Made by a program: the position numbers and the translations under genes. Of a stretch of DNA of 64,000 nt, positions 1 through 64,000 are shown piece after piece. The stretch spans positions 1-64,000 of the forward strand of contig NZ_QURB01000005.1 of NCBI RefSeq assembly GCF_003402975.1, in the 5' to 3' direction. The notes beneath the pieces are model-generated. The model did not search any database and was not told the DNA's origin. It saw only the letters and a list, made by a program, of their open reading frames with translations. Source of the DNA: Brumimicrobium aurantiacum (GTDB taxonomy: Bacteria; Bacteroidota; Bacteroidia; Flavobacteriales_D; Crocinitomicaceae). Every line of letters begins with the position of its first letter. The stretch's first letter is position 1.

Positions 1-190
1 TCTTTTGTCTTTGAAAAACAACTCCCAATTCTCCTTTTACAGAATTGTAAGTATTGCCATTTTCTGCAGAATATAATAAAGGTCCATAAAGGCTAAATGA
101 GGTTTTCACAACTAAACCCATATTTCTATCTTCCTGCGAATTAGCAAATCCAGTTATCAAAAATATTATTATAAATATTAATACTCTCAT
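1..190 (-). CDS. Exported protein, probable outer-membrane barrel (partial, runs off left edge)
   Basis: Only the first 63 codons are in the window. The translation opens with a clear Sec signal peptide (MRVLIFIIIFLITGFANSQ), followed by short alternating segments (GLVVKTSFSLYGPLLY, GELGVVF) that look like early beta-barrel strands. Its ATG overlaps the TGA of the upstream remnant gene in an ATGA arrangement, the same junction that links the hydrolase and barrel genes at 1234-1237. I infer it is the barrel partner of the left copy of a duplicated two-gene unit. Family assignment is tentative because the barrel itself is outside the window. Confidence 0.7.
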   Translation of the reverse strand, partial: MRVLIFIIIFLITGFANSQEDRNMGLVVKTSFSLYGPLLYSAENGNTYNSVKGELGVVFQRQK

Positions 191-468
191 AGCTTAATCA
201 GTTTAAAGGATCTATTTTGATTGATAAAAGTGAGGATGTACATGCCGCTTGAAAAGTTCGCAGTGTTCACTCTTGATTGTCCCTTCTCAATTTCATAGTT
301 ACCTATAACTTTTCCTTTTGCAGACTTTAAAACCATTTGGTCTTTTTGAGGACTTCGGATAGAGATATGATTTTGGAATGGGTTAGTAGAAAATTCTGCA
401 ACACCTGTGAAACCAAGGGTCATTTTCCTCTCATAAGCCATTTTTATATTTGGATTCTCGGGTTTCAT
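187..468 (-). pseudogene. Remnant of a T9SS-exported hydrolase: short motif fused to a sorting domain
   Basis: This 93-codon frame joins two pieces that lie far apart in the 703-residue hydrolase at 1234-3345. Residues about 17-24 (MTLGFTGVA) match that protein's DEMTLGFTGVAGFHLW segment, and everything after residue 28 (NPFQNHI..., ending SFKLIKL) matches its T9SS sorting domain (NPFEDYF..., ending TFKIVKR). Roughly 200 residues that separate them in the intact paralogue are missing. There is no signal peptide, so the product could not be exported. I read it as the collapsed hydrolase of a second hydrolase-barrel unit; its stop still overlaps the next ATG, so it may matter only for translational coupling. 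Confidence 0.65.
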
Positions 469-487
469 ATTTTCAATTTACGGAAAA

Positions 488-1237
488 TTATTGGGGTTTG
501 GGTTTGTTTTTAAAAGAGAAGGAGTAAGCTAAGCCTAATTGTACATCGAGCATGTGGAAATAATGAGTTTCTGAGGGAACCTTTTTTAACTTTTCATAAA
601 TATCCTCATCTTCTTTCCATTCGGCATACTTTGTTTTCATTATTCTTAAACCGTATCCTACACCAAGATTGACATTAAAATTTTTATTAATCTTAAAAGT
701 GTAACCACCAGTTACACTGCTGATAAATGGCGTAGAAATATAGAAGTAAGACCAATACTCTGTTTTAGGTGATGGATATCCATTAAGAAGAAGGGGATAA
801 TCCCTAAAACCATAAGAGTCATTTAAATAGGCAGACCTTGAGTTTGTTGAAACTTCACTAGAGATAAGAAATGAAATATAAGGTGAGAATCGTGTGTTTC
901 TATTGAAAATTATAGCCCCTCCTCCTCCTAAGAAGTGACTCCTATATTTAAAAAACTTTTTGTTAAGTATGCTACCAAAGAAATCACTAGGAATAAAATT
1001 ACCTGATAGTTGATAATTTACGAAAAAGTTAATTTTGCTTTTCTTAGTAGACAATTCCATACCTAAACTTGTATTAATACCTAGAAAGGACTGTTCAATG
1101 TAAGTTGTATTAAAGGATTTATGAAAAACATAAAATGAATTGGTGTTTGAAATGGAAACAACCGGTTTTAACTCAACTTGTGTCAAAACATGTAAAGAAG
1201 AAATAAAGCAAAATAAAATTAAAGTTTCTCTAATCAT
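488..1237 (-). CDS. Putative outer-membrane beta-barrel protein
   Basis: The protein has 249 residues, with an N-terminal signal (MIRETLILFCFISSLHVLTQ) followed by repeated amphipathic strands such as INTSLGMELS, INFFVNYQLSG, NVNLGVGYGLRIM and VQLGLAYSFSF. That pattern, with aromatic-rich turns, fits a small 8-10 stranded barrel; I do not recognise a named family. Its ATG overlaps the hydrolase stop codon by four bases (ATGA at 1234-1237), so the two are almost certainly co-translated. It may anchor or assist the surface hydrolase. The left-edge partial gene appears to be the equivalent partner in the duplicated unit. Confidence 0.7.
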   Translation of the reverse strand: MIRETLILFCFISSLHVLTQVELKPVVSISNTNSFYVFHKSFNTTYIEQSFLGINTSLGMELSTKKSKINFFVNYQLSGNFIPSDFFGSILNKKFFKYRSHFLGGGGAIIFNRNTRFSPYISFLISSEVSTNSRSAYLNDSYGFRDYPLLLNGYPSPKTEYWSYFYISTPFISSVTGGYTFKINKNFNVNLGVGYGLRIMKTKYAEWKEDEDIYEKLKKVPSETHYFHMLDVQLGLAYSFSFKNKPKPQ

Positions 1238-3345
1238 CGTTTTACAATTTTAAAAGTTTCACCTTGTCCAACGAAACGAACAAAATATATCCCACTCGTT
1301 AATGCTTCAGTTTGTAAACGATTTTGGCCACTTGAAATCCTTTCCTTTAGAATAATTCTTCCAGTAGGATCCTTAATTATCATCTCATCATCAACTGGAC
1401 TTTCTACAATAAAGTAATCTTCAAAAGGGTTAGGGTAAACTTTTAGTGAAGGCGCTTGAGTCAAGGTATCATGGTCAATAGCTAAAAACTCCTTTAAAAA
1501 TACATCTGTTGAATCTTCTGTGATATCGTTGTTTTGCATCATGCCGTTATAATCTTCACTTTTGGCTACAAACCAAATTACAGGTCTGTTTTGCCAATGT
1601 TCTTCAACATAGAGTTCGGGGTAGCGGAGTTTAAGCTTACCTCCAATTGAGCTTAATTTGTTATCTGTAGAGATATATTGGATTGTACCATTTATATCTC
1701 CATAAAAATCAACATCATAAGTTTTTAAAGTTAAAACGTCATCAACTTTTAACACTTCTAAATTTTTAATGTCGTCCCATTGAAAATTATATAATGAATT
1801 TACTGGGTTATTTCCTGGGTTATTCCAACCAACATTATCACATATTCCTCCAGAACTTTGTGTATAAACATTGTAAGTTCTGTTTTTTATGTAACCTACA
1901 ATTATTTCTTGGTTACTTGAAACATACGATTGCATCTCGACTGCCTCAACATCATCATAATCATTTTCTTTTAATTTTCCTTTCCCCATCCCATGCTTCC
2001 AATCGCCCCAGCCATCACTCAAGGTATTAATCACATCATCACCATTCATGTGGTTTTGGGCTCTAAAAGTGTTCTTCCAAAGTTCAATATAATTTGCAGT
2101 ATGTTCCGCTCTACCATTCCATAAGTGAAACCCAGCAACTCCGGTGAAACCGAGGGTCATTTCATCTACAGAACGTAAATCATAATTTGAACAAGAGCTA
2201 TAACTATCACGTATACCACCTTCTGGAATAATTACAGGAACAGGGTGTAAGTCATTAATAGCTCTTTCAATATTTATGTCTTTTACGAATTTATACATAG
2301 AAGAATTACTAGAAACAATTAACTCATTTGGTTTCACATAGTAAGGATTAAACCCTATAATATCAATACTACCCAAAGCTATACTTTGTTTATCAAAAAC
2401 GTTAGCTGTTGCCCCCATATCTATACCTACTAATTGACGATTCCATGAAAGTGAATCTTTAATATATCTTGAGATAACATCATGATAATTAGAAACCGCA
2501 TTCCTTACAATATTATGTTCAGGATGATTTTGATCTCCAAACGGTGAGCCTCCAACTGGATGGGAGTTTAAATGAAAAGGTTCACTTAATAGCTCCCATT
2601 CATAAATTTGAGTTGAATAACCATAACGTGATAATATATAACGCGTACGTTGTTTATGGTAATTTAAGTCTTCCTGGTTTGTAAACATTTCATGTGGTTT
2701 TTTACCTCCGGGACCGGGATCATCATTGTAGCAATAGTATGGATAATTAGCATTTATATGAGTACCATTAGTGTCAAGGTGCTCCCAACACCAATCAGGG
2801 TAATAATTACGGTACATAAACTGCGATTGGTACATTAAATCATAAATCATTAGTCCATCATATTCTTCACATAAATCAATAAGCTTATCAATTTCTGAAG
2901 CGTAATGCAATCTGTTATAATAATTTCCTTTTTCTTCAAATTCAATTGAACTTGACCATGGCATCGCAACGAATCTAATAAATTTCGGTTTGTTAGGATC
3001 ACCATATTGATTACCTAAACTGAAGTAACTCTCTACTTCGTCAAGGTAATCATTCCACACTGTAATATCAGTACAATTTTCGGTATTTGGAGTTATACTA
3101 GAAAAATTACCACCACACTCTTGCCCCGTGTCTCCACCTGGAGAAGGAAAATTCTGCCCAACAGGGAAAATCATACGACCATCCCTAGTTAAATTTCTTT
3201 TGTTTGAATGTACTTGAACATATCCAGGATCACCGCTCTCTATTACATTAAAGTTAAATGTATTTGAACGGTGAACCATTTGACCATTTACTTTTATTTT
3301 GATAAACTCGCCTGTGTGTGTGTGTGTGTGTGTGTGTGTGAACAC
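1234..3345 (-). CDS. T9SS-exported glycoside-hydrolase-like protein with microsatellite 5' end
   Basis: The frame is 703 codons from a GTG. An N-terminal stretch with GYVQVHSN and FPVGQNFPSPGG resembles the junction between a DUF5060-type domain and a catalytic TIM barrel of bacterial surface glycosidases. Then come KFIRFVAMPW, a region like a GH barrel strand with an acidic end (YEWELLSEPFHL) and NPYYVKP. The last 75 or so residues are a T9SS sorting domain (YPNPFEDYF ... TFKIVKR). Substrate is unknown. No signal peptide is present in this frame: codons 2-11 come from a CA repeat. The only upstream ATGs (3368 and 3353) are out of frame with the body. The gene is either phase-OFF in this isolate or has lost its 5' end; the body is intact and uninterrupted. 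Confidence 0.7.
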   Translation of the reverse strand: MFTHTHTHTHTGEFIKIKVNGQMVHRSNTFNFNVIESGDPGYVQVHSNKRNLTRDGRMIFPVGQNFPSPGGDTGQECGGNFSSITPNTENCTDITVWNDYLDEVESYFSLGNQYGDPNKPKFIRFVAMPWSSSIEFEEKGNYYNRLHYASEIDKLIDLCEEYDGLMIYDLMYQSQFMYRNYYPDWCWEHLDTNGTHINANYPYYCYNDDPGPGGKKPHEMFTNQEDLNYHKQRTRYILSRYGYSTQIYEWELLSEPFHLNSHPVGGSPFGDQNHPEHNIVRNAVSNYHDVISRYIKDSLSWNRQLVGIDMGATANVFDKQSIALGSIDIIGFNPYYVKPNELIVSSNSSMYKFVKDINIERAINDLHPVPVIIPEGGIRDSYSSCSNYDLRSVDEMTLGFTGVAGFHLWNGRAEHTANYIELWKNTFRAQNHMNGDDVINTLSDGWGDWKHGMGKGKLKENDYDDVEAVEMQSYVSSNQEIIVGYIKNRTYNVYTQSSGGICDNVGWNNPGNNPVNSLYNFQWDDIKNLEVLKVDDVLTLKTYDVDFYGDINGTIQYISTDNKLSSIGGKLKLRYPELYVEEHWQNRPVIWFVAKSEDYNGMMQNNDITEDSTDVFLKEFLAIDHDTLTQAPSLKVYPNPFEDYFIVESPVDDEMIIKDPTGRIILKERISSGQNRLQTEALTSGIYFVRFVGQGETFKIVKR
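3313..3340. repeat. Dinucleotide microsatellite, (TG)14 on plus strand, (CA)14 in the gene
   Basis: Fourteen uninterrupted TG units lie in the 5' coding region of the leftward hydrolase gene. From ATG 3368 or 3353 the reading passes through the tract and stops at 3294-3296, 24 codons after the first ATG. The distance from the ATGs to the body codon at 3312 leaves a remainder of 2, so loss of one unit or gain of two would join them to the 700-codon body. Such tracts change length by slipped-strand mispairing. Confidence 0.95.
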
Positions 3346-3546
3346 AAATTCATTAGGGTGTTTTTCATAATAGTAGTATTATATAAATCACATCTAAGCT
3401 AAGAACAATTTATTGATTTTCAAATATTTTCTTATTTTTTTTATTAGCTATATGCTGTTGACGTAGGCATATTGCATATAGTTTAATGCTTATGGCCTAA
3501 AGTCAAATCCAAAAACTTTTAGTAATTTCGAATTACAATTTAGGTC

Positions 3547-4113
3547 ATGACAAAAACGCTTCACATAAAAAATATGGTTTGTCCACGGTGTATTGCCGCA
3601 GTGGAAAAGGTGATGCTTCAATTGGAAATACCTGTGGAGAAAGTTGAGTTAGGTCAAGTTTATCTCAAACACGTTTTAAATGACGATCAACTGAAACAAC
3701 TAATGACAGCACTTCAAACTTTAGGTTTTGAATTACTTTCTTCTAAAAATGCACAACTGATTTCAGAAATCAAGACGCTAATTATTGAGCAAATTCACCA
3801 CAAAAAAGAACCATTAACCCAAAACTTCTCTGCATTTCTTAGTGAAGAGTTAGGATATGATTATTCTTATTTGAGTCGCTTATTTTCAAACATGGAAAAA
3901 ATAACCATTAATCGTTTTATTGTTGTTCAGAAAATTGAAAAGGTAAAAGAGCTACTTTCTTATGGTCAATTATCGTCAGCCGAAATCGCACATCAACTCA
4001 ATTACAATAGTGTTGCATACCTTTCTGGTATTTTCAAAAAGGAAACCGGTATGACCTTGACGGAATATAAGGAGTCTAATGATTTGAAGAGGAAAGGGAT
4101 TGGTGGTTGGTAA
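3547..4113 (+). CDS. AraC-family regulator with N-terminal heavy-metal (HMA-like) domain
   Basis: The protein has 188 residues in two parts. Residues 1-70 resemble a small HMA fold with a CxxC metal site (C12-P-R-C15, in MVCPRC). Residues about 80-185 are an AraC/XylS double helix-turn-helix (LGYDYSYLSRLFS ... SSAEIAHQLNYNSVAYLSGIFKKETGMTLTEYK). It has no AraC sugar-binding domain. It sits just upstream of copA on the same strand, as such regulators do in other Bacteroidota. I infer that it senses copper directly through the cysteine pair and controls copA. Its stop codon lies inside a long palindrome that may serve as terminator or operator. Confidence 0.9.
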   Translation: MTKTLHIKNMVCPRCIAAVEKVMLQLEIPVEKVELGQVYLKHVLNDDQLKQLMTALQTLGFELLSSKNAQLISEIKTLIIEQIHHKKEPLTQNFSAFLSEELGYDYSYLSRLFSNMEKITINRFIVVQKIEKVKELLSYGQLSSAEIAHQLNYNSVAYLSGIFKKETGMTLTEYKESNDLKRKGIGGW

Positions 4114-4168
4114 GGGTGATTTGCAAATCACCCTTACCAAATCACCCATACAAAATCACCCTTACCAA
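4107..4168. repeat. 34-bp perfect palindrome plus iterated AAATCACCC(T/A)TAC(C)AA motif
   Basis: Bases 4107-4140 form a perfect palindrome centred between 4123 and 4124, including the stop codon of the AraC gene. Its right arm is followed by two more copies of the arm: AAATCACCCATACAA at 4139-4153 and AAATCACCCTTACCAA at 4153-4168. The arrangement could be a transcription terminator, since the RNA would form a 15-17 bp stem, or a multi-site operator for the metal regulator ahead of copA at 4252. No long U-run follows the stem, which favours something other than a simple terminator. Confidence 0.8.
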
Positions 4169-4251
4169 AAAATCATATCCTTTTCGCAGAAAAGTGTAAC
4201 ACATTTTATAAATACATCCTTGATATTTGTAACTCATAAATACAAACAAAA

Positions 4252-6477
4252 ATGAGCACACAAACAATAGAAAAATCTACTTTTCCAGTTACTGGAATGT
4301 CATGTGCAGGTTGTGCCTCGAGTGTAGAGAATATTCTAAAAAAAACCGATGGTGTTTCAAATGCTGAAGTCAATTTTGCATCAAATACTGTTTTGGTAAG
4401 CTATGATACACAAATTGTAAGTCAAGAACAACTGCAATCGAACTTGCAAGGCGCTGGATATGACATCATCATCAATTCAGAAAATGCCGAGGAGGAACAA
4501 ACAGCTTTACAAGACAAAGAATATAAGGAAGTTAAGAAAAGAACACTTTGGGCAGGAATATTGACTTTACCTGTTTTTATTTTGGGAATGTTTTTTATGC
4601 AATGGGAACCTGGAAAGTACATCTCGCTTATATTCACCATTCCTGTATTGTTTATTTTTGGACGTAGTTTTTTCATCAACACATGGAAACAGGCCAAAAA
4701 CAAAAGCGTAAACATGGACACATTAGTCGCTCTGAGTACAGGAATTGCTTTTACCTTTAGTGTTTTCAGTACTTTTTTCCCTTCTTTTTTTGAAAGTAGA
4801 GGAATTGAAGCCCATGTTTATTATGAAGCTGCCACTGTAATTGTGACTTTTATTCTATTGGGAAAAGTTTTTGAAGAAAAAGCAAAATCGAATACCTCAA
4901 CAGCTTTGAAAAAGCTAATGGGATTACAGCCAAAAACTTTGCGTGCAATCATAAATGGTGAAGAACAAGAAATTCCAATTGATGCAGTTGAAAAAGGAAA
5001 TACAATTATCATACGTCCAGGTGAAAGAGTTCCAGTAGATGGCACAGTAATCAAAGGAAATTCTTTTGTAGATGAAAGCATGATTACTGGTGAGCCTACA
5101 GCTGTTGAAAAAACAAAAGGAGAAAAAGTTTTCGCTGGAACAGTAAATCAAAAAGGAAGCTTTCAATTTAGGGCCGAAAAAGTGGGGAAAGACACTTTTC
5201 TTTCACAAATTATTACGCGTGTTCAAGAAGCGCAAGGAAGTAAAGCTCCAGTGCAAAAGTTGGTCGATAAAATCGCGAGTATATTCGTTCCAACGGTAAT
5301 TGGAATTGCAGTTTTAACTTTTATCATTTGGATGATTGTTGGTGGAGAATTGGCTTTTTCCCATGGATTAACCACTGCCATTGCGGTATTGATTGTTGCT
5401 TGTCCATGTGCTTTGGGTTTAGCCACACCAACTGCCATTATGGTTGGTATTGGTAAAGGAGCGGAAAACAACATTCTCATAAAGGATGCCGAAAGCTTAG
5501 AATTGGGACATAAAGTAGATGCGATTATTCTCGACAAAACAGGAACGATCACCAAAGGCAAACCCAATCTGACAGACGAAAAATGGTTAATCAAGGAAAA
5601 CAAGGAAGTTTTGCGTTCTAAACTATTGGCATTGGAAGCTGATTCAGAACATCCTTTGGCTGATGCAGTGATACGAAAATTAAAAGAAGATGGGATGACG
5701 CCTTCTCCAATGAAAGATTTTAAGAGTATTACAGGACAAGGAGTTCAGGCTGTAGATGAAGAAGGAAAAGCTTATTTCATTGGAAATAGGGCTTTAGTTA
5801 AAGCACAAGGAATTACAATTGACGAACAACTTAATGAAACAATACAAACTTGGCAAAACGAAGCTAAAACGGTAGTTTTCTTTACAGATGAACAACAATT
5901 GATTGCCATTTTAGGAATTGCAGATGAAATTAAAACGAATTCTGTTCAAGCAATTAAAGACTTGAAAGATTTAGGTGTTGCAGTTTACATGTTAACAGGA
6001 GATAATCAAAAAACTGCAGCAGCTGTGGCAAAACAAGTTGGAATTACAGATTTCAAAGGGGATGTTATGCCTTCTGACAAGTCAGATTTCGTAAAAAAAT
6101 TGCAAAAAGAAGGTCGTATTGTAGCCATGGTTGGAGATGGAATAAACGATTCTGAAGCATTGGCTCAAGCAGATGTAAGTATCGCAATGGGACATGGTTC
6201 TGACATTGCGATGGATGTGGCCAAAATCACTTTAACCACTTCAGATTTAGCAACAATTCCAAAAGCCTTAAAACTGTCATCAAAAACGGTAAAAGGAATA
6301 CGTCAGAACTTATTCTGGGCCTTCTTTTATAATGTAATCAGTATTCCAATTGCAGCTGGAGTGCTCTATTCAGTAAATGGATTTTTACTCGACCCTATGA
6401 TTGCTGGAGCAGCGATGGCCTTTAGTTCGGTTTCTGTGGTATTGAATAGTTTGAGGTTGAAACAAGTGAAATTATAA
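4252..6477 (+). CDS. copA: Copper-exporting P1B-type ATPase
   Basis: This 741-residue inner-membrane pump should export Cu(I) with ATP hydrolysis. One N-terminal HMA domain carries GMSCAGC (C18, C21). The actuator motif is TGEP; the transmembrane metal site is CPC at residues 384-386 (VACPCALGLATPTA), diagnostic of Cu/Ag pumps; the phosphorylated aspartate is D428 in DKTGT. The nucleotide-binding HP motif is HPLADA, and the hinge is GDGINDSEALAQADVS. Eight hydrophobic segments fit the family, and length is normal. It follows the HMA-AraC regulator after 138 bases containing the iterated motif, and precedes a small HMA protein, forming a copper resistance cluster. Confidence 0.97.
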   Translation: MSTQTIEKSTFPVTGMSCAGCASSVENILKKTDGVSNAEVNFASNTVLVSYDTQIVSQEQLQSNLQGAGYDIIINSENAEEEQTALQDKEYKEVKKRTLWAGILTLPVFILGMFFMQWEPGKYISLIFTIPVLFIFGRSFFINTWKQAKNKSVNMDTLVALSTGIAFTFSVFSTFFPSFFESRGIEAHVYYEAATVIVTFILLGKVFEEKAKSNTSTALKKLMGLQPKTLRAIINGEEQEIPIDAVEKGNTIIIRPGERVPVDGTVIKGNSFVDESMITGEPTAVEKTKGEKVFAGTVNQKGSFQFRAEKVGKDTFLSQIITRVQEAQGSKAPVQKLVDKIASIFVPTVIGIAVLTFIIWMIVGGELAFSHGLTTAIAVLIVACPCALGLATPTAIMVGIGKGAENNILIKDAESLELGHKVDAIILDKTGTITKGKPNLTDEKWLIKENKEVLRSKLLALEADSEHPLADAVIRKLKEDGMTPSPMKDFKSITGQGVQAVDEEGKAYFIGNRALVKAQGITIDEQLNETIQTWQNEAKTVVFFTDEQQLIAILGIADEIKTNSVQAIKDLKDLGVAVYMLTGDNQKTAAAVAKQVGITDFKGDVMPSDKSDFVKKLQKEGRIVAMVGDGINDSEALAQADVSIAMGHGSDIAMDVAKITLTTSDLATIPKALKLSSKTVKGIRQNLFWAFFYNVISIPIAAGVLYSVNGFLLDPMIAGAAMAFSSVSVVLNSLRLKQVKL

Positions 6478-6503
6478 TTTGAAATTTTTAAAAAATAAAA
6501 AAC

Positions 6504-6716
6504 ATGAAAACATTAAAATTTAAAACGACATTAAAATGTGGAGGTTGTGAAGAAAAAGTCACACCCGGAATAAACAATATCGAAGCCATAAAAGAATGGG
6601 ATATCGATTTTGGAAGTGATGATAAAATACTTACGATTAATGCTTCAATTGATGTTTCTAAAGAAGTGATCAATGCCGTTGAAAAAGTCGGATTTGAAAT
6701 AGAACAAATCGATTAA
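6504..6716 (+). CDS. Small HMA-domain metal chaperone (CopZ-like)
   Basis: This 70-residue protein is a single heavy-metal-associated domain with the metal site C12-G-G-C15 (KCGGCEEKV) and a typical betaalphabetabetaalphabeta length. It begins 26 bases after the copA stop, so it is probably co-transcribed and passes Cu(I) to the CopA N-terminal domain. The first cysteine lacks the usual preceding GM; the sequence is LKCGGC, which is common in Bacteroidota HMA peptides. Metal specificity is inferred from the neighbour only. Confidence 0.88.
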   Translation: MKTLKFKTTLKCGGCEEKVTPGINNIEAIKEWDIDFGSDDKILTINASIDVSKEVINAVEKVGFEIEQID

Positions 6717-6738
6717 CCAAAAGAGTAATATTTACGTG

Positions 6739-6772
6739 TTCGGCTGATGGTACTGATTTACATTCAGCCGAA
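6739..6772. terminator. Hairpin between convergent genes
   Basis: TTCGGCTGA at 6739-6747 pairs perfectly with TCAGCCGAA at 6764-6772 around a 16-base loop. It lies between the end of the HMA chaperone gene and the convergent barrel pseudogene, so it probably ends transcription from the copper operon. Only a short T run (CTTTT) follows. Confidence 0.55.
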
Positions 6773-6780
6773 TGCTTTTA

Positions 6781-7584
6781 CTATAAATTCTTAAACACAA
6801 ATCCAATATTAACTATCGGACCTTGGCCGATATTTCTGCCACTTAAGACATAGGCAGCACTTAGATAACTTCCAAACCGTTGTCCTAATGGTTTGTAAAA
6901 TGTACCCCCAACTTTATGATAACTTACCCCTAATTCACGGAATGAAGGCGGTGCTGGAGTTCCTTTGTAATCAAATCCACCACTGGTATACATGTTTTCA
7001 TACCAAAAATCAAAATAATATGTTGCCGTAGCTTTTCCAACTTTTAGACTTGCATTTGTTGCATTAGGTACAGGATCAAATTTATAATTATAAGCGAACT
7101 GAGCTGTTGCAAACCATGCTCCATTCTGATAATGCAATACTGGTCGAATGTCTAAGATTTTTGCTTGTTGACCAATTGCATCAACTCCACCCACTTGGTA
7201 ATCGGCAAGGTTTGAAGAATACCCACCGGCAAGGCTAAATGAAAGTACACCTTTTTCTAATCTCTTTTGAGCGATAAGATATTTCAAAAATAAACTTCCA
7301 TCTTAAATGGAACTTTCATTTCCTATCATTACATAGGGAATATTCAAGTAAATATCGAAACAATCGGTTATTCCTGAAGCTACTGTCAGACTCGAATAAT
7401 AAATTTCTCTAGAAAGAGATATTTTATCAGTTCCTGCAAAGTAATGCGAAGCAAATTCTACCCCTCCACCGATGGCAAGTTCTATATTTCCTTTTCCCTT
7501 ATAAAAACCATCAACACGACCTTGTGCAAAGGAGAATTGAACATTAATTATTAAAAAGACAGCAACAAATAAAATGTATTTCAT
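6781..7584 (-). pseudogene. Outer-membrane barrel gene interrupted by a single in-frame stop
   Basis: Read leftward from ATG 7584, the frame gives a signal peptide (MKYILFVAVFLIINVQFSFAQ) and barrel strands to ...YVMIGNESSI, then a TAA at 7303-7305. The same frame continues without any shift as DGSLFLKYLIAQKRLEKGVLSFSLAGGY and ends at 6781 in INIGFVFKNL-like strand sequence (NIGFVFKNL). Together they make 267 codons, a normal barrel length, resembling the outer-membrane transporter-like MetA-pathway family. One base change explains the break. A sequencing error or stop-codon readthrough are the alternatives. It faces the copper operon, so an accessory role in metal efflux is conceivable but unproven. 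Confidence 0.75.
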
Positions 7585-7692
7585 AATCAGAGTTTAGAAT
7601 TGAATGATGAAAATTGGACTGTAATAATCCTAATTCAAGGAGCGGTCACAACAAAATCACCATTTGATATACATTCTAACACCGATTCCTCC

Positions 7693-9045
7693 TTATTGTT
7701 TTACCACTTTAAAAGTTTTACTTTCATCTGTATTATAAATCCTTAGCGTATAAATTCCTTTTTCCAGATGATCAATTGAAAGTGTTACTTTCCCAGTATT
7801 ATTGAGTGCTGAATTTTCAAGCCTCACTGTTCGACCATTCATGTCTAACATTTCAAATTTTAAGGCTGACACATTAAAAGAATTTTGAATATTTATGTGA
7901 GTCGTTGCTGGATTTGGAGCAATAGAAATTTGATTAAAAGCATTATTATCAATTCCCAGTCCACATTCAAAAACATTTAGATTAACAACTGCGGTGTCAT
8001 CATCGCAATTGGTGTTTTCAACAACATACAAGTAATCATAACTCCCAGGAATGCCTGGTGCTGTAACCATTGAACCAGCCACTTGATTACCAATAAAGTC
8101 ATACCAAGTTCCACCTAAAGAGCTGTTTCCACTTAAAAATGAAAAAAGGCCAACCGGTTCATTCTCACACACCTGACCTTGACCATTGTTACCTGCCTGA
8201 TCATATGAGTAAAAAGTTATCGTTGCTACGGTTGTATCATAACAAACTAATCGTTCGATATAAAAAACCTCGTATGTCCCCCCAGGATTCAAAGTAGACA
8301 CATCAAAACCAGCTCCATACACCAAATTAGGTTGACTTGGATAAGACCAATAACCACCTCCATTGGGTTTCACAATTATACTATCATCTAAATTCACTAA
8401 ATCACCTGTAATACAAACGGTTGCAGATCCATCTTGACCTGTTGTACTCACACAGTTATCAATGCGCACTTCATCCAATAAAATATCATTGTAAATCGGA
8501 TGATTTGAAGTTAATGTTTGATTGACCATAAAACGCACTTGAATGGTTTGATTCATAAAAGCCGATAGATCATAATTTTGAAATAGCCATGCTGTTGAAT
8601 CTCCTGATAAAGTATCCAAATTTGTCCAAGTTGTTCCATCATAAACATCAATGATTAACGGATTATTATCTCCTGGATAATTGGTGTTATCACTATACCA
8701 TTCAAAAGATAAATAAGGCGTTGTTAATGGAGTTAGATTTATTTCTGGGGAAATTAACATCAAGCTGTCTGGATTTGGATTAGATCCATCTGCTTTGGCA
8801 AACGTTCCAACAGATCTACCATTGTTTGCGGAACCGTAATCACCTTGGTCATTAAACATCCAGAAATTTTCAGGACTTGTGTGTACAATTGAAGACAGGT
8901 TTTCCCAACACTGCGGGATTATACCACTATCAAAAGCTTCATAAAAAGGAGCATCAGTTGGGGTACATTGTGTTTGGGCCAAGGCCTTAAACCCTAAACC
9001 ACTTGACAATAAGATGAGAAGTAATATATGTAGATGTGTTTTCAT
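7693..9045 (-). CDS. T9SS-exported MAM-like/Ig-like modular protein (smallest of five paralogues)
   Basis: I choose ATG 9045 because it opens directly with a signal peptide (MKTHLHILLLILLSSGLG...ALAQ), whereas the upstream ATG adds 14 unlikely residues. About 450 residues follow this order: a MAM/choice-of-anchor-J-like beta sandwich (APFYEAFDSG.IPQCWENLSS ... NDILLDEVRIDNC, about 25-200), two Ig-like repeats with paired cysteines (about 205-370), and a T9SS sorting domain ending TFKVVKQ. It should be secreted across the outer membrane and attached to the surface. Function is unknown; adhesion is a guess. It is the last gene of a tandem leftward array and has no hairpin terminator of the shared type. 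Confidence 0.85.
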   Translation of the reverse strand: MKTHLHILLLILLSSGLGFKALAQTQCTPTDAPFYEAFDSGIIPQCWENLSSIVHTSPENFWMFNDQGDYGSANNGRSVGTFAKADGSNPNPDSLMLISPEINLTPLTTPYLSFEWYSDNTNYPGDNNPLIIDVYDGTTWTNLDTLSGDSTAWLFQNYDLSAFMNQTIQVRFMVNQTLTSNHPIYNDILLDEVRIDNCVSTTGQDGSATVCITGDLVNLDDSIIVKPNGGGYWSYPSQPNLVYGAGFDVSTLNPGGTYEVFYIERLVCYDTTVATITFYSYDQAGNNGQGQVCENEPVGLFSFLSGNSSLGGTWYDFIGNQVAGSMVTAPGIPGSYDYLYVVENTNCDDDTAVVNLNVFECGLGIDNNAFNQISIAPNPATTHINIQNSFNVSALKFEMLDMNGRTVRLENSALNNTGKVTLSIDHLEKGIYTLRIYNTDESKTFKVVKQ

Positions 9046-9134
9046 ATGTAGTGTATTATTCGTGGCTAAACAACCAGCTAATTTCATTGCAAATTAAAGA
9101 ATATCAGCGGATAATAAAAATATACACATAAAAA

Positions 9135-9160
9135 AAGCGCCTCTCCGAAGAAAGACGCTT
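9135..9160 (-). terminator. Rho-independent terminator of the 762-residue T9SS gene
   Basis: On the minus strand an 11-bp stem (AAGCGTCTTTC with GAGAGGCGCTT, two G-U pairs) closes a TTCG tetraloop and is followed by a run of T. Nearly the same hairpin follows the next two paralogous genes upstream. Confidence 0.9.
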
Positions 9161-9183
9161 TAAATTAACAATTAACTTTTTGA

Positions 9184-11472
9184 CTATTGTTTTACAACTT
9201 TAAAAGTTTTGTAACCTTCATTGTTATATACTCTTAGTGTATAAACACCATTTTCTAATTCATCAATTGATAAAGTTGTTTTTGTTGCATTATTCAAGGC
9301 TTGATTTTCTACCAAAACTACACGCCCATTCATGTCCAACATTTCTATTTTTAAATCAGAAGTGTTTGAAGGGTTTACAATGTGTAATTGTGATGTTGCA
9401 GGATTAGGATAAACTGAAAGTTCAGTAAACATTTCACCTTCGATTGAAAGATAATCACAGTCGGATCTAACAACTACCTCCGCGATAGAAGTATCTGCAG
9501 GACAAACACCATTATCTGCGATATATGTATAATTATACGTTCCCGGTACATTTGAGGCGATTGGCTGTTGAGTTGTCAATAAGCTCCCTGAGAAATCGTA
9601 CCATTCTCCCCCTAGATCAATTTGACCTGACAAAATACCGATTAAATCGATTGGTTGATTCATACATACCTCAACAGTACCATCTTCCCCTGCTTTTGAT
9701 TCGTCGTACACATTTATTGTAGCTATGGTTGTATCATAACACACATAACGTTCGACATAATAAACATCGTAAGAACCTGGTGTTAGATATTCAAAATTAA
9801 AGACAGAATCTTGTGTCAGAAACGCAGGTTCATTTGGGAAAGACCAAATACCTCCTCCATTAGGTTTTGTAATGATTCCATTATTTAAATCAATAGTATC
9901 TTGAAAAGCACAAACATTCACACTTCCATCTTGACCTCCAAGGCTAATACAGTCATCCACTCTAATTTCATCAAGTAATATATCGTTATACCAAGAATAA
10001 CTATTTGTAACAGATTTATTGACCATAAAACGAACTTTTATATCATTCCCTTGATACGTTGATAAATCGTAATTAACAAAAATCCATTCAGTACTATCAC
10101 CTCGTAAAGTATCTATCAAATTCCATGAGCTACCATCAAACACTTCTATGATCAAAGGAACATTATCACCTGGATTGTTTGTATTATTACTAAACCATTC
10201 GAATGACAAGTAAGGAGTGTTTAATTGAGAAATATCAATTAGAGGAGTAACCAACATCACACTATCTGAGTAGGGTGAATTCCCATCAACTTTAGTAAAT
10301 TCTCCTGCATTTTTACCATTATTTGCTGCGCCATAATCACCTTGATCATTAAAATTCCAAAAATTATTTACACTTGTACTCGGATCTGAAGATAGATTTT
10401 CCCAACATGTTGGTTGCGCCGCACTGTTGAAACCTTCATAAAATGGTGCCACCTCAACTCCACATGCTGTTCTAATAGATATTGGTCCTAATGTATAATC
10501 GTCATTACCGTTGTTACAATTTTCAGTAATTATTACAGAGTAATCAGTATTAGGCGTTAAACCAGTGATACTTTCAGTTGTTGATGTACCTGTAATTGTA
10601 CCAGTACTTTGAAGACCTGTACCAGGCGTAAATCCAGCAGGACCATATTCAAATATATAATCATCATTCCCTGAACCATGATCCCATGTAAAATCAAAGC
10701 TAGTTGCAGTTACATTGGAAAAGCTTGTATTGGTAATTACACCACAAACAATATTTAAGGGCAATGTTTGATTATATGTAGAAGAAATTTCAGCAACGCT
10801 TAAAGCTCTATTATATAAACGAAACTCATCCATTTGGCCATCTAACCCTGTATTACTAGATCCTCCATAAGATCCAACACTAAAATTACTTCCGCTAATT
10901 GTCAAATTTGTTGATTGCACTTCTGAGTTAACAGAAACTCCATCTACAAAAACTTCACTCATTCCTGTTGATGCAGTATAGGTTATTGTAACGACACTTC
11001 CGCCTGTTACGCCTAAAACATTGGGAATTTCTAAATCTGTCCATCCAGTCCCACGTAAAACAAGACCATCAGTAGGTGCGACCCCTCCAGCAAAACATCT
11101 GAAAGATCCTGCTGTTGCATCCCCAAAAATATACCTAGTTCCCGATGGTTCATTCATATTCACCCAAAAAGAAATTGTCCAATCACCTGTCAATGATGTT
11201 GAATAATTTGTATTAATATAGTTTGTTGTCCCTGAAACTCCAGACCCTTCTAATGCAGATCCAAACTGACCAATTCCAGATTGAGATAAAGATCCGTTAA
11301 TGGTTCCTGACCCTGAACTTCCTGGATTCGCATGATTAGTTACCATTGTCCCTGACTGATCAAATTTGTAGTACAAAATTTCAGGAACATTAAATGTTGT
11401 TTGACTGTAGGTATAAAAACTAAATAGTAGAATACATATACTACAGAGCAAATTAATAGATAATTTTTTCAT
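9184..11472 (-). CDS. T9SS-exported LamG-FN3-MAM-like modular protein
   Basis: The protein has 762 residues: signal peptide 1-24 (ending FYTYSQ), then a LamG/concanavalin-like domain at about 30-235 (LYYKFDQSG ... DGQMDEFRLYNRALS), an FN3 module at about 240-335, a MAM-like sandwich at about 340-510, two Ig-like repeats, and a T9SS sorting domain at about 685-762 (VYPNPATSQLHIV ... TFKVVKQ). It differs from its neighbours in having LamG instead of GEVED at the N-terminus, suggesting module shuffling among paralogues. LamG domains commonly bind glycans or proteins; the ligand is unknown. It is surface-exposed by inference. Confidence 0.88.
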   Translation of the reverse strand: MKKLSINLLCSICILLFSFYTYSQTTFNVPEILYYKFDQSGTMVTNHANPGSSGSGTINGSLSQSGIGQFGSALEGSGVSGTTNYINTNYSTSLTGDWTISFWVNMNEPSGTRYIFGDATAGSFRCFAGGVAPTDGLVLRGTGWTDLEIPNVLGVTGGSVVTITYTASTGMSEVFVDGVSVNSEVQSTNLTISGSNFSVGSYGGSSNTGLDGQMDEFRLYNRALSVAEISSTYNQTLPLNIVCGVITNTSFSNVTATSFDFTWDHGSGNDDYIFEYGPAGFTPGTGLQSTGTITGTSTTESITGLTPNTDYSVIITENCNNGNDDYTLGPISIRTACGVEVAPFYEGFNSAAQPTCWENLSSDPSTSVNNFWNFNDQGDYGAANNGKNAGEFTKVDGNSPYSDSVMLVTPLIDISQLNTPYLSFEWFSNNTNNPGDNVPLIIEVFDGSSWNLIDTLRGDSTEWIFVNYDLSTYQGNDIKVRFMVNKSVTNSYSWYNDILLDEIRVDDCISLGGQDGSVNVCAFQDTIDLNNGIITKPNGGGIWSFPNEPAFLTQDSVFNFEYLTPGSYDVYYVERYVCYDTTIATINVYDESKAGEDGTVEVCMNQPIDLIGILSGQIDLGGEWYDFSGSLLTTQQPIASNVPGTYNYTYIADNGVCPADTSIAEVVVRSDCDYLSIEGEMFTELSVYPNPATSQLHIVNPSNTSDLKIEMLDMNGRVVLVENQALNNATKTTLSIDELENGVYTLRVYNNEGYKTFKVVKQ

Positions 11473-11494
11473 CAGTATTTTTTTTGTGTTTGAT

Positions 11495-11502
11495 CAAAAT
11501 TA
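11495..11502 (-). promoter_or_regulatory. Bacteroidota -7 promoter element
   Basis: TAATTTTG on the minus strand matches TAnnTTTG exactly and lies 22 bases upstream of ATG 11472. No clear -33 TTG is visible, and the motif is short enough to occur by chance in AT-rich DNA. Confidence 0.4.
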
Positions 11503-11603
11503 CATTATTTATTTCAGTAAAAAAAATATAAAATTCCTGATTCAAATTCTATATACCATTTTTTAAAAAACAATCATAATTTGCATCTACTGACACATAC
11601 AAA

Positions 11604-11633
11604 AAAAGCGCCTTTCCGAAGAAAGACGCTTTT
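11604..11633 (-). terminator. Rho-independent terminator of the 928-residue T9SS gene
   Basis: The minus strand reads AAAGCGTCTTTC-TTCG-GAAAGGCGCTTT followed by T residues. It is nearly identical to the hairpin at 9135-9160, showing that the terminator was copied along with the gene's 3' end. Confidence 0.92.
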
Positions 11634-11651
11634 AGTTAAAAATCAACCATA

Positions 11652-14438
11652 TTATTGTTTAACAACTTTGAAAGTTTTGTAACCTTCATTATTGTAAACT
11701 CTTAAAGTATAAACTCCATTTTCTAAATGATTTATTGTTAATGTTGCTTCTGAAGCATTGTTCAATGCTTTATCTTCAACCATTACAACCCGACCATTCA
11801 TGTCTAACATTTCGATTTTCAATTCAGAAGTGTTAGATGGGTTAACGATATTTAGTACTGATGATGCTGGGTTAGGGTAAACTGAAACATCAGCAAACAT
11901 TTCACCTTCGATTGATAAGAAATCACAATCTGGTCTAACTGATACTTCAACCACAGCAGTATCCGCAGGACAAACACCATTATCTGCAATATACTCATAG
12001 TTATAACTTCCAGGTATATTTGCAGCTATTGCTTGGGAACCTACAAGAGTTCCTTGATAATCATACCATTCTCCACCTAAGTCTACATTTCCTGAAAGAA
12101 CACCATAAAGATTAATTGGTTCGTTTTGACATACTTCAATTACACCACCTTGACCAGCTCTTGATTCATTATAAATATTAATAGTGGCAAAAGTCGTGTC
12201 ATAACACACGTTTCTCTCAACATAATACAAATCGTAACCTCCTTCAGAAAGAGAAGACACACTAAGAACTGAATCTTGGTTTAGGTATTCTGGATGATCA
12301 GGAAAAGACCAATTACCAGAACCTGTTGGTTTAACAATAATATTATCATTAAGGTTCACTGTATTGTCAAATCGACATACATCAAACACACCATCAACTC
12401 CTCCTAAATCAATACAATCATCAACTCTTACATTATCGAGTAAGATATCATTATACCATGAATAATTTATCGTTACTGATTTATTCACCATAAAACGAAC
12501 TTGAATGATATTATTTGCAAAAGCATTTAAATCGTAGTTAACGAATCTCCATTCAGGATCATCACCTTTAAGGGTATCAATGTGATTCCAGTTTGTACCA
12601 TCAAACACTTCAATAATCAATGGAACATTATCTCCTGGATTTTCTATATTGTTACTAAACCATTCAAAAGAAAGGTATGGGTTTGCTAATTGAGAGATAT
12701 CAATTTGAGGAGTAATCAACATCACACTATCCGCATAAGGAGAATTACCATCTACTTTAGTAAATTCTCCTGCTAATCGTCCATTATTAGCAGCACCATA
12801 ATCTCCTTGATCATTGAAATTCCATGAGTTATTACTACTTGAACTAGGGTCTGAAGACAAGTTTTCCCAACATTGTGGTTGAACTGCATTGTTAAATCCT
12901 TCATAGAAAGGAGCTACGGCAATACCGCAGTCTGTATATTGTGAAATTGGTCCTCTCCAATCACTTGAATCACCAGCTCCACAGTCTGTACGTACATAAA
13001 ACTCATATTCAATACTTGGGTTTAATCCAGTCACTGTAAAAGGGTTTGTTGAAGCGACAACTTCTGTTCCGTTACCAGGAACAAAACCTGACAAACCATA
13101 TTCAATCACCCAGTTTGTAGCTCCATTCAGTTCATTCCATTCTAATTCAACACTATTTGTTCCTACAGAAACTGTATCAATTTCAATTGGAGGAAGACAA
13201 GAAGGAGAAGTCACTATATCCAAAGTATAATCCTCAGCTTCTGCGCTAGACCCTGAACAAGCACCAGGATTACTTCCGAAATAGTCAGAAACAACTCTCA
13301 TTCTGTACTGTCCAGTAGTTGTTCCAAATGGGATCATAAATGAACCTGAAGTTGGCATTGATGTATATCCAGAAGATGTATAAACTTTTTCTGCAGAACT
13401 AAAGTTGAAATCATTGTCATAATCTACATAAATAGAAGTACCATACGTAGAAGTGTTACTTGCTTCAATTGTAAAGTCAATAATCTGAGTTTCATAAGCT
13501 TGTAAAACAATTGATGTAAAATCAGAATATCCAGCTGCCGTTGTTCCAGCCCCTGAATTTAAATTACTTATATCCTGAACACCTCCAGTTGTTGTAAAAG
13601 AATTAATGTGTTGGGGTGAACCACTCGTAATTGTGAAATCACAATATTGATTAGAGAATGAGTATGGACCCGACCAGGCACTTAAATCACCCCCACCACA
13701 ATCGGATTGAACATAAAAGTCATATTCAGACAATGGTGAAATTGTAAAAGTGTAAGGATTACTCGTAACTCCATTCACAAGAGTACCATTTCCTGGTGTA
13801 AATCCTGCAGCACCATACTCTACATTCCATGTTGTAGCAGTATTAACTTCTGTCCATCCGATCTCAGCAGAAGTACTGGTTAAATTTGATGTATAAATAT
13901 TTTGTGGCGGTAAACAAGAAGGTATATTGACGATCTCAATAGTATAATCTTCTGCTTCAGCGCTAGATCCTGAACAAGCATCAGGGTTACCTCCTAAATA
14001 GTCAGCAACCACTCTCATTCTATATTGCCCCAATGCCGTACCTGCAGGAACAGTAAATGAATTAGACAATGGAAATGAGACGTAGCCTGAAGATCCATAT
14101 ACTTTTTCAGCAGAATCAAAGGTGAAATCATTGTTCCAATCAATAAAAATTGATACCCCGTAAGTTGAGGTATTATTAGCCTCAATTGTAAAATCAACCG
14201 TTTGCATCTCATAAGATTGTAAAACAGTTGAGGTAAAGTCAGAGTAACCAGCTGTAGTTGAGCCCGCTCCCGAACCTGTGTTATTGATATCTGATACAGC
14301 TCCCGTAGTAGCAAAACTATTAATATGCTGGGGATTACTTGATGTGATGGTAAAATCACAATAACTTTGTGCATTAAGGTTTGAGCTTAGTGCAAATGCA
14401 CCCATAAGCAACAAACCTTTAAAAAATTTTCTTTTCAT
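11652..14438 (-). CDS. T9SS-exported GEVED-FN3 repeat protein
   Basis: I choose ATG 14438, which opens with the signal peptide MKRKFFKGLLLMGAFALSS...NAQ; an ATG eight codons earlier is less natural. Order of modules in about 928 residues: GEVED (25-155; WNNDFTFDSAEKV ... SAEAEDYTIEI), FN3, a second GEVED (about 255-385; DYDNDFNFSSAEKV), FN3, MAM-like sandwich, two Ig-like repeats, T9SS sorting domain (VYPNPASSVLNIV ... TFKVVKQ). GEVED domains are named for their conserved acidic motif and are common in T9SS surface proteins. The GEVED-FN3 pair is internally duplicated. Function unknown, surface-exposed by inference. Confidence 0.88.
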   Translation of the reverse strand: MKRKFFKGLLLMGAFALSSNLNAQSYCDFTITSSNPQHINSFATTGAVSDINNTGSGAGSTTAGYSDFTSTVLQSYEMQTVDFTIEANNTSTYGVSIFIDWNNDFTFDSAEKVYGSSGYVSFPLSNSFTVPAGTALGQYRMRVVADYLGGNPDACSGSSAEAEDYTIEIVNIPSCLPPQNIYTSNLTSTSAEIGWTEVNTATTWNVEYGAAGFTPGNGTLVNGVTSNPYTFTISPLSEYDFYVQSDCGGGDLSAWSGPYSFSNQYCDFTITSGSPQHINSFTTTGGVQDISNLNSGAGTTAAGYSDFTSIVLQAYETQIIDFTIEASNTSTYGTSIYVDYDNDFNFSSAEKVYTSSGYTSMPTSGSFMIPFGTTTGQYRMRVVSDYFGSNPGACSGSSAEAEDYTLDIVTSPSCLPPIEIDTVSVGTNSVELEWNELNGATNWVIEYGLSGFVPGNGTEVVASTNPFTVTGLNPSIEYEFYVRTDCGAGDSSDWRGPISQYTDCGIAVAPFYEGFNNAVQPQCWENLSSDPSSSSNNSWNFNDQGDYGAANNGRLAGEFTKVDGNSPYADSVMLITPQIDISQLANPYLSFEWFSNNIENPGDNVPLIIEVFDGTNWNHIDTLKGDDPEWRFVNYDLNAFANNIIQVRFMVNKSVTINYSWYNDILLDNVRVDDCIDLGGVDGVFDVCRFDNTVNLNDNIIVKPTGSGNWSFPDHPEYLNQDSVLSVSSLSEGGYDLYYVERNVCYDTTFATINIYNESRAGQGGVIEVCQNEPINLYGVLSGNVDLGGEWYDYQGTLVGSQAIAANIPGSYNYEYIADNGVCPADTAVVEVSVRPDCDFLSIEGEMFADVSVYPNPASSVLNIVNPSNTSELKIEMLDMNGRVVMVEDKALNNASEATLTINHLENGVYTLRVYNNEGYKTFKVVKQ

Positions 14439-14469
14439 AAATATTTTATATAGTTTATACAATAGGGCC

Positions 14470-14477
14470 CAAACATA
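14470..14477 (-). promoter_or_regulatory. Bacteroidota -7 promoter element
   Basis: TATGTTTG on the minus strand matches TAnnTTTG exactly, 31 bases upstream of ATG 14438. A matching -33 element is not obvious. Confidence 0.4.
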
Positions 14478-14711
14478 AGTTCATATCCGAATTAAGACAC
14501 AGTAAACCTGTTTAATATTTCTTAAACATTTACACATCTAAATACACGGTAAAGCCCAATTTATAAGCAATAATTAACAAAAAAAATTAATCTAAGACAA
14601 CTAAAAAAAAGTAACTAACTGTTATCGTGCCTTTTTCAGTTCGCACACACGAAAGAATGGTTACACCAATTCCTTTTAAAAAGAAATAAAAATTACAAGC
14701 TAATTAAAAAA

Positions 14712-14739
14712 AAAGCGCCTTTCGCAAGAAAGACGCTTT
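14712..14739 (-). terminator. Rho-independent terminator of the 959-residue T9SS gene
   Basis: The minus strand has AAAGCGTCTTTC paired with GAAAGGCGCTTT around a TTGC loop, followed by T residues. It is the third copy of the shared terminator; the loop differs by two bases from the copy at 11604-11633. Confidence 0.92.
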
Positions 14740-14758
14740 AAATTAGAAGTTAACTTTA

Positions 14759-17638
14759 TTATTGTTTTACTACTTTGAAAGTTTTGTGACCTTCTTTATT
14801 ATAAACTCTTAACGTATAAACTCCATTTTCTAAATGGTTTATTGTTATTGCTGCTTCAGAAGCATTGTTCAATGCTTTATCTTCAACCATAACAACACGA
14901 CCATTCATATCTAACATTTCTATTTTTAATTCAGAAGTATTAGATGGGTTAACGATATTTAGAACTGATGAAGCTGGGTTAGGGTAAACCGAAATATCAG
15001 TAAACTCTTCTCCTTCGATTAATAACCAATCACAGTCTTGCCTTACTGTTACTTCAACAATAGAAGTGTCAGCAGGACAAACACCATTATCAGCAATATA
15101 TTCGTAATTATAAGCTCCAGGAATATTTGCAGCTATCACCTGAGAACCGACAAGTAAACCTTGATAATCATACCATTCACCACCTAAATCAACACCTCCT
15201 GATAGAGCACTATATAGACTTATTGGTTCATTTTGACATACTTCAGCTACACCATCATTCCCTGCGCTTGAAGGGTTAAATACATTAATAGTTGCGATTG
15301 TTGTGTCATAACAAACGTTTCTTTCAACGTAATAAACATCATAACTACCAACTGGTATACTTAAAACGTTGAATACAGAATCCTGAGTAAGGAATACTGG
15401 TTGATTAGGGAATGACCAAATTCCTCCACCATTTGGTTTTGTAATAAGACCTCCGTTTAAGTTAACTGTACTGTCTAATCTACAGACATCCAAATCACCG
15501 TCAATCCCTCCTAAATCTATACAATCATCAATTCTCACCTCATCAATAAGAATATCGTTATACTGAGCTAAAGAGTTTGTGGCAGTTTGGTTAACCATAA
15601 ACCTCACTTGAATAATATTTCCTATGAATGAACTTAAGTCATAGTTTGTAAATAACCATTCAGGATCATCTCCTCTTAAAGTATCAATAAGATTCCAGTT
15701 TGTACCATCAAACACTTCGATAATCAACGGAACATTATCACCAGGATTATTTGTATTGTTACTAAACCACTCAAATGAAAGATATGGATTAGTCAATTGA
15801 GATAAATCAATTTCAGGAGAAATTAACATCATACTATCAGGTGTAACTGAAGAACCGTCAGCCCATGCGAAGTTACCAGGAGTTCTCCCGTTGTTAGCTG
15901 CACCATAACCTTGTACTCCTGAAAATTTCCAAAAATTATTTGTACTTGTACTATTTAAACTAGAGAGATTTTCCCAACATTGTGGTTGAATACCGTTATT
16001 AAATCCTTCATAGAAAGGAGCCACAGCAACACCACAATCAGTGTATTGAGTAAATGGACCTCTCCATGCACTTGAGTCACCAGAACCACAATCTGTTAAT
16101 ACATAAAAATCATACTCTGCACTTGGATTTAAACCTGAAACAACAGCAGGATTTGTATTCACACTTATCTGCTGTCCAGCACCAGTACCTTGAGCAAAAC
16201 CACTTAATCCATACTCTATCACCCAATTTGTAGCTCCATTTAATTCATTCCATTCTAGTTCAACACTACTAGTACTTACACTAACGGTATCGACATCAAT
16301 TGGAGGTAAACAAGAAGGAGGATTTATTATATTCAAGGTGTAGTCTTCCGCTTCACCATTACTCGCGCTACAAGGGTCTGGAGAAGAGTTGATATATGCA
16401 GCAACAACTCTCATTCTATATTGACCAACTGGTGTTCCAGCAGGTATAAAAAACGAACCACTTCCTGGTAATGCCATATAACCACCAGAATTAAACACTT
16501 CCTCAGATGATTCAAAATTAAAGTTATTGTTGAAATCAACAAAAATTGACACCCCCCAAATTGTTGAAGTATTACTCGCTACCATATCAAAATCAATGGT
16601 TTGCGTTTCATATGCATCAAGCATTGTAGTTGTGAAATCTGAGTAACTTGGAGACGTTGTTCCAGGACCAGAATTTTGATTATTGATATCAATAATACCT
16701 CCAGTCGTTTGGAAAGAGTTGATCCATTGTGAAGAACTTGTAGTTGTAAACGTACAGTAAATATTATTAAAAGCATAAGGACCTTTCCACTCACTTAAAT
16801 CACCTCCTCCACAATCAGATTGCACGTAAAATTCATAATTTGTTTGAGGAGTAATTGTAATATTTAATGGGTTACTATTTGTTCCTGTTACTTGTCCAAT
16901 ATGTGCACCTGTTCCTACTGCAAAACCAGGAGCTCCCCACTCAACATTCCATGTTGTGGAGCCATTAGGATCAGTCCATGATAATTCCGCAGAAGTATTT
17001 GAAATATTTGCCGCTAACAGATTATCTGGTTTAAAACAAGTTGGTGCTTCAAACAACCTAACATCATCCAATAATATATCATTATAAAAAGCAGTACCAG
17101 GCACTGTTTGATCAATAGAAAACCTAACTTGCACAGTAGCACCTGTAAAGGCTGATAAATCCAAAATTTCTTCTTGCCAAGCAGGATCATCACCACTAAG
17201 GGTTGTAATCGTTGTCCAAGTTGTTCCATCATTCACCTCAACTTTCAGAGGCATATTATCTCCTGGGTTATTTGTATTATTACTGAACCAATCAAAACTT
17301 AATGCTGGTGTCGTTAAAGGAGACAAATCTACCATTACCGTTGTAAGATCGGTACTCGAAGGGTTTGGTGTAGATCCATCAACCCATGCATAAGTTCCAT
17401 TTGAACGACCATTTGAGGTAGCTCCATAACCGGGAGCACCCGTAAACTTCCATAATTCATTGGCTGAAGTACCCCCTGAAGTAGTATTTGTGTAACATGA
17501 CGGCAAAGAACCACCACTAAACTCCTCAAGATAAGGAGCCACTTCTGGCGGACATTGAGCGTTAGAAACATTAGCAAACGAGGCTACGGCTAAAAGAGAA
17601 AGCCCAATCCCCTTTACTTTCTTGTAAAAATTGTTCAT
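14759..17638 (-). CDS. T9SS-exported protein with two MAM-like domains, GEVED and FN3
   Basis: The 959-residue protein starts with a signal peptide (MNNFYKKVKGIGLSLLAVA...NAQ). Modules in order: MAM-like (about 30-200), FN3 (about 205-300), GEVED (about 300-430; FNNNFNFESSEEV), FN3 (about 430-520), a second MAM-like sandwich (about 525-690), two Ig-like repeats, and a T9SS sorting domain ending TFKVVKQ. Its last 75 residues are almost identical to those of the protein at 11652-14438, more similar than the N-terminal halves, which suggests gene conversion or very recent duplication. Its leader shares ACACGCGATTTATG with the next gene upstream. Confidence 0.88.
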   Translation of the reverse strand: MNNFYKKVKGIGLSLLAVASFANVSNAQCPPEVAPYLEEFSGGSLPSCYTNTTSGGTSANELWKFTGAPGYGATSNGRSNGTYAWVDGSTPNPSSTDLTTVMVDLSPLTTPALSFDWFSNNTNNPGDNMPLKVEVNDGTTWTTITTLSGDDPAWQEEILDLSAFTGATVQVRFSIDQTVPGTAFYNDILLDDVRLFEAPTCFKPDNLLAANISNTSAELSWTDPNGSTTWNVEWGAPGFAVGTGAHIGQVTGTNSNPLNITITPQTNYEFYVQSDCGGGDLSEWKGPYAFNNIYCTFTTTSSSQWINSFQTTGGIIDINNQNSGPGTTSPSYSDFTTTMLDAYETQTIDFDMVASNTSTIWGVSIFVDFNNNFNFESSEEVFNSGGYMALPGSGSFFIPAGTPVGQYRMRVVAAYINSSPDPCSASNGEAEDYTLNIINPPSCLPPIDVDTVSVSTSSVELEWNELNGATNWVIEYGLSGFAQGTGAGQQISVNTNPAVVSGLNPSAEYDFYVLTDCGSGDSSAWRGPFTQYTDCGVAVAPFYEGFNNGIQPQCWENLSSLNSTSTNNFWKFSGVQGYGAANNGRTPGNFAWADGSSVTPDSMMLISPEIDLSQLTNPYLSFEWFSNNTNNPGDNVPLIIEVFDGTNWNLIDTLRGDDPEWLFTNYDLSSFIGNIIQVRFMVNQTATNSLAQYNDILIDEVRIDDCIDLGGIDGDLDVCRLDSTVNLNGGLITKPNGGGIWSFPNQPVFLTQDSVFNVLSIPVGSYDVYYVERNVCYDTTIATINVFNPSSAGNDGVAEVCQNEPISLYSALSGGVDLGGEWYDYQGLLVGSQVIAANIPGAYNYEYIADNGVCPADTSIVEVTVRQDCDWLLIEGEEFTDISVYPNPASSVLNIVNPSNTSELKIEMLDMNGRVVMVEDKALNNASEAAITINHLENGVYTLRVYNKEGHKTFKVVKQ

Positions 17639-17782
17639 AAATCGCGTGTTTTTAATTAAAATAATAGGTTAAAAATAATCATTCCAAATCTTTTAACAAA
17701 ACTTTAAATAATTTATTCACCCCTATTATCAAATAAATCATAGCTATAAAAAAGTAGATCATTTGCGTTGCAGGGCAAAAAA

Positions 17783-17809
17783 AAAGCACCCCTTAAAAAG
17801 GGATGCTTT
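17783..17809 (-). terminator. Rho-independent terminator of the 956-residue T9SS gene
   Basis: On the minus strand AAAGCATCCC pairs with GGGGTGCTTT (one G-U pair) around a TTTTTAA loop, followed by nine T residues. Unlike the three AAAGCGTC hairpins downstream, this one has an unrelated stem. Confidence 0.88.
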
Positions 17810-17832
17810 CCAAACATAGTTTTATGATCAAT

Positions 17833-20703
17833 CTATTGCTTCACAACTTTAAAAGTTTTATGACCTTCATTGTTATAAATTCTTAATGTATAAACACCGT
17901 TTTCAAGATGACCTATTGATAAAGTCGCCTCCGAGGCATTGTTTAAAGATTGGTTTTCAACCAATACAACACGTCCATTCATGTCAAGCATTTCAACCTT
18001 CAATTCTGAAGCATTGGATGGGTTAACAACGTTTAGCAATGTTGTTGCAGGATTAGGGTAAACTGAAAGATCAGCAAACATTTCTCCTTCAATTGATAAA
18101 TAATCACAGTCTGGCCTTACAGTCACCTCAACAATTGAAGTATCCGCTGGACAAACTCCGTTATCTGCTATGTATTCATAATTATAACTTCCTGGAATAT
18201 TTGCAGCTATCGACTGAGAACCTACCAAAGTTCCTTGGTAATCATACCATTCACCTCCTAGATCAACATTCCCTGATAAGGCTCCAAACAAATTCACTGG
18301 TTCATTTTGACAAACTTCAACTACACCGTCTTCACCTGCTCTAGACAAATCAAAAACATTAATTGTAGCAGTTGTAGTATCAAAACATACATAACGTTCT
18401 ACGTAGTAAACTTCGTAAGAACCTGGCGCTAGATAATCAAAGTTAAACACAGAATCTTGCGTTACAAATGTTGGTTCAGAAGGGAAAGTCCAGAAACCAG
18501 TTCCATTAGGCTTTGTAATTAGTCCATTATTCAAATCAAGAGTATCTTCTAACCTACAAATGTCAATTGAACCATCGATTCCTCCTAAACTTACACAGTC
18601 ATCAACTCTTACTTCATCCAATAAGATATCATTATATTGAGCCAATGAATTTGGGAAAGTTTGATTAACCATAAATCTTACCTGAATAATATTACCTTGA
18701 AATTGTGTTAAATCAAAATTTGTAAACATCCATTCTGTATCGTCCCCCATTAATGTATCCAACAAGTTCCAATTCGTTCCGTCAAACACTTCGATAATTA
18801 AAGGAACATTATCTCCAGGGTTATTTGTATTGTTACTAAACCATTCAAAAGAAAGATAAGGATTTGACAATTGAGAAATATCAATTTCAGGAGTCACCAA
18901 CATCATACTATCCGGTGTTGTTGAAGAACCATCAGCCCATGCGTAAGTTCCAGCAGCTCTACCATTATTCGTTGCTCCATAACCCGGAGTTCCAGAGAAT
19001 TTCCAGAAGTTATTTGCACTTGTACTTGTATTATTTGATAGATTTTCCCAACATTGTGGCAGCACAGCATTATCAAATGCTTCATAGTATGGAGCTACAG
19101 CTATCCCACAATCAGTAAATTGAGAAAAAGGTCCTCTCCAAGCACTTGAATCACCCGATCCACAATCTGTCATTACATAAAAATCATATTGTGTACTCGG
19201 ATTTAATCCTGAAATGACAGTTGGATTAGTACTAGTACTTGTCAATTGACCAGAACCCTGAACAAATCCAGTTGTACCGTATTCGATAATCCACTCAGTT
19301 GCACCATTAAGCTCAGTCCACTCTAACTCAACCGATGTAGTTGTAACCTCAACCGTATCAATATCTGTTGGAGGCAAACATGAAGGCGGAGTGATAATTT
19401 CTAATGTAAAGTCAGCTGCCGACCCCCAAGTTTCGCTACTACAAGGTAATGTATTTGCGTTCGCATACTCACCTCTTACTCTCATACGATAAGTTCCTAC
19501 TGGAGTTCCAGCTGGAATAGTAATTTGTTGCGTCATAATAGAAGAACCATAAGAAGTAGAAACCATTTCTGTTGCGTGATCAAACACAAAATCATTGTTC
19601 CAGTCAACCCACGCTCTTACGGTGTAACTATAAGTGGTTGGATCATAAGAGGAATTTAAATCAAAAGTAAGTGTCTCATAAGCCTGTAACACCTGCGCTG
19701 TCTCATCAGTAAACCCACCTGCCGGGTAAGAAGTAGCAGTATGTGAAACATCTGCAATTGCACCATAGGTTTCAATTAATGAAAGAAATTCTGATGTGCT
19801 TGTGTAAACTGGTAAACAATATGTATTTGAAAAAGCATAAGGGCCACTCCAAAAACTTTCATCACCACCACCACAATCTGTTTGAACATAGAACTCATAT
19901 TCAGTTGATGGTGTAATGGTAATTGTTAATGGATTACTATTCGTACCAGTAGATTGACCTATATGCGCTCCTGTACCTACGGCAAAACCAGGCGCTCCCC
20001 ATTCTACATTCCACGTCGAAGCACCATTATTCTCAGTCCATGTTAAGTCAGCAGAAGTTGCAGAAACATTAGACACAGCCAAATCAGTTGGTTCGTGACA
20101 AGTAATTGGATTCGCTATTCTAACTTCATCCAACAGAATATCATTATAAAATGCTGAAGAGGAAGTTACAGTTTGATTTGACCTAAAACGAACTTTAATA
20201 AGATTACTTCCTGAATACGCACTCAAGTCATAATATTCTGTTTTCCATAGTGGATCATCCCCCATCAAGGTATCCAAATCATCCCAATTCGTACCATCAT
20301 ATACTTCAATAATCAATGGAACATTATCACCAGGATTATTTGTATTGTTACTAAACCATTCGAAAGAAAGTTCTGGACTTGTTAATCCTGAGACGTCTAT
20401 CTCTGGAGTTACTAATTCAACATTTGCTACCTCTGGAGTAGACCCATCATTCCAAGCATAAGAACCTGCAGGTCGTCCATTTGCAGTCGCTCCATATCCG
20501 GGAGCTCCTGAGAATTTCCAGAAGGCTGATGTACCTGTACCTGAGGAATTATTTTCCCAACATGAAGGCAATGCCCCTCCAGAAAAGCTCTCTGTCCAAG
20601 GAGCTACCTCAGCTGTACACTGAGCATTGGATGTTGTTGCGAAAGACGCTGCTGCCAATAAAGACAGGCCAACCCCTTTCATTTTTTTGTAAAAATTATT
20701 CAT
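17833..20703 (-). CDS. T9SS-exported protein with two MAM-like domains, GEVED-like and FN3
   Basis: The 956-residue protein begins with a signal peptide (MNNFYKKMKGVGLSLLAAA...NAQ) nearly identical to that of the protein at 14759-17638. Modules: MAM-like (about 30-200), FN3, GEVED-like (WNNDFVFDHATEMV, with a diverged AADFTLEI ending), FN3, MAM-like, two Ig-like repeats, and a T9SS sorting domain ending TFKVVKQ. It is the first gene of the five-gene tandem array. The pair at 14759 and 17833 share whole architecture and 5' leader, so they are the most recent duplication by organisation. Function unknown. Confidence 0.88.
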   Translation of the reverse strand: MNNFYKKMKGVGLSLLAAASFATTSNAQCTAEVAPWTESFSGGALPSCWENNSSGTGTSAFWKFSGAPGYGATANGRPAGSYAWNDGSTPEVANVELVTPEIDVSGLTSPELSFEWFSNNTNNPGDNVPLIIEVYDGTNWDDLDTLMGDDPLWKTEYYDLSAYSGSNLIKVRFRSNQTVTSSSAFYNDILLDEVRIANPITCHEPTDLAVSNVSATSADLTWTENNGASTWNVEWGAPGFAVGTGAHIGQSTGTNSNPLTITITPSTEYEFYVQTDCGGGDESFWSGPYAFSNTYCLPVYTSTSEFLSLIETYGAIADVSHTATSYPAGGFTDETAQVLQAYETLTFDLNSSYDPTTYSYTVRAWVDWNNDFVFDHATEMVSTSYGSSIMTQQITIPAGTPVGTYRMRVRGEYANANTLPCSSETWGSAADFTLEIITPPSCLPPTDIDTVEVTTTSVELEWTELNGATEWIIEYGTTGFVQGSGQLTSTSTNPTVISGLNPSTQYDFYVMTDCGSGDSSAWRGPFSQFTDCGIAVAPYYEAFDNAVLPQCWENLSNNTSTSANNFWKFSGTPGYGATNNGRAAGTYAWADGSSTTPDSMMLVTPEIDISQLSNPYLSFEWFSNNTNNPGDNVPLIIEVFDGTNWNLLDTLMGDDTEWMFTNFDLTQFQGNIIQVRFMVNQTFPNSLAQYNDILLDEVRVDDCVSLGGIDGSIDICRLEDTLDLNNGLITKPNGTGFWTFPSEPTFVTQDSVFNFDYLAPGSYEVYYVERYVCFDTTTATINVFDLSRAGEDGVVEVCQNEPVNLFGALSGNVDLGGEWYDYQGTLVGSQSIAANIPGSYNYEYIADNGVCPADTSIVEVTVRPDCDYLSIEGEMFADLSVYPNPATTLLNVVNPSNASELKVEMLDMNGRVVLVENQSLNNASEATLSIGHLENGVYTLRIYNNEGHKTFKVVKQ

Positions 20704-20843
20704 AAATCGCGTGTTTTAAAATTATAATAATTTTACTAAAGTAATTGTTTTTTTAATATTAACAAACAATTTAGCAAATGATTTAACGAGGAGTAATAGC
20801 TCGTTTAGCGATGAAATTAAGCCATTCATCTAAAACATCTAAT

Positions 20844-20885
20844 AAAAAAGCCCTTTCCAGACAATATTCTGAAAAAGGCTTTTTT
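20844..20885. terminator. Terminator between the TonB receptor and the T9SS array
   Basis: AAAAAGCC at 20845-20852 pairs with GGCTTTTT, extended inward by TTT/AAA and CAGA/TCTG with two mismatches. A- and T-runs flank both sides, so it can act in either direction, but its natural role is to end the leftward TonB receptor transcript. Confidence 0.8.
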
Positions 20886-20933
20886 AATTTTTTTTACAAA
20901 ATCCTAAAAATGAAAGTTGTTTTATTTGTCGTG

Positions 20934-23414
20934 CTATAATTTTATTAACAATCTCACTAAAAAGTTTCTTCCTGCTTGTGGATAATAAAAGTTTTCTTGA
21001 GTTCTTGAGCCATCAACAAGGTATGAAAAAGTATAACCATTGTTTTCATACAGCTCATTAAAAACATTATTTACGCGACCTCCAACTGTTAATTCTTTTA
21101 TTCCAAAAGCGCTGAAAGTGTATGAAACATCTAAGTGACTTACGAAGTAGGCGTCCATTGCACGATCTTCATTAGATGTATTATCCAAATATTGTTTTCC
21201 AACATATTTACTCATTAAACTCACTCTCATTCCTTTTACTGGAGCATAATTCAATGTCAACCCCGCGATAAAAGATGGAGAAAATGCCAAATCAGTCGTC
21301 TCATGTAAAATTTCTTCTTGTTCCAGAGTATTGAACGAAGCATCATAACTATCTACATACTCTATAAAGTTGTGGATTTTATTTTGACTCATTGAAAGGT
21401 TACCTGTAATTCCAAGTTTTTTGAACATTTGGTAACCACCTTCAAGCTCTAATCCTAACCTGTAACTATCCTCTACATTTGTTCGGGTGTACCCACCAAC
21501 ATCATTGATTTCTCCTGTTAATACTAACTGATTCTCATACTGCATATGATAAACATTAGCATTAAAGAAAGCTTTCTTCACATTCATTTTATACCCTGCT
21601 TCTAAATTGTAAAGCACTTCATGTGAAGGTCTGTTTTCAACTGTTTTCTCTCTAAAATCTTTACGTACCGGTTCACGATTTGCTATCGCATAAGATGCAT
21701 AAAGCGATTGATTTTCTTTTAATCGGTAAGACAAACCTGCTTTTGGATTGAAGAAGTTGTAATAAACACTTTGTCCTATTTCTTCTATATTACCATTCAC
21801 TTCATCTATACCTAAAAAAGAATAGTCAATATGTCTGTATTGTAAATCAGCAAAAAATGTGAACTTTTTCCATTCATAACTAGATTTTGCATAAAGATTA
21901 CCATCGTACTTAGTTGAAGAGTTGTTATAGTAATCATCTCCTTTTTCATTATTTGGCATATACTCTGCCCAAATGACTTCACCAAAATGATCTCCAACAT
22001 ATTTATTTAAACCACCACCTAACACAAAATCAAAACCTTTGAAATTATCGTAGTTAATATTAAAGATACCACCACCAAAATGATTATCGAGCCATCTTCT
22101 TCTAATTAAATCCATGCTTGTTATGGTTTCAGAATTTACTACTATCGGGTCAAAGCCATATTGTGCAAAGTCATCATCATTTTCATAATTCTCGTAATAA
22201 CCTGCTCCTCTCGTATAATGTGCTGCGGCTTTTAAATACCAATTTTTATTGAATTGATATCCATAATGCAATTGGTAGTGATCTTGCTGATAATTATCTG
22301 TTTCATTATCATAGGTATAAGCGTTATACGTTCTTCCTGATGTCAATAAATTATCCAACTCATCATCAGACAAACCATTTCTAGCTGCATAATCCATCAT
22401 TGCTTGTTCATCTCCCTCTATTCTACTTTCTGGAGTTCCATACCACGCTTGGTAAGTCTTTTCCTTACCACTAAAAATATTCAACCTTAGCGTCGATTTC
22501 TTTCCATGATAAGCTCCCGAAAGGAAAAAGGATTTTAGGTCTGAACTCGCTCTATCAATATATCCATCTGATTTAATTCTTGACAATCGAGCGTCAACAG
22601 TAAATTTATTGTTGATCATTCCTGTACCAACATTCACCGAATTTCTGATTGTATTGAATGAACCTCCTGAATTGTCAATTACAGCATAAGGTTCTTGCTT
22701 CAACTTGTTGGTTGCAATATTAATACTTGCCCCAAAAGCACCAGAACCGTTTGTAGAAGTTCCAACTCCACGTTGCACCTGCATACTTGAAATTGAAGAA
22801 GAAAAATCAGGCATATTTACCCAGAAAACTCCTTGAGATTCCCCATCATTCATTGGAATACCATCAACGGTAACATTTGTTCTTGTCGGATCTACACCTC
22901 TAATTCGGTACCCCGTGTATCCAACTCCTGCTCCAGCATCTGAAGTCACAACAGTTGAAGGTGTTGAACCTAGCAAATAAGGCAAATCTTGACCATAATT
23001 TTGCTTTTCAATGTCCTCCTCACTGATATTGGTGTAAGTCGTCGGCGTATTTTTATTCGCTCTTACGGCCCTTACATCAATCCCTTCTTGCATTAGCACA
23101 TAGGTATTCAACTCAAAATTTACCACCTTACTTTCAGTAAGCTGAACTGTTTTCGACATTGTTTCATACCCAAAAAAGCTGGCCTTCAACTCATAGGTTC
23201 CTTTGCTAAGGTTTGTAATTTTGTAACTCCCTTCTGACAAGGAGATAGCACCGGTTCTTTCGCCAACAACAGTGATTTTAGCACCTTCCAAGGCTTCACC
23301 ATAATCGTTTTTAACTTTTCCGGAAATTTGCAATTGTGCGATTGCACTCGATGACAGCAACAATGCCGCTGTTAAGGCTTTCATAACATTTCTTGTTTTC
23401 ATGTTTTTAAACAT
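20934..23414 (-). CDS. TPP-riboswitch-controlled TonB-dependent outer-membrane receptor
   Basis: The 826-residue receptor has a signal peptide (MKTRNVMKALTAALLLSSSAIAQ region), a carboxypeptidase-regulatory-like domain at about 30-115 (ISGKVKNDYGEALEGAKITVVG), a plug domain (YRIRGVDPTRTNVTVDGIPMND) and a 22-strand-type barrel ending YPQAGRNFLVRLLIKL. The mRNA leader carries a TPP riboswitch, so the receptor is expected to import thiamin or a precursor using TonB energy; energy transducers are encoded elsewhere in the window at 33861 and 50868. Thiamin-regulated receptors of this kind are known in Bacteroidota. A second in-frame ATG at 23402 is an alternative start. Confidence 0.92.
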   Translation of the reverse strand: MFKNMKTRNVMKALTAALLLSSSAIAQLQISGKVKNDYGEALEGAKITVVGERTGAISLSEGSYKITNLSKGTYELKASFFGYETMSKTVQLTESKVVNFELNTYVLMQEGIDVRAVRANKNTPTTYTNISEEDIEKQNYGQDLPYLLGSTPSTVVTSDAGAGVGYTGYRIRGVDPTRTNVTVDGIPMNDGESQGVFWVNMPDFSSSISSMQVQRGVGTSTNGSGAFGASINIATNKLKQEPYAVIDNSGGSFNTIRNSVNVGTGMINNKFTVDARLSRIKSDGYIDRASSDLKSFFLSGAYHGKKSTLRLNIFSGKEKTYQAWYGTPESRIEGDEQAMMDYAARNGLSDDELDNLLTSGRTYNAYTYDNETDNYQQDHYQLHYGYQFNKNWYLKAAAHYTRGAGYYENYENDDDFAQYGFDPIVVNSETITSMDLIRRRWLDNHFGGGIFNINYDNFKGFDFVLGGGLNKYVGDHFGEVIWAEYMPNNEKGDDYYNNSSTKYDGNLYAKSSYEWKKFTFFADLQYRHIDYSFLGIDEVNGNIEEIGQSVYYNFFNPKAGLSYRLKENQSLYASYAIANREPVRKDFREKTVENRPSHEVLYNLEAGYKMNVKKAFFNANVYHMQYENQLVLTGEINDVGGYTRTNVEDSYRLGLELEGGYQMFKKLGITGNLSMSQNKIHNFIEYVDSYDASFNTLEQEEILHETTDLAFSPSFIAGLTLNYAPVKGMRVSLMSKYVGKQYLDNTSNEDRAMDAYFVSHLDVSYTFSAFGIKELTVGGRVNNVFNELYENNGYTFSYLVDGSRTQENFYYPQAGRNFLVRLLIKL

Positions 23415-23418
23415 TTAA

Positions 23419-23470
23419 CAAGAATCAGGGGCTAATTCTTGGATTTATAATCCTCCGATAATGATCGGAG
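23419..23470 (-). promoter_or_regulatory. Two hairpins between the TPP aptamer and the start codon
   Basis: CTCCGAT at 23453-23459 pairs with ATCGGAG at 23464-23470 around an AATG loop, and CAAGAAT at 23419-23425 pairs with ATTCTTG at 23435-23441. The second hairpin ends only five bases before ATG 23414. There is no T-run, so a translational expression platform that hides the ribosome entry region is more likely than a terminator. The pairing with the aptamer is not resolved by eye. Confidence 0.5.
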
Positions 23471-23496
23471 TCGAATTAACTCTATTCATATTTAGT

Positions 23497-23583
23497 CATC
23501 TTCCCGCCGCAGGTACTAGCCTGATCCGGTTCAATGGGTGTAATCTCAGTCCGTCGTTAAACAGACACCCCTTAGAGACGGCG
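23497..23583 (-). ncRNA. TPP riboswitch (THI element)
   Basis: On the minus strand the conserved THI blocks appear in order: GGGGTG, then CTGAGAT, ACCC, TGAACCGGATCAGG, TAGTACCTGCG and GGGAA. These form the pyrimidine- and pyrophosphate-sensing arms of the aptamer. It sits directly upstream of the TonB-dependent receptor and downstream of a perfect -7 promoter element, so TPP should repress uptake-receptor synthesis. Confidence 0.96.
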
Positions 23584-23591
23584 CAAATATA
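23584..23591 (-). promoter_or_regulatory. -7 promoter element for the TPP-riboswitch transcript
   Basis: TATATTTG on the minus strand fits TAnnTTTG exactly and abuts the 5' end of the riboswitch, giving the expected distance to a transcription start at the first aptamer bases. This placement makes it more credible than an isolated match. Confidence 0.65.
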
Positions 23592-23606
23592 TAAAGTTAA
23601 TCTTAA

Positions 23607-24056
23607 CTAATTAAAAATCTCCTTCACCTTTTTATTACGGTAATTAAAAATCTCTTGAACTTTGGACTTTACCAATAAGGCATGGGCGATTTTACCGATA
23701 AAACCAAGCGGTAAGACATAGGTTAAAACATCTTCCATTTCAACTCCTCCGTTTACAACTTTAAAATGATGTTCATGGTGCCAGATTTTGTAGGGTCCTT
23801 TTCGTTGCTCATCCACAAAATAGGACTGGTGCTTTACATGTGTGATTTCAGTGATCCAATTCATTGGAATATTTAATAGAGGTTTAACAGTATATTCTAT
23901 CATTAATCCTTCGTACATCTCTAAAGGAATTTCATTTTTCACATCAAACCCCATATAATCAGGTGTAATCTTCTTAAGATTAGCAGGAGAAGAAAAAAAC
24001 TTCCAACACGTATCAATATCCGTTGGTATAAATTGTTTATGCTTAAGTTGAAACAT
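23607..24056 (-). CDS. SRPBCC-family ligand-binding protein
   Basis: I choose ATG 24056 (MFQLKHKQFIPTDIDTCWKFFSS), which gives the standard start of the helix-grip fold; the longer frame adds 11 unrelated residues. The roughly 149-residue protein matches the START/polyketide-cyclase-like superfamily: an initial strand with a D..C/W.FFS.P.NL..ITP motif, a central W-rich sheet (NWITEITHVKHQSYFVDEQ) and a final long helix (KVQEIFNYRNKKVKEIF). It is cytosolic with no signal peptide. Members bind hydrophobic ligands; the ligand here is unknown. It is transcribed leftward ahead of the TPP receptor promoter, with no evident functional link. Confidence 0.82.
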   Translation of the reverse strand: MFQLKHKQFIPTDIDTCWKFFSSPANLKKITPDYMGFDVKNEIPLEMYEGLMIEYTVKPLLNIPMNWITEITHVKHQSYFVDEQRKGPYKIWHHEHHFKVVNGGVEMEDVLTYVLPLGFIGKIAHALLVKSKVQEIFNYRNKKVKEIFN

Positions 24057-24198
24057 ATCTACTTTTCTATACAAACAGTCTAAATACAACTTTGTTCAAC
24101 AATAAAACTTCAAATTATAAAATTTTTTAAAACATAAGTCTTCAGTCCATTATATCAAATAATAATTGTATTTTAAAGACTTAAACAAAACTATATCT

Positions 24199-24351
24199 AT
24201 GTCTATATTAACGATAATACTTAATCTATTTATTCCGCCACTTTCTGTATTTCTACAACATGGTTTGGGCGGAAAATTTCTAATCAGTTTATTACTTACC
24301 TTCATCGGTTGGCTTCCTGGTGTTATTTACGCCTTCTATGTCACGAAATAG
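24199..24351 (+). CDS. YqaE/Pmp3-family small membrane peptide
   Basis: From ATG 24199 the 50-residue product is MSILTIILNLFIPPLSVFL... with two hydrophobic helices joined by a QHGLGGKF turn and ending PGVIYAFYVTK. The PPLSV(F/A)L motif in helix 1 and GWLPGVIYA in helix 2 are the signatures of Pmp3/YqaE proteins, which sit in the inner membrane and are associated with stress and membrane potential. An upstream ATG would add a polar 11-residue leader atypical for the family. Confidence 0.85.
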   Translation: MSILTIILNLFIPPLSVFLQHGLGGKFLISLLLTFIGWLPGVIYAFYVTK

Positions 24352-24437
24352 ATTTAGCATTGAACTGTAACCAATCATAAGTATTTCCTTTCCATAAAAT
24401 CTATAGAATCGATTTCGAATTTATTGATTCTGATCAT

Positions 24438-24445
24438 TATCTTTG
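24438..24445 (+). promoter_or_regulatory. Bacteroidota -7 promoter element
   Basis: TATCTTTG matches TAnnTTTG exactly and is followed by C as in the strong consensus; it lies 16 bases before ATG 24462 of the large exported protein. No convincing -33 element. Confidence 0.45.
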
Positions 24446-24461
24446 CATTAAAACGAATAGA

Positions 24462-26603
24462 ATGAGTAATTTTAAACATAGGTATTTCATTTTCAATCTA
24501 ATCTTACTTTTTTTCGTCATTCCGTTTAAATCTCAAGGTCAAATTAGTTCAGAAAAAATCAGGTTATTCTCTCAATTTTCTGAAGTCCAACTAATGATTG
24601 ATACAAATATTTACAAATACACTTTAGATCGCATATACATCGAAAACGAATGGAAACTACCTTTCGAATATTCAGATCCTGAACCAACTGTTGAATTCAG
24701 GGTATTTCCTAGAGGTATTGTAGAGGGTGAACCACAATGGAAGTTAACACCAAGTAATGATTATCAAATTTTAGATTCACTTAGTTTAAACGCAGAAGGT
24801 TACTATCAATTTAAAGTTAAATTTGCTGATCTCACAGACATCAGTTTTTTGAAAATTCAATTGGAACGTGAGGGCAAAGTACTATCTATACCTCTTTTCC
24901 AACACACCCATACTTACGCAACAATATACCCTGGTGAAAGTGATCTTTATATTGGAGATGAAAAAACATTTGAACTCGTTACAAATCACCCTGAAAACAT
25001 AGTCATCGATCCATTATGGAAACAAAAAGATGGGTATGAATTTAGAATTCACCGCAGTGATGGAAAAATTTGGATATCATTTATTCCCACTGAAACGGGA
25101 AATATAGAAATGGACTTTGTCATTAAGCTATATAGACCAAATTTAACTGGTAGAAGAGCTAAATACACCTTAGAAAAACAATCTTTCAATTTCAATGTAA
25201 AGGGATCAAGATTAAAGTTCTTGACCTTCGAAGATAAAGAAGTTATTTGGGAAAGAAACAATACAAAAGGAATTGAGTTACAAATTGACAATCACAGATT
25301 TCTAGCCATCAACAAAACTTATAGACTAGAAGCTACAGATCAAAAAGGAGGACCATTAATTGCCGAGCTTTATACTGTAAGACGATTAAGCAATGATAAA
25401 GTTTTGTGTATGTTTAGACCATACAATTATCACAAAATATCAACTGGCTATCTTTACATAAAAGATGGTGATGCACCTAAATTCATTACCAATATCAATA
25501 TCTTACCTGAGCCAAAAATCAATCAAGTAAGTATTCTAAGACAAGGTGGAAGTTGGGTAAAATCTAGGCAAGTATACCCAGGAGAAGTTGTTGAAATCAG
25601 ACTAGAAGGAGAAGGCTTAAGTAGAACTGATTTTCAATTTGAAGATTTAATAGACATTTCTAATGATAGCTTAATTAAAAACGAATCTGTAGCACATTAT
25701 TTATTAAAGGTTCCAATTGATATTAGAAAGAAAAGTATCAATATATATTCTGGAAACAAGAAAACCGGAGTAATGTTAGACATCATAGAATATCAACGTC
25801 CGAAAGAACTTGATTTTGTGATTATTGAATATGGTGGAACACCCGTAGTTGCAAAGGATGCTACACAACCGATCCTACATGAGTCAACAATAGGAGATGT
25901 AAACATTCAGTTTGACAATCAATACATTGATGATGCTTTTGAACTTTATGGAAAACAGTTTTTAGAGATTGAAGTACGTATCACAGACAATAATAACAAG
26001 TTAGTTGAGAAACAAATAATTGATGACATTGTAGTTTGTCCTGGATCAAACTCTCCAAGGAGCTTTTCTTATACAAGCTCAACGGGATGCATGAATCAAC
26101 CCATTTCCATTAATGATTATCTTTCTAACAAGACACATGCAATGGAAGATTGGGCGAAAATAGAACTCATTATTAAACACAGGAAGAACATATACGGTGG
26201 ACAAGGATACACCAGTCGTGTAGAGATCATAAAATCAAAATATGTCACGTTTGATGTTGATTTATCTATTCCAGCAGGATTAATCATCAAGAAAGTTGGA
26301 GAACCTGGATTTCCTGGGCTAAGTGGTATTTCTATTTCGATGTTAGCTCAATTCTCTTTTTATCAACGTGATGAAATTCAGAAATTACGTCCCTTCAAAA
26401 TTGGTTCTGGATTTTTAGCTAAGAACGCATTTAATTTCAATGAAAATGCAGAAAGAGATTTAGGAATTGTTGTCTTAGGCTCTGTATATCCAACGACAAA
26501 AAACCGAAGATTTAGTTTCCCCTTATATGCAGGAATGGGATATTTTTTGAATGAGTCTAAATTCTTCTTTTTGATTGGACCCGGAGTGAGTATCAACTTC
26601 TAA
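24462..26603 (+). CDS. Large exported protein of unknown family, beta-rich with barrel-like C-terminus
   Basis: The 713-residue protein has a signal peptide (ending FKSQGQ) and no T9SS sorting domain. The body is beta-rich with evenly spaced Ig-like segments (for example residues 150-245 and 250-350). A cysteine pair near residues 525-546 (IVVCPG ... TGCMNQP) may form a disulphide. The last 110 residues look like outer-membrane strands (FKIGSGFLAKNAFNFN, RDLGIVVLGSVYP, FPLYAGMGYFL, FFLIGPGVSINF), ending in an aromatic residue as barrel proteins do. I do not recognise a family. An outer-membrane-anchored periplasmic or surface scaffold is the best inference; it stands alone with its own promoter. 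Confidence 0.7.
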   Translation: MSNFKHRYFIFNLILLFFVIPFKSQGQISSEKIRLFSQFSEVQLMIDTNIYKYTLDRIYIENEWKLPFEYSDPEPTVEFRVFPRGIVEGEPQWKLTPSNDYQILDSLSLNAEGYYQFKVKFADLTDISFLKIQLEREGKVLSIPLFQHTHTYATIYPGESDLYIGDEKTFELVTNHPENIVIDPLWKQKDGYEFRIHRSDGKIWISFIPTETGNIEMDFVIKLYRPNLTGRRAKYTLEKQSFNFNVKGSRLKFLTFEDKEVIWERNNTKGIELQIDNHRFLAINKTYRLEATDQKGGPLIAELYTVRRLSNDKVLCMFRPYNYHKISTGYLYIKDGDAPKFITNINILPEPKINQVSILRQGGSWVKSRQVYPGEVVEIRLEGEGLSRTDFQFEDLIDISNDSLIKNESVAHYLLKVPIDIRKKSINIYSGNKKTGVMLDIIEYQRPKELDFVIIEYGGTPVVAKDATQPILHESTIGDVNIQFDNQYIDDAFELYGKQFLEIEVRITDNNNKLVEKQIIDDIVVCPGSNSPRSFSYTSSTGCMNQPISINDYLSNKTHAMEDWAKIELIIKHRKNIYGGQGYTSRVEIIKSKYVTFDVDLSIPAGLIIKKVGEPGFPGLSGISISMLAQFSFYQRDEIQKLRPFKIGSGFLAKNAFNFNENAERDLGIVVLGSVYPTTKNRRFSFPLYAGMGYFLNESKFFFLIGPGVSINF

Positions 26604-26629
26604 AACATATAAAATAGAACGCAAAAAAA

Positions 26630-26653
26630 GCAGTACTCCAATTGAAGTACTGC
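26630..26653. terminator. Terminator between convergent genes
   Basis: GCAGTACT at 26630-26637 pairs with AGTACTGC at 26646-26653. On the minus strand it is followed by seven T residues, so it ends the CoA-transferase transcript; it may also serve the rightward gene. Confidence 0.85.
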
Positions 26654-26676
26654 AATATCAACTCTATAGTATTTCC

Positions 26677-27375
26677 TTAGTCTTTTTGACGAACTGTCAC
26701 TTTTTCAATACGCTTTTCAAACTTATCTCCTTGAAAAATACGTTGAACGAAAATTCCAGGTGTATGAATTTCATTTGGATCAAGCTCACCAGCTGGAACT
26801 AGTTCTTCAACCTCAGCAATTGTGATTTTACCCGCCATTGCCATTACAGGATTAAAGTTTCTTGCCGTTCCTTTATAAATCAAGTTTCCTTCAGTATCAC
26901 CTTTCCATGCTTTTACAATTGCATAGTCTGCTGTTAATGCCGTTTCTAAAATATGAGGCTTACCATCAAAATCACGTACTTCTTTTCCTTCGGCTACTTC
27001 AGTTCCATAACCTGCAGGAGTAAAGAAAGCTGGTATCCCAACACCTCCAGCACGACATCTTTCAGCCAAAGAACCTTGAGGAATTAAGTCTACTTCTAAT
27101 TCTCCTGACAACATTTGACGTTCAAACTCATCATTTTCACCAACGTAAGAAGAAATCATTTTTTTAATTTGTTTCTTTTGTAGCAACAAACCTAAACCAA
27201 AATCATCAACACCTGCATTATTAGAGATACAAGTTAAATCATTCACTTCTTTCTTCACTAATTCAGCGATAGAGTTTTCTGGAATACCACATAATCCGAA
27301 ACCTCCGAGCATTAAAGTCATACCAGATTCAATACCTTCGCATGCTTTTTCTACGTTATCAACTGTTTTTTTCAT
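26677..27375 (-). CDS. scoA: 3-oxoacid (succinyl-CoA:acetoacetate type) CoA-transferase subunit A
   Basis: The 232-residue protein has the alpha-subunit signatures: [16 protein letters not shown] at the N-terminus, [15 protein letters not shown], and [20 protein letters not shown]. It transfers CoA between succinyl-CoA and acetoacetate as part of ketone-body and amino-acid degradation, together with a beta subunit holding the catalytic glutamate. The beta-subunit gene, normally adjacent, is absent on both sides here: upstream is penicillin-binding protein 1A, 11 bases away on the same strand, and downstream is a terminator. Subunit B must be encoded elsewhere, or the enzyme is not assembled. 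Confidence 0.93.
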
Positions 27376-27386
27376 ATATTTTCTTT

Positions 27387-29918
27387 TTAAATACTCAATT
27401 CTGGCAATAGCTCTTTGTCTTCTCCTTTATTTTCGCCATTGCAATTGTATAATGAATTTTCATATCCATAAGGTTTCTCAAATTCTTCAGTTGATATATG
27501 AATATTAGGATCTTTATAAACCTTCTGCATCATATATCCATAAATTGGTAGTGCTAATCTAGCACCTTGCCCCCATTGCATTGAACGAAAACGTACAGCC
27601 ATATCTTCAGCTCCTACCCACACACCAGTAACCAAATCAGGAGTTAAGCCCATAAACCAACCATCAGAATTGTTTTGAGTTGTACCTGTTTTACCCGCTG
27701 TTGGTTGTGTTACACCACCCCAGTCACCACGCCAAGTTCCTCTCAAACTTGCTCCTGTTCCTGAAGTCACCACTTTTCGCATCATGCTTAAAGTTGCATA
27801 AGCCAATTCTTCTGACATTGCTTCTCTGGCATTTGGCGTATGATCATACACCACATTTCCATTTCTATCTTCGATTCTTACGATTGAAGTTGGTTCGGTA
27901 TAAATTCCTCCATTTACAAATGCAGATTGTGCACCAACCATTTCAAGTAAAGACAAGTCCATCACTCCTAAACACATAGCAGGAACGATATCTTGTTCAC
28001 GGATCTCAATATTCAAATCCCTCATTAATTTGGCTACTGCTCTAGGTCCTGCAACACCTCCCATTTTTGCCATTACAGCAACTGTGATATTATTCATCGA
28101 ATTAGCCAATCCTTCTTCAAAAGCAACAGGCTCACCTTTCATTTTTGAACCAGAGTTTTTTGGACACCATTGTGTCATATCTTGAACACCAGATCCAGTT
28201 TGAACATCAACACAGTAGGAAATATTTGGTGTTGTTTCACAAGGTGTGATTACACCAAACTGCATCCCTGCAGAGTAGATAAATGGTTTAATTGTTGAAC
28301 CTACTTGTCGCTTTCCTTGAGCAACGTGATCATAGGCAAAATGATTAATATCAGGACCACCTACCCACGCTTTGATGAAGCCAGTTTGAGGTTCAATTGA
28401 CACCAATCCTGCACGCATAATATTTTTATAATAGCGAATAGAATCATTTGGAGTCATCACCGTATCAATATCACCATTCCAAGAAAACACTTTCATATCT
28501 ATTGGCTTATCGAAGGAAGCAATGGCTTCTTTTTCAGACACTCCATTTCTACGTAAACTACGGTATCTTGTAGAACGTTTTCGTGCACTATTCATTAAGT
28601 TTTCAATCGTATTTTCCTTAATATCATAAGCAAAAGGAAATTTATCCGTTCGTTTATTATTCTTAGTAAATGGTTCTTGAATGTTTTTCTTCAAATGCTT
28701 TTTCAGTGCATTTTCGGCATGCCTTTGAATATCAACATTAATCGTTGTAAAAATCTTCAATCCATCACTATAAATATTATAGCGCTCTCCATTTGGTTTT
28801 TGATATTTATACTCACCATCTTCATTCTTTTCGTTGAGAATATCAGTGATTTCACCTCTTAATGATTCTCTAAAGTAAGGTGCTAATCCTTCTTTGTGAT
28901 CTACAGACTGATAATCAGTAACAATAGGCAAAGCTTTTAAACTATCATATTCGGCTTTTGTAATTGTACTGGTTAAAGCTGGATTATTTTTTGAGGAGTT
29001 TTCATACCACTTGTAAAGTACAGTATTTCTTCTATTTACAGCACGTAAAGAGTCAGCCTCTCTTTCCTGTGCCATTTGCTCTTCAGTAACTTTATCTTTT
29101 GAAATATTTAATCGGGCAGACAACCTACCAGAGTAATCCTTCACTGTAAAACCATAGGGATTATATAACCCTGGATTTTTACACATCCCAACTAGAATTG
29201 CGGCTTCTTCTTTATTTAAATCCGCTGCAGTTTTATTAAAATACACCTTTGCTGCACTTGATATTCCCACTGCGTTTTGCAAGAAATCAAATTGATTAAG
29301 GTACATCGTTAAAATCTCTTTCTTCGTATAACGTTGTTCTAGGCGCAATGCAATCACATTTTCCTTTACCTTCTCATAAAGTCTTCTTTCGATTCCGCTC
29401 ATCCTAGAAATACGTTCTTCTTCCTCTGTTTGACCTAAGCCTTGAGCACGAGCAGCTCTTTTTTCTTCACGTTCTTTAAAGGTGAAAATCAACTTTGCCA
29501 ACTGTTGCGTAACAGTAGAAGCACCTCCAGCCTCTCCCATATTTGCTATGGCACGACCAACAGCTTTAACATCAATTCCTGAATGTTCAATATAGCGCTC
29601 ATCTTCAGTCGAAATCAAAGCTGAAATGACATATGGTGAAATTTCATTGTAAGGCACGCTGGTTCTATTGATCGCCCAGTATTTTCCTAATTCCGACACC
29701 CCATCATCAGCAAAGATTGTAGTTGCCAATAACTCCTCTTGATTTTCTAGTGTGGATACGGAAGGTAACGATTCACTATCTGTTTGAACATAACGTAAAA
29801 AAAGGATGAACCAAAGTGGTGTTAAACCAAGAATCCAAAACAAAATAATCAAAAATCTTGAGAATGGTTTTGAAAATTTCTTCCTTTCTTTTTTTTCTTT
29901 AGTTTCTTTTTTTGCCAT
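27387..29918 (-). CDS. Class A penicillin-binding protein (PBP1A type)
   Basis: This 843-residue bifunctional peptidoglycan synthase has one membrane anchor (about 21-43). Its GT51 transglycosylase domain has catalytic E105 in EDERYIEH and [12 protein letters not shown]. The transpeptidase motifs are STIKP (the SxxK serine), SMN (in [11 protein letters not shown]) and KTGTT. It acts in the periplasm, polymerising lipid II and cross-linking stem peptides. Length and domain order are typical. The lysine-rich N-terminus ([12 protein letters not shown]) is cytosolic. It shares a transcript with scoA, an unusual pairing. Confidence 0.95.
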
Positions 29919-30035
29919 CAGTTTTTATTATGAAAAGTTAAATTTAATCATATTTACGATAATCAATAAATGCCAGCGTTAGAATTATACTTTTTTTGTA
30001 AAAATGCCTGAAAAATTAAAAAATTAGCACAAAAA

Positions 30036-30063
30036 AAATCGCCTCATTTACACAAGGCGATTT
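30036..30063 (-). terminator. Terminator of the DUF4271-hemD transcript
   Basis: AAATCGCC and GGCGATTT form an 8-bp stem around a 12-base loop and, on the minus strand, are followed by eight T residues. It lies just past the hemD stop. Confidence 0.88.
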
Positions 30064-30083
30064 CATTTTACGATTGTATCTTT

Positions 30084-30836
30084 TTATTTCTTTTTCTTCT
30101 TTGCTTCCTTGATGTAATGCTCAATTGCCATTGACATTGAAGGCAAATTAGGCTGTGGAGCATGAATATCTAATTTCAAATTATTGTCAACGATTGCTTT
30201 TGCAGTAGTTGGACCAAACGCAGCAATTAAAGTATCATTTTGCTTAAAGTCTGGGAAATTCTTCAATAACGATTCAATTCCTGATGGTGAGAAAAACACC
30301 AAAACATCGTATTGAACACTTTCTAAATCAGACAAGTCAGAAGCTACTGTTCTATACAATACCACTTTAGAGTAGTTAATTTTTTCCTTATCTAAAGTTC
30401 TTGGAATACTCTCTCTTAAAATATCTGAACAAGGGAGTAAAAACTTTTCTTTTTTATGCTTCTTAATTGCATCAATTAAATCATCAATTCTTTGCTTTCC
30501 ATGGAAAATCTTACGTTTTCTGTAGGTCACATATTTTTGTAGGTAGTAGGCTACAGCTTCTGAAATACAGAAATACTTCATAGAAGTAGGCACTTCAAAA
30601 CGACATTCTTCAGCCATTCTAAAATAATGATCAACAGCAGTTTTTGATGTTAAAATTACAGCATTATGATCAGAGAAATTTACTTTCTGAGATCTGAACT
30701 CAGCTTTATCAACACCTTCTACATGAATAAACGGTCTGAAATCAACTTGTAGGTCATAGTCCTCAGCAAGTGATAAATACGGATTCTTACTTGTTTCCGG
30801 TTCCGGTTGTGATACTAAAATCGTTTTTATACTCAA
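30084..30836 (-). CDS. hemD: Uroporphyrinogen-III synthase
   Basis: The 250-residue protein shows the two-lobed HemD pattern: KTILVSQPEPE at the start, NAVILTSKTAVDHYF closing lobe 1, FLLPCSDILRE opening lobe 2, and VLVFFSPSGIESLL plus IAAFGPTTAKAI near the C-terminus. It closes and inverts ring D of hydroxymethylbilane in the cytosolic haem pathway. The start is TTG 30836; no in-frame ATG precedes it, and S-I-K-T-I matches the family start. It follows the DUF4271 gene by 36 bases, a pairing seen across Bacteroidota. Confidence 0.9.
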   Translation of the reverse strand: MSIKTILVSQPEPETSKNPYLSLAEDYDLQVDFRPFIHVEGVDKAEFRSQKVNFSDHNAVILTSKTAVDHYFRMAEECRFEVPTSMKYFCISEAVAYYLQKYVTYRKRKIFHGKQRIDDLIDAIKKHKKEKFLLPCSDILRESIPRTLDKEKINYSKVVLYRTVASDLSDLESVQYDVLVFFSPSGIESLLKNFPDFKQNDTLIAAFGPTTAKAIVDNNLKLDIHAPQPNLPSMSMAIEHYIKEAKKKKK

Positions 30837-30872
30837 AACTAAGCAGTCTTTAATTCTTATAAATAGTACGAA

Positions 30873-31526
30873 TTATCTAATGAAATTAGGCGATAGAACA
30901 AGGTAACCTACCATGATCGGCCAAATTTCCAAGGCGCAAAGGTACAAAATTATATAGAACCACAATACTTTATTATGAATAGCCATAAAGATTCCTCTAA
31001 CTAACCTTATGATATAAAACAGTATAACCACATAAAACAAGCATTTTGGCATATATTGCGATAAATCAGGGTTAAGAATCCAGATAATTAGTAATGGAAT
31101 GATAACAATCCCTAGAATGTGTGTGATAAAATTTAACAGGATAATATTCTCCCTTACTTTCAAATATTCACCACTAATGAAATTCACAAAGTAAAGACTA
31201 AATAGTTGAAAAAAATAGATTGAAGCAGGTAGAAAAACCATCCAATATGCTGTTCTATCAAAGTATAGCAACACCATATAAATTGCTAAACCAGAAACAA
31301 CAAAGTAATTGAGCAACATCAAATAGTTGGTAAGGTTTCTAAAACTCAAGTTTTCTTTGGCTTCGGGCAAGGTAGAAGGCGGTTTAAAAAAGGCTGCTTT
31401 CATTTGAGCAAACACCATTTCTTTTTGACTTTTTATTGCAGAAAGTACAATGATTGTTGCCAACAAAGCATAAATCAACCAATGTGGAAAGAACTCTTCC
31501 CTTAATGTCAATGCTATATCTTTCAT
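30873..31526 (-). CDS. DUF4271 integral membrane protein
   Basis: The 217-residue protein has about six hydrophobic segments (for example IYALLATIIVLSAI, LMLLNYFVVSGLAIYMVLLYF, IILLNFITHILGIVIIPLLIIWIL) and a conserved-looking KVRENIILLN loop. It matches the uncharacterised DUF4271 family that typically lies directly upstream of hemD in Bacteroidota. A role linked to haem synthesis has been suggested only by neighbourhood. No catalytic residues are obvious. Confidence 0.85.
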   Translation of the reverse strand: MKDIALTLREEFFPHWLIYALLATIIVLSAIKSQKEMVFAQMKAAFFKPPSTLPEAKENLSFRNLTNYLMLLNYFVVSGLAIYMVLLYFDRTAYWMVFLPASIYFFQLFSLYFVNFISGEYLKVRENIILLNFITHILGIVIIPLLIIWILNPDLSQYMPKCLFYVVILFYIIRLVRGIFMAIHNKVLWFYIILYLCALEIWPIMVGYLVLSPNFIR

Positions 31527-31683
31527 TTCACTTTACTATAAAAAAAGTCTCAATAGATTTTAAACTCGATTTACTTTAATCAACCACAAAATTAAGAAAA
31601 TATAAGTTGCTATTTTTCTAATTAGTTTAATCATTGAATAAACAAGATAAATCGTTAAATTTACATCGAAAAAAAAATTGACT

Positions 31684-32883
31684 ATGAAATCAGATTTATA
31701 TACACACCCAGATTATTACGCATTAGACGATCTATTAACAGACGAACATAAACTTATACGTGACACTGCAAGAGACTGGGTCAAAAAAGAAATGTCTCCA
31801 ATTATTGATGAGCATTATGAAAATGCAACTTTCCCAATGCACATCTTAAGTGGATTAGGTGAAATTGGTGCATTTGGACCTTACATCCCTGAGGAATATG
31901 GAGGTCCAGGTTTAGACCAAATTTCTTATGGTTTAATCATGCAAGAATTAGAAAGATGTGATAGTGGATTGAGATCTACTGCATCTGTTCAAAGTTCTCT
32001 TGTGATGTATCCAATTTGGAAATATGGTTCTGAAGAACAAAAGCAAAAGTATTTGCCAAAGATGGCCACAGGAGAAATGATTGGTTGTTTCGGTCTAACG
32101 GAACCTGATTATGGCTCTGATCCTGGAGGAATGGTAACCAACTTCAAAGATATGGGTGACCATTATTTATTGAATGGCGCTAAAATGTGGATTTCAAACG
32201 CACCATTTGCTGATGTTGCTGTTGTTTGGGCGAAAAACGAAGAAGGAAGAATTCACGGATTACTCGTAGAACGAGGAATGGAAGGTTTCTCTACACCAGA
32301 AATGCATGGAAAATTATCATTGCGTGCTTCTGCAACTGGAGAATTGATTTTTGATAATGTAAAGGTTCCTAAAGAAAACTTACTTCCTGGAAGAAGTGGA
32401 CTTGGGGCTCCACTATCTTGTTTAGATTCTGCACGTTTTGGAATTGCATGGGGAGCACTTGGTGCAGCAATGGATTGTTATGATCAAGCATTGCGATACT
32501 CAAAAGAAAGAAAGCAATTTAATGTTCCAATTGGCGCTTTCCAATTGATGCAGAAAAAACTAGCTGAAATGATTACAGAAATTACAAAAGCCCAATTATT
32601 GACATACCGATTAGGTCAGTTGAGAAACGAAGGTAAAGCAACTTCTGCTCAAATTTCAATGGCGAAACGTAATAATGTAGAAATCGCATTAAACATCGCC
32701 AGAGAAGCAAGACAAATGCATGGTGGAATGGGAATCACTTCAGAATACTCAATGATGCGCCACATGGCTAACCTTGAATCTGTTGTAACTTATGAAGGAA
32801 CACACGACATTCACCTTTTAATTACAGGAATGGATGTAACTGGAATTCCAGCTTTTACGCGTGAGATGCCAACCAAAAAATAG
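31684..32883 (+). CDS. Acyl-CoA dehydrogenase, glutaryl-CoA dehydrogenase-like
   Basis: The 399-residue flavoenzyme starts at ATG 31684; a TTG two codons earlier is less likely. FAD-binding acyl-CoA dehydrogenase motifs are present: CFGLTEPDYGSDPGG, KMWISNAPFADVAVVWAK, FGIAWGALGAA and YSKERKQFNVPIGAFQL. The ending RHMANLESVVTYEGTHDIHLLITGMD..GIPAF closely follows glutaryl-CoA dehydrogenases, with the catalytic glutamate in YEGTHD. It should oxidise and decarboxylate glutaryl-CoA to crotonyl-CoA in lysine/tryptophan degradation, passing electrons to ETF. Isovaleryl- or other short-chain specificity cannot be excluded. Confidence 0.9.
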   Translation: MKSDLYTHPDYYALDDLLTDEHKLIRDTARDWVKKEMSPIIDEHYENATFPMHILSGLGEIGAFGPYIPEEYGGPGLDQISYGLIMQELERCDSGLRSTASVQSSLVMYPIWKYGSEEQKQKYLPKMATGEMIGCFGLTEPDYGSDPGGMVTNFKDMGDHYLLNGAKMWISNAPFADVAVVWAKNEEGRIHGLLVERGMEGFSTPEMHGKLSLRASATGELIFDNVKVPKENLLPGRSGLGAPLSCLDSARFGIAWGALGAAMDCYDQALRYSKERKQFNVPIGAFQLMQKKLAEMITEITKAQLLTYRLGQLRNEGKATSAQISMAKRNNVEIALNIAREARQMHGGMGITSEYSMMRHMANLESVVTYEGTHDIHLLITGMDVTGIPAFTREMPTKK

Positions 32884-32929
32884 GCTTTGCAAGAAGTTTG
32901 TTCAAAGCCGTAGCTTTTATATATAATTG

Positions 32930-32960
32930 AAAGAGCGGAACATTTGTTTCGCTCTTTTTT
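32930..32960 (+). terminator. Terminator of the acyl-CoA dehydrogenase gene
   Basis: AAAGAGCGGAAC pairs with GTTTCGCTCTTT (12 bp, one G-U) around an ATTT loop and runs into six T residues. A weaker GGCTTTG/CAAAGCC hairpin lies just upstream at 32883-32909. Confidence 0.92.
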
Positions 32961-33094
32961 GTTTTATCTTTTTACCTTCTGCTCAGACAGATTGAGAATA
33001 AAAAACATTTTTTTCATTTATTATTGCAATTAATCTAGGATAATATTATTTTTGCAATCGCTTTGTATCAAACACAAGGCAATTAGTTAAAACC

Positions 33095-33168
33095 GGTCCT
33101 ATAACTCAGCTGGTTAGAGTATCTGACTCATAATCAGAAAGTCCCTGGTTCGAGTCCAGGTGGGACCA
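33095..33168 (+). tRNA. tRNA with CAU anticodon (elongator Met, or Ile2 with lysidine)
   Basis: A full cloverleaf is visible: acceptor GGTCCTA with TGGGACC (one G-U), D-arm containing CTCAGCTGGTTAGAG, anticodon stem TCTGA/TCAGA around loop CTCATAA, and T-arm CCTGG-TTCGAGT-CCAGG. The anticodon is CAT. CCA is not fully encoded (ACA follows the acceptor stem). The first pair is G-C, so it is not the initiator tRNA. Identity as Met or Ile2 depends on modification and cannot be settled by eye. Confidence 0.95.
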
Positions 33169-33189
33169 CAAGTCAGTATTGAGAGAAGA

Positions 33190-33220
33190 GAGTGAGTACA
33201 GAAGTACTTACTCTTTTTTT
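33190..33220 (+). terminator. Terminator of the tRNA gene
   Basis: GAGTGAGTAC pairs with GTACTTACTC (10 bp, one wobble) around an AGAA tetraloop, followed by seven T residues, 22 bases after the tRNA. Confidence 0.93.
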
Positions 33221-33770
33221 ATGCGGTAAAGTTTGGTTTTACCGCAAAGTTCGCGGAGGTTTCGCAGCGGTTGAGTTCGCTAAGTTTTTCACTTGCAGTG
33301 AAATTGATTCACCTGTATGCTCAAAACTCTTGCTCAAAACTGATTCTGGTGTTCACTCTTTTTTTATGTGTTAAAGTTGGACGAGAAATTTGGTTTTACC
33401 GCAAAGTGCGCGGAGGTTGCGCAAAGTAAAGCAGAGGTTATGCTCGATAAGTTTTTCACTTGCAATGAAGTTTGTTTAACCCTCTATGCTAAATACTCTT
33501 GCTCAAAACTGATTCTGGTGTTTGCTCTTTTTTTATGCGGTAATGTTGGACGAGAAGCTTGGTTTTACCGCAAAGTTCGCGGAGGTTTCGCAGAGATCGA
33601 GTTCGCTAAGTTTTTCACTTGCAGCGAAGTTGGTTTACCTGTATGCTCAAAACTCTTGCTCAAGACTGTTTCTGGTGTTTGCTCTTTTTTTATGTGTTAA
33701 AGTTGGACGAGAAATTTGGTTTTACCGCAAAGTGCGCGGAGGTTGCGCAGAGGTGTGCAGTGGTTTGTAA
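33221..33770 (+). repeat. Tandem repeat with A-B-A-B higher-order structure downstream of the tRNA
   Basis: Four units follow the tRNA terminator: A1 33221-33365, B1 33366-33534, A2 33535-33691, B2 33692 to about 33770 (truncated). All share TTTTACCGCAAAGT, GCGGAGGTT and TTTTTCACTTGCA and each complete unit ends in CTC plus seven or eight T. A units begin ATGCGGTAA and carry TTCGCGGAGGTTTCGC; B units begin ATGTGTTAAAG and carry TGCGCGGAGGTTGCGC. Spacing of the shared core is 157, 169 and 157 bases, so the A+B period is 326. Short open frames through it give cysteine-rich repeats (FTCSE) that I do not consider genes. This array fills the roughly 690 bases between the tRNA and the next gene. 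Confidence 0.92.
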
Positions 33771-33806
33771 GATCAAAACTGATTGTTAGTAATTGACATA
33801 AAAGAA

Positions 33807-33834
33807 AAGGCTCACATGTTTCCATGTAAGCCTT
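33807..33834 (-). terminator. Terminator of the TonB gene at 33861
   Basis: AAGGCTTACATG and CATGTGAGCCTT (minus strand) form a 12-bp stem with one mismatch around GAAA and run into TTCTTTT. Confidence 0.85.
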
Positions 33835-33860
33835 ATATCATTATTATTTCCTTAAATTAA

Positions 33861-34568
33861 CTATTGAAGAATGAAATTAATTTTCACAATTTTAGTTGAG
33901 CGAACATATTCTCCATCTTTAATTCCAGGTTTCCATTTAGGTGAAGATTTTACAACGCGTTTAGCTTCTTTCTGAAGCGCATAAGGAAGTGATTTATTCT
34001 TCACTTCAACATCTGTAATTGTTCCATCAACTTCAACAACAAATCCAACATAAGCTGTTCCTGATTCTCCAGCTACAATACTCATTTCAGGGTAAACAAG
34101 CGTTTTGCTTAAGAAAGTCCTCCAATTTCCTTGAAACTGTGCATCATAATCAGGAAAGTCGACTACTTTCCCTAATTCTGGAGCTGGTCCAGGGTCAACA
34201 TCAAAATTACCAGAAGTAATTGATTTCAGTTGCTTTGATGTAACAGCCAGCTGAGTGTTCTTATTGGTGTTTTTTACTTTCTTGAGCTGATTCAATAAAT
34301 CTAATGAAAAGACAGGTGTAGTTGGTTCTACCCTTGTTTGAACCTTTACTACCTTAGGCACTTCAACAATAGGTTCTGCTTCTTTCTCTTCGATCATAAC
34401 TGGCAGGTCGACTGCTTCTTCAACACGTAGTTTTTTCTCCTTGATTTCTACTGGAGTTCGATAAGTGAAGGCCATTAAGGTTGCTGATCCAACAATAAAT
34501 AAACCCAATTGAAAAAATACTTTTCTTTTGGATTCTAAATCGAGTTTTGGGTTTTTTCTTTTCATCAT
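33861..34568 (-). CDS. TonB-family energy transducer
   Basis: The 235-residue protein has a short basic N-terminus, one membrane anchor at about 20-40 (VFFQLGLFIVGSATLMAF), a charged periplasmic linker with proline (VDLPVMIEEKEAEPIVEVP), and a C-terminal TonB domain at about 150-235 (LVYPEMSIVAGESGTAYVGFVVEVDGTITDVEVKN, ending KIVKINFILQ). It should transmit proton-motive force from ExbBD to outer-membrane receptors. The linker is shorter and less proline-rich than in the paralogue at 50868. It lies about 100 bases beyond the two-component genes on the same strand. Confidence 0.88.
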   Translation of the reverse strand: MMKRKNPKLDLESKRKVFFQLGLFIVGSATLMAFTYRTPVEIKEKKLRVEEAVDLPVMIEEKEAEPIVEVPKVVKVQTRVEPTTPVFSLDLLNQLKKVKNTNKNTQLAVTSKQLKSITSGNFDVDPGPAPELGKVVDFPDYDAQFQGNWRTFLSKTLVYPEMSIVAGESGTAYVGFVVEVDGTITDVEVKNKSLPYALQKEAKRVVKSSPKWKPGIKDGEYVRSTKIVKINFILQ

Positions 34569-34666
34569 AACATTAAAATTTAATAGTGATGATGAATACT
34601 AAGCAAATTCTTTACCAAACTCTAGAGGTAAAGAATTTGCTGGGCTTAGTGATAAATTTACAGAGA

Positions 34667-35356
34667 TTATTGATCAAGCAATTTAAAGCCTTTACCATGA
34701 ATATTCATGATCTCAATTTTTTCATCGGCTTTCAATATTTTTCTCAATTTAGCGATATAGACATCCATGCTTCGTCCGTTAAAGTAATTGTCATCACCCC
34801 ATATTGAACGTAAAGCGGCTTGTCTATCCAAAATTTGATTTTTGTTTTTCGCTAAAAGCTTAAGCAATTGACTTTCTTTGGTTGTCAATTTCACTTCTTC
34901 TTCATCTATATTAATTACTCTTTTCATTGGATCGAAGATAAAACGACCGATTTCAAAAGTATCATCCAATACCTCATCACCATCAGTTGTACGTTTCAAA
35001 ATAGCTTCAACACGTGCTACCAACTCCTCCATACTGAATGGCTTTGTGAGGTAATCGTCTGCACCAAGTGAAAAAGCTTCTAATTTATCTTCTTTCATTG
35101 CTTTTGCAGTCAAGAACAAAATTGGAACTTTTTTATCAATTGTTCTTACTTCTTTTGCTACAGAAAAACCATCTAATTCTGGCATCATTACATCCAAAAT
35201 TAAAAAGTGGTAATTTCCTTCATTAAATTTCTCTAATGCTTGTTTACCATCTCTAGCAAGGTCAACTTCATATCCCTTTGCCTTTATGTAAGATTCTAAT
35301 AACATTCCCAAGTTATTGTCATCTTCACTCAATAGAATTTTTACTTTATCACTCAT
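34667..35356 (-). CDS. OmpR/PhoB-family response regulator (RprY-like)
   Basis: The 229-residue protein has a receiver domain at 1-120 with acidic pocket E11, D12, D13, phospho-acceptor D55 (LILDVMMPELDG), T in FLTAKA and K in LTKPF, then a winged-helix domain (about 130-229; LTTKESQLLKLLAKN ... SMDVYIAKLRKIL). It binds DNA when phosphorylated. Its ATG overlaps the kinase gene by eight bases, so the two form an operon. Similar pairs in Bacteroidota are called RprX/RprY; the stimulus here is unknown. Confidence 0.93.
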   Translation of the reverse strand: MSDKVKILLSEDDNNLGMLLESYIKAKGYEVDLARDGKQALEKFNEGNYHFLILDVMMPELDGFSVAKEVRTIDKKVPILFLTAKAMKEDKLEAFSLGADDYLTKPFSMEELVARVEAILKRTTDGDEVLDDTFEIGRFIFDPMKRVINIDEEEVKLTTKESQLLKLLAKNKNQILDRQAALRSIWGDDNYFNGRSMDVYIAKLRKILKADEKIEIMNIHGKGFKLLDQ

Positions 35357-36977
35357 TTTCCTTAGATTTATTTATGATTAAAACGAAGCTTGACCCTTCG
35401 CCAAATTTACTTTTAACACTTATATTCCATCCCTGAACATCAGCAATGGCTTTTACATAATTCAGACCTAATCCATAACCTTTTACGTTATGAACGTTTC
35501 CTGTTGGCACACGATATAACTTATCAAAAATCTTATCTAAATGCTCATTTTTAATTCCTATTCCTTTATCTTGAACTGTTAAACGATATTTTTCATCCGA
35601 GAGTTTTTCAGTTTTTACTAAAATATCAACCTCTTTCTTACTGTATTTAATCGCATTGTCCACAAGATTTGAAACCAGATTATTCGTATGGACTTCATCA
35701 CCAATAAAAGGCATCAAACCAGATGCTTGTTCCAATCGAATTCCTCCATTTTGAATTCTGATTTTAGACTTAGAAACTACACGAGAAACAATTTCGTTTA
35801 GCTCTAATTCATCTTGCTTCATCTTGATATCACCACGATCTAAAACTGCTGTTTTCAAGATTTGTTCAACAAGACCTCCCAGACGTTTATTTTCCTCACT
35901 AATCATTTTTATAAAAGGAGTCACCGTTGTCATATCATTGTTGGTCATATCCTTATCTGAAAGTGCTTCACAGGCCAAAGAAATCGTACTAATCGGTGTC
36001 TTGAACTCATGGGTCATATTCGAGATAAAATCATTTTTCACCTCTGCCAACCTCCTTTGATGAAGGATGGTTTTAAACATGACTACAAATGACAGCACAA
36101 CCAACAAAACGAGTAAAATACTTACCGTAAGTGTTAACCACATTTCATTGAAAAGCACAGTATTCTTTTTCGGGAAGTAAACATGCAAGTTCAATTCTTC
36201 ATCAAAAATATTACCTGGGAAAAGACGAACCTCCTTTGTTTTAGAAGTATCAATCTTTAAATTGTATCGATCTGTATACGACGGAAATTCTATAATTTCA
36301 TCATCTTCATTAAAAATAGCATAATTGAAAGTTGTTTTTAGTCCTTCAACTTCAAATGTTTTCGAGATCATTGAATCCAAGAAAGCCAAATTTATTCTTT
36401 CAGCAGGTGCTGTTCCTCCATTATTTCTAAAGGCTGAAACCATCAACTCATTGATGTACTTCGATTTTTTGAACAAACTATTGACCACACGCTTATCTAA
36501 CTGGAAGGCCAAATCATTTGGATTACCTTCATCATCTTTCTTCGCTCCTTCTTTCACATAAGAAGCCAACTCGCTAATGTCTCTAGCCAAAACGCTGTGC
36601 TTCGCAGTAACGTGTGTCAGAGAGTCGTATGAATCTCCTTCTATTTGTAGGTATTTCACATCTCTACCGTTCTCATAAATAATTGTGTCCTTTATGGATA
36701 CGGATTCTTGAACAGGCACGAGATTTTGAAACTCTTGTTTTAAGGCTTGCTTATATTGTCCACTAAAATCTTTTCCAAAAAATGAAGTATATCTTTTGAG
36801 ATCAGATGCCTTTTCATGACGAATCACTACTTTAGACAATACATTTTCCATCTGATTATTAAGTTCTTCTGACTTCTTTTCATACAATTGAAAAGCTTGA
36901 TACAACTGCAACACAACGAGTGTTAACAAGGCGGTACTGATCAGTATGATGATATGTTTTAATTGTATTTTCCTCAC
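35349..36977 (-). CDS. Sensor histidine kinase (RprX-like)
   Basis: The 542-residue inner-membrane kinase has transmembrane segments at about 9-28 and 279-303 with a 250-residue periplasmic sensor between them. The H-box is FISNMTHEFKTPIS with H323; the ATPase has N-box NLVSNLVDNAIKYSK, G1 DKGIGI and G2 GYGLGLNYVKAI. No HAMP domain is evident between TM2 and the H-box. It should phosphorylate the overlapping downstream response regulator. The sensor region resembles no domain I can name. Confidence 0.93.
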   Translation of the reverse strand: MRKIQLKHIIILISTALLTLVVLQLYQAFQLYEKKSEELNNQMENVLSKVVIRHEKASDLKRYTSFFGKDFSGQYKQALKQEFQNLVPVQESVSIKDTIIYENGRDVKYLQIEGDSYDSLTHVTAKHSVLARDISELASYVKEGAKKDDEGNPNDLAFQLDKRVVNSLFKKSKYINELMVSAFRNNGGTAPAERINLAFLDSMISKTFEVEGLKTTFNYAIFNEDDEIIEFPSYTDRYNLKIDTSKTKEVRLFPGNIFDEELNLHVYFPKKNTVLFNEMWLTLTVSILLVLLVVLSFVVMFKTILHQRRLAEVKNDFISNMTHEFKTPISTISLACEALSDKDMTNNDMTTVTPFIKMISEENKRLGGLVEQILKTAVLDRGDIKMKQDELELNEIVSRVVSKSKIRIQNGGIRLEQASGLMPFIGDEVHTNNLVSNLVDNAIKYSKKEVDILVKTEKLSDEKYRLTVQDKGIGIKNEHLDKIFDKLYRVPTGNVHNVKGYGLGLNYVKAIADVQGWNISVKSKFGEGSSFVLIINKSKENE

Positions 36978-37153
36978 TTCAAATATCTAAATTAACTGTT
37001 AACCCGTCACTACACCCAAGCTTAACCTTTTTTAACACCATGAAAAACCACTATAAAATGAATTTACAGGAACATTAGAAATGTGTAATAGGTTTAAAAT
37101 ATCTCCTTAAAATTAAAAAAAATAATGGATTGAAGGTGCGTTTTAAGGATGAA

Positions 37154-38167
37154 CTATGTCCACACTTTTGTTCCTTCTGAACAGTTTTTGCAAATATCAA
37201 TTTTAGAGCGATCAGAAAACACTTGATTTCTGAAATCTTTATAGCTTTTAGCTTTCCAAAGTGTCTTAAAATCGTTTTGAAGCACATCGCCCAAAACATG
37301 TTTTGCATCTTTATCAAAACAGCATGGAACAACCTTTCCATCCCAAGTGAGTACAGTTGATGACCACATTCTCCAGCATTGGTTCTTCAAAGCATATTTA
37401 CTCTTATATGTACCGTCCTTCATTTTTTTATAACGGGCATATTTTTCATTTTTAGGCATCAATGGATTACCGTTTTTATAATCGTAAAGTTGGGCGGTTT
37501 TCAACCTTACTTCATCAACACCTAAAGATTTACCTAGCTTAAATACCTCATCTGTTTCATGTTCATTAGGTGCAACAACTAAAAACTGAAAAATCAAATG
37601 TGGAGTATTGCTTTTAAGTTTTTTCTTCGCGGCAATCATATGTTTCGTTCCGCTGATTACTTTTTCCAACTTCCCTCGTTTTCTATATTGAGCGTAAGTT
37701 TCTTGGGTCAATCCATCAATGGAAATAATCATGCGATCTAATCCCGACAATACTATTTCTTCAGCTTTTTCGGGTGTAATAAAATGGGCATTTGTAGAAG
37801 TTGCTGTATAGATTTTTCGTTTATGTGCAGCAGAAATTAGCGTTAAAAAATTAGGATGTAAAAAGGGCTCACCTTGAAAATAGTAATTGATATAAAATAA
37901 CTGTTTTCCCAATTGATCAAGCATTTTTTCATGATCCTCAAGATCTAGTCTTCCCGTTGCTCGAGTAAATTGTTTTAATCCACTGGGACATTCGGGACAT
38001 CCTAAATTACATGCTGTTGTAGGCTCTATACTCGCTGAAAAAGGCAAACCTTTGGCATTCACACGATTGAAGTTTTTAGCCAAAAAATATGAATAATAGA
38101 GTTTGATCAAATTCCAGCTTCGAAGCACTGAAAACTTTTTAAGTATATTGATTTGATCCTTCCACAT
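37154..38167 (-). CDS. Radical SAM/SPASM-domain protein
   Basis: I choose ATG 38167; a TTG three codons earlier is weaker. The 337-residue protein has the radical SAM cluster motif CNLGCPEC (C53, C57, C60) in EPTTACNLGCPECPSG, followed by YYFQGEPFLHP and ISIDGLTQETYAQYR. The C-terminal SPASM cysteines include QCWRMWSS, VPCCFD and DICKNCSEG, which bind a second iron-sulphur cluster. Family members modify peptides, sugars or cofactors. No precursor peptide or partner enzyme is recognisable nearby, so the substrate is unknown. It is monocistronic between the kinase and the DUF5686 gene. Confidence 0.9.
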   Translation of the reverse strand: MWKDQINILKKFSVLRSWNLIKLYYSYFLAKNFNRVNAKGLPFSASIEPTTACNLGCPECPSGLKQFTRATGRLDLEDHEKMLDQLGKQLFYINYYFQGEPFLHPNFLTLISAAHKRKIYTATSTNAHFITPEKAEEIVLSGLDRMIISIDGLTQETYAQYRKRGKLEKVISGTKHMIAAKKKLKSNTPHLIFQFLVVAPNEHETDEVFKLGKSLGVDEVRLKTAQLYDYKNGNPLMPKNEKYARYKKMKDGTYKSKYALKNQCWRMWSSTVLTWDGKVVPCCFDKDAKHVLGDVLQNDFKTLWKAKSYKDFRNQVFSDRSKIDICKNCSEGTKVWT

Positions 38168-38219
38168 TACCCACAAAGTTAAATATAAGCCAAAGACTAA
38201 ACAAAGTGGAGCTCACTTC

Positions 38220-40619
38220 TTATAAAAAGTTTAATCGCACGGAAACCTTATAAAAGAAATTGTCTTTTGTTTCAGCAAAAGCATGTTTTCCATAACGGTA
38301 GAATGTACCTAACCCAAATCCTAATGGACCGAGTTTAATTACATAATCTGCAATTACCCCAGTTTCAAAATAACCTTTATCTGGTGTTTTAAAATCAAAT
38401 CCTTTATGATCTGTTCTGTTTGACATTTCACCATATCCAGCTGCATTATGAATCACAAAAACAGGTTCCGACCAAGATGATTTATTCTTAATTGGCAAAA
38501 AGCTATATCGTGCGAATAATGCAGAATATTTATCCGTGTAAAACTCTGTTGGCCCCATTGTTTCAAAGGTATTGGATACTGATAAAGTATAGTTTATTCC
38601 CGTTCCTTCAACAAACTGTTGCAACATTAGCGGAACATTTCCATACGTTAATCCACATTTACTCACCAATTGAATTTTTCCAGCTCCTCTAATGGTAAAA
38701 TCTTGATGTACCATAAAATTTAGACGGTAATAATCATAATTTGCATCAAAAATACCACTTTGTCCTTTCACCGCTTTAAGGGTTAATTTTGGCCACTTTG
38801 TACCGAGTGATACTCTTCGATTTTCAAGCATCATGATGCGTTCTCGAATATTCCAATTGATGACCACACCAGCCTCGGCAATATCAAATTGACTTTGTGT
38901 TCCGTTTTGTGAAAACAAAGGCGCATAATAGTATCCGTCTGAAATTTTAAAGCGTTTATAATTGGCAAACACTTGAACTTTCAAGTTTTGTCGAACCAAT
39001 CCACTCAAATTAACTCCTGCAACACGCTCTCTATCCATCAAACTCACAAAGAAATCTCTGTAAATTCCTTGTTCTGTTAAATTAAATGAATTACTGTAAT
39101 AATCAGTGTTTCCACGCTCGTGAACATCGTCTTTGTAGAGGAATTTCAACTTAATGTTTCGTTTCTGATTCAATGTAAAATTCACACTTCCTCCTCCTTT
39201 CCATTCTTTATCATTTGTTCCGTAAGCGAAATATCCGGCCGCACCAAAAACCTTACTCAGTCTATAATTGGTTTCCAATCCTAATCCTAAACGCAAACCT
39301 TCGTAGCGATTAAAATAGGCCACTTGCCAGACTGGAATATTGAAAATTCCTGCTGGTATTTTTCCGGTAGTGACTACTTTTCCAAAAAACACAAGTTTAT
39401 CTAAATTAGCTTCACTTGCTACGCTATCAATAACTTTGTAGGTTTCACCTTCTTTTCCAGATGCTGTATTTCCGCGTACTTCGTGTAAACTTAGGGAATC
39501 CCTTAGCGCACCTTCCTCTACCTCTACAGAAACAGGACTAAACAATTTAAAATCGGGTTCTCTAAATTCAACGTCGTTGATATAAACAGAACTTCTTCCA
39601 ATTAATTCAACAGCCCCTTCAATTTCAATTCCACTGAAGCCAAGGATCGTACTAATTTTAGAAGGGAACCATTTTTTATTGGCCGTCATTTTATATTCTT
39701 GAATGATTTTTACATTCACAATTCCACTCGCTTCATGTGGCTCCGCAATCACTCTTTCAATGGCCCAACTACTTGAACGCACGTATAAATATCCTTCCAA
39801 ACCATCAAAATTCTTCCCTTTTCGTGGTCGAAACTTAATCGTGTATGTTGTATCTTGGTCTTGATGTACAACGGTATCTTCAAGGATGAATAAATAACGA
39901 CGTAACCCTCCTGGAGCAATTGGGTTAATATAACTGTCTTGATTCAATTCAAAATCATTTGCATAAAATGAAAAAGATTGAAATTGATTGACAAGTGTAG
40001 CAAACATAGGATCCTTTACACCTGAAACATTGTAAGACTTTATTACTTCTTTGTCATAGTTTGGTGGTGAAAAAGTTCGTTCTGCTTTCGTTTCTGTTAA
40101 GAAAATGTATTGTTTATCAAGAAATTCAAGGGCATCAATTGTAGATGTATCTGTTATTGTATCACGCAATATTCCTTCCTCCAACTCTCCTGTTACATAT
40201 AATTTCGAATATGAATTATAAGTAAATGCGTCATTTCGCATTGGATCATTATCCTTCTTCTTGTCCATCACATTTTGTATGATACGATGAGCCGGATTTT
40301 CTCCTGGTTTTATGACTACTTCATCGTAAACTTGTGCATCTGGTGATAGAAAAACAATAGGATTGTCAATCAAGTCTGCTCCCTTAACAATGGTATCGCT
40401 GTATTCAAAGAATCTGAAAATATAAACACTAGAAGCTTTAATTTCAATGCTTTGCTTCCCATCAATATCAGTAACAAATGTTTTAGATCGATCTTCAATA
40501 ATCTTGGTGAAAGCTACTGGAGTTTTAGAATGAGCATCTAAAACCTGTACCTGCGTTTTTTGAGCGTAAAATGAATTCGACAAACAAAATAACACAAACA
40601 ATAACAGCGTATTTTTCAT
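38220..40619 (-). CDS. DUF5686 family outer-membrane protein with carboxypeptidase-like domain
   Basis: The 799-residue protein has a signal peptide (MKNTLLLFVLFCLSNSFYAQ), a carboxypeptidase-regulatory-like domain at about 22-95 (QVQVLDAHSKTPVAFTKII), then the DUF5686 region (PAHRIIQNVMDKKKDNDP ... GLEGYLYVRSSSWAIERV) and a C-terminal barrel (roughly 430-799, ending FFYKVSVRLNFL). It resembles TonB-receptor-like outer-membrane proteins without a plug. Function is not established for the family. It follows the PPIase gene after two bases and is surely co-transcribed, perhaps using that chaperone for its own folding. Confidence 0.88.
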   Translation of the reverse strand: MKNTLLLFVLFCLSNSFYAQKTQVQVLDAHSKTPVAFTKIIEDRSKTFVTDIDGKQSIEIKASSVYIFRFFEYSDTIVKGADLIDNPIVFLSPDAQVYDEVVIKPGENPAHRIIQNVMDKKKDNDPMRNDAFTYNSYSKLYVTGELEEGILRDTITDTSTIDALEFLDKQYIFLTETKAERTFSPPNYDKEVIKSYNVSGVKDPMFATLVNQFQSFSFYANDFELNQDSYINPIAPGGLRRYLFILEDTVVHQDQDTTYTIKFRPRKGKNFDGLEGYLYVRSSSWAIERVIAEPHEASGIVNVKIIQEYKMTANKKWFPSKISTILGFSGIEIEGAVELIGRSSVYINDVEFREPDFKLFSPVSVEVEEGALRDSLSLHEVRGNTASGKEGETYKVIDSVASEANLDKLVFFGKVVTTGKIPAGIFNIPVWQVAYFNRYEGLRLGLGLETNYRLSKVFGAAGYFAYGTNDKEWKGGGSVNFTLNQKRNIKLKFLYKDDVHERGNTDYYSNSFNLTEQGIYRDFFVSLMDRERVAGVNLSGLVRQNLKVQVFANYKRFKISDGYYYAPLFSQNGTQSQFDIAEAGVVINWNIRERIMMLENRRVSLGTKWPKLTLKAVKGQSGIFDANYDYYRLNFMVHQDFTIRGAGKIQLVSKCGLTYGNVPLMLQQFVEGTGINYTLSVSNTFETMGPTEFYTDKYSALFARYSFLPIKNKSSWSEPVFVIHNAAGYGEMSNRTDHKGFDFKTPDKGYFETGVIADYVIKLGPLGFGLGTFYRYGKHAFAETKDNFFYKVSVRLNFL

Positions 40620-40621
40620 CC

Positions 40622-41713
40622 TTATTTAGTCAGTTTTAAAACTTCAATCTTGAAAATCAAATCAGAATATGGTGGAATAGTTGGTCTACGTCCATTTTTT
40701 CCATACGCTAAGTAGTAAGGAATATATAAATCGATTTTAGTTCCTTCTTTACTCAATCCTACTCCTTCATTAAATCCAGGAATCAAACTCATCTCAAGAT
40801 AATTAAATTCAAGTGGTTTATTTCTGTCATAAGAAGAGTCAAACTTCTTTCCAAAAACCAATTCACCATGATAATGCAAACTTACCTTATCACCTTTTTT
40901 AGCCAATTCTCCTTCCCCTTCTTCACGTATTACGTAAACTAAACCTGATTCAGTTTGAATAGCTTCTGGCTCCATTTCTTTAACTAAATCGTAAAAATAA
41001 GTTTTGTATTCTTCTTTTGATTTGGCTTTCGCTTCAATTAAACGCACTTTATTTTGAGCTTGTAATTTCTCCATTCTCAAACGCTCTTTTTCAACCTCAG
41101 CCTTCTTGATTTCATACTCTGTTTCAAAGATTTTTGAAGCATTATAAAACCATTTGTATTTTAAGCCTTTACGAATGATTTCAATTTTTTTTATGGTATC
41201 TCCTTGGTCAATTGCATCCACAACATCTTGACCTTCCATTACCTGACCAAAAACTGTATGTTTACCATTCAAATGTGGTGTGGCTTTGTGCGTAATGAAA
41301 AACTGACTTCCATTAGTGTTTGGACCAGCATTCGCCATAGATAGAGATCCTTTTGTGTGTGGAATTCCATTATCTGCCTCATCCCAAAACTTATATCCAG
41401 GGTTTCCGTTTCCACCTCCTGTAGGGTCGCCTCCTTGAATCATGAAATTATCAATCACTCGGTGAAAAACAATACCATCATAAAATGGCTCTTTGATTTT
41501 AATAGAATCGAAAACCTTTAACTTTCCTTCTGCTAAACCTACAAAGTTAGCGACAGTTAAGGGCGCTTCATCTTGATGCAACTCAAGAAAAATATCTCCT
41601 TTATTTGTTGAAATGTTAGCATAGATACCTTTTTCCAGATCTAAATCTTTACTCTGTGAGTATGAAAAACCAGAAAAAATGATTGCAAAAACAGCAGTAA
41701 TTAATAATCTCAT
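40622..41713 (-). CDS. Cyclophilin-FKBP fusion peptidyl-prolyl isomerase
   Basis: This exported 363-residue enzyme has a signal peptide ([20 protein letters not shown]). Residues about 28-190 are a cyclophilin domain ([53 protein letters not shown]). A charged helical linker (about 195-250) leads to a C-terminal FKBP domain ([52 protein letters not shown]). Two unrelated prolyl-isomerase folds in one periplasmic chain suggest a folding catalyst for outer-membrane or secreted proteins. A perfect -7 element lies at 41732-41739. Confidence 0.94.
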
Positions 41714-41731
41714 AATAATCTTTTAGTAACG

Positions 41732-41739
41732 CAAAAATA
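41732..41739 (-). promoter_or_regulatory. -7 promoter element of the PPIase-DUF5686 operon
   Basis: TATTTTTG on the minus strand matches TAnnTTTG exactly, 18 bases before ATG 41713, with G C following. Confidence 0.5.
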
Positions 41740-41917
41740 AGAAAACTCTTTATTTAAACCATATATAATTCAGCTCATTAAATGTTAGTGATTTAACCAA
41801 AAATTGATTCAATCTATTCTATGTGAATTAAAAGTGCCAATAGGCGTGATTAACCTTCGATCTTGAATCTACGAAACTTTCCTATAGGACAAAAGACAAA
41901 TTTACTTGCTAAATCCT

Positions 41918-41925
41918 TACTTTTG
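41918..41925 (+). promoter_or_regulatory. -7 promoter element abutting the start of the glycosyltransferase gene
   Basis: TACTTTTG matches TAnnTTTG exactly and ends five bases before ATG 41931. If used, transcription would begin at or within a base or two of the start codon, giving a leaderless mRNA. Confidence 0.5.
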
Positions 41926-41930
41926 AAGCA

Positions 41931-43049
41931 ATGAAATCGAAGAAAGTAATTGTTTCTGTTACCAATGACCTTTATACTGACCAAAGGGTACATAAAGTAT
42001 GTAGTTTTCTTCATGAAAACGGCTACAACGTACTATTGATAGGAAGAGAACTAAAAAACAGCAAAGAAATAACAGACCGTCCATACCGTATAAAACGTTT
42101 TAAACTCGTTTTTACGAAGGGCGCTTTGTTCTATGCCACCTATAATTTGAGACTTTTTTGGTTCCTAATCTTTCAAAAGTTTGACCTTTTATTGAGCAAT
42201 GATTTGGATACTTTACTGGCCAATTATTGTGCGCACAAATTCAATAGAAAATCGAGATTGGTATATGACACACATGAATTATTCACCGAAGTTCCAGAAT
42301 TAACAGCTAGACCAAAAGTAAGGGCGGTTTGGTTAAAAATTGAAGAATGGATTTTCCCAAAACTCGAAGATGTTTACACCGTAAATGAATCAATCGCTGC
42401 AATTTATTCGCAAAAATACAAGAAGAAGGTGCATGTGGTTAGAAACGTTTCTAAACTTTGGAAGCCCGAAACAATAATGAGTAAAACTGAATTGGACTTA
42501 CCTATAGACCGTCACATTATTATTTTGCAAGGTTCAGGAATCAATGTTGATCGAGGAGCTGAAGAAGCAGTTATGGCAATGCAACAAGTTGAAAATGCAC
42601 TTTTCATTATTGTTGGAAGTGGCGATGTCATTCCTGATTTAAAAAAAATGGTTGAAACTCATCATTTAGAAGAAAAGGTAAAGTTTATAGGTCGCGTTCC
42701 CTACAACACCATGATGAATTACACTTATCATGCAGACCTTGGATTAAGTTTAGATAAGGACACTAATTCAAATTATAAATACTCTTTGCCCAATAAAATT
42801 TTCGATTATATCCATACGGAAACTCCGGTAATTAGTTCAAATTTGGTTGAGTTGAAACGTGTGATTGAAAAGCACAATGTAGGAAGAATTATTCATGAGC
42901 ACAGCGCAAACGGAGTTGCTGAAAGCATTAACACTATTTTGAGAGATCCAGATTTATTGAGAGTTCTAAAAGAAAACTGTATTAAGGCCGCTCATGTCGA
43001 GAATTGGGAACATGAAAGTAAAGTCTTAAAAAAGATATATTTGAATTAA
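41931..43049 (+). CDS. GT4-type glycosyltransferase
   Basis: The 372-residue cytosolic protein shows a GT-B fold: N-terminal KVIVSVTNDLYTDQRVHKVCSFLHENGYNVLLIGR, a DTHELFTEVPEL segment, and a C-terminal nucleotide-sugar domain with IILQGSGINVDRGAEEAV, FIIVGSGDVIPDLKKMV and KFIGRVPYNTMMNYTYHADLGLSL, where SLPNKIFDYIHTETPVISSN carries the family's acidic/EX7E-like region. It probably transfers a sugar in surface polysaccharide or glycoprotein synthesis. It stands alone rather than in a polysaccharide cluster. Confidence 0.88.
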   Translation: MKSKKVIVSVTNDLYTDQRVHKVCSFLHENGYNVLLIGRELKNSKEITDRPYRIKRFKLVFTKGALFYATYNLRLFWFLIFQKFDLLLSNDLDTLLANYCAHKFNRKSRLVYDTHELFTEVPELTARPKVRAVWLKIEEWIFPKLEDVYTVNESIAAIYSQKYKKKVHVVRNVSKLWKPETIMSKTELDLPIDRHIIILQGSGINVDRGAEEAVMAMQQVENALFIIVGSGDVIPDLKKMVETHHLEEKVKFIGRVPYNTMMNYTYHADLGLSLDKDTNSNYKYSLPNKIFDYIHTETPVISSNLVELKRVIEKHNVGRIIHEHSANGVAESINTILRDPDLLRVLKENCIKAAHVENWEHESKVLKKIYLN

Positions 43050-43255
43050 CCAAGTAATTTAATTTTAACAAAGTTGAATTCAATACCACGATAGAAATCA
43101 AGTTCAACTTTCATAAAATGACATGCAAAGCTATATAGTAGTGTCATTCCAAATTTCCAAAGTCAACAATCAACTGTTTAAAATTATAGCACCATCAATG
43201 AAAAATCAATCCAAACATTATCGAACTTTACATCAAATGTATCATTAAAGAAATT

Positions 43256-44218
43256 ATGCGATCAATATTTGGAGTGTTAGTTATGGCGTTTGTTATGGGA
43301 TCTTGTGTTCCAGCGAAGAAATACAACGATTTATTAGCCAAGGAGCAAAACTGTGCTGAAGAATTGAAGAAATATAAAACTTCATCATTAGATTATGAAG
43401 CGCGATTAAAAACAGCACAAGCAAGAGCAGAAATCATGCAAAAAGATGTTGTTCAGTTAAAGGCAGACACTTCAACTTTAGGGAATAAATACCGTGCATT
43501 GCAAGCCAAATACAAACAATCCGTATCAATGGGTGAATCTTTTGAAGAGCAACTGGATAAAATCAAAGATAGTGATGCAAAACATTTAGCCAGAATGCGT
43601 TCTGAATTGGAAGCAAAAATTATTGAAACACAAAGAAAGGAAGATGCTTTAATGGCTGCCGAAAAAGAATTAAAAAACAAGCAAATTTTATTGGCCGAAA
43701 GAGAGCAAAGGGTAAAAGAATTAGAGGAAATCATTTCACGTCAAGAAACTGCAGTTAAAGCTCTTGAGATGAAAATCGCACAAGCACTTCGTGGATTTGA
43801 GAACAAAGGATTGAAGGTAGAAGAGCGCAATGGCAAAATCTATGTTAGTCTAGAAGCCAAGCTATTATTTGCCTCAGGAAGTACAAAAGTAGAAGCTGAA
43901 GGAAAGAAAGCGATTATCGAATTGGCAAGAGCTGTTGAGGGAGACGACGATTTAGAGATCATTGTAGAAGGCCATACAGATACAGATGCTTTATCAAGTG
44001 CTAGTCACCCAAAAAACAACTGGGAACTTTCTGTTTTAAGATCAACATCGGTGGTTTCTATTATGACAGAAAACACGAACATTAATCCAATGATTCTTTC
44101 TGCATCAGGACGTTCTGAGTATCATCCTATTGATCCAAATGACAAAGCAAAAAACCGTAGAATTGAAGTAATCATTGCGCCAAAGTTAGACGCTTTATTT
44201 GAGTTGATTTCAGAATAA
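43256..44218 (+). CDS. OmpA-like peptidoglycan-associated lipoprotein with coiled coil
   Basis: The 320-residue protein has a lipobox ending at C17 (VMGSC), so it should be lipidated and sent to the outer membrane. A long coiled coil spans about 25-180 (AARAEIMQKDVVQLKAD-like heptads, EKELKNKQILLAEREQRVKELEE). Residues about 195-310 are an OmpA C-terminal domain (LLFASGSTKVEAEGKKAI, VEGHTDTDAL, NRRIEVIIAP) that binds diaminopimelate in peptidoglycan. It thus tethers the outer membrane to the wall. The 206 bases before it and 180 bases after it show nothing I can identify. Confidence 0.92.
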   Translation: MRSIFGVLVMAFVMGSCVPAKKYNDLLAKEQNCAEELKKYKTSSLDYEARLKTAQARAEIMQKDVVQLKADTSTLGNKYRALQAKYKQSVSMGESFEEQLDKIKDSDAKHLARMRSELEAKIIETQRKEDALMAAEKELKNKQILLAEREQRVKELEEIISRQETAVKALEMKIAQALRGFENKGLKVEERNGKIYVSLEAKLLFASGSTKVEAEGKKAIIELARAVEGDDDLEIIVEGHTDTDALSSASHPKNNWELSVLRSTSVVSIMTENTNINPMILSASGRSEYHPIDPNDKAKNRRIEVIIAPKLDALFELISE

Positions 44219-44397
44219 GAAATAATTGAAAAAGGTACTGAATACTTTAATTGAACAAGTACAATATTGTTTATAAGGTGGCCACACTGTGATTAGTAGT
44301 AAACAACTATTTTCTACAATTGAATCACGCATCGAATTCACTGTGAAACATCACATTGCTGTTCTTGACATTGGTATTAACAGAACTTGATCAGAAC

Positions 44398-45201
44398 CTA
44401 CAAATCTCTATCGTGTAGAATAAAGTAGGAAACCATAAAGAAAAGAAACATATATCCACAGCAAACAGCGAGGTTAATTGGTGTATCCAAAATAACTGGA
44501 ACATTTCCACTTCTTTGCTGTCCGGCTTCAACAACCTCTTTTAAAATGGGAAAAGGCGTTAACTTGGAAAAGGCGTTCAATGGCATATATGCATAGACCG
44601 TTTGAAATCCATTAAAAGAAAAGGACACACCGATTATCGTTTCCACCATGAAGGAAAGAATAAAAAGAATAATGGCTACTGCAGTTTTCTTAACGAGTAC
44701 AGCAATAAAAAAGGCAAAGCTGAAATAACACAAAGTCTGCAAAAAATAAGCTCCAATAATTTCAAGTCCTTCAGTAAAAGGCAGTCCATCAGTTGAATTG
44801 ACCAATCCGAAAATAAGCCCAGTGGCAAAAGTGTATAGGGTTATAATCAAGGCAAAAACTAATACAACCAAAAACTTACTGAAAATTGCCTTTGGCAAGG
44901 AGAGTCCGTCAATTAAATGTTGGCGAAAGGTTTTAAAATTAAATTCATTGGTAATGATAATCACTGCTAAAACACCCATCAAAATATTAAAATAACTGGC
45001 TGAATAGGTTGCAATTTCCCATATATAAGGAAAAATAAAAGGCTTCCAAAATGGAGGCAATAATACCGCCATAAAATTAGTGATGAATGAAGAAATAGTA
45101 TAAATCACCACAGGTAAAACCAAGAAGTAAATAAAGAATATTACCTGAAGAGATTTAAGTTTCCTAAGTTTAAGGAATTCAATTTTGAGTAGTTGTTTCA
45201 T
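44398..45201 (-). CDS. ABC-2 type transporter permease
   Basis: The 267-residue protein has about six transmembrane segments (VIFFIYFLVLPVVIYTISSFI, YFNILMGVLAVIIITNEF, FLVVLVFALIITLYTFATGLIF, TLCYFSFAFFIAVLVKKTAVAIILFILSFMV) in the ABC-2 permease pattern, with the FRQHLIDGLSLPKAIFSKF coupling region that follows the second segment in bacitracin/Nos-type permeases. Its ATG overlaps the ATPase stop by four bases. Substrate unknown. Confidence 0.88.
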   Translation of the reverse strand: MKQLLKIEFLKLRKLKSLQVIFFIYFLVLPVVIYTISSFITNFMAVLLPPFWKPFIFPYIWEIATYSASYFNILMGVLAVIIITNEFNFKTFRQHLIDGLSLPKAIFSKFLVVLVFALIITLYTFATGLIFGLVNSTDGLPFTEGLEIIGAYFLQTLCYFSFAFFIAVLVKKTAVAIILFILSFMVETIIGVSFSFNGFQTVYAYMPLNAFSKLTPFPILKEVVEAGQQRSGNVPVILDTPINLAVCCGYMFLFFMVSYFILHDRDL

Positions 45202-46094
45202 GAGCTTACGATTTCTAAGAATGTGGATTCAAGATTTTTTCTATGAAGACTTAAAGAACTTAAGTAGATTCCTTTTTCTGCAAATATTTTATTGACCTCG
45301 GCATTTGTACGCTCCTCACCTACACTGATCAAAATTTCTCCTGACAAATCTTTAATGTATTTAAATTCTGGTATTTCTTCAATAGCATTCAACAGCTCTT
45401 CTCGATTATCCGAATTCACACACAATAATTTGTCTTGAATCAGAATTTCTTCCAATGTTGCCTCTTTGATTAACTTTCCACTTTTGAGGATGGCCACATG
45501 TGTACACACTTTCTCAATTTCATCTAGAATATGGGAAGCAATAATGATGGTTTTACCAGTTGATGCAACATCTAAAATAAGTGAGCGAATCTCTGCTATC
45601 CCCTGAGGATCTAACCCATTGGTTGGTTCATCTAATACCAATACCTCCGGATCGGCAAGTAATGCACTTGCAATGGCGAGTCTTTGCTTCATTCCGAGTG
45701 AAAAAGTCTTGAATTTGGCAGACTTTCGTTTCCATAAGTCAACTCTTCTTAGCACCGTTTCAATTCTATCACTGACATTATCCATAGATTTTATTTCCGC
45801 AACAATTTTTAAATTGTCAACAGCATTCAAGTAAGGATAAAAATTTGGGGTTTCTAATAAAGCTCCGATGTTTTTCCGGTTTTCATCTCTTTGATTATTT
45901 CCAAACCAATTGAATTTACCATTATCCGGTTTAATTACACCAAGTAATATTCCAAGTGTTGTCGTCTTTCCGCTTCCATTGGGTCCAAGTAGACCGTATA
46001 CTTGTCCTTTCTTTACAGTAATATTTAAATCTTGTAAAGCCTGAACATTCTTGTACGATTTACTTAAACTATTGGTTTTTAATATATCGGCCAT
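45198..46094 (-). CDS. ABC transporter ATP-binding protein
   Basis: The 298-residue ATPase has Walker A GPNGSGKTT, signature FSLGMKQRLAIASALL, Walker B VLVLDEPTNGLDP and H-loop IIIASHILDE. The C-terminal 80 residues form the extension typical of CcmA/BcrA-type ATPases. It pairs with the overlapping ABC-2 permease downstream to form an exporter of unknown substrate. Confidence 0.95.
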   Translation of the reverse strand: MADILKTNSLSKSYKNVQALQDLNITVKKGQVYGLLGPNGSGKTTTLGILLGVIKPDNGKFNWFGNNQRDENRKNIGALLETPNFYPYLNAVDNLKIVAEIKSMDNVSDRIETVLRRVDLWKRKSAKFKTFSLGMKQRLAIASALLADPEVLVLDEPTNGLDPQGIAEIRSLILDVASTGKTIIIASHILDEIEKVCTHVAILKSGKLIKEATLEEILIQDKLLCVNSDNREELLNAIEEIPEFKYIKDLSGEILISVGEERTNAEVNKIFAEKGIYLSSLSLHRKNLESTFLEIVSS

Positions 46095-46160
46095 TATTGC
46101 AGTGTTTCTTATAAAATTAAATTTTTAAATGCAATAAACACCAAATTCTTTGTCTTTTTA

Positions 46161-47663
46161 TTAGAAAGTAAATGAGCGATCATTCCATAAACTCGTTCTA
46201 ATGCCACCGAAAACCATGAAATGAGTATCGTAATTTGGACCTAAGCTATTATTCAATTCTATACCTGGTCGAATAAACGCGTCTATCATGAGTTGTTCAG
46301 ATATGCGATAGCTTCCTTCTAAAGAAAGATTGAAGCGGTTCACCTGTCCATCTCCTCCAATTCTAAATCCATATTCATAAGGATAATGATCGTAAGGTTG
46401 GTAAACGTCAGCGCCATAAGAAACCGAATCATTACTATTTGCTCCTCCTTGTTGAACAAAGAAAAAGCGTCCAGTTAATGTAAAATTCGAATTGAAATGC
46501 ATACTTGCTTCAGAATAAACTTCTACAAAATTGGAACTCAACGGATGTGCCAATGGTTTTCCTTGGTTTCCATAATTTGTTGATAAACCAAGATGAGAAT
46601 ACATAAATGGTCTGGCAAAATTCAATTCTGTTTGCCACCTCAACTGACCTTTTGCTAATTCTTTCTTCCCTTTAAATCCGATTTGTCCACTGTACTTATT
46701 AGCCCACCAACGGGTCCTATTGATCAATTCATTCAATACAAAATCATCAATAGCCAACTGACCATAAATCATTATTCGGTCAAATTGATAACTTGTATTT
46801 AACCCAATTAAAAGTCGATCTTGAGAACCTAAACTGTATTCAGTTGGACGATAAAAGAGAAAAGGATTCAAATAGGCCGCTTCATATCCACGGTTCAACA
46901 AAGTGTCTTTGGGAGCAAAAACTACAGATTCAAATACTCCAATCTGAAAACGGTCTGAAGCTTTATAATTGAAGAAATGTGTTGATGCAAACTTGCGGGT
47001 CAAATCTTCATTTGGTCCTTCCTTAAAAAATTGATAAATATTCGTTACTTCGATTTTCCAAATCTTCGTCGTCAATTGTACAAAAGGATAAGGCGCTGTA
47101 TAATCTCCGAGTAGCATTGAACGCACACCTTGACCAATAAAATGCTGATCAATTCCAGCTTGAATATTGATGAAAGAATAAGGCGTAAAACTCATTCTAA
47201 ACCTCGGCTGTAATCCGTAGGTCATTGCTCCATCCTGCGTATTTAAGAAGTCTGTTCGGTAAATACTTGAATAATCTAAATCGCTTCCTTCTCTTTGGTA
47301 GGCGTTTCCCGTTAAAATTAATCTTGCGTAAAATTTATCTGAGAGTTGCGTTGTGATTCCAAAACCTGCACCTGCATTTAACGAATAGGTATTTTCCTTA
47401 ACCATTTTATAGGAACCTAGCACATTAAGAACAGGAAAGACATTAAAATAATTGTTTTTGTATTTTTCCTTTTTTGAAAACCAAGGCAATCGATACCCCG
47501 GTTGGTAGGGACTAGAAATATTTGGTAAGACAGGACTTACGCCTAAGGCATTACTTTCGTAAAATGCATCATAATTCAAGTAATTTACTTCCGAATTAAT
47601 TTCTTCCTGGGCAATGTAAAAAGTACATTGAAAAAGCAGCGCTATGACAAGTAGGTTTTTCAT
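46161..47663 (-). CDS. Outer-membrane protein of the RemB/Wzi-like type, second of a pair
   Basis: The 500-residue protein has a signal peptide (MKNLLVIALLFQCTFYIAQ) and then dense barrel strands, with the family's GQDR/QG hallmarks such as IDQHFIGQGVRSMLLGDYTAPYPF, WKIEVTNIYQFF, RTRWWANKYSGQIGFKGK and a closing FMVFGGIRTSLWNDRSFTF. The ring of features matches the RemB gliding-associated and Wzi capsule-assembly families; gliding or polysaccharide anchoring is therefore possible but unproven. Its ATG overlaps the preceding gene's TAA by one base (TAATG), so expression is coupled. Confidence 0.75.
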   Translation of the reverse strand: MKNLLVIALLFQCTFYIAQEEINSEVNYLNYDAFYESNALGVSPVLPNISSPYQPGYRLPWFSKKEKYKNNYFNVFPVLNVLGSYKMVKENTYSLNAGAGFGITTQLSDKFYARLILTGNAYQREGSDLDYSSIYRTDFLNTQDGAMTYGLQPRFRMSFTPYSFINIQAGIDQHFIGQGVRSMLLGDYTAPYPFVQLTTKIWKIEVTNIYQFFKEGPNEDLTRKFASTHFFNYKASDRFQIGVFESVVFAPKDTLLNRGYEAAYLNPFLFYRPTEYSLGSQDRLLIGLNTSYQFDRIMIYGQLAIDDFVLNELINRTRWWANKYSGQIGFKGKKELAKGQLRWQTELNFARPFMYSHLGLSTNYGNQGKPLAHPLSSNFVEVYSEASMHFNSNFTLTGRFFFVQQGGANSNDSVSYGADVYQPYDHYPYEYGFRIGGDGQVNRFNLSLEGSYRISEQLMIDAFIRPGIELNNSLGPNYDTHFMVFGGIRTSLWNDRSFTF

Positions 47664-49225
47664 TAGAAATCAAAATATTGGTTAGTTAATGCAGTACGAA
47701 TTCCTAGTGAGATTACGCCATAGTTTACATTATGAACAATCGATTCTGAAACACTAGTTCTGTAATTTAATTCTACAAAGGCACGTAACCTTGTTGCGGG
47801 ATTTAACTCATATCCAATCTGAACACTTGTATTCATCACCTCAACACTTTCTTGTGTTAGCTCAGCATTCTTGGTGTAAAACAGCATTGTTTTATCTTCC
47901 ATAGCTTGATTTGCGTTGTAGTACACGATTTTACCATCAATAAAGAAACCTTTTACAAGGTAATTTGCACGGACGATTAATTCTTGAAAGCCATTACCCA
48001 AAGTATGCGCGAGTGGCAAGTTAAAATGAGTATAAGAAATTCTTTCATTGTCGGCAGCATATAAGCGAGAAGTTGCCATATTGGCCTCAACTTGGAAATT
48101 TAAATCTTGAATTTCAAAGATATTTCCATTGCGGTAACCAAGTTGCAAACCATATTCTTTTTGCTCAAAATCATCACTCATTGCCTGTCCATAGAGCATG
48201 TGGTTTTTATGAAATTGCCAAGCAAAATTAATTCCCACCAAATTTTTCATATCTACATTTTCCGTACCATTTGCAATAGTGTTTACACCTATCACAGGTT
48301 GATAAAAATAAGGACTCACCCTTTGACTTGTATGGGCATAGTCTCTCGCATAAACTGTAGATTCAAAAAGACCAATCACCAATGAAGGTGTAGGAGAATA
48401 GCTCAAATAATGCAAGCCAATTCCTTTTCTTTCATAAGGCGCCTCAACCATCGTTGTATTTTCCTTTCTGATGAGATTTAATTGTTTCCCTCGCATTAAA
48501 GTATAGGTCAAACCATCAATTATTTCCCAATCTATTGTTAAGTTGGTGTAATTATGAGAATTGTCCGACATCAACATTGAACGGTATCCCCAACCATAAA
48601 ATCGAGGTGCATTTCCATATTGAATCGTCAATTGATCAATGGGTTTTAAACGAATATAACTTACAGAAGAAGCATAATCATAACCTGTATTTTTAAACGG
48701 CTTTGTTCTTCCACCACCAGGAATAACAGCATTTTGTGGCGCAAAAGCTTGAGGGTACAACTCTCCTCTGTCGCTAAAATACTCACTTTGATACCTTACA
48801 AAACGCGCTTGATTTTCGTAAAAAGCAGTGTAAAATGAAAGCTTATCATTGAGGTGGCCAAAGGCTTGTGCTCCTCTTGTATTTTGAAACAAATAATCGT
48901 TACTATTTTGAAGGGCCTCTTTACCAATAGAAGTATTCAGTAATGGGTCAATGGCCAAAAAGAAATCAGATCCGGATTTTTGAACGAGATGTTCATGAAA
49001 CAGTTTTCGAGTGATCCATCTTTTTGTGGTGTCTTTTTCAGGCAAATTAAGCTTAGCTTCGGTATAAGAAATAGGAAAAAATCCATTTCCTACAACAGCA
49101 TTATTTGCATTAGAAAAAATAGCTTTGTCTTTTGCGATTGATGAACTAGGAATCAGTATTTCCTGGGTCCAGACATAGCTAGACAAAATCGTAAAAAGGC
49201 CGAGGGTAAATTTAGTCAGTTTCAA
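47663..49225 (-). CDS. Outer-membrane protein of the RemB/Wzi-like type, first of a pair
   Basis: I place the start at TTG 49225, eight bases after the cysQ stop, because it begins a clean signal peptide (MKLTKFTLGLFTILSSYVWTQ); the longer frame overlaps cysQ by 86 bases and carries a polar 31-residue extension. About 520 residues of barrel follow, with IQYGNAPRFYGWGYRSMLMSDNSHNYTNLTIDWEI as in RemB/Wzi-like proteins, ending GVISLGIRTALTNQYFDF. It is paralogous to the gene it overlaps at 47663. The pair may form or serve the same surface assembly. Confidence 0.72.
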   Translation of the reverse strand: MKLTKFTLGLFTILSSYVWTQEILIPSSSIAKDKAIFSNANNAVVGNGFFPISYTEAKLNLPEKDTTKRWITRKLFHEHLVQKSGSDFFLAIDPLLNTSIGKEALQNSNDYLFQNTRGAQAFGHLNDKLSFYTAFYENQARFVRYQSEYFSDRGELYPQAFAPQNAVIPGGGRTKPFKNTGYDYASSVSYIRLKPIDQLTIQYGNAPRFYGWGYRSMLMSDNSHNYTNLTIDWEIIDGLTYTLMRGKQLNLIRKENTTMVEAPYERKGIGLHYLSYSPTPSLVIGLFESTVYARDYAHTSQRVSPYFYQPVIGVNTIANGTENVDMKNLVGINFAWQFHKNHMLYGQAMSDDFEQKEYGLQLGYRNGNIFEIQDLNFQVEANMATSRLYAADNERISYTHFNLPLAHTLGNGFQELIVRANYLVKGFFIDGKIVYYNANQAMEDKTMLFYTKNAELTQESVEVMNTSVQIGYELNPATRLRAFVELNYRTSVSESIVHNVNYGVISLGIRTALTNQYFDF

Positions 49226-49232
49226 ATTCGTG

Positions 49233-50051
49233 TTATTGAAAAAATTCCATAGATAGTTGCATACTTGCTTTCGATGCAACAAAATAAGGATTTTTAAGTT
49301 CTTTCTTATTATAGACAAGAGATTTTCCTGTTTTCACATCAATTACTTCCCCTCCGATAGCTTCGTAAATAGCATGACCTGCGGCTATGTCCCATTCCAT
49401 TGTGGGAGCAAAACGAGGATAAACATCAGCTGTTCCTTTCACCAAATCAAAAAATTTAAGGGCAGAACCCATTCCTGTAGAAATGAAGGCTCCATAATTT
49501 TGCTCGATGTATTGTGCTAGTTTGAGTAAATTCCCAGAATAATGACTACGTGAAGCAATAATATGAATAGGCGAATTCACCTTAGGAAGTTGTTCTAACT
49601 TCTTCCATTTTGATGGATCTAATGCATCTTCATAACTGGTTTGAAATGCACCAGATGCTTTATTTCCAAGAATAATTTGTCGATTTACCGGAGAAGCGAT
49701 CAAGCCAAAGGCTGGTTTACCTTTTGTAATATGTGCGATATTAATCACAAACTCGCCATTTTTCTTTATAAACTCTTTGGTTCCATCAAGTGGATCTACA
49801 CACCAATTCTCCTCCCATTGCGAACGGATCTCGAATGGTTCTTTTTCAATTTCCTCTCCAGTGATTGGAATATCCGTTGTTTTAAGGTGTTTGGCAATAA
49901 TCTTGGAAGAACTCAAGTCAGCTTTTGTAACCGGACTTCCATCTTCTTTTATAATCTTTTCAAATTCATCATTGTAGATTTCCATAATCGCTTCAGAAGA
50001 TTCCAAAGCGGCAAGAATCGCTACTTGATATTTTTGAAATAGTTTAGTCAT
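49233..50051 (-). CDS. cysQ: 3'(2'),5'-bisphosphate nucleotidase
   Basis: The 272-residue protein is an inositol-monophosphatase superfamily enzyme that hydrolyses PAP to AMP in sulphate assimilation. Metal-binding motifs are clear: GEE (ITGEEIEKEPF), DPLDGTKEF with both aspartates, and WDIAAGHAIYEAIGG near the C-terminus. Its start overlaps deoC by eight bases and its stop is eight bases before the RemB-like gene, making a compact four-gene leftward operon. No sulphate genes lie nearby. Confidence 0.93.
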   Translation of the reverse strand: MTKLFQKYQVAILAALESSEAIMEIYNDEFEKIIKEDGSPVTKADLSSSKIIAKHLKTTDIPITGEEIEKEPFEIRSQWEENWCVDPLDGTKEFIKKNGEFVINIAHITKGKPAFGLIASPVNRQIILGNKASGAFQTSYEDALDPSKWKKLEQLPKVNSPIHIIASRSHYSGNLLKLAQYIEQNYGAFISTGMGSALKFFDLVKGTADVYPRFAPTMEWDIAAGHAIYEAIGGEVIDVKTGKSLVYNKKELKNPYFVASKASMQLSMEFFQ

Positions 50052-50775
50052 TGATTAAATTGCTTACGAGTGAACTCGCTCCGATTCTTAAATATTCTGG
50101 TGTTATAAAGGATAATCCCAAGTGTTTTTCAACGCAATTAAGGTATTCTATTGCATCGTCATAACTTCTAACTCCACCACTAATTTTTAATCCAACCAGA
50201 CCTTGCTCTTTATTTTCTGCGATAACTTTTGCCATTACTTCAACTGCTTCGATTGTTGCTCCTGGAAACTCCTTTCCTGTTGAAGTTTTGATAAAATCTG
50301 CACCACCTTCAATTGCCAATTCACTCGCTTTTCGAATGCGCTCTGGAGATTTTAAATAACCTGTTTCTAAAATCACCTTCAGTTGTTTATTCGGCATCAA
50401 AGCCTTAAATGCTTTAACTTCAGAAATGACAGCATCGTAGTTTCCATCGTCGAACTCACCAAGATTTAAAACAATATCAATTTCATCCGCTCCATGGTTT
50501 AGTGCAAGCTGACATTCTTTGAGTTTTGTAGATAAATCACCTTGCGAATTTGGAAAATTCCCAGCGACAACAGCCAATTGAATTGAAGATGATTTTAATT
50601 TTTTTGCAGCGAGTTCTGTAAAATTTGGAAATAAACAGATTGCTGCGACTTGAAAACCTTGCTTTTGATATTCCAAGGCGGTATCTAAAAATGAAGTTAC
50701 GCTATTCTTCGAATCAAAAGAATTCAAAGAGGTTAAGTCAACCAATCCACAAATTTGTTTTTTTGTCCAAGTCAT
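50044..50775 (-). CDS. deoC: Deoxyribose-phosphate aldolase
   Basis: The 243-residue class I aldolase has the Schiff-base lysine K163 in ADFIKTSTGK, the VLNLGEF segment, KVILETGYL and VGLKISGGVRSYDDAIEYL with the second conserved lysine. It cleaves 2-deoxyribose-5-phosphate to glyceraldehyde-3-phosphate and acetaldehyde, letting cells use deoxynucleosides. It is the first gene of the deoC-cysQ-barrel-barrel cluster, overlapping cysQ by eight bases. Confidence 0.94.
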   Translation of the reverse strand: MTWTKKQICGLVDLTSLNSFDSKNSVTSFLDTALEYQKQGFQVAAICLFPNFTELAAKKLKSSSIQLAVVAGNFPNSQGDLSTKLKECQLALNHGADEIDIVLNLGEFDDGNYDAVISEVKAFKALMPNKQLKVILETGYLKSPERIRKASELAIEGGADFIKTSTGKEFPGATIEAVEVMAKVIAENKEQGLVGLKISGGVRSYDDAIEYLNCVEKHLGLSFITPEYLRIGASSLVSNLIND

Positions 50776-50820
50776 AAATAAAGATATTATGGCACAATTT
50801 ACGAAATATCGTTTACAAAA

Positions 50821-50844
50821 AAAGCCTATCCGAGGATAGACTTT
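50821..50844 (-). terminator. Terminator of the TonB gene at 50868
   Basis: On the minus strand AAAGTCTATCC pairs with GGATAGGCTTT (one G-U), a tight stem followed by seven T residues, ahead of deoC. Confidence 0.88.
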
Positions 50845-50867
50845 AATATTATTGTAGTCAATAAATT

Positions 50868-51536
50868 TTACTGAAGCGTAAAGTTAATTGGAATACGACA
50901 TCTTGTTCTTACAGGCTCTCCATTCGCTTCACCTGGCGCCCATTTTGGCATTTGGCGAACTACACGACGAGCTTCAGCATCAATTTCTCTTGACACACCT
51001 CTAAGGATTTTTACTTGTGTAATTGAACCGTCTTTATCTACAACGAATTCAAGGAACACTTTACCTTGATCACCCATTTCCATGGCAACCTCAGGATATT
51101 TTACATTTTCTGCAAGGAATTTTTTCATTGCTGCCATTCCTCCTGGGAATCCAGCTTCCTTATCTGGATAATCCACAATAGGAGCTTCTGGTTCTGGCTC
51201 TTCTTCAGGCTCGATGTCAATTGGTGGAGTTTCCACAACAATTGGCTCATCTTTATCCTCATTTTTCTTTACCTCTATTTCTTCTGATGGTGGTGGAGTT
51301 ATTTCCGGTTCTTCAACTTCTTGCACAACCGGCTCTTCTTTTGGCTCCTCTACTACTTCTAATTCTTCAGGAATTTCCGCTCTTTCACGTGCTTCATTTT
51401 GATCAGAAACAATCGCTACCTCTTCCTTAAATGAAAAAGACAAGGTTACAAGACTTCCAACAATAAAGAATCCTAAAAAGATTAGTGGCAATCTTAATTT
51501 CTCGTTATCTACCTGTGGATTTTTCTTACTTTCCAT
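50868..51536 (-). CDS. TonB-family energy transducer with acidic Pro/Glu linker
   Basis: The 222-residue protein has one membrane anchor (about 16-36; LPLIFLGFFIVGSLVTLSF), a strongly acidic proline-containing linker (about 50-125, rich in EEP and PEP) and a C-terminal TonB domain (about 135-222; YPEVAMEMGDQGKVFLEFVVDKDGSITQVKIL, ending CRIPINFTLQ). It energises outer-membrane receptors such as the thiamin-linked receptor. The linker is unusually acidic, where classical TonB alternates Pro-Glu and Pro-Lys. It is a second copy beside that at 33861. Confidence 0.92.
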   Translation of the reverse strand: MESKKNPQVDNEKLRLPLIFLGFFIVGSLVTLSFSFKEEVAIVSDQNEARERAEIPEELEVVEEPKEEPVVQEVEEPEITPPPSEEIEVKKNEDKDEPIVVETPPIDIEPEEEPEPEAPIVDYPDKEAGFPGGMAAMKKFLAENVKYPEVAMEMGDQGKVFLEFVVDKDGSITQVKILRGVSREIDAEARRVVRQMPKWAPGEANGEPVRTRCRIPINFTLQ

Positions 51537-51578
51537 AACTTTAATTTTTTAATTTTAACTACAATTATAATACCAAAC

Positions 51579-51956
51579 TTATTTGTAGGAATTATAATAG
51601 ATAATTTTGAAAATCAGTATCCCAAAAATACAACCTATTCCATTAGCAATCAAATCTAAAACTTCAAAACCTCTTGTAGGAAGAAATTCTTCTTGAATTA
51701 ATTCGATAGCAAAACTCAAAAGCATTGTTCCAATCACGGTGATATGAAAAGCTCGTCTCCGAACACCGATGTAAATATTTTGTCTTTTAAGTCCAATCAC
51801 CCAAAATAGACTCATCAAAGAGTACATAATAAAGTGGGCAACCTTATCAACATTCCTAAACTGCACTTCGTCTATACTAACGCTTGAGCTAGGAACGACG
51901 CTTAATGTTATGACTAAAGCCGTCCAAATTAAGCTAGGAAGTATAAATCGTAACAC
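51579..51956 (-). CDS. VanZ-like membrane protein
   Basis: The 125-residue protein has four hydrophobic segments and the VanZ-family features DKVAHFIMYSLMSLFW and IELIQEEFLPTRGFEVLDLIANGIG. The start is GTG 51956, three bases after the gcvH stop, so it is in one operon with gcvH. Despite the family name there is no reason to infer teicoplanin resistance; function in Bacteroidota is unknown. Confidence 0.88.
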   Translation of the reverse strand: MLRFILPSLIWTALVITLSVVPSSSVSIDEVQFRNVDKVAHFIMYSLMSLFWVIGLKRQNIYIGVRRRAFHITVIGTMLLSFAIELIQEEFLPTRGFEVLDLIANGIGCIFGILIFKIIYYNSYK

Positions 51957-51959
51957 GAC

Positions 51960-52340
51960 TTACTTTCCAATCAATTCTTTATAGTCTGCACTACTCAATA
52001 AGTCATCCAAACCATCCTTGTCTGAAACTTTGACTTTAATCATCCAACCTTCACCATAAGGATCAGAATTTACAAGCTCCGGATTAGACTCTAATTCTTC
52101 GTTGAATTGAATTACTTCTCCAGCAACTGGCATAAATAAATCCGAAACAGTTTTTACTGCCTCAACAGATCCAAAAACTTCCTCACGGTCAAGCTCTTCC
52201 CCTTCAGTCTCTACTTCAACAAAAACGATGTCACCTAGCTCACTTTGAGCGAAATCTGTAACACCAATTGTTACAACATCATCTTCAATTAAACACCATT
52301 CGTGGTCTTTTGTATATTTTAAATTTTCAGGAATGTTCAT
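51960..52340 (-). CDS. gcvH: Glycine cleavage system H protein
   Basis: The 126-residue protein carries the lipoylated lysine K63 in FGSVEAVKTVSDLFMP, and TKDHEWCLIEDDVVTIGVTDFAQSELGDIVFVE as in GcvH. It shuttles the aminomethyl group of glycine between P, T and L proteins; those genes are not in this window. It leads a two-gene operon with the VanZ-like gene. Confidence 0.96.
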   Translation of the reverse strand: MNIPENLKYTKDHEWCLIEDDVVTIGVTDFAQSELGDIVFVEVETEGEELDREEVFGSVEAVKTVSDLFMPVAGEVIQFNEELESNPELVNSDPYGEGWMIKVKVSDKDGLDDLLSSADYKELIGK

Positions 52341-52359
52341 AGTTTCTCAATTTTGGATT

Positions 52360-52367
52360 CAAAAGTA
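52360..52367 (-). promoter_or_regulatory. -7 promoter element of gcvH
   Basis: TACTTTTG on the minus strand matches TAnnTTTG exactly, 19 bases before ATG 52340. Confidence 0.5.
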
Positions 52368-52666
52368 AAATTTTTATGTGAAAATACTTTAGTTTTCTTG
52401 AAAATATTGCGTTTCATTTATTGAAGCAGAATTAAGCCCCTACTATTTAAGCACATCACTATTCTGAATTGCCTCATAACCATGACTCACTTCAACTTAT
52501 GATGACTTTTTACATTGCTTTATTTGGATAAATTCCGCTTTTATTTCGGTTATATATACAGCTCAAAATTTCGTTATTTTTTCAATTTTTGAAGAAATAC
52601 AGGGTATAAACATCAGTTTAAGCTGCTAAAATTGTATAAAATAGACCTAAAATACTTCCAAAATTT
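52368..52666. other. Intergenic region between divergent gcvH and prfB promoters
   Basis: About 300 bases of AT-rich sequence separate the two divergent promoters. I see no open frame of useful length, hairpin or repeat in it. Confidence 0.6.
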
Positions 52667-52674
52667 TACTTTTG
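52667..52674 (+). promoter_or_regulatory. -7 promoter element abutting the prfB start
   Basis: TACTTTTG matches TAnnTTTG exactly and ends five bases before ATG 52680, the same spacing and sequence as at the glycosyltransferase gene. It implies a leaderless prfB mRNA, or use of an unseen upstream promoter. Confidence 0.5.
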
Positions 52675-52679
52675 TGATC

Positions 52680-53765
52680 ATGGTAAATAGCGACCAAATA
52701 AAAGACCTTAAAGAACGAATCGAAAACTTGTTCACCTACTTGTCGATCGATGAGAAAAAAAGAGCAATTCATGAAAATGAATTAGCAGCTCAAGATCCAA
52801 CTTTTTGGGATGATCCTAAAAAAGCGGAAATTTTATTGAAGAAAAATCGTCAACTAAAATTCTGGGTTGAATCTACGGAATCCTTAACTCAAGGAACTGA
52901 GGACTTAGAAGTTTTGATAGAATTCTTCAATGACGGTGCAGGTTCTGAATCAGAAATCAATGAATTGTACGAAAAAATCATTGGTGATTTAGAAAATTTG
53001 GAACTCAAAAACATGCTTTCTGGAGAAGAAGACAACTTGAATGCTGTTTTACAAATTACGGCTGGTGCTGGAGGAACAGAAAGTTGTGATTGGGCCAACA
53101 TGTTATTGCGTATGTATTTAATGTGGGGGGAGAAAAACGGATACAAATTAAAAGAACTCAATTATCAGGAAGGTGATGTTGCTGGAATCAAAACAGTAAC
53201 TATTGAGTTTGATGGAGATTTTGCTTTTGGTTATTTAAAAGGTGAAAATGGTGTTCACAGATTGGTGAGGATTTCACCTTTCGATTCTAATGCGAAACGA
53301 CACACTTCATTTGCTTCCGTTTATGTTTATCCATTAGTAGATGATTCGATAGAAATTAATATCAATCCGGCAGACATCACATTTGAGACTTTCCGTTCAG
53401 GAGGTAAAGGTGGTCAGAATGTAAATAAGGTAGAAACAGCAGTTCGATTGAGGCACGAACCTTCAGGAATTGTCATCGAAAATTCTGAATCAAGATCTCA
53501 ACTTGGCAACAAGGAAAAGGCAATGCAATTATTAAAATCGCAATTGTACGAGCTTGAGCTGCGTAAAAGAATGGAAAAACGTCAAGAAATCGAATCTGAA
53601 AAGAAGAATATTGAATGGGGCTCTCAAATCAGAAATTATGTAATGCACCCTTACAAACTGATTAAGGATGTAAGAACAGGTCATGAAACAGGAAATGTAG
53701 ATGCCGTAATGGACGGAGATTTAAACGAGTTCTTGAAGGCCTACCTCATGGAATTCGGTTCTTAA
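52680..53765 (+). CDS. prfB: Peptide chain release factor 2
   Basis: From ATG 52680 the 361-residue protein has the RF2 stop-recognition tripeptide SPF at about residue 198 ([16 protein letters not shown]) and the hydrolysis motif GGQ at about residue 244 ([10 protein letters not shown]). It releases peptides at UGA and UAA. The ATG at 52680 begins [16 protein letters not shown], aligning with the usual N-terminal helix; a frame opening 16 codons earlier is unlikely. The N-terminal region is read straight through: the +1 programmed frameshift at an early UGA that autoregulates RF2 in many bacteria is absent here. Confidence 0.95.
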
Positions 53766-53836
53766 TAAATCATAAACTCTTGAAAGTTATATTATTATTT
53801 CATATTTTGTAAAAATCAATTATTAAATCAAGTAAA

Positions 53837-54811
53837 ATGTCTGAAGAAACAAACGAAACAAACGCACCAAACAAATCGAACTCAGGAGTATGGATCTTGA
53901 TCACTATAATTGCTTTATTGGCAACAGGTGTTCTTGGATGGATGTATTCTAAGGAATCAAAATCATATAAAAACTGTCAAACGGCAAATGCACAGCTTGA
54001 AAAAGAAATGAAATCGATGAACGAAGCCTTATCAGGTTACATTGATGGTGCTACAATGGATTTGAAGAATGACTTTCAACAAATGTTATCGACATATGAT
54101 AAATTGATTGAAAAGGATGCTTCTAAATCAGATAGTTTACAAGCGCAAAAAGACAGTATCAACATGTTATTAGAACAATTAAAAGATACGAAAAACCGCA
54201 GTTATTATGAGATTGGACAATTGAAAAAACGTAACGAAAGATTACGTGAAATCATGAACCGATACTTAATCACAATTGATTCATTGAACACATTAAACAT
54301 TGATTTATCTACGCGATTAGACAAGACAAGTTCAGAGTTAAATTTAACACAATCAGAACGTGACTCTTTAAGAAAACAAAATGATCAAAACGCTGAATTA
54401 TTAACTAAAGGTGCAAAATTGAATGCCTTTAACTTCAAGAGTGAAGGATTGCGTTACCAAACTTTTGGAGGAAGTACAAAAGATGTAAACAGAGCTTCTA
54501 GAACAGAAATCCTATCGAGTACCTTCACCATTGGAGAGAATAAAATTGCACGAACTGGAAACAAGACCATCTACATGCAGATTACAGATCCAAATGGTCA
54601 AGTAATCTTCAAACGACCAAGTGATGTTACTCAAATTGCAGGTAGTGAAATTTTATACACTGGAAAACGAGAAATCAACTATCAAGGTCAGTTAATAGAT
54701 ATGACGATCGTATACAATCTTGAAGGAAGAGAAGTTGCAAGCGGAAATTATGTTGTAAAGATATTTGCTGACGGAGCATTGATCGGAAAAGATACATTTA
54801 CACTGAAATAA
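53837..54811 (+). CDS. Membrane-anchored coiled-coil protein of unknown function
   Basis: The 324-residue protein has a short N-terminal tail, one transmembrane segment (about 18-37; VWILITIIALLATGVLGWMY), a long coiled coil (about 45-190; LKKRNERLREIMNRYL, LSTRLDKTSSELNLTQ), and a C-terminal beta-rich domain (about 195-324; GLRYQTFGGSTKDVNRA ... FADGALIGKDTFTLK). The C-terminal domain presumably lies in the periplasm. I do not know a name for it; similar genes appear widely in Bacteroidota. It follows prfB by 71 bases and ends at a strong terminator. Confidence 0.75.
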   Translation: MSEETNETNAPNKSNSGVWILITIIALLATGVLGWMYSKESKSYKNCQTANAQLEKEMKSMNEALSGYIDGATMDLKNDFQQMLSTYDKLIEKDASKSDSLQAQKDSINMLLEQLKDTKNRSYYEIGQLKKRNERLREIMNRYLITIDSLNTLNIDLSTRLDKTSSELNLTQSERDSLRKQNDQNAELLTKGAKLNAFNFKSEGLRYQTFGGSTKDVNRASRTEILSSTFTIGENKIARTGNKTIYMQITDPNGQVIFKRPSDVTQIAGSEILYTGKREINYQGQLIDMTIVYNLEGREVASGNYVVKIFADGALIGKDTFTLK

Positions 54812-54834
54812 GCAATTCAAAAAAAATAAATACG

Positions 54835-54867
54835 AAGGTCAAAGTTTAAACGCTTTGACCTTTTTTT
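54835..54867 (+). terminator. Rho-independent terminator
   Basis: AAGGTCAAAG pairs perfectly with CTTTGACCTT around an 8-base loop and is followed by seven T residues, 23 bases past the coiled-coil gene. Confidence 0.95.
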
Positions 54868-54973
54868 ATGGATTAAAATTACGTTCTCCACGCTTTAAAT
54901 TACCTTCATAATAATGAAGACATATACATCCTAAATAAAACGTTAAATAGCTATTAAAGGATAGAAAAATCAA

Positions 54974-54981
54974 TATTTTTG
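54974..54981 (+). promoter_or_regulatory. -7 promoter element of the SCO gene
   Basis: TATTTTTG matches TAnnTTTG exactly, 18 bases before ATG 55000, followed by a purine-rich AGGGA near the start. Confidence 0.5.
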
Positions 54982-54999
54982 TAAGAAAAAACAGGGATT

Positions 55000-55662
55000 A
55001 TGCGCGTTCTTCTTACGTTTATCATTTTAGTTATCGGGATTTTCACAGCTTATTACATGACAAAGTCATCCATGGAGCAAAAACAACTTCCAGTTATTCA
55101 ACCGCGTGATGTAAATTCAGAAATGGTTGACCCGGAGATGGTTGACTTAGGAATTGGACATAGAATCAAAGATTTCTCTTTTAAAAATCAGAATGGAAAG
55201 GATATTCAACTGAAAGATGTGAAAGGAAAAGTGTTTGTAGCAGAGTATTTTTTCACCACTTGTTTAACAATCTGTCCTATCATGACTGAAGAGATGATGC
55301 GTGTTCAAGACCGATTTAGAGGAGAAGAAGATGTGAAAATTTTGAGTTTCACTGTTAATCCGGAGGTAGATACTGTAGAAGCAATGAAGGCTTATGCAGA
55401 AAAGCACAATGCGGAAGATGGTCAATGGCACTTTTTAACTGGATCAAAGGAAAATCTTTATAAACTAGCAAGAAATTCATTTTTTGTACTTAAGCCCGCT
55501 GAAGCTAAAAACTTGGGTGACGCCGGATCTGATTTTATTCATACCAACAATTTTGTATTAGTAGACCAAGAATTAAGGATCAGAGGATATTACGATGGAA
55601 CAAGCAGTGAAGAGATTGATATTTTGATGGAAGACATTGAATTATTGCGCAAAGAAAAATAG
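55000..55662 (+). CDS. SCO1/SenC-family copper-binding thioredoxin-like protein
   Basis: The 220-residue protein has an N-terminal anchor (MRVLLTFIILVIGIFTAYYM) and a thioredoxin-like domain with the SCO metal/redox motif C88-LTI-C92 (FTTCLTICPIM) and the distal histidine in DFIHTNNFVLVD. SCO proteins deliver copper to the CuA site of cytochrome oxidase or act as thiol-disulphide reductases. It is distant from the copA cluster and stands alone with its own promoter and terminator-like hairpin. Confidence 0.92.
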   Translation: MRVLLTFIILVIGIFTAYYMTKSSMEQKQLPVIQPRDVNSEMVDPEMVDLGIGHRIKDFSFKNQNGKDIQLKDVKGKVFVAEYFFTTCLTICPIMTEEMMRVQDRFRGEEDVKILSFTVNPEVDTVEAMKAYAEKHNAEDGQWHFLTGSKENLYKLARNSFFVLKPAEAKNLGDAGSDFIHTNNFVLVDQELRIRGYYDGTSSEEIDILMEDIELLRKEK

Positions 55663-55686
55663 GTGCAAAATTAATTACACCTATTT
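55657..55686 (+). terminator. Hairpin at the end of the SCO gene
   Basis: AAATAGGTG at 55657-55665, which includes the stop codon, pairs with CACCTATTT at 55678-55686. A short TTTAATA tail follows; probable terminator. Confidence 0.6.
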
Positions 55687-55726
55687 AATATCTTAAATCC
55701 GATAGCAATCGGACAAATCGCTCTTT

Positions 55727-55867
55727 TTAGTGCTGAGCTAAGTCATTTTGCTCTGTTTGTGTTTCAACATCACTGTATGCATCACATTTGGCTTTAGAAG
55801 AGCCACATGAAGAAGCGATTGAAACGATAAACAGACCAACGAAAGCCAAGGGAATCAATTTTTTCAT
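55727..55867 (-). CDS. Small lipoprotein, 46 residues
   Basis: The frame reads from ATG 55867 to TAA 55727. The translation starts MKKLIPLAFVGLFIVSIASS and has a lipobox cysteine at position 21 (IASSCGSSKAK), followed by a 25-residue polar tail with one more cysteine (KCDAYSDVETQTEQ). A signal-peptidase-II lipoprotein of this size is plausible; charged n-region, hydrophobic core and lipobox are all well formed. It sits between SCO and the Omp85 gene on the opposite strand. Function unknown. Confidence 0.7.
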   Translation of the reverse strand: MKKLIPLAFVGLFIVSIASSCGSSKAKCDAYSDVETQTEQNDLAQH

Positions 55868-55999
55868 AGCTTGTAAATTTATTTTATTCATATTATTTGT
55901 AAATATAGAGAGAAAAGAACAACTTAAAGAATATTCTTAGGTTTGATTTCATAAACTTGTAAAGAATAAAGCGTTAATAAGTACGTTAACAACTGTCGA

Positions 56000-57691
56000 A
56001 TGATAAGAATACTATTCATACTAGGAGTTTTAATTTCCTTTCCATCATGGGGACAGAAATCTTATTATTTGTCATTTAATTCGCAAGAAGCCTCTCCTTT
56101 TCAACCGAAAAAAGAAATTTACCTAGACAGTAAAGAAGAAGTTTTTGAATATCTTAAAAAAACAAGAAGCAAGCATATTCGAAAAGGATATGTATTGGCT
56201 TCTATTGATTCTGTTCATTTTGAAGAAAACACTGCTGTGATCCATTACTATCGTGGAAGTAAATTTGAAAAAATAAAGATTGCACATAAAGATGAAGATG
56301 CTTACCTCATCAGTAAGGTACCAAGAATGAATGAGCGTATGATCGCCAAACTTCCTTTTGAACCTGAATTAGTTGAAGATCTTTTGAATGGACTAAGTGA
56401 CCATTTGAACAACAACGGTTATCCATTTTCGAAAGTTTACCTTGAGGTAGAACACATTTCACCAGAAATTTCTGTTGCTCAACTTCACATTGAAAAAGGT
56501 CCTGAAGTAAAATTCACAGAAATATTTATCAAAGGAAAATCTAAAGTCGATGATCGCTATATCGAAAATGCGATTTCAATTTCAGAAGGAGATGACTATA
56601 ATGCTGAGTTATTGAAAAACATCTCTAATAAAATTGAACAAATTCAGTTCATCAAAGAGATTCGACCGTATGAAATATTATTTACCCAAAAAGGTGCACA
56701 ATTGTATTTATACTTGGAGAGTGTTCCGGTAAGTTTAATCAACGGTGTTGTTGGAATTCAACCTGATCCTGTTACTGAAAAAACTGTCGTTACGGGTGAT
56801 ATTAGATTAAAACTCTTGAATATTTTAAAACGAGGAGAAGAATTGGATATTAACTGGAAAAGTCTTCAACCACAAACACAAGAACTCGATTTATCCTTTA
56901 GTTATCCATTCTTATTCAACACCCCTTTCGGAATAGAAACGAACTTCGACCTTTATAAGTTAGACAGTACTTTCTTAAGTACAAATGTCAACCTCGGAAT
57001 TCGCTATTTCTTAACTGGCGGAAGCTACATTAAGGTCTTTTATGAGGCCAACAACTCCAACTTACTATCGGGTGCTTCTTCAATTCCCAACAGTAACTTA
57101 TCTTCAGCTTCCAATAATAGCTACGGACTAGGTTTATACCGAAATAGCGTTGATTATCTGCCTAATCCTTCCAAAGGACTTCGAATGTCTGTAGATGCCT
57201 CTGCGGGAAGAAGGAAAAGTAGACCTACTCAAGAAGACAGCACGACAATTTCAACGACATTTAGGGCGAATTTAAATTTAGAGGTCTTTTTCCCAATTGC
57301 CCAGCGCCATGTTATCCGATTGGCCAACAATACGCAAAGCTACTACGCACCAGAAATCTACCAGAATGAAGTTTATCGATTTGGTGGACTGAACACTCAA
57401 CGTGGATTTAATGAGGAAGTTCTATTGGCAACGACCCTCACAACTTTCACGGCCGAATACCGTTTTTTAGTCGATCGGAAATCACATGCATTTGCCTTTT
57501 TTGATCAATCTTTTTATGAAAACAACTCAAATGATTATGTTAATGACCAACCCTTTGGATTTGGTGCTGGTTTCAGTTTTGGAACCAACTTGGGAATTTT
57601 CTCTATTTCTTATGCCTTAGGGAAGCAATTTGACAATCCGATTGAGTTTAGGAATGGAAAGGTGCATTTTGGATATGTGACTTATTTCTGA
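56000..57691 (+). CDS. Omp85-superfamily protein with POTRA-like domains
   Basis: The 563-residue protein has a signal peptide (ending FPSWGQ), POTRA-like domains to about residue 245 (LVEDLLNGLSDHLNNNGYPFSKVYLEVE; GPEVKFTEIFIKGKSKVDDRYIENAI), and a C-terminal barrel ending FGYVTYF. The barrel contains RFGGLNTQRGFNEE, a counterpart of the RGF/Y motif in loop 6 that defines Omp85 proteins. It should insert into the outer membrane and act in protein or lipid transport (TamA/BamA-like). It converges on a second, barrel-only homologue. Confidence 0.85.
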   Translation: MIRILFILGVLISFPSWGQKSYYLSFNSQEASPFQPKKEIYLDSKEEVFEYLKKTRSKHIRKGYVLASIDSVHFEENTAVIHYYRGSKFEKIKIAHKDEDAYLISKVPRMNERMIAKLPFEPELVEDLLNGLSDHLNNNGYPFSKVYLEVEHISPEISVAQLHIEKGPEVKFTEIFIKGKSKVDDRYIENAISISEGDDYNAELLKNISNKIEQIQFIKEIRPYEILFTQKGAQLYLYLESVPVSLINGVVGIQPDPVTEKTVVTGDIRLKLLNILKRGEELDINWKSLQPQTQELDLSFSYPFLFNTPFGIETNFDLYKLDSTFLSTNVNLGIRYFLTGGSYIKVFYEANNSNLLSGASSIPNSNLSSASNNSYGLGLYRNSVDYLPNPSKGLRMSVDASAGRRKSRPTQEDSTTISTTFRANLNLEVFFPIAQRHVIRLANNTQSYYAPEIYQNEVYRFGGLNTQRGFNEEVLLATTLTTFTAEYRFLVDRKSHAFAFFDQSFYENNSNDYVNDQPFGFGAGFSFGTNLGIFSISYALGKQFDNPIEFRNGKVHFGYVTYF

Positions 57692-57743
57692 TGCTGTAGG
57701 AATTAAGCCTAAAGCCTACTACTTATAGCTTATAGCGAAAAAC

Positions 57744-58835
57744 CTAAAACGCCTCTCCGATTGTAAAGTAAAAACCGGTAGTTAAATCACTCGAAACACC
57801 GAAGTCTAGTCGGGCATTGATTTTTCTTTCTTCATCTATTTTAATTCTCAACCCTAATCCTGCGGTAGTACGAATATACTTCCATTGCATGTGATCCAAT
57901 TGATCTGCAACAATAGCATTTCCCGCAAAAGCGACCATTCCAAGTCGACCATAAACGGGTGTTCTATACTCTGCTTGCCATCCTATTTTTTGTTTATCCA
58001 TCCAGTAGCCATCATAGTAGCCACGCATTTGACTGTTTCCACCTATACTTGAAAGGTGATAAAAAGGAGCATCTCCATAGATGAATCGTCCATAAACATT
58101 TGCAGCAATAACTCTGTCTTTTTTCAAATCAAAATAGCGAATAACATCGATTGTGGTGAGGTCATAAGTGAAGTCACTTCCTACCCAATTGCCAAATCGT
58201 TCGTAGCTCGCACGGATAGAGTATCCCGTTGTAGGATAGAAATTATGATTTCTGGTATCGTATTTAATTCCCAAGCCTAATCCACTAATGATCCCTCCTT
58301 GACTTCCTGTAATCGTATTTTGAATCAACTGTCCTCCTTCTGCCCTTTTCACAATGTCAAAATCGTCAAAAGTGTAATGAATACCAGCATAAAAAGAAGA
58401 AAACAATTCGTAGTATCCTTTGAAACGGATGCGGGGATAATTGACAGAATATTGTTCGACATTTCTTGGCGTATTTCCTATTCCATAAAAATTGTAGAAG
58501 TAGCGGTAATAACCAAATTCACCATTAAAAACGAGCTTATTTTCCAACAACCACAAATCGTAAGATGCATAAGTAAGCACTTGTTTTTCGAGGGTGTAAG
58601 CAGCACCAACATTAATTTGAGAAGGTCGTAAAATGGTGTCATTAGGATTGGTCTTAAAACTAAAGAATCCAGCACCTCCAAACCCTAATCGCGTCTCTGG
58701 ACCGTAAAACAAGATAGGAATTGCTACGATTCTAGGTTTATAGACTAATGCATCTGATTCGTTTTGTTCTTGCGCTTCCACTTGACGAGGCACAACAAGA
58801 AGCAATAACACAATTAAAATTAAATAGGTTCTCAA
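57744..58835 (-). CDS. BamA/TamA-family outer-membrane protein, barrel only
   Basis: The 363-residue protein has a signal peptide (from TTG 58835: MRTYLILIVLLLLVVPRQVEAQ) and then goes straight into a surface-antigen-type barrel (GPETRLGFGGAGFFSFK, GGIISGLGLGIKYDTRNHNFYP, SIGGNSQMRGYYDGYW with the RGY motif, TAGLGLRIKIDEERKINARLDFG). No POTRA domain is present, so it cannot engage substrates as BamA does. Such short forms resemble the patatin-associated or stand-alone D15-like barrels. No ATG lies upstream in frame. Confidence 0.85.
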   Translation of the reverse strand: MRTYLILIVLLLLVVPRQVEAQEQNESDALVYKPRIVAIPILFYGPETRLGFGGAGFFSFKTNPNDTILRPSQINVGAAYTLEKQVLTYASYDLWLLENKLVFNGEFGYYRYFYNFYGIGNTPRNVEQYSVNYPRIRFKGYYELFSSFYAGIHYTFDDFDIVKRAEGGQLIQNTITGSQGGIISGLGLGIKYDTRNHNFYPTTGYSIRASYERFGNWVGSDFTYDLTTIDVIRYFDLKKDRVIAANVYGRFIYGDAPFYHLSSIGGNSQMRGYYDGYWMDKQKIGWQAEYRTPVYGRLGMVAFAGNAIVADQLDHMQWKYIRTTAGLGLRIKIDEERKINARLDFGVSSDLTTGFYFTIGEAF

Positions 58836-58913
58836 ATTGCTATTTTTGATGTAAATGTACGAAATCTTAAAGTGCCAGAAAGGTGTTTTTTATTTGCGTA
58901 ATGATTATTTAGA

Positions 58914-59861
58914 TCAATTATCACCCTTTAAAAAAGTCACCATTTTTTCATTCACAGTTTCAGATTGATCAATAGATAAAAAATGTCCTGCGTTTTGAAT
59001 AATTTCGCCTTTACCATGAGATAGTTCGATGGCCTTTTCAATCGTACTTTCATTATTCAGCATATCTTCATCACCAATTAAAACTAAAACAGGCATTTTT
59101 AGAGACATTAATTCTTCATTAGAGAACGGTCGCATACTCGACATGAATTTGTTTTTGGGAGCTATTTCTAATCCCAATTTATATTGTTTAATGTAGGTAT
59201 CGCTAATTAAATCTGAATTGCTAGACATACTCTCTAAATTTTGCTCAATTCGTTTTTCCTCGGATGAAAATATCATGGCAATATTTTTAAATAAATCCTT
59301 ACTCGGTTTAATCCAAGTGAAGGTTTGAGCAGGACTTAATAATATCAGGCTTTTTATATTTTTTTTATTATTCAAGGCTAGTTTAGTGGCCAACCATCCA
59401 CCTTTAGAAGCGCCAATTAAGTGATAGTTTTCTAACTCCAAAGCCAAAATAACATCTTCATACCAATCATTAACTTCTTCAATACTTTCAATATCATGAT
59501 TTAAATGAGATTTTCCAGGCTCTAAAATAAAGTCAATTGCAAATACGCGATGATCTTCGCTTAGCGACTCAATATTAGGATACCACATCGTTGAACTGGC
59601 ATTCATACCATGAAGTAAAACAACTGGATCTGCTTTTTTTGGACCACTTACAATTACGTGAGCAATTCCGTACGTAGTTGGAATGTATAATTCTTCAAAA
59701 GACGAACTCCATAGCTTTAATGTTTCGTTGTATGCATTATAGTAAGCCTCCTTTGAATTAGATGCTTTTGAAATGTACTCTGGTGTTTTTTTATATTTAT
59801 CGTACTTACCTGAACAACTCATAAACAAGAAAAAAAGAGGTATGAATAATAATAGTCTCAT
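58914..59861 (-). CDS. Alpha/beta-hydrolase lipoprotein
   Basis: The 315-residue protein has a lipobox with C16 (LFFLFMSCSGK). The hydrolase fold shows PVVLLHGMNASSTMWYP (oxyanion region), nucleophile serine in GASKGG, a candidate acid in LIGDEDML and histidine in NAGHFLS. Lipidation places it in the periplasm or outer surface. Substrate is unknown; esterase or lipase activity is likely. Upstream lies repeat copy 1, whose -7 element at 59912-59919 faces this gene. Confidence 0.88.
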   Translation of the reverse strand: MRLLLFIPLFFLFMSCSGKYDKYKKTPEYISKASNSKEAYYNAYNETLKLWSSSFEELYIPTTYGIAHVIVSGPKKADPVVLLHGMNASSTMWYPNIESLSEDHRVFAIDFILEPGKSHLNHDIESIEEVNDWYEDVILALELENYHLIGASKGGWLATKLALNNKKNIKSLILLSPAQTFTWIKPSKDLFKNIAMIFSSEEKRIEQNLESMSSNSDLISDTYIKQYKLGLEIAPKNKFMSSMRPFSNEELMSLKMPVLVLIGDEDMLNNESTIEKAIELSHGKGEIIQNAGHFLSIDQSETVNEKMVTFLKGDN

Positions 59862-59908
59862 GGATGTGATTAATTCATTTATTATAAAGAAATAAACTTG
59901 AACTTAAC

Positions 59909-60069
59909 ACTCAAATATAACTTAAACAAATTGAACAAACTCGATTTGAAGAAATATTACACCTCATTTTCAAAAGAATAAATGAAATTTTGCTAAAACG
60001 AACGGTGTTTTAAAACCGTTTAAACAGCTGGGAAGTTAAAACGCTTGGTATGAGTTTAGCTTTTACAAA
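59909..60069. repeat. Dispersed repeat, copy 1 (promoter-bearing)
   Basis: This stretch of about 160 bases aligns along its length with copy 3 at 62931-63091, sharing CTCAAATATAACTT, AAACTCGATTTGAAG, an internal GGTGTTTTAAAACC-type hairpin, GGAAGTT and CTTGGTATGAGTTT. On the minus strand it ends in TATATTTG (59912-59919), a perfect -7 element, with TTTG 16 bases before it. It is the whole gap between the hydrolase start and the DUF5694 gene's end. Confidence 0.85.
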
Positions 60070-60098
60070 TGGAACCTGTTTTGAACTGGACTTATATT

Positions 60099-60956
60099 CT
60101 ATTTTAAATATTCTAAGGTGTTGACCATCTCAAATTTTGGACTTCTTTTCATAAACTCTCTTAAAAAGGCAGTATGAGCAGTCCCCATGAGTATAAATAC
60201 CCTGTCGTCTTTTGTCATAGGAATTCTGTTCAAATTGGAAAATATTTTCATATTTCTGTGGTAAAAGATCGCTGCATTATCCGCGCCTTCAAATCCATCA
60301 TTTATTCCTACATAGAGTAATTTATCAGCATTAGTGTTTATTGAGTAATCAAGATGATTGGGCTCATTTATTAATTTTAATTTTTCAAGTAAAGAGAGTG
60401 TTTCATATTTCGCTTCTCTTTTAGCAAGTTCAGGAAATTCTTTAAATGGCTCGTTTGTAAGTTGTAAATAGGTCTTGGAATCAATAGCGTTTTCAAGATC
60501 TGGACTGTTTTCAATAAAATCCCCAACACTATAATTATAACCCATATGATTGTCTATTCCATATATTTTCTTTACATTATTTAATCTTCCAACCTCAAAG
60601 CCGATCATACTACTTTCTCCATAATTTGTATTCAGTTCATCAGGGTTTTCTAAGAAATCTTGATACGCTTTATTAATCTCATCGTTATATTTGGGCAAGT
60701 TCTCGATACAAATAATTGTAGGTTTAAATTGAGCTAACATTTTAGAAATCTCTCGGATTTCTTTTTGTGATTCTTTACTATGTTCATCGAATTCTGTTTT
60801 GTTAGCGTCAGGAGTATACCCAAAGTGAAATGTTCCAAAGTTTAATACTTTTATTTTATCACTTTTATGTTCAGTTGACTTGTCGACTTTTAATTGATTA
60901 TCCGGTGTATTACAACTAAAAAGTAAAACGGTGAATAGTAAGTAGATTTGCTTCAT
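60099..60956 (-). CDS. DUF5694-like lipoprotein (TraB/TIKI-type fold suspected)
   Basis: The 285-residue protein has a lipobox with C15 (VLLFSCNT). It shows KVLNFGTFHFGYTPDANKTEFDE near the start, TIICIENLPKY, and RVFILMGTAHTAFLREFM near the end. The GTFHF at the front and GTAHT at the back resemble the two GxxH motifs of TraB/TIKI-type hydrolases, and the whole matches the uncharacterised DUF5694 family. I infer a periplasmic or surface enzyme of unknown substrate. A perfect -7 element from repeat copy 2 lies 54 bases upstream. Confidence 0.8.
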   Translation of the reverse strand: MKQIYLLFTVLLFSCNTPDNQLKVDKSTEHKSDKIKVLNFGTFHFGYTPDANKTEFDEHSKESQKEIREISKMLAQFKPTIICIENLPKYNDEINKAYQDFLENPDELNTNYGESSMIGFEVGRLNNVKKIYGIDNHMGYNYSVGDFIENSPDLENAIDSKTYLQLTNEPFKEFPELAKREAKYETLSLLEKLKLINEPNHLDYSINTNADKLLYVGINDGFEGADNAAIFYHRNMKIFSNLNRIPMTKDDRVFILMGTAHTAFLREFMKRSPKFEMVNTLEYLK

Positions 60957-61005
60957 GATCGGTTATCTTAATTAAATTGGCTATAAAGATTCTGTGTACA
61001 AATTC

Positions 61006-61110
61006 CACTCAAATATAACTTTTACAAGTTGAACAAACTCGATTTATACGAAAATTAATTCTTCATTTCGAAAGAATAAGTAAGGTTAATTTTAAGATTT
61101 TGTTGAAAAA
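61006..61110. repeat. Dispersed repeat, copy 2 (shorter)
   Basis: It shares CACTCAAATATAACTT, GAACAAACTCGATTT and GAAAGAATAA with copies 1 and 3 but is recognisable for only about 105 bases. On the minus strand it also ends in TATATTTG (61010-61017), 54 bases upstream of the DUF5694 start at 60956. The remaining bases to the next gene hold the terminator at 61147. Confidence 0.8.
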
Positions 61111-61146
61111 TCATCATTGATTATACAACTATTGAGATATAAAAAA

Positions 61147-61177
61147 ACGCGACCTAAAACGTATATTCAGACCGCGT
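61147..61177 (-). terminator. Terminator of the Crp-YceI operon
   Basis: On the minus strand ACGCGGTCT pairs with AGGTCGCGT (with wobbles) around a 13-base loop and is followed by seven T residues. Confidence 0.75.
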
Positions 61178-61210
61178 ATAAACAGATGTAAAACTATAAT
61201 TGAATCTATT

Positions 61211-61612
61211 CTAATCATAAGCTTCTTTTGCTTTTTGGAAGAATGGAGCTAATCCGAAGAATGCCATCGCTGGGAAGAAGTGCATTGGAATAACCAGCCC
61301 TGGGAACATTTCTGGAAACTCAACTTCTAAAGGGAGGCTCATTGCCATTACAGGTACAATACTCAAAAATGAAAGCACCATAATGAGGATGTTCAACACA
61401 CCGTAAAGATTTGGCTTTTTAACTTTATCGAGAATGATGTATCCTACACCCATCAGCACACTTCCAATGATTGATGAAAATACGATTGCAACTTCATCTA
61501 TGACTGCAGTGAAGTCAAGGAAATAGAATTCCGAATAGATGTTAAAAAAGATGATACCTGCCACAGATGCTAAGATTCCAGCAACTCCTCCGTGAATTAA
61601 ATGCTTTTTCAT
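61211..61612 (-). CDS. Four-helix membrane protein of unknown function
   Basis: The 133-residue protein has four hydrophobic segments (GGVAGILASVAGIIFFNIY, VDEVAIVFSSIIGSVLMGVGYIIL, YGVLNILIMVLSFLSIVPVMAM, MHFFPAMAFFGLAPFF). It begins three bases after the YceI stop and so is the last gene of the Crp-YceI operon. I do not recognise a family. Confidence 0.78.
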   Translation of the reverse strand: MKKHLIHGGVAGILASVAGIIFFNIYSEFYFLDFTAVIDEVAIVFSSIIGSVLMGVGYIILDKVKKPNLYGVLNILIMVLSFLSIVPVMAMSLPLEVEFPEMFPGLVIPMHFFPAMAFFGLAPFFQKAKEAYD

Positions 61613-61615
61613 GGT

Positions 61616-62146
61616 CTATTTTGTTAATGGAATTGTTACATCCAACGAAATTTTGTCAGAAACTTTTTTCGACATTCCTTTCATTGTTCCTACTTTAAAA
61701 TCTAAACGCTGCACAGAGAATTTAGATTTGATGGTGTTATCACTGAACGAAAAAGGAATCGTCATTTCTTTGGAAACACCGTGAATTGTCATTATCCCCT
61801 TTACTTTCATTTGATTCTCCTCTTTAAATACTTCAGAAGAGTTAAAGGTAATTGTAGGATACTTCTCTGCATCGAACCACTTGTCACTTACTGCGTGCTT
61901 GTTTTTCATTCCATTTCCGGTATTGATGGAATTTACATCTATCGTGAAAGATAATTTCGATGCTGAAAGATCATTTTGGTCCAAGATTACATCACCTTCT
62001 AAGGTTTTGAATACACCTTCAACTTCAGTTCCTGAAAATTTAACGGAATGTTTATCCGAAACTTTCCAGTTGATTGTGCTCGCAATTGTGAAGGCAGAAA
62101 AAAGAATTAATGCTCCTGCTAAAAATAAATAATTGATTGTTTTCAT
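61616..62146 (-). CDS. YceI-family periplasmic protein
   Basis: The 176-residue protein has a signal peptide and a lipocalin-like YceI domain with the typical DKHSVKFSGTEVEGVFKTLEGDVILDQNDLSASKLSFTIDVNSINTG opening and WFDAEKYPTITFNSSEV. YceI proteins bind polyisoprenoid-like lipids in a beta barrel. It is encoded 90 bases downstream of a Crp/Fnr regulator on the same strand, a frequent pairing in Bacteroidota, and is probably controlled by it. Confidence 0.93.
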   Translation of the reverse strand: MKTINYLFLAGALILFSAFTIASTINWKVSDKHSVKFSGTEVEGVFKTLEGDVILDQNDLSASKLSFTIDVNSINTGNGMKNKHAVSDKWFDAEKYPTITFNSSEVFKEENQMKVKGIMTIHGVSKEMTIPFSFSDNTIKSKFSVQRLDFKVGTMKGMSKKVSDKISLDVTIPLTK

Positions 62147-62236
62147 GACTTTGTTTTTATTAAAATTAATTGATGCAACAAAAGTCGGGACATTTTAAAG
62201 CCTGTGCATTAACCTAAATTAAGAAATCAAAAAAAG

Positions 62237-62776
62237 CTATTTATTTCTGCTCATGTTACCTCGAATTTTACTGAGGGCCTCAGGGGTGATGCCAAGATAG
62301 GAGGCTATCATTTTTTGAGGGAGACGGTTGGGCAGTTGTGGATATGTTTCTAAAAAGTGCAAATAACGTTCTTTTGCGGAAGCGCTCATCATTAAAATAA
62401 TTCTACGCTGCATCACGGCCACTCTTTTCAATAACGGCTTAATTACATCTTGAAAATCCATTTTCTTGAAATAATCAGCCATTAGCGCTTCGCGATCTAG
62501 AGGTACAACAATAGAGGGCTCAATACTCTCAATATACAACAAAGCTGGTTCATTAAATTCGATGGACTCGACATCCGTAATGATCCAACCTTCTGAAGCA
62601 AACATAAAATTGTGTTCCCTGCCTTTTTCATCAATCGTGTAAGCACGTAGGAGACCTTCTTTAACATAAAAAGTCTTTATAGATTTATCGCCAGCATGCT
62701 GGATTATTTCACCCTTTTTGTAAGACTTTGTTGGGGTGCTATCGGTAATTTCAAATATTTCAGCGAAATTGTTCAT
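62237..62776 (-). CDS. Crp/Fnr-family transcriptional regulator
   Basis: The 179-residue protein has a cyclic-nucleotide-binding-like beta roll (about 15-115; YKKGEIIQHAGDKSIKTFYVKEGLLRAYTI) and a short C-terminal helix-turn-helix (about 140-179; RLPQKMIASYLGITPEALSKIRGNM). The usual cNMP-binding arginine motif is not obvious, and there are no Fnr-type N-terminal cysteines, so the ligand is unknown. It leads the operon with YceI and the four-helix protein. Confidence 0.9.
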   Translation of the reverse strand: MNNFAEIFEITDSTPTKSYKKGEIIQHAGDKSIKTFYVKEGLLRAYTIDEKGREHNFMFASEGWIITDVESIEFNEPALLYIESIEPSIVVPLDREALMADYFKKMDFQDVIKPLLKRVAVMQRRIILMMSASAKERYLHFLETYPQLPNRLPQKMIASYLGITPEALSKIRGNMSRNK

Positions 62777-62915
62777 ATCATATATTCATTTATGCTCAGG
62801 TAAGGGTAAGTTTTTGAATAATCCATTTTCTAGGCTACCTCTATTTGTTAATGCTCAAAACTTTCAGGACTCTTGATAATGGTTCTTGTATTTGTCCCCA
62901 ACAGGAGTCTGCGCA
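62777..62915. other. Leader region upstream of the Crp-family gene
   Basis: About 140 AT-rich bases between the Crp start and the poly-C tract. I see no open frame, hairpin or promoter motif that I can support; transcription reaching the gene may start in the repeat beyond. Confidence 0.5.
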
Positions 62916-62925
62916 CCCCCCCCCC
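62916..62925. repeat. Homopolymer (C)10 tract
   Basis: Ten consecutive C residues stand out in AT-rich intergenic DNA, ten bases from repeat copy 3 and about 140 bases upstream of the Crp-family start, between the repeat's -7 element and the gene. Such tracts vary in length by slippage and are error-prone in sequencing. Confidence 0.9.
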
Positions 62926-62930
62926 TATTT

Positions 62931-63091
62931 CTCTCAAATATAACTTTTACAAGCTTAATAAACTCGATTTGAAGGAAGATTATTTATTGATTTTAAGAGA
63001 AAGGATAAGGTTTATTTTTGTGGAAAGGTGTTTAAAAACCGATTGAATAGCTAGGAAGTTGGGATACTTGGTATGAGTTTATCTTTTACAA
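62931..63091. repeat. Dispersed repeat, copy 3 (promoter-bearing)
   Basis: It aligns with copy 1 over about 160 bases with the same orientation and the same ends (CTCAAATATAACTT to GGTATGAGTTT.(T/G)CTTTTACAAA). On the minus strand it ends in TATATTTG (62935-62942), 159 bases upstream of the Crp-family start; its -33 position reads TTTA rather than TTTG. Confidence 0.85.
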
Positions 63092-63121
63092 AAAAAAAAC
63101 TTAGTTAATTTGCCAATGCTA

Positions 63122-63368
63122 TTATTTTCGAGCTAAGAATTCTTTCGCAGTCAAAATAGGAATTTTTGAGTTTTTAAGGTCTTTTTTACATTTAGGGAAA
63201 TATCATAGTTTACTACAAACATTTAGATAAACGTACTGTGTCTAGCCAATCCTTCCCATCAAATATAACCATATTCTTATTTGAAAAGCCAAGGAATTCA
63301 AGCATTTTCAATGGCTTATATGGGAGATTCAAGACAACGGAATTATTAAGCGAATGTACTAATCGCAT
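63122..63368 (-). pseudogene. Decayed gene fragment with frameshift
   Basis: From ATG 63368 the minus strand reads a protein-like 51-codon stretch (LNLPYKPLKMLEFLGFSN then NMVIFDGKDWLDTVRLSK) to a TAG at 63213. Shifted by one base, a second protein-like stretch (CKKDLKNSKIPILTAKEFL) ends at TAA 63122. The composition is unlike random AT-rich translation, so I read it as the 3' remnant of an inactivated gene. The first part faintly resembles a GT61-type glycosyltransferase end, but I do not claim it. Confidence 0.35.
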
Positions 63369-63486
63369 AACTATTGATTTATAATATTGCTACAAAAAAA
63401 CTTCACAAGTTATTGATTAGAAGCATGTGCGAATGTTAAATCCATAAAATATGCATAATTTTAGGACCTAAATTAAAATTCTTAGC

Positions 63487-64000
63487 ATGCATAAATTCAT
63501 AGGCTCATTATTCTTTATTTTTATTTGTATTATTTCGTTTGGACAAGAGGTAAAATATAAAGGTTACATTGATTGGAATTCTAAAAATCAGTTTTGGGGA
63601 CTGATCAAATTTGAAGAAGGAAAAGAGTCTGATACTGTTCTTAGAGATGTTTTTGAATACATCGATATTCGCAAGAACTCCATTGTCACTATTGAGCATT
63701 TAAATAAAAAAACGCAACAAGTTGCCACAAACATTAATATATATGATTACGATTTAAACTTATTAAAAAAATTCTCCGGTAAGCATGAGTATTATTACCA
63801 CCAGATTTATATAAAGAAAGGAAATAAGACGAGTGTTTATGATGTTGACGCTAATAACTATATTTTAAAGGATGTTGTGAACGTTCAAAAAATTGATAAT
63901 GTTGGATTTATCAGCAATCATAAACAAGAAGCCATTCTATACGATTTGGATGGAAACATTTTAGTAAGAACTCAAGGTAAAGGAAGCTTTGAATTTGATA
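63487..64000 (+). CDS. Exported protein, partial at right edge, family unknown
   Basis: From ATG 63487 the first 171 codons are in the window. A signal peptide (MHKFIGSLFFIFICIISFGQ) is followed by soluble, lysine-rich sequence with KYKGYIDWNSKNQFWGLIKF, which is faintly reminiscent of WG-repeat proteins, then YDYDLNLLKKFSGKHEYYYH and KGNKTSVYDVDANNY. No lipobox is present. The C-terminus, including any T9SS sorting domain, lies beyond the window. I do not recognise a family. Confidence 0.75.
   Translation, partial: MHKFIGSLFFIFICIISFGQEVKYKGYIDWNSKNQFWGLIKFEEGKESDTVLRDVFEYIDIRKNSIVTIEHLNKKTQQVATNINIYDYDLNLLKKFSGKHEYYYHQIYIKKGNKTSVYDVDANNYILKDVVNVQKIDNVGFISNHKQEAILYDLDGNILVRTQGKGSFEFD

Follow-up and report, generated by a model that had tools for sequence, protein, structure and literature searches.

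We found three dispersed repeats, all in a single orientation, in the first 64 kb of a Brumimicrobium aurantiacum contig (the window, meaning the whole stretch of DNA analysed), and comparison of their sequences indicates that they most likely derive from the right (3') ends of insertion sequences (ISs) of the IS1182 family, now decayed. The repeat occupies positions 59904-59995 (continuing to 60069), 61002-61093 and 62927-63018 (continuing to 63092). When copy 3 was used as a query against the whole genome, copy 1 was recovered with an E-value of 4.2e-21 (74% identity over 160 bases) and copy 2 with an E-value of 4.1e-15 (78% over 92 bases). These E-values rule out chance similarity among the three copies. 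The coordinates and the genome-wide matches thus bear out the original prediction that the repeat is present three times in the same orientation, always ahead of a leftward gene. The same prediction had the copies share a small hairpin and a conserved far end. This is correct for copies 1 and 3, to which the hairpin stretch and the far end CTTGGTATGAGTTT are confined, but not for copy 2, which can be aligned over about 92 bases and has no hairpin stretch. A 34-base match to copy 1 (C5:485, locus L034, E 5.1e-4) and a further candidate (L036) were discarded by eye, and single weak matches in three relatives (L063 in G051, L064 in G115 and L065 in G082) were set aside. By eye, L063 is the end of an open reading frame (ORF) resembling an outer-membrane receptor; L064 and L065 were judged by eye only.

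The assignment to IS1182 comes from a match between copy 3 and an element of B. oceani. The match falls at the 3' end of an ORF of 516 aa that scores 312.6 bits against the IS1182 transposase model (NCBIfam NF033551, cut-off 270), and the element has terminal repeats at both ends. Across 158 aligned positions, copy 3 and the right end of this element are 72.8% identical (E 3e-11), and the match reaches the IS tip. In B. oceani, TATATTTGA constitutes the last two transposase codons and the stop codon, and the terminal repeat follows. On this basis, we annotated copy 3 (62899-63092, minus strand) as an IS right-end relic that keeps its terminal repeat; the repeat and tip, GTGCGCAGACTCCTGTTG, lie at 62899-62916 on the minus strand, with GTGCGCAGACTCC exact at 62904-62916. 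Copy 2 (60977-61093, minus strand) has a worn terminal repeat, TTTGTACACAGAATCTTTA, recognised by alignment with IS right ends, and copy 1 (59904-60069, minus strand) has lost it. The copies had been predicted to end at a -7 promoter element; this does not hold, as copies 2 and 3 continue into the terminal repeat. Taken by themselves, copies 1 and 2 do not match the IS at the DNA level at E 1e-3, and their connection to it runs mainly via copy 3. A profile built from the three copies matches five IS right ends (E 7e-7 to 1.4e-4). Copy 1 aligns better than its shuffled versions with three of five IS ends tested and copy 2 with four of five, and the last frame of copy 1 ends in SYI-stop, as in the transposase. 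Beyond about 63052, copies 1 and 3 have no DNA match to the IS, and neither a left end nor a left terminal repeat was found for any copy in the window. The genome has no intact IS1182 transposase, only a C-terminal scrap (C20:28787, E 0.039), and the copies in the window are therefore to be regarded as relics rather than elements. In B. salinarum, three internally deleted copies have one common deletion junction.

Each of the three copies carries TATATTTG on the minus strand, an exact match to TAnnTTTG, the -7 consensus of the Bacteroidota sigma promoter, which has TTTG as its -33 element. The box of copy 1 (59912-59919) is 51 bases from the start codon at 59861 of an alpha/beta hydrolase gene (58914-59861, minus strand), that of copy 2 (61010-61017) is 54 bases from the start codon at 60956 of a DUF5694 gene (60099-60956, minus strand), and that of copy 3 (62935-62942) is 159 bases from the start codon at 62776 of a gene for a cyclic-nucleotide-binding (CRP-type) protein (62237-62776, minus strand). 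These sites and distances agree with those predicted from the sequence, as does the presence of TTTG 16 bases ahead of the box in two copies. The TTTG is found in copies 1 and 2 only, and does not make a -33 element common to the three. Across the 64 kb, TATATTTG occurs four times on the plus strand and six times on the minus strand, and the boxes of copies 1-3 account for half of the latter. Nine other genomes of the genus were searched for the DUF5694 protein, and none has a homologue at E 1e-15. The DNA upstream of its homologues in G040 and G054 (48-49% identity) contains nothing repeat-like by eye, and no empty target site could be read from these two loci.

A similar box is found in related ISs. 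Of 12 related ends, 11 have TAnnTTTR beginning 40-42 bases from the tip, so that an outward, promoter-like box keeps its position relative to the tip in related elements. In a broader class sample of 19 ends, the box lies 41-43 bases from the tip in five, and half of the ten ends that have a box carry it elsewhere. The notion of a mobile module with an outward promoter is thus near the mark, in that the best match is an IS1182 right end and related elements keep an outward promoter-like box; a -33 element is not conserved among the related ends. Alternatively, the copies may be IS1182 relics in which the box is nothing but the last codons and stop of the transposase, or a feature bound by the transposase, with no promoter activity and with proximity to genes arising from target choice alone. 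We regard this as a possible reading, short of an even chance. It is consistent with the B. oceani box coinciding with Tyr-Ile-stop of the transposase, with the unconserved -33 element and with the absence of the box from 9 of the 19 class ends. However, in four ends (L111, L115, L117 and L119) the box is located after the stop codon, and the two central positions of the box are variable, as in the promoter consensus.

We then compared the placement of IS right ends relative to genes. Of 31 right ends, 27 are followed by a co-directional gene, compared with 52% for random positions and 49% for intergenic positions, and in 24 the next gene starts no more than 200 bp away, compared with 11% and 32%, respectively; the random control was drawn from Brumimicrobium and one related genome only, and the compared elements are partly close relatives. 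With a looser ORF rule, used in the first run, the next ORF was co-directional in 25 of 32. The gene preceding the left end is co-directional in 15 of 17. Random placement with respect to gene starts, which had been named beforehand as evidence against the prediction, was thus not what we observed for these related ends. The right tip directly adjoins GTTRNNNNNAAT, and therefore insertion looks site- and orientation-specific. GTTR immediately follows the tip in 30 of 34 ends, conserved bases extend up to 12 after the tip, and, by eye, 15 of 18 left tips are preceded by AAC.

These ends were collected by several searches. The class search gave 30 transposase places, and the right end could be used in 21. 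The rest comprised six without a recognised C-terminal motif, two extending past the end of the contig, and one (L116) that overlaps L134. An order-wide pattern search gave 16 places, of which those in G037, G334, G103 and G091 were dropped by eye, having no CGTT tip, and one IS end (L107) sits at a contig edge without downstream DNA. A phylum-wide pattern search gave 17 places: copy 3, an IS1182 end of G711 already in the class sample, and 15 that were dropped by eye.

The flanking sequences raise the question of integrons, whose attC sites are folded sites with RYYYAAC and GTTRRRY arms. The sites could be attC-type recombination sites of integron-like cassette arrays, with IS1182 merely inserted in them or travelling with them, but we consider this unlikely. 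Such arrays resemble our loci in the co-directional genes both before and after the site and in GTTR at the boundary, together with AAC on the left; in addition, one locus (L083) has a two-armed 120-bp site without a transposase. No integron integrase exceeded the cut-off in the B. aurantiacum genome (best 103 versus 265 bits), nor in 30 genomes, in a scan whose control gave no match anywhere. Moreover, attC sites have no need of conservation up to 12 bases past the tip, and the left arm is mostly unlike RYYYAAC by eye.

Local duplication of a single promoter-bearing intergenic region, rather than transposition, is likewise improbable. No full copy was found in the genome (3.42 Mb, 22 contigs) outside a single stretch of 3.2 kb, in which all three are on one strand, and copies 1 and 3 have about 160 bases and similar far ends in common, as duplication would have it. 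However, two additional right-end relics with a terminal repeat are present on other contigs, the genes that follow the copies belong to unrelated families, and the match of copy 3 continues to the IS tip. A family of short RNAs or leader structures, as also proposed originally, is very improbable: copies 1 and 3 do have the hairpin and copy 1 folds slightly above average (9 of 200 shuffles at least as good), but copy 2 lacks the hairpin stretch, the folding z-scores (-1.71, +0.99 and -0.81 for copies 1, 2 and 3, respectively) are not clearly unusual, and Rfam gave nothing at gathering score in the stretch, the only hit being L20_leader (24.2 versus 58.7 bits).

Under the IS1182 reading, each copy would contain the last part of a transposase gene, stop codon included, joined in copies 2 and 3 by a terminal inverted repeat. 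The ancestral elements may have inserted in one orientation between co-directional genes, with GTTRNNNNNAAT as the preferred site after the right tip. Given a single insertion orientation, a putative promoter near the right tip would face the gene that follows. B. aurantiacum would then have lost the transposase parts and kept the right ends, perhaps because they are used by the genes behind them. As a tentative proposal, for which we would claim less than even odds, a Bacteroidota lineage of IS1182 may insert in fixed orientation at a GTTRNNNNNAAT boundary between co-directional, often accessory genes, so that an outward promoter locked to the tip drives the next gene, and solo right ends, including the three in the window, may be domesticated promoters. 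Activation of a neighbouring gene by an IS is usually seen as luck of orientation. If the proposal is true, these elements would systematically supply promoters to genes newly acquired by Bacteroidota, and worn IS ends would be unannotated promoters. Judged by title or opening of the abstract, none of the papers found on IS1182 and its targets, attC, orientation and promoters or on Brumimicrobium ISs describes such a pattern.

Among known systems, IS1272 of Staphylococcus aureus has, like the elements described here, a transposase of the IS1182 family, imperfect terminal repeats and mirrored flanks compatible with a stem-loop target, and its targets are reported to have no common sequence (PMC5678879). 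In contrast, the elements described here adjoin the consensus GTTRNNNNNAAT, lie in a single orientation with respect to genes and carry a box whose distance from the tip is fixed, and the copies in the window have no transposase. ISAjo2-type elements also lie in one orientation beside a defined site, but they belong to another family (IS1202) and sit at pdif/dif sites with 5-bp target duplications (PMC10132070). In Bacteroides fragilis, according to a report on this species, ISs with outward promoters precede cfiA, nim and erm genes, and TAnnTTTG is named as the -7 promoter motif (PMC6927303). There, as here, an IS upstream of a gene is thought to provide its promoter; those cases concern resistance genes of clinical isolates, whereas here the placement is directional across many genes.

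The three repeats of the original prediction are present at the places and on the strand that it gave. They lie on the minus strand at 59904-60069 (copy 1), 60977-61093 (copy 2) and 62899-63092 (copy 3), and each carries TATATTTG, which fits the Bacteroidota -7 promoter motif TAnnTTTG (59912-59919, 61010-61017 and 62935-62942, respectively). Genes for an alpha/beta hydrolase, a DUF5694 protein and a cyclic-nucleotide-binding (CRP-type) protein have their start codons 51, 54 and 159 bases from this box, in that order. In the whole B. aurantiacum genome, copy 3 retrieved copy 1 (E 4.2e-21) and copy 2 (E 4.1e-15), with no further match below E 0.02. The copy 1 query gave extra matches of 34 bases (C5:485, E 5.1e-4) and 24 bases (E 0.012), the former being discarded on inspection by eye. 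About 160 bases are common to copies 1 and 3. The hairpin and far end predicted for every copy are found in these two and are missing from copy 2, whose likeness is confined to about 92 bases. The box and the next two bases are identical across the copies at all ten positions, as against 38 of the 60 positions ahead of the box, which may hint at upkeep of the box. Ten consecutive C (G on the gene strand) occupy 62916-62925, within the terminal repeat of copy 3 and in the stretch that separates the box from the CRP-type gene; tracts of this sort can alter in length and could vary expression. A fourth TATATTTG (63260-63267, minus strand) shows a 17-base likeness to the copies, has no gene directly downstream and is perhaps another worn end. 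Elsewhere in the window, large families of long direct repeats (7693-20720 and 33229-33765) are probably repeated domains of large proteins.

We then investigated what the copies are. A homology search of 149 genomes found matches at E 0.001 in six, namely B. aurantiacum itself, B. oceani C305, B. salinarum LHR20 and three others, whose single short matches were discarded. In B. oceani, the matched sequence forms the 3' end of a 516-aa ORF, which scores 312.6 bits against the IS1182 transposase model (cut-off 270). There, TATATTTGA encodes the Tyr-Ile-stop of the transposase, GGGTTTGTGCGCAGACTCCCG lies about ten bases past this stop, and CCGTCAGACTGCGCAAAAACCC, an imperfect mirror of GGGTTTGTGCGCAGACTCCCG, lies about 75 bases upstream of the transposase ATG. 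Copy 3 contains GTGCGCAGACTCC exactly and aligns with the B. oceani IS end at 72.8% identity over 158 positions (E 3e-11). The same search with copies 1 and 2 gave no match to the IS at E 1e-3. A profile built on all three copies detected five right ends across the B. oceani and B. salinarum genomes (E 7e-7 to 1.4e-4). The terminal repeat is worn in copy 2 and absent from copy 1. Copies 1 and 3 have frames that close with SYI-stop, as in the transposase, though the protein-level matches, taken alone, are weak (E 0.1 to 0.7). In comparisons with shuffles that kept the box fixed, copy 3 lies above all shuffles for five of the five IS ends, copy 2 for four and copy 1 for three; copies 1 and 2 are therefore assigned mainly through copy 3. 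The copies are most likely worn ends of IS1182-family elements, ordinary in kind and unusual in pattern. For the DUF5694 gene after copy 2, a search of nine other genomes of the genus gave no homologue at E 1e-15, compatible with an acquired gene lying next to an IS end of this type.

The B. aurantiacum genome lacks an IS1182 transposase except for a C-terminal scrap (C20:28787, E 0.039). This scrap and C1:159477 are two further right-end relics with the terminal repeat; over 123 bases they are 84% and 72% identical, respectively, to the end of the B. oceani element. Each is followed by a co-directional ORF, read by eye as an antitoxin-like gene in one case and a lipoprotein gene in the other. 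B. salinarum has three copies arrayed within 12 kb on a single strand, with the left and right IS parts fused at one common deletion junction; one of them lacks the left tip, and a fourth copy showed a right end only. A 120-bp two-armed version of the element without transposase, flanked by two co-directional genes, is found in a Flavobacterium MAG (L083:7478-7602). Another inverted-arm repeat occurs in B. salinarum and B. oceani (L072:2680-2775, 9140-9240, and upstream of the IS in L071), one copy of which has CAACCGTTAGTGGCAAT at its end, just ahead of a gene, resembling the IS target flank. Tyrosine recombinase C-terminal fragments exist in B. aurantiacum (C20:24311-24505 and C16:258204-258395, each having a 66-aa open frame and one stop) and after position 16455 of L069, where the fragment, as read by eye, lies immediately after an IS right end.

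For placement, right ends were taken from transposase hits across the class (395 genomes searched; 30 places, 21 of them usable, in 22 genomes), terminal-repeat hits across the order (16 places, 399 genomes searched), a collection pattern search that required the box and was the sole source of L083, the copy 3 search and the B. aurantiacum genome, leaving out copies 1-3. An ORF of at least 80 codons follows 31 of 32 right ends; it is co-directional in 27 of these 31 and starts within 200 bp in 24. The corresponding rates were 52% and 11% for 4800 random positions (the window and five long loci), and 49% and 32% for the 1205 intergenic ones. The binomial tails are 5e-5 for co-directionality and 3e-7 for the distance (intergenic rate), with some elements being close relatives and the control DNA coming from Brumimicrobium genomes and one relative. 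Random placement relative to gene starts was not seen among these related ends. A looser ORF rule gives 25/32 co-directional. The exceptions to co-directionality are L130, L135, L125 and L126, the last three having a different tip, TTTTTTCACAACCTGACG. The B. salinarum array copies, tallied separately, are followed by co-directional genes at 9, 276 and 316 bp, and the gene ahead of the left end is co-directional in 15/17 cases. Of 34 flanks past the tip, 33 have a complete GTT and 30 have A or G after it, with A at position 11 in 29 and T at position 12 in 24 (consensus GTTRNNNNNAAT).

The box motif, TAnnTTTR, is found in 11 of 12 related right ends (one of which, L072, was found only with a box-containing query), starting 40-42 bases from the tip end, compared with 2 on the inward strand and a mean of 1.8 (maximum 6) in dinucleotide shuffles. 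In the class sample from the transposase-only search, 10 of 19 distinct ends have TAnnTTTR, five of them at 41-43 bases, and nine have none (inward strand 5; shuffles mean 2.7, maximum 8). In L111, L115, L117 and L119 the box lies past the stop codon, so the protein is not its cause there. A -33 element shows no conservation across the related ends.

Beyond the observed homology, terminal repeat, placement and box position, we infer that the elements insert in a single orientation at a favoured boundary where co-directional genes meet. Because this orientation would be fixed, a right-end promoter would read into the next gene, and the right end would remain after loss of the transposase. Literature searches on IS1182 and Brumimicrobium insertion sequences listed no paper whose title or abstract opening describes a fixed orientation with a tip-locked box. 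The principle of an IS-supplied promoter is not new, since upstream IS elements are thought to supply promoters to B. fragilis resistance genes, TAnnTTTG being given as the -7 motif (PMC6927303), and PMC3196728 discusses co-transcription from IS elements in Amoebophilus. Of 18 left ends that could be read, 15 by eye have AAC just before the tip. AAC mirrors GTT and would be compatible with a stem-loop target like that of IS1272, a member of the same IS1182 family which replaces stem-loop targets with no target duplication (PMC5678879).
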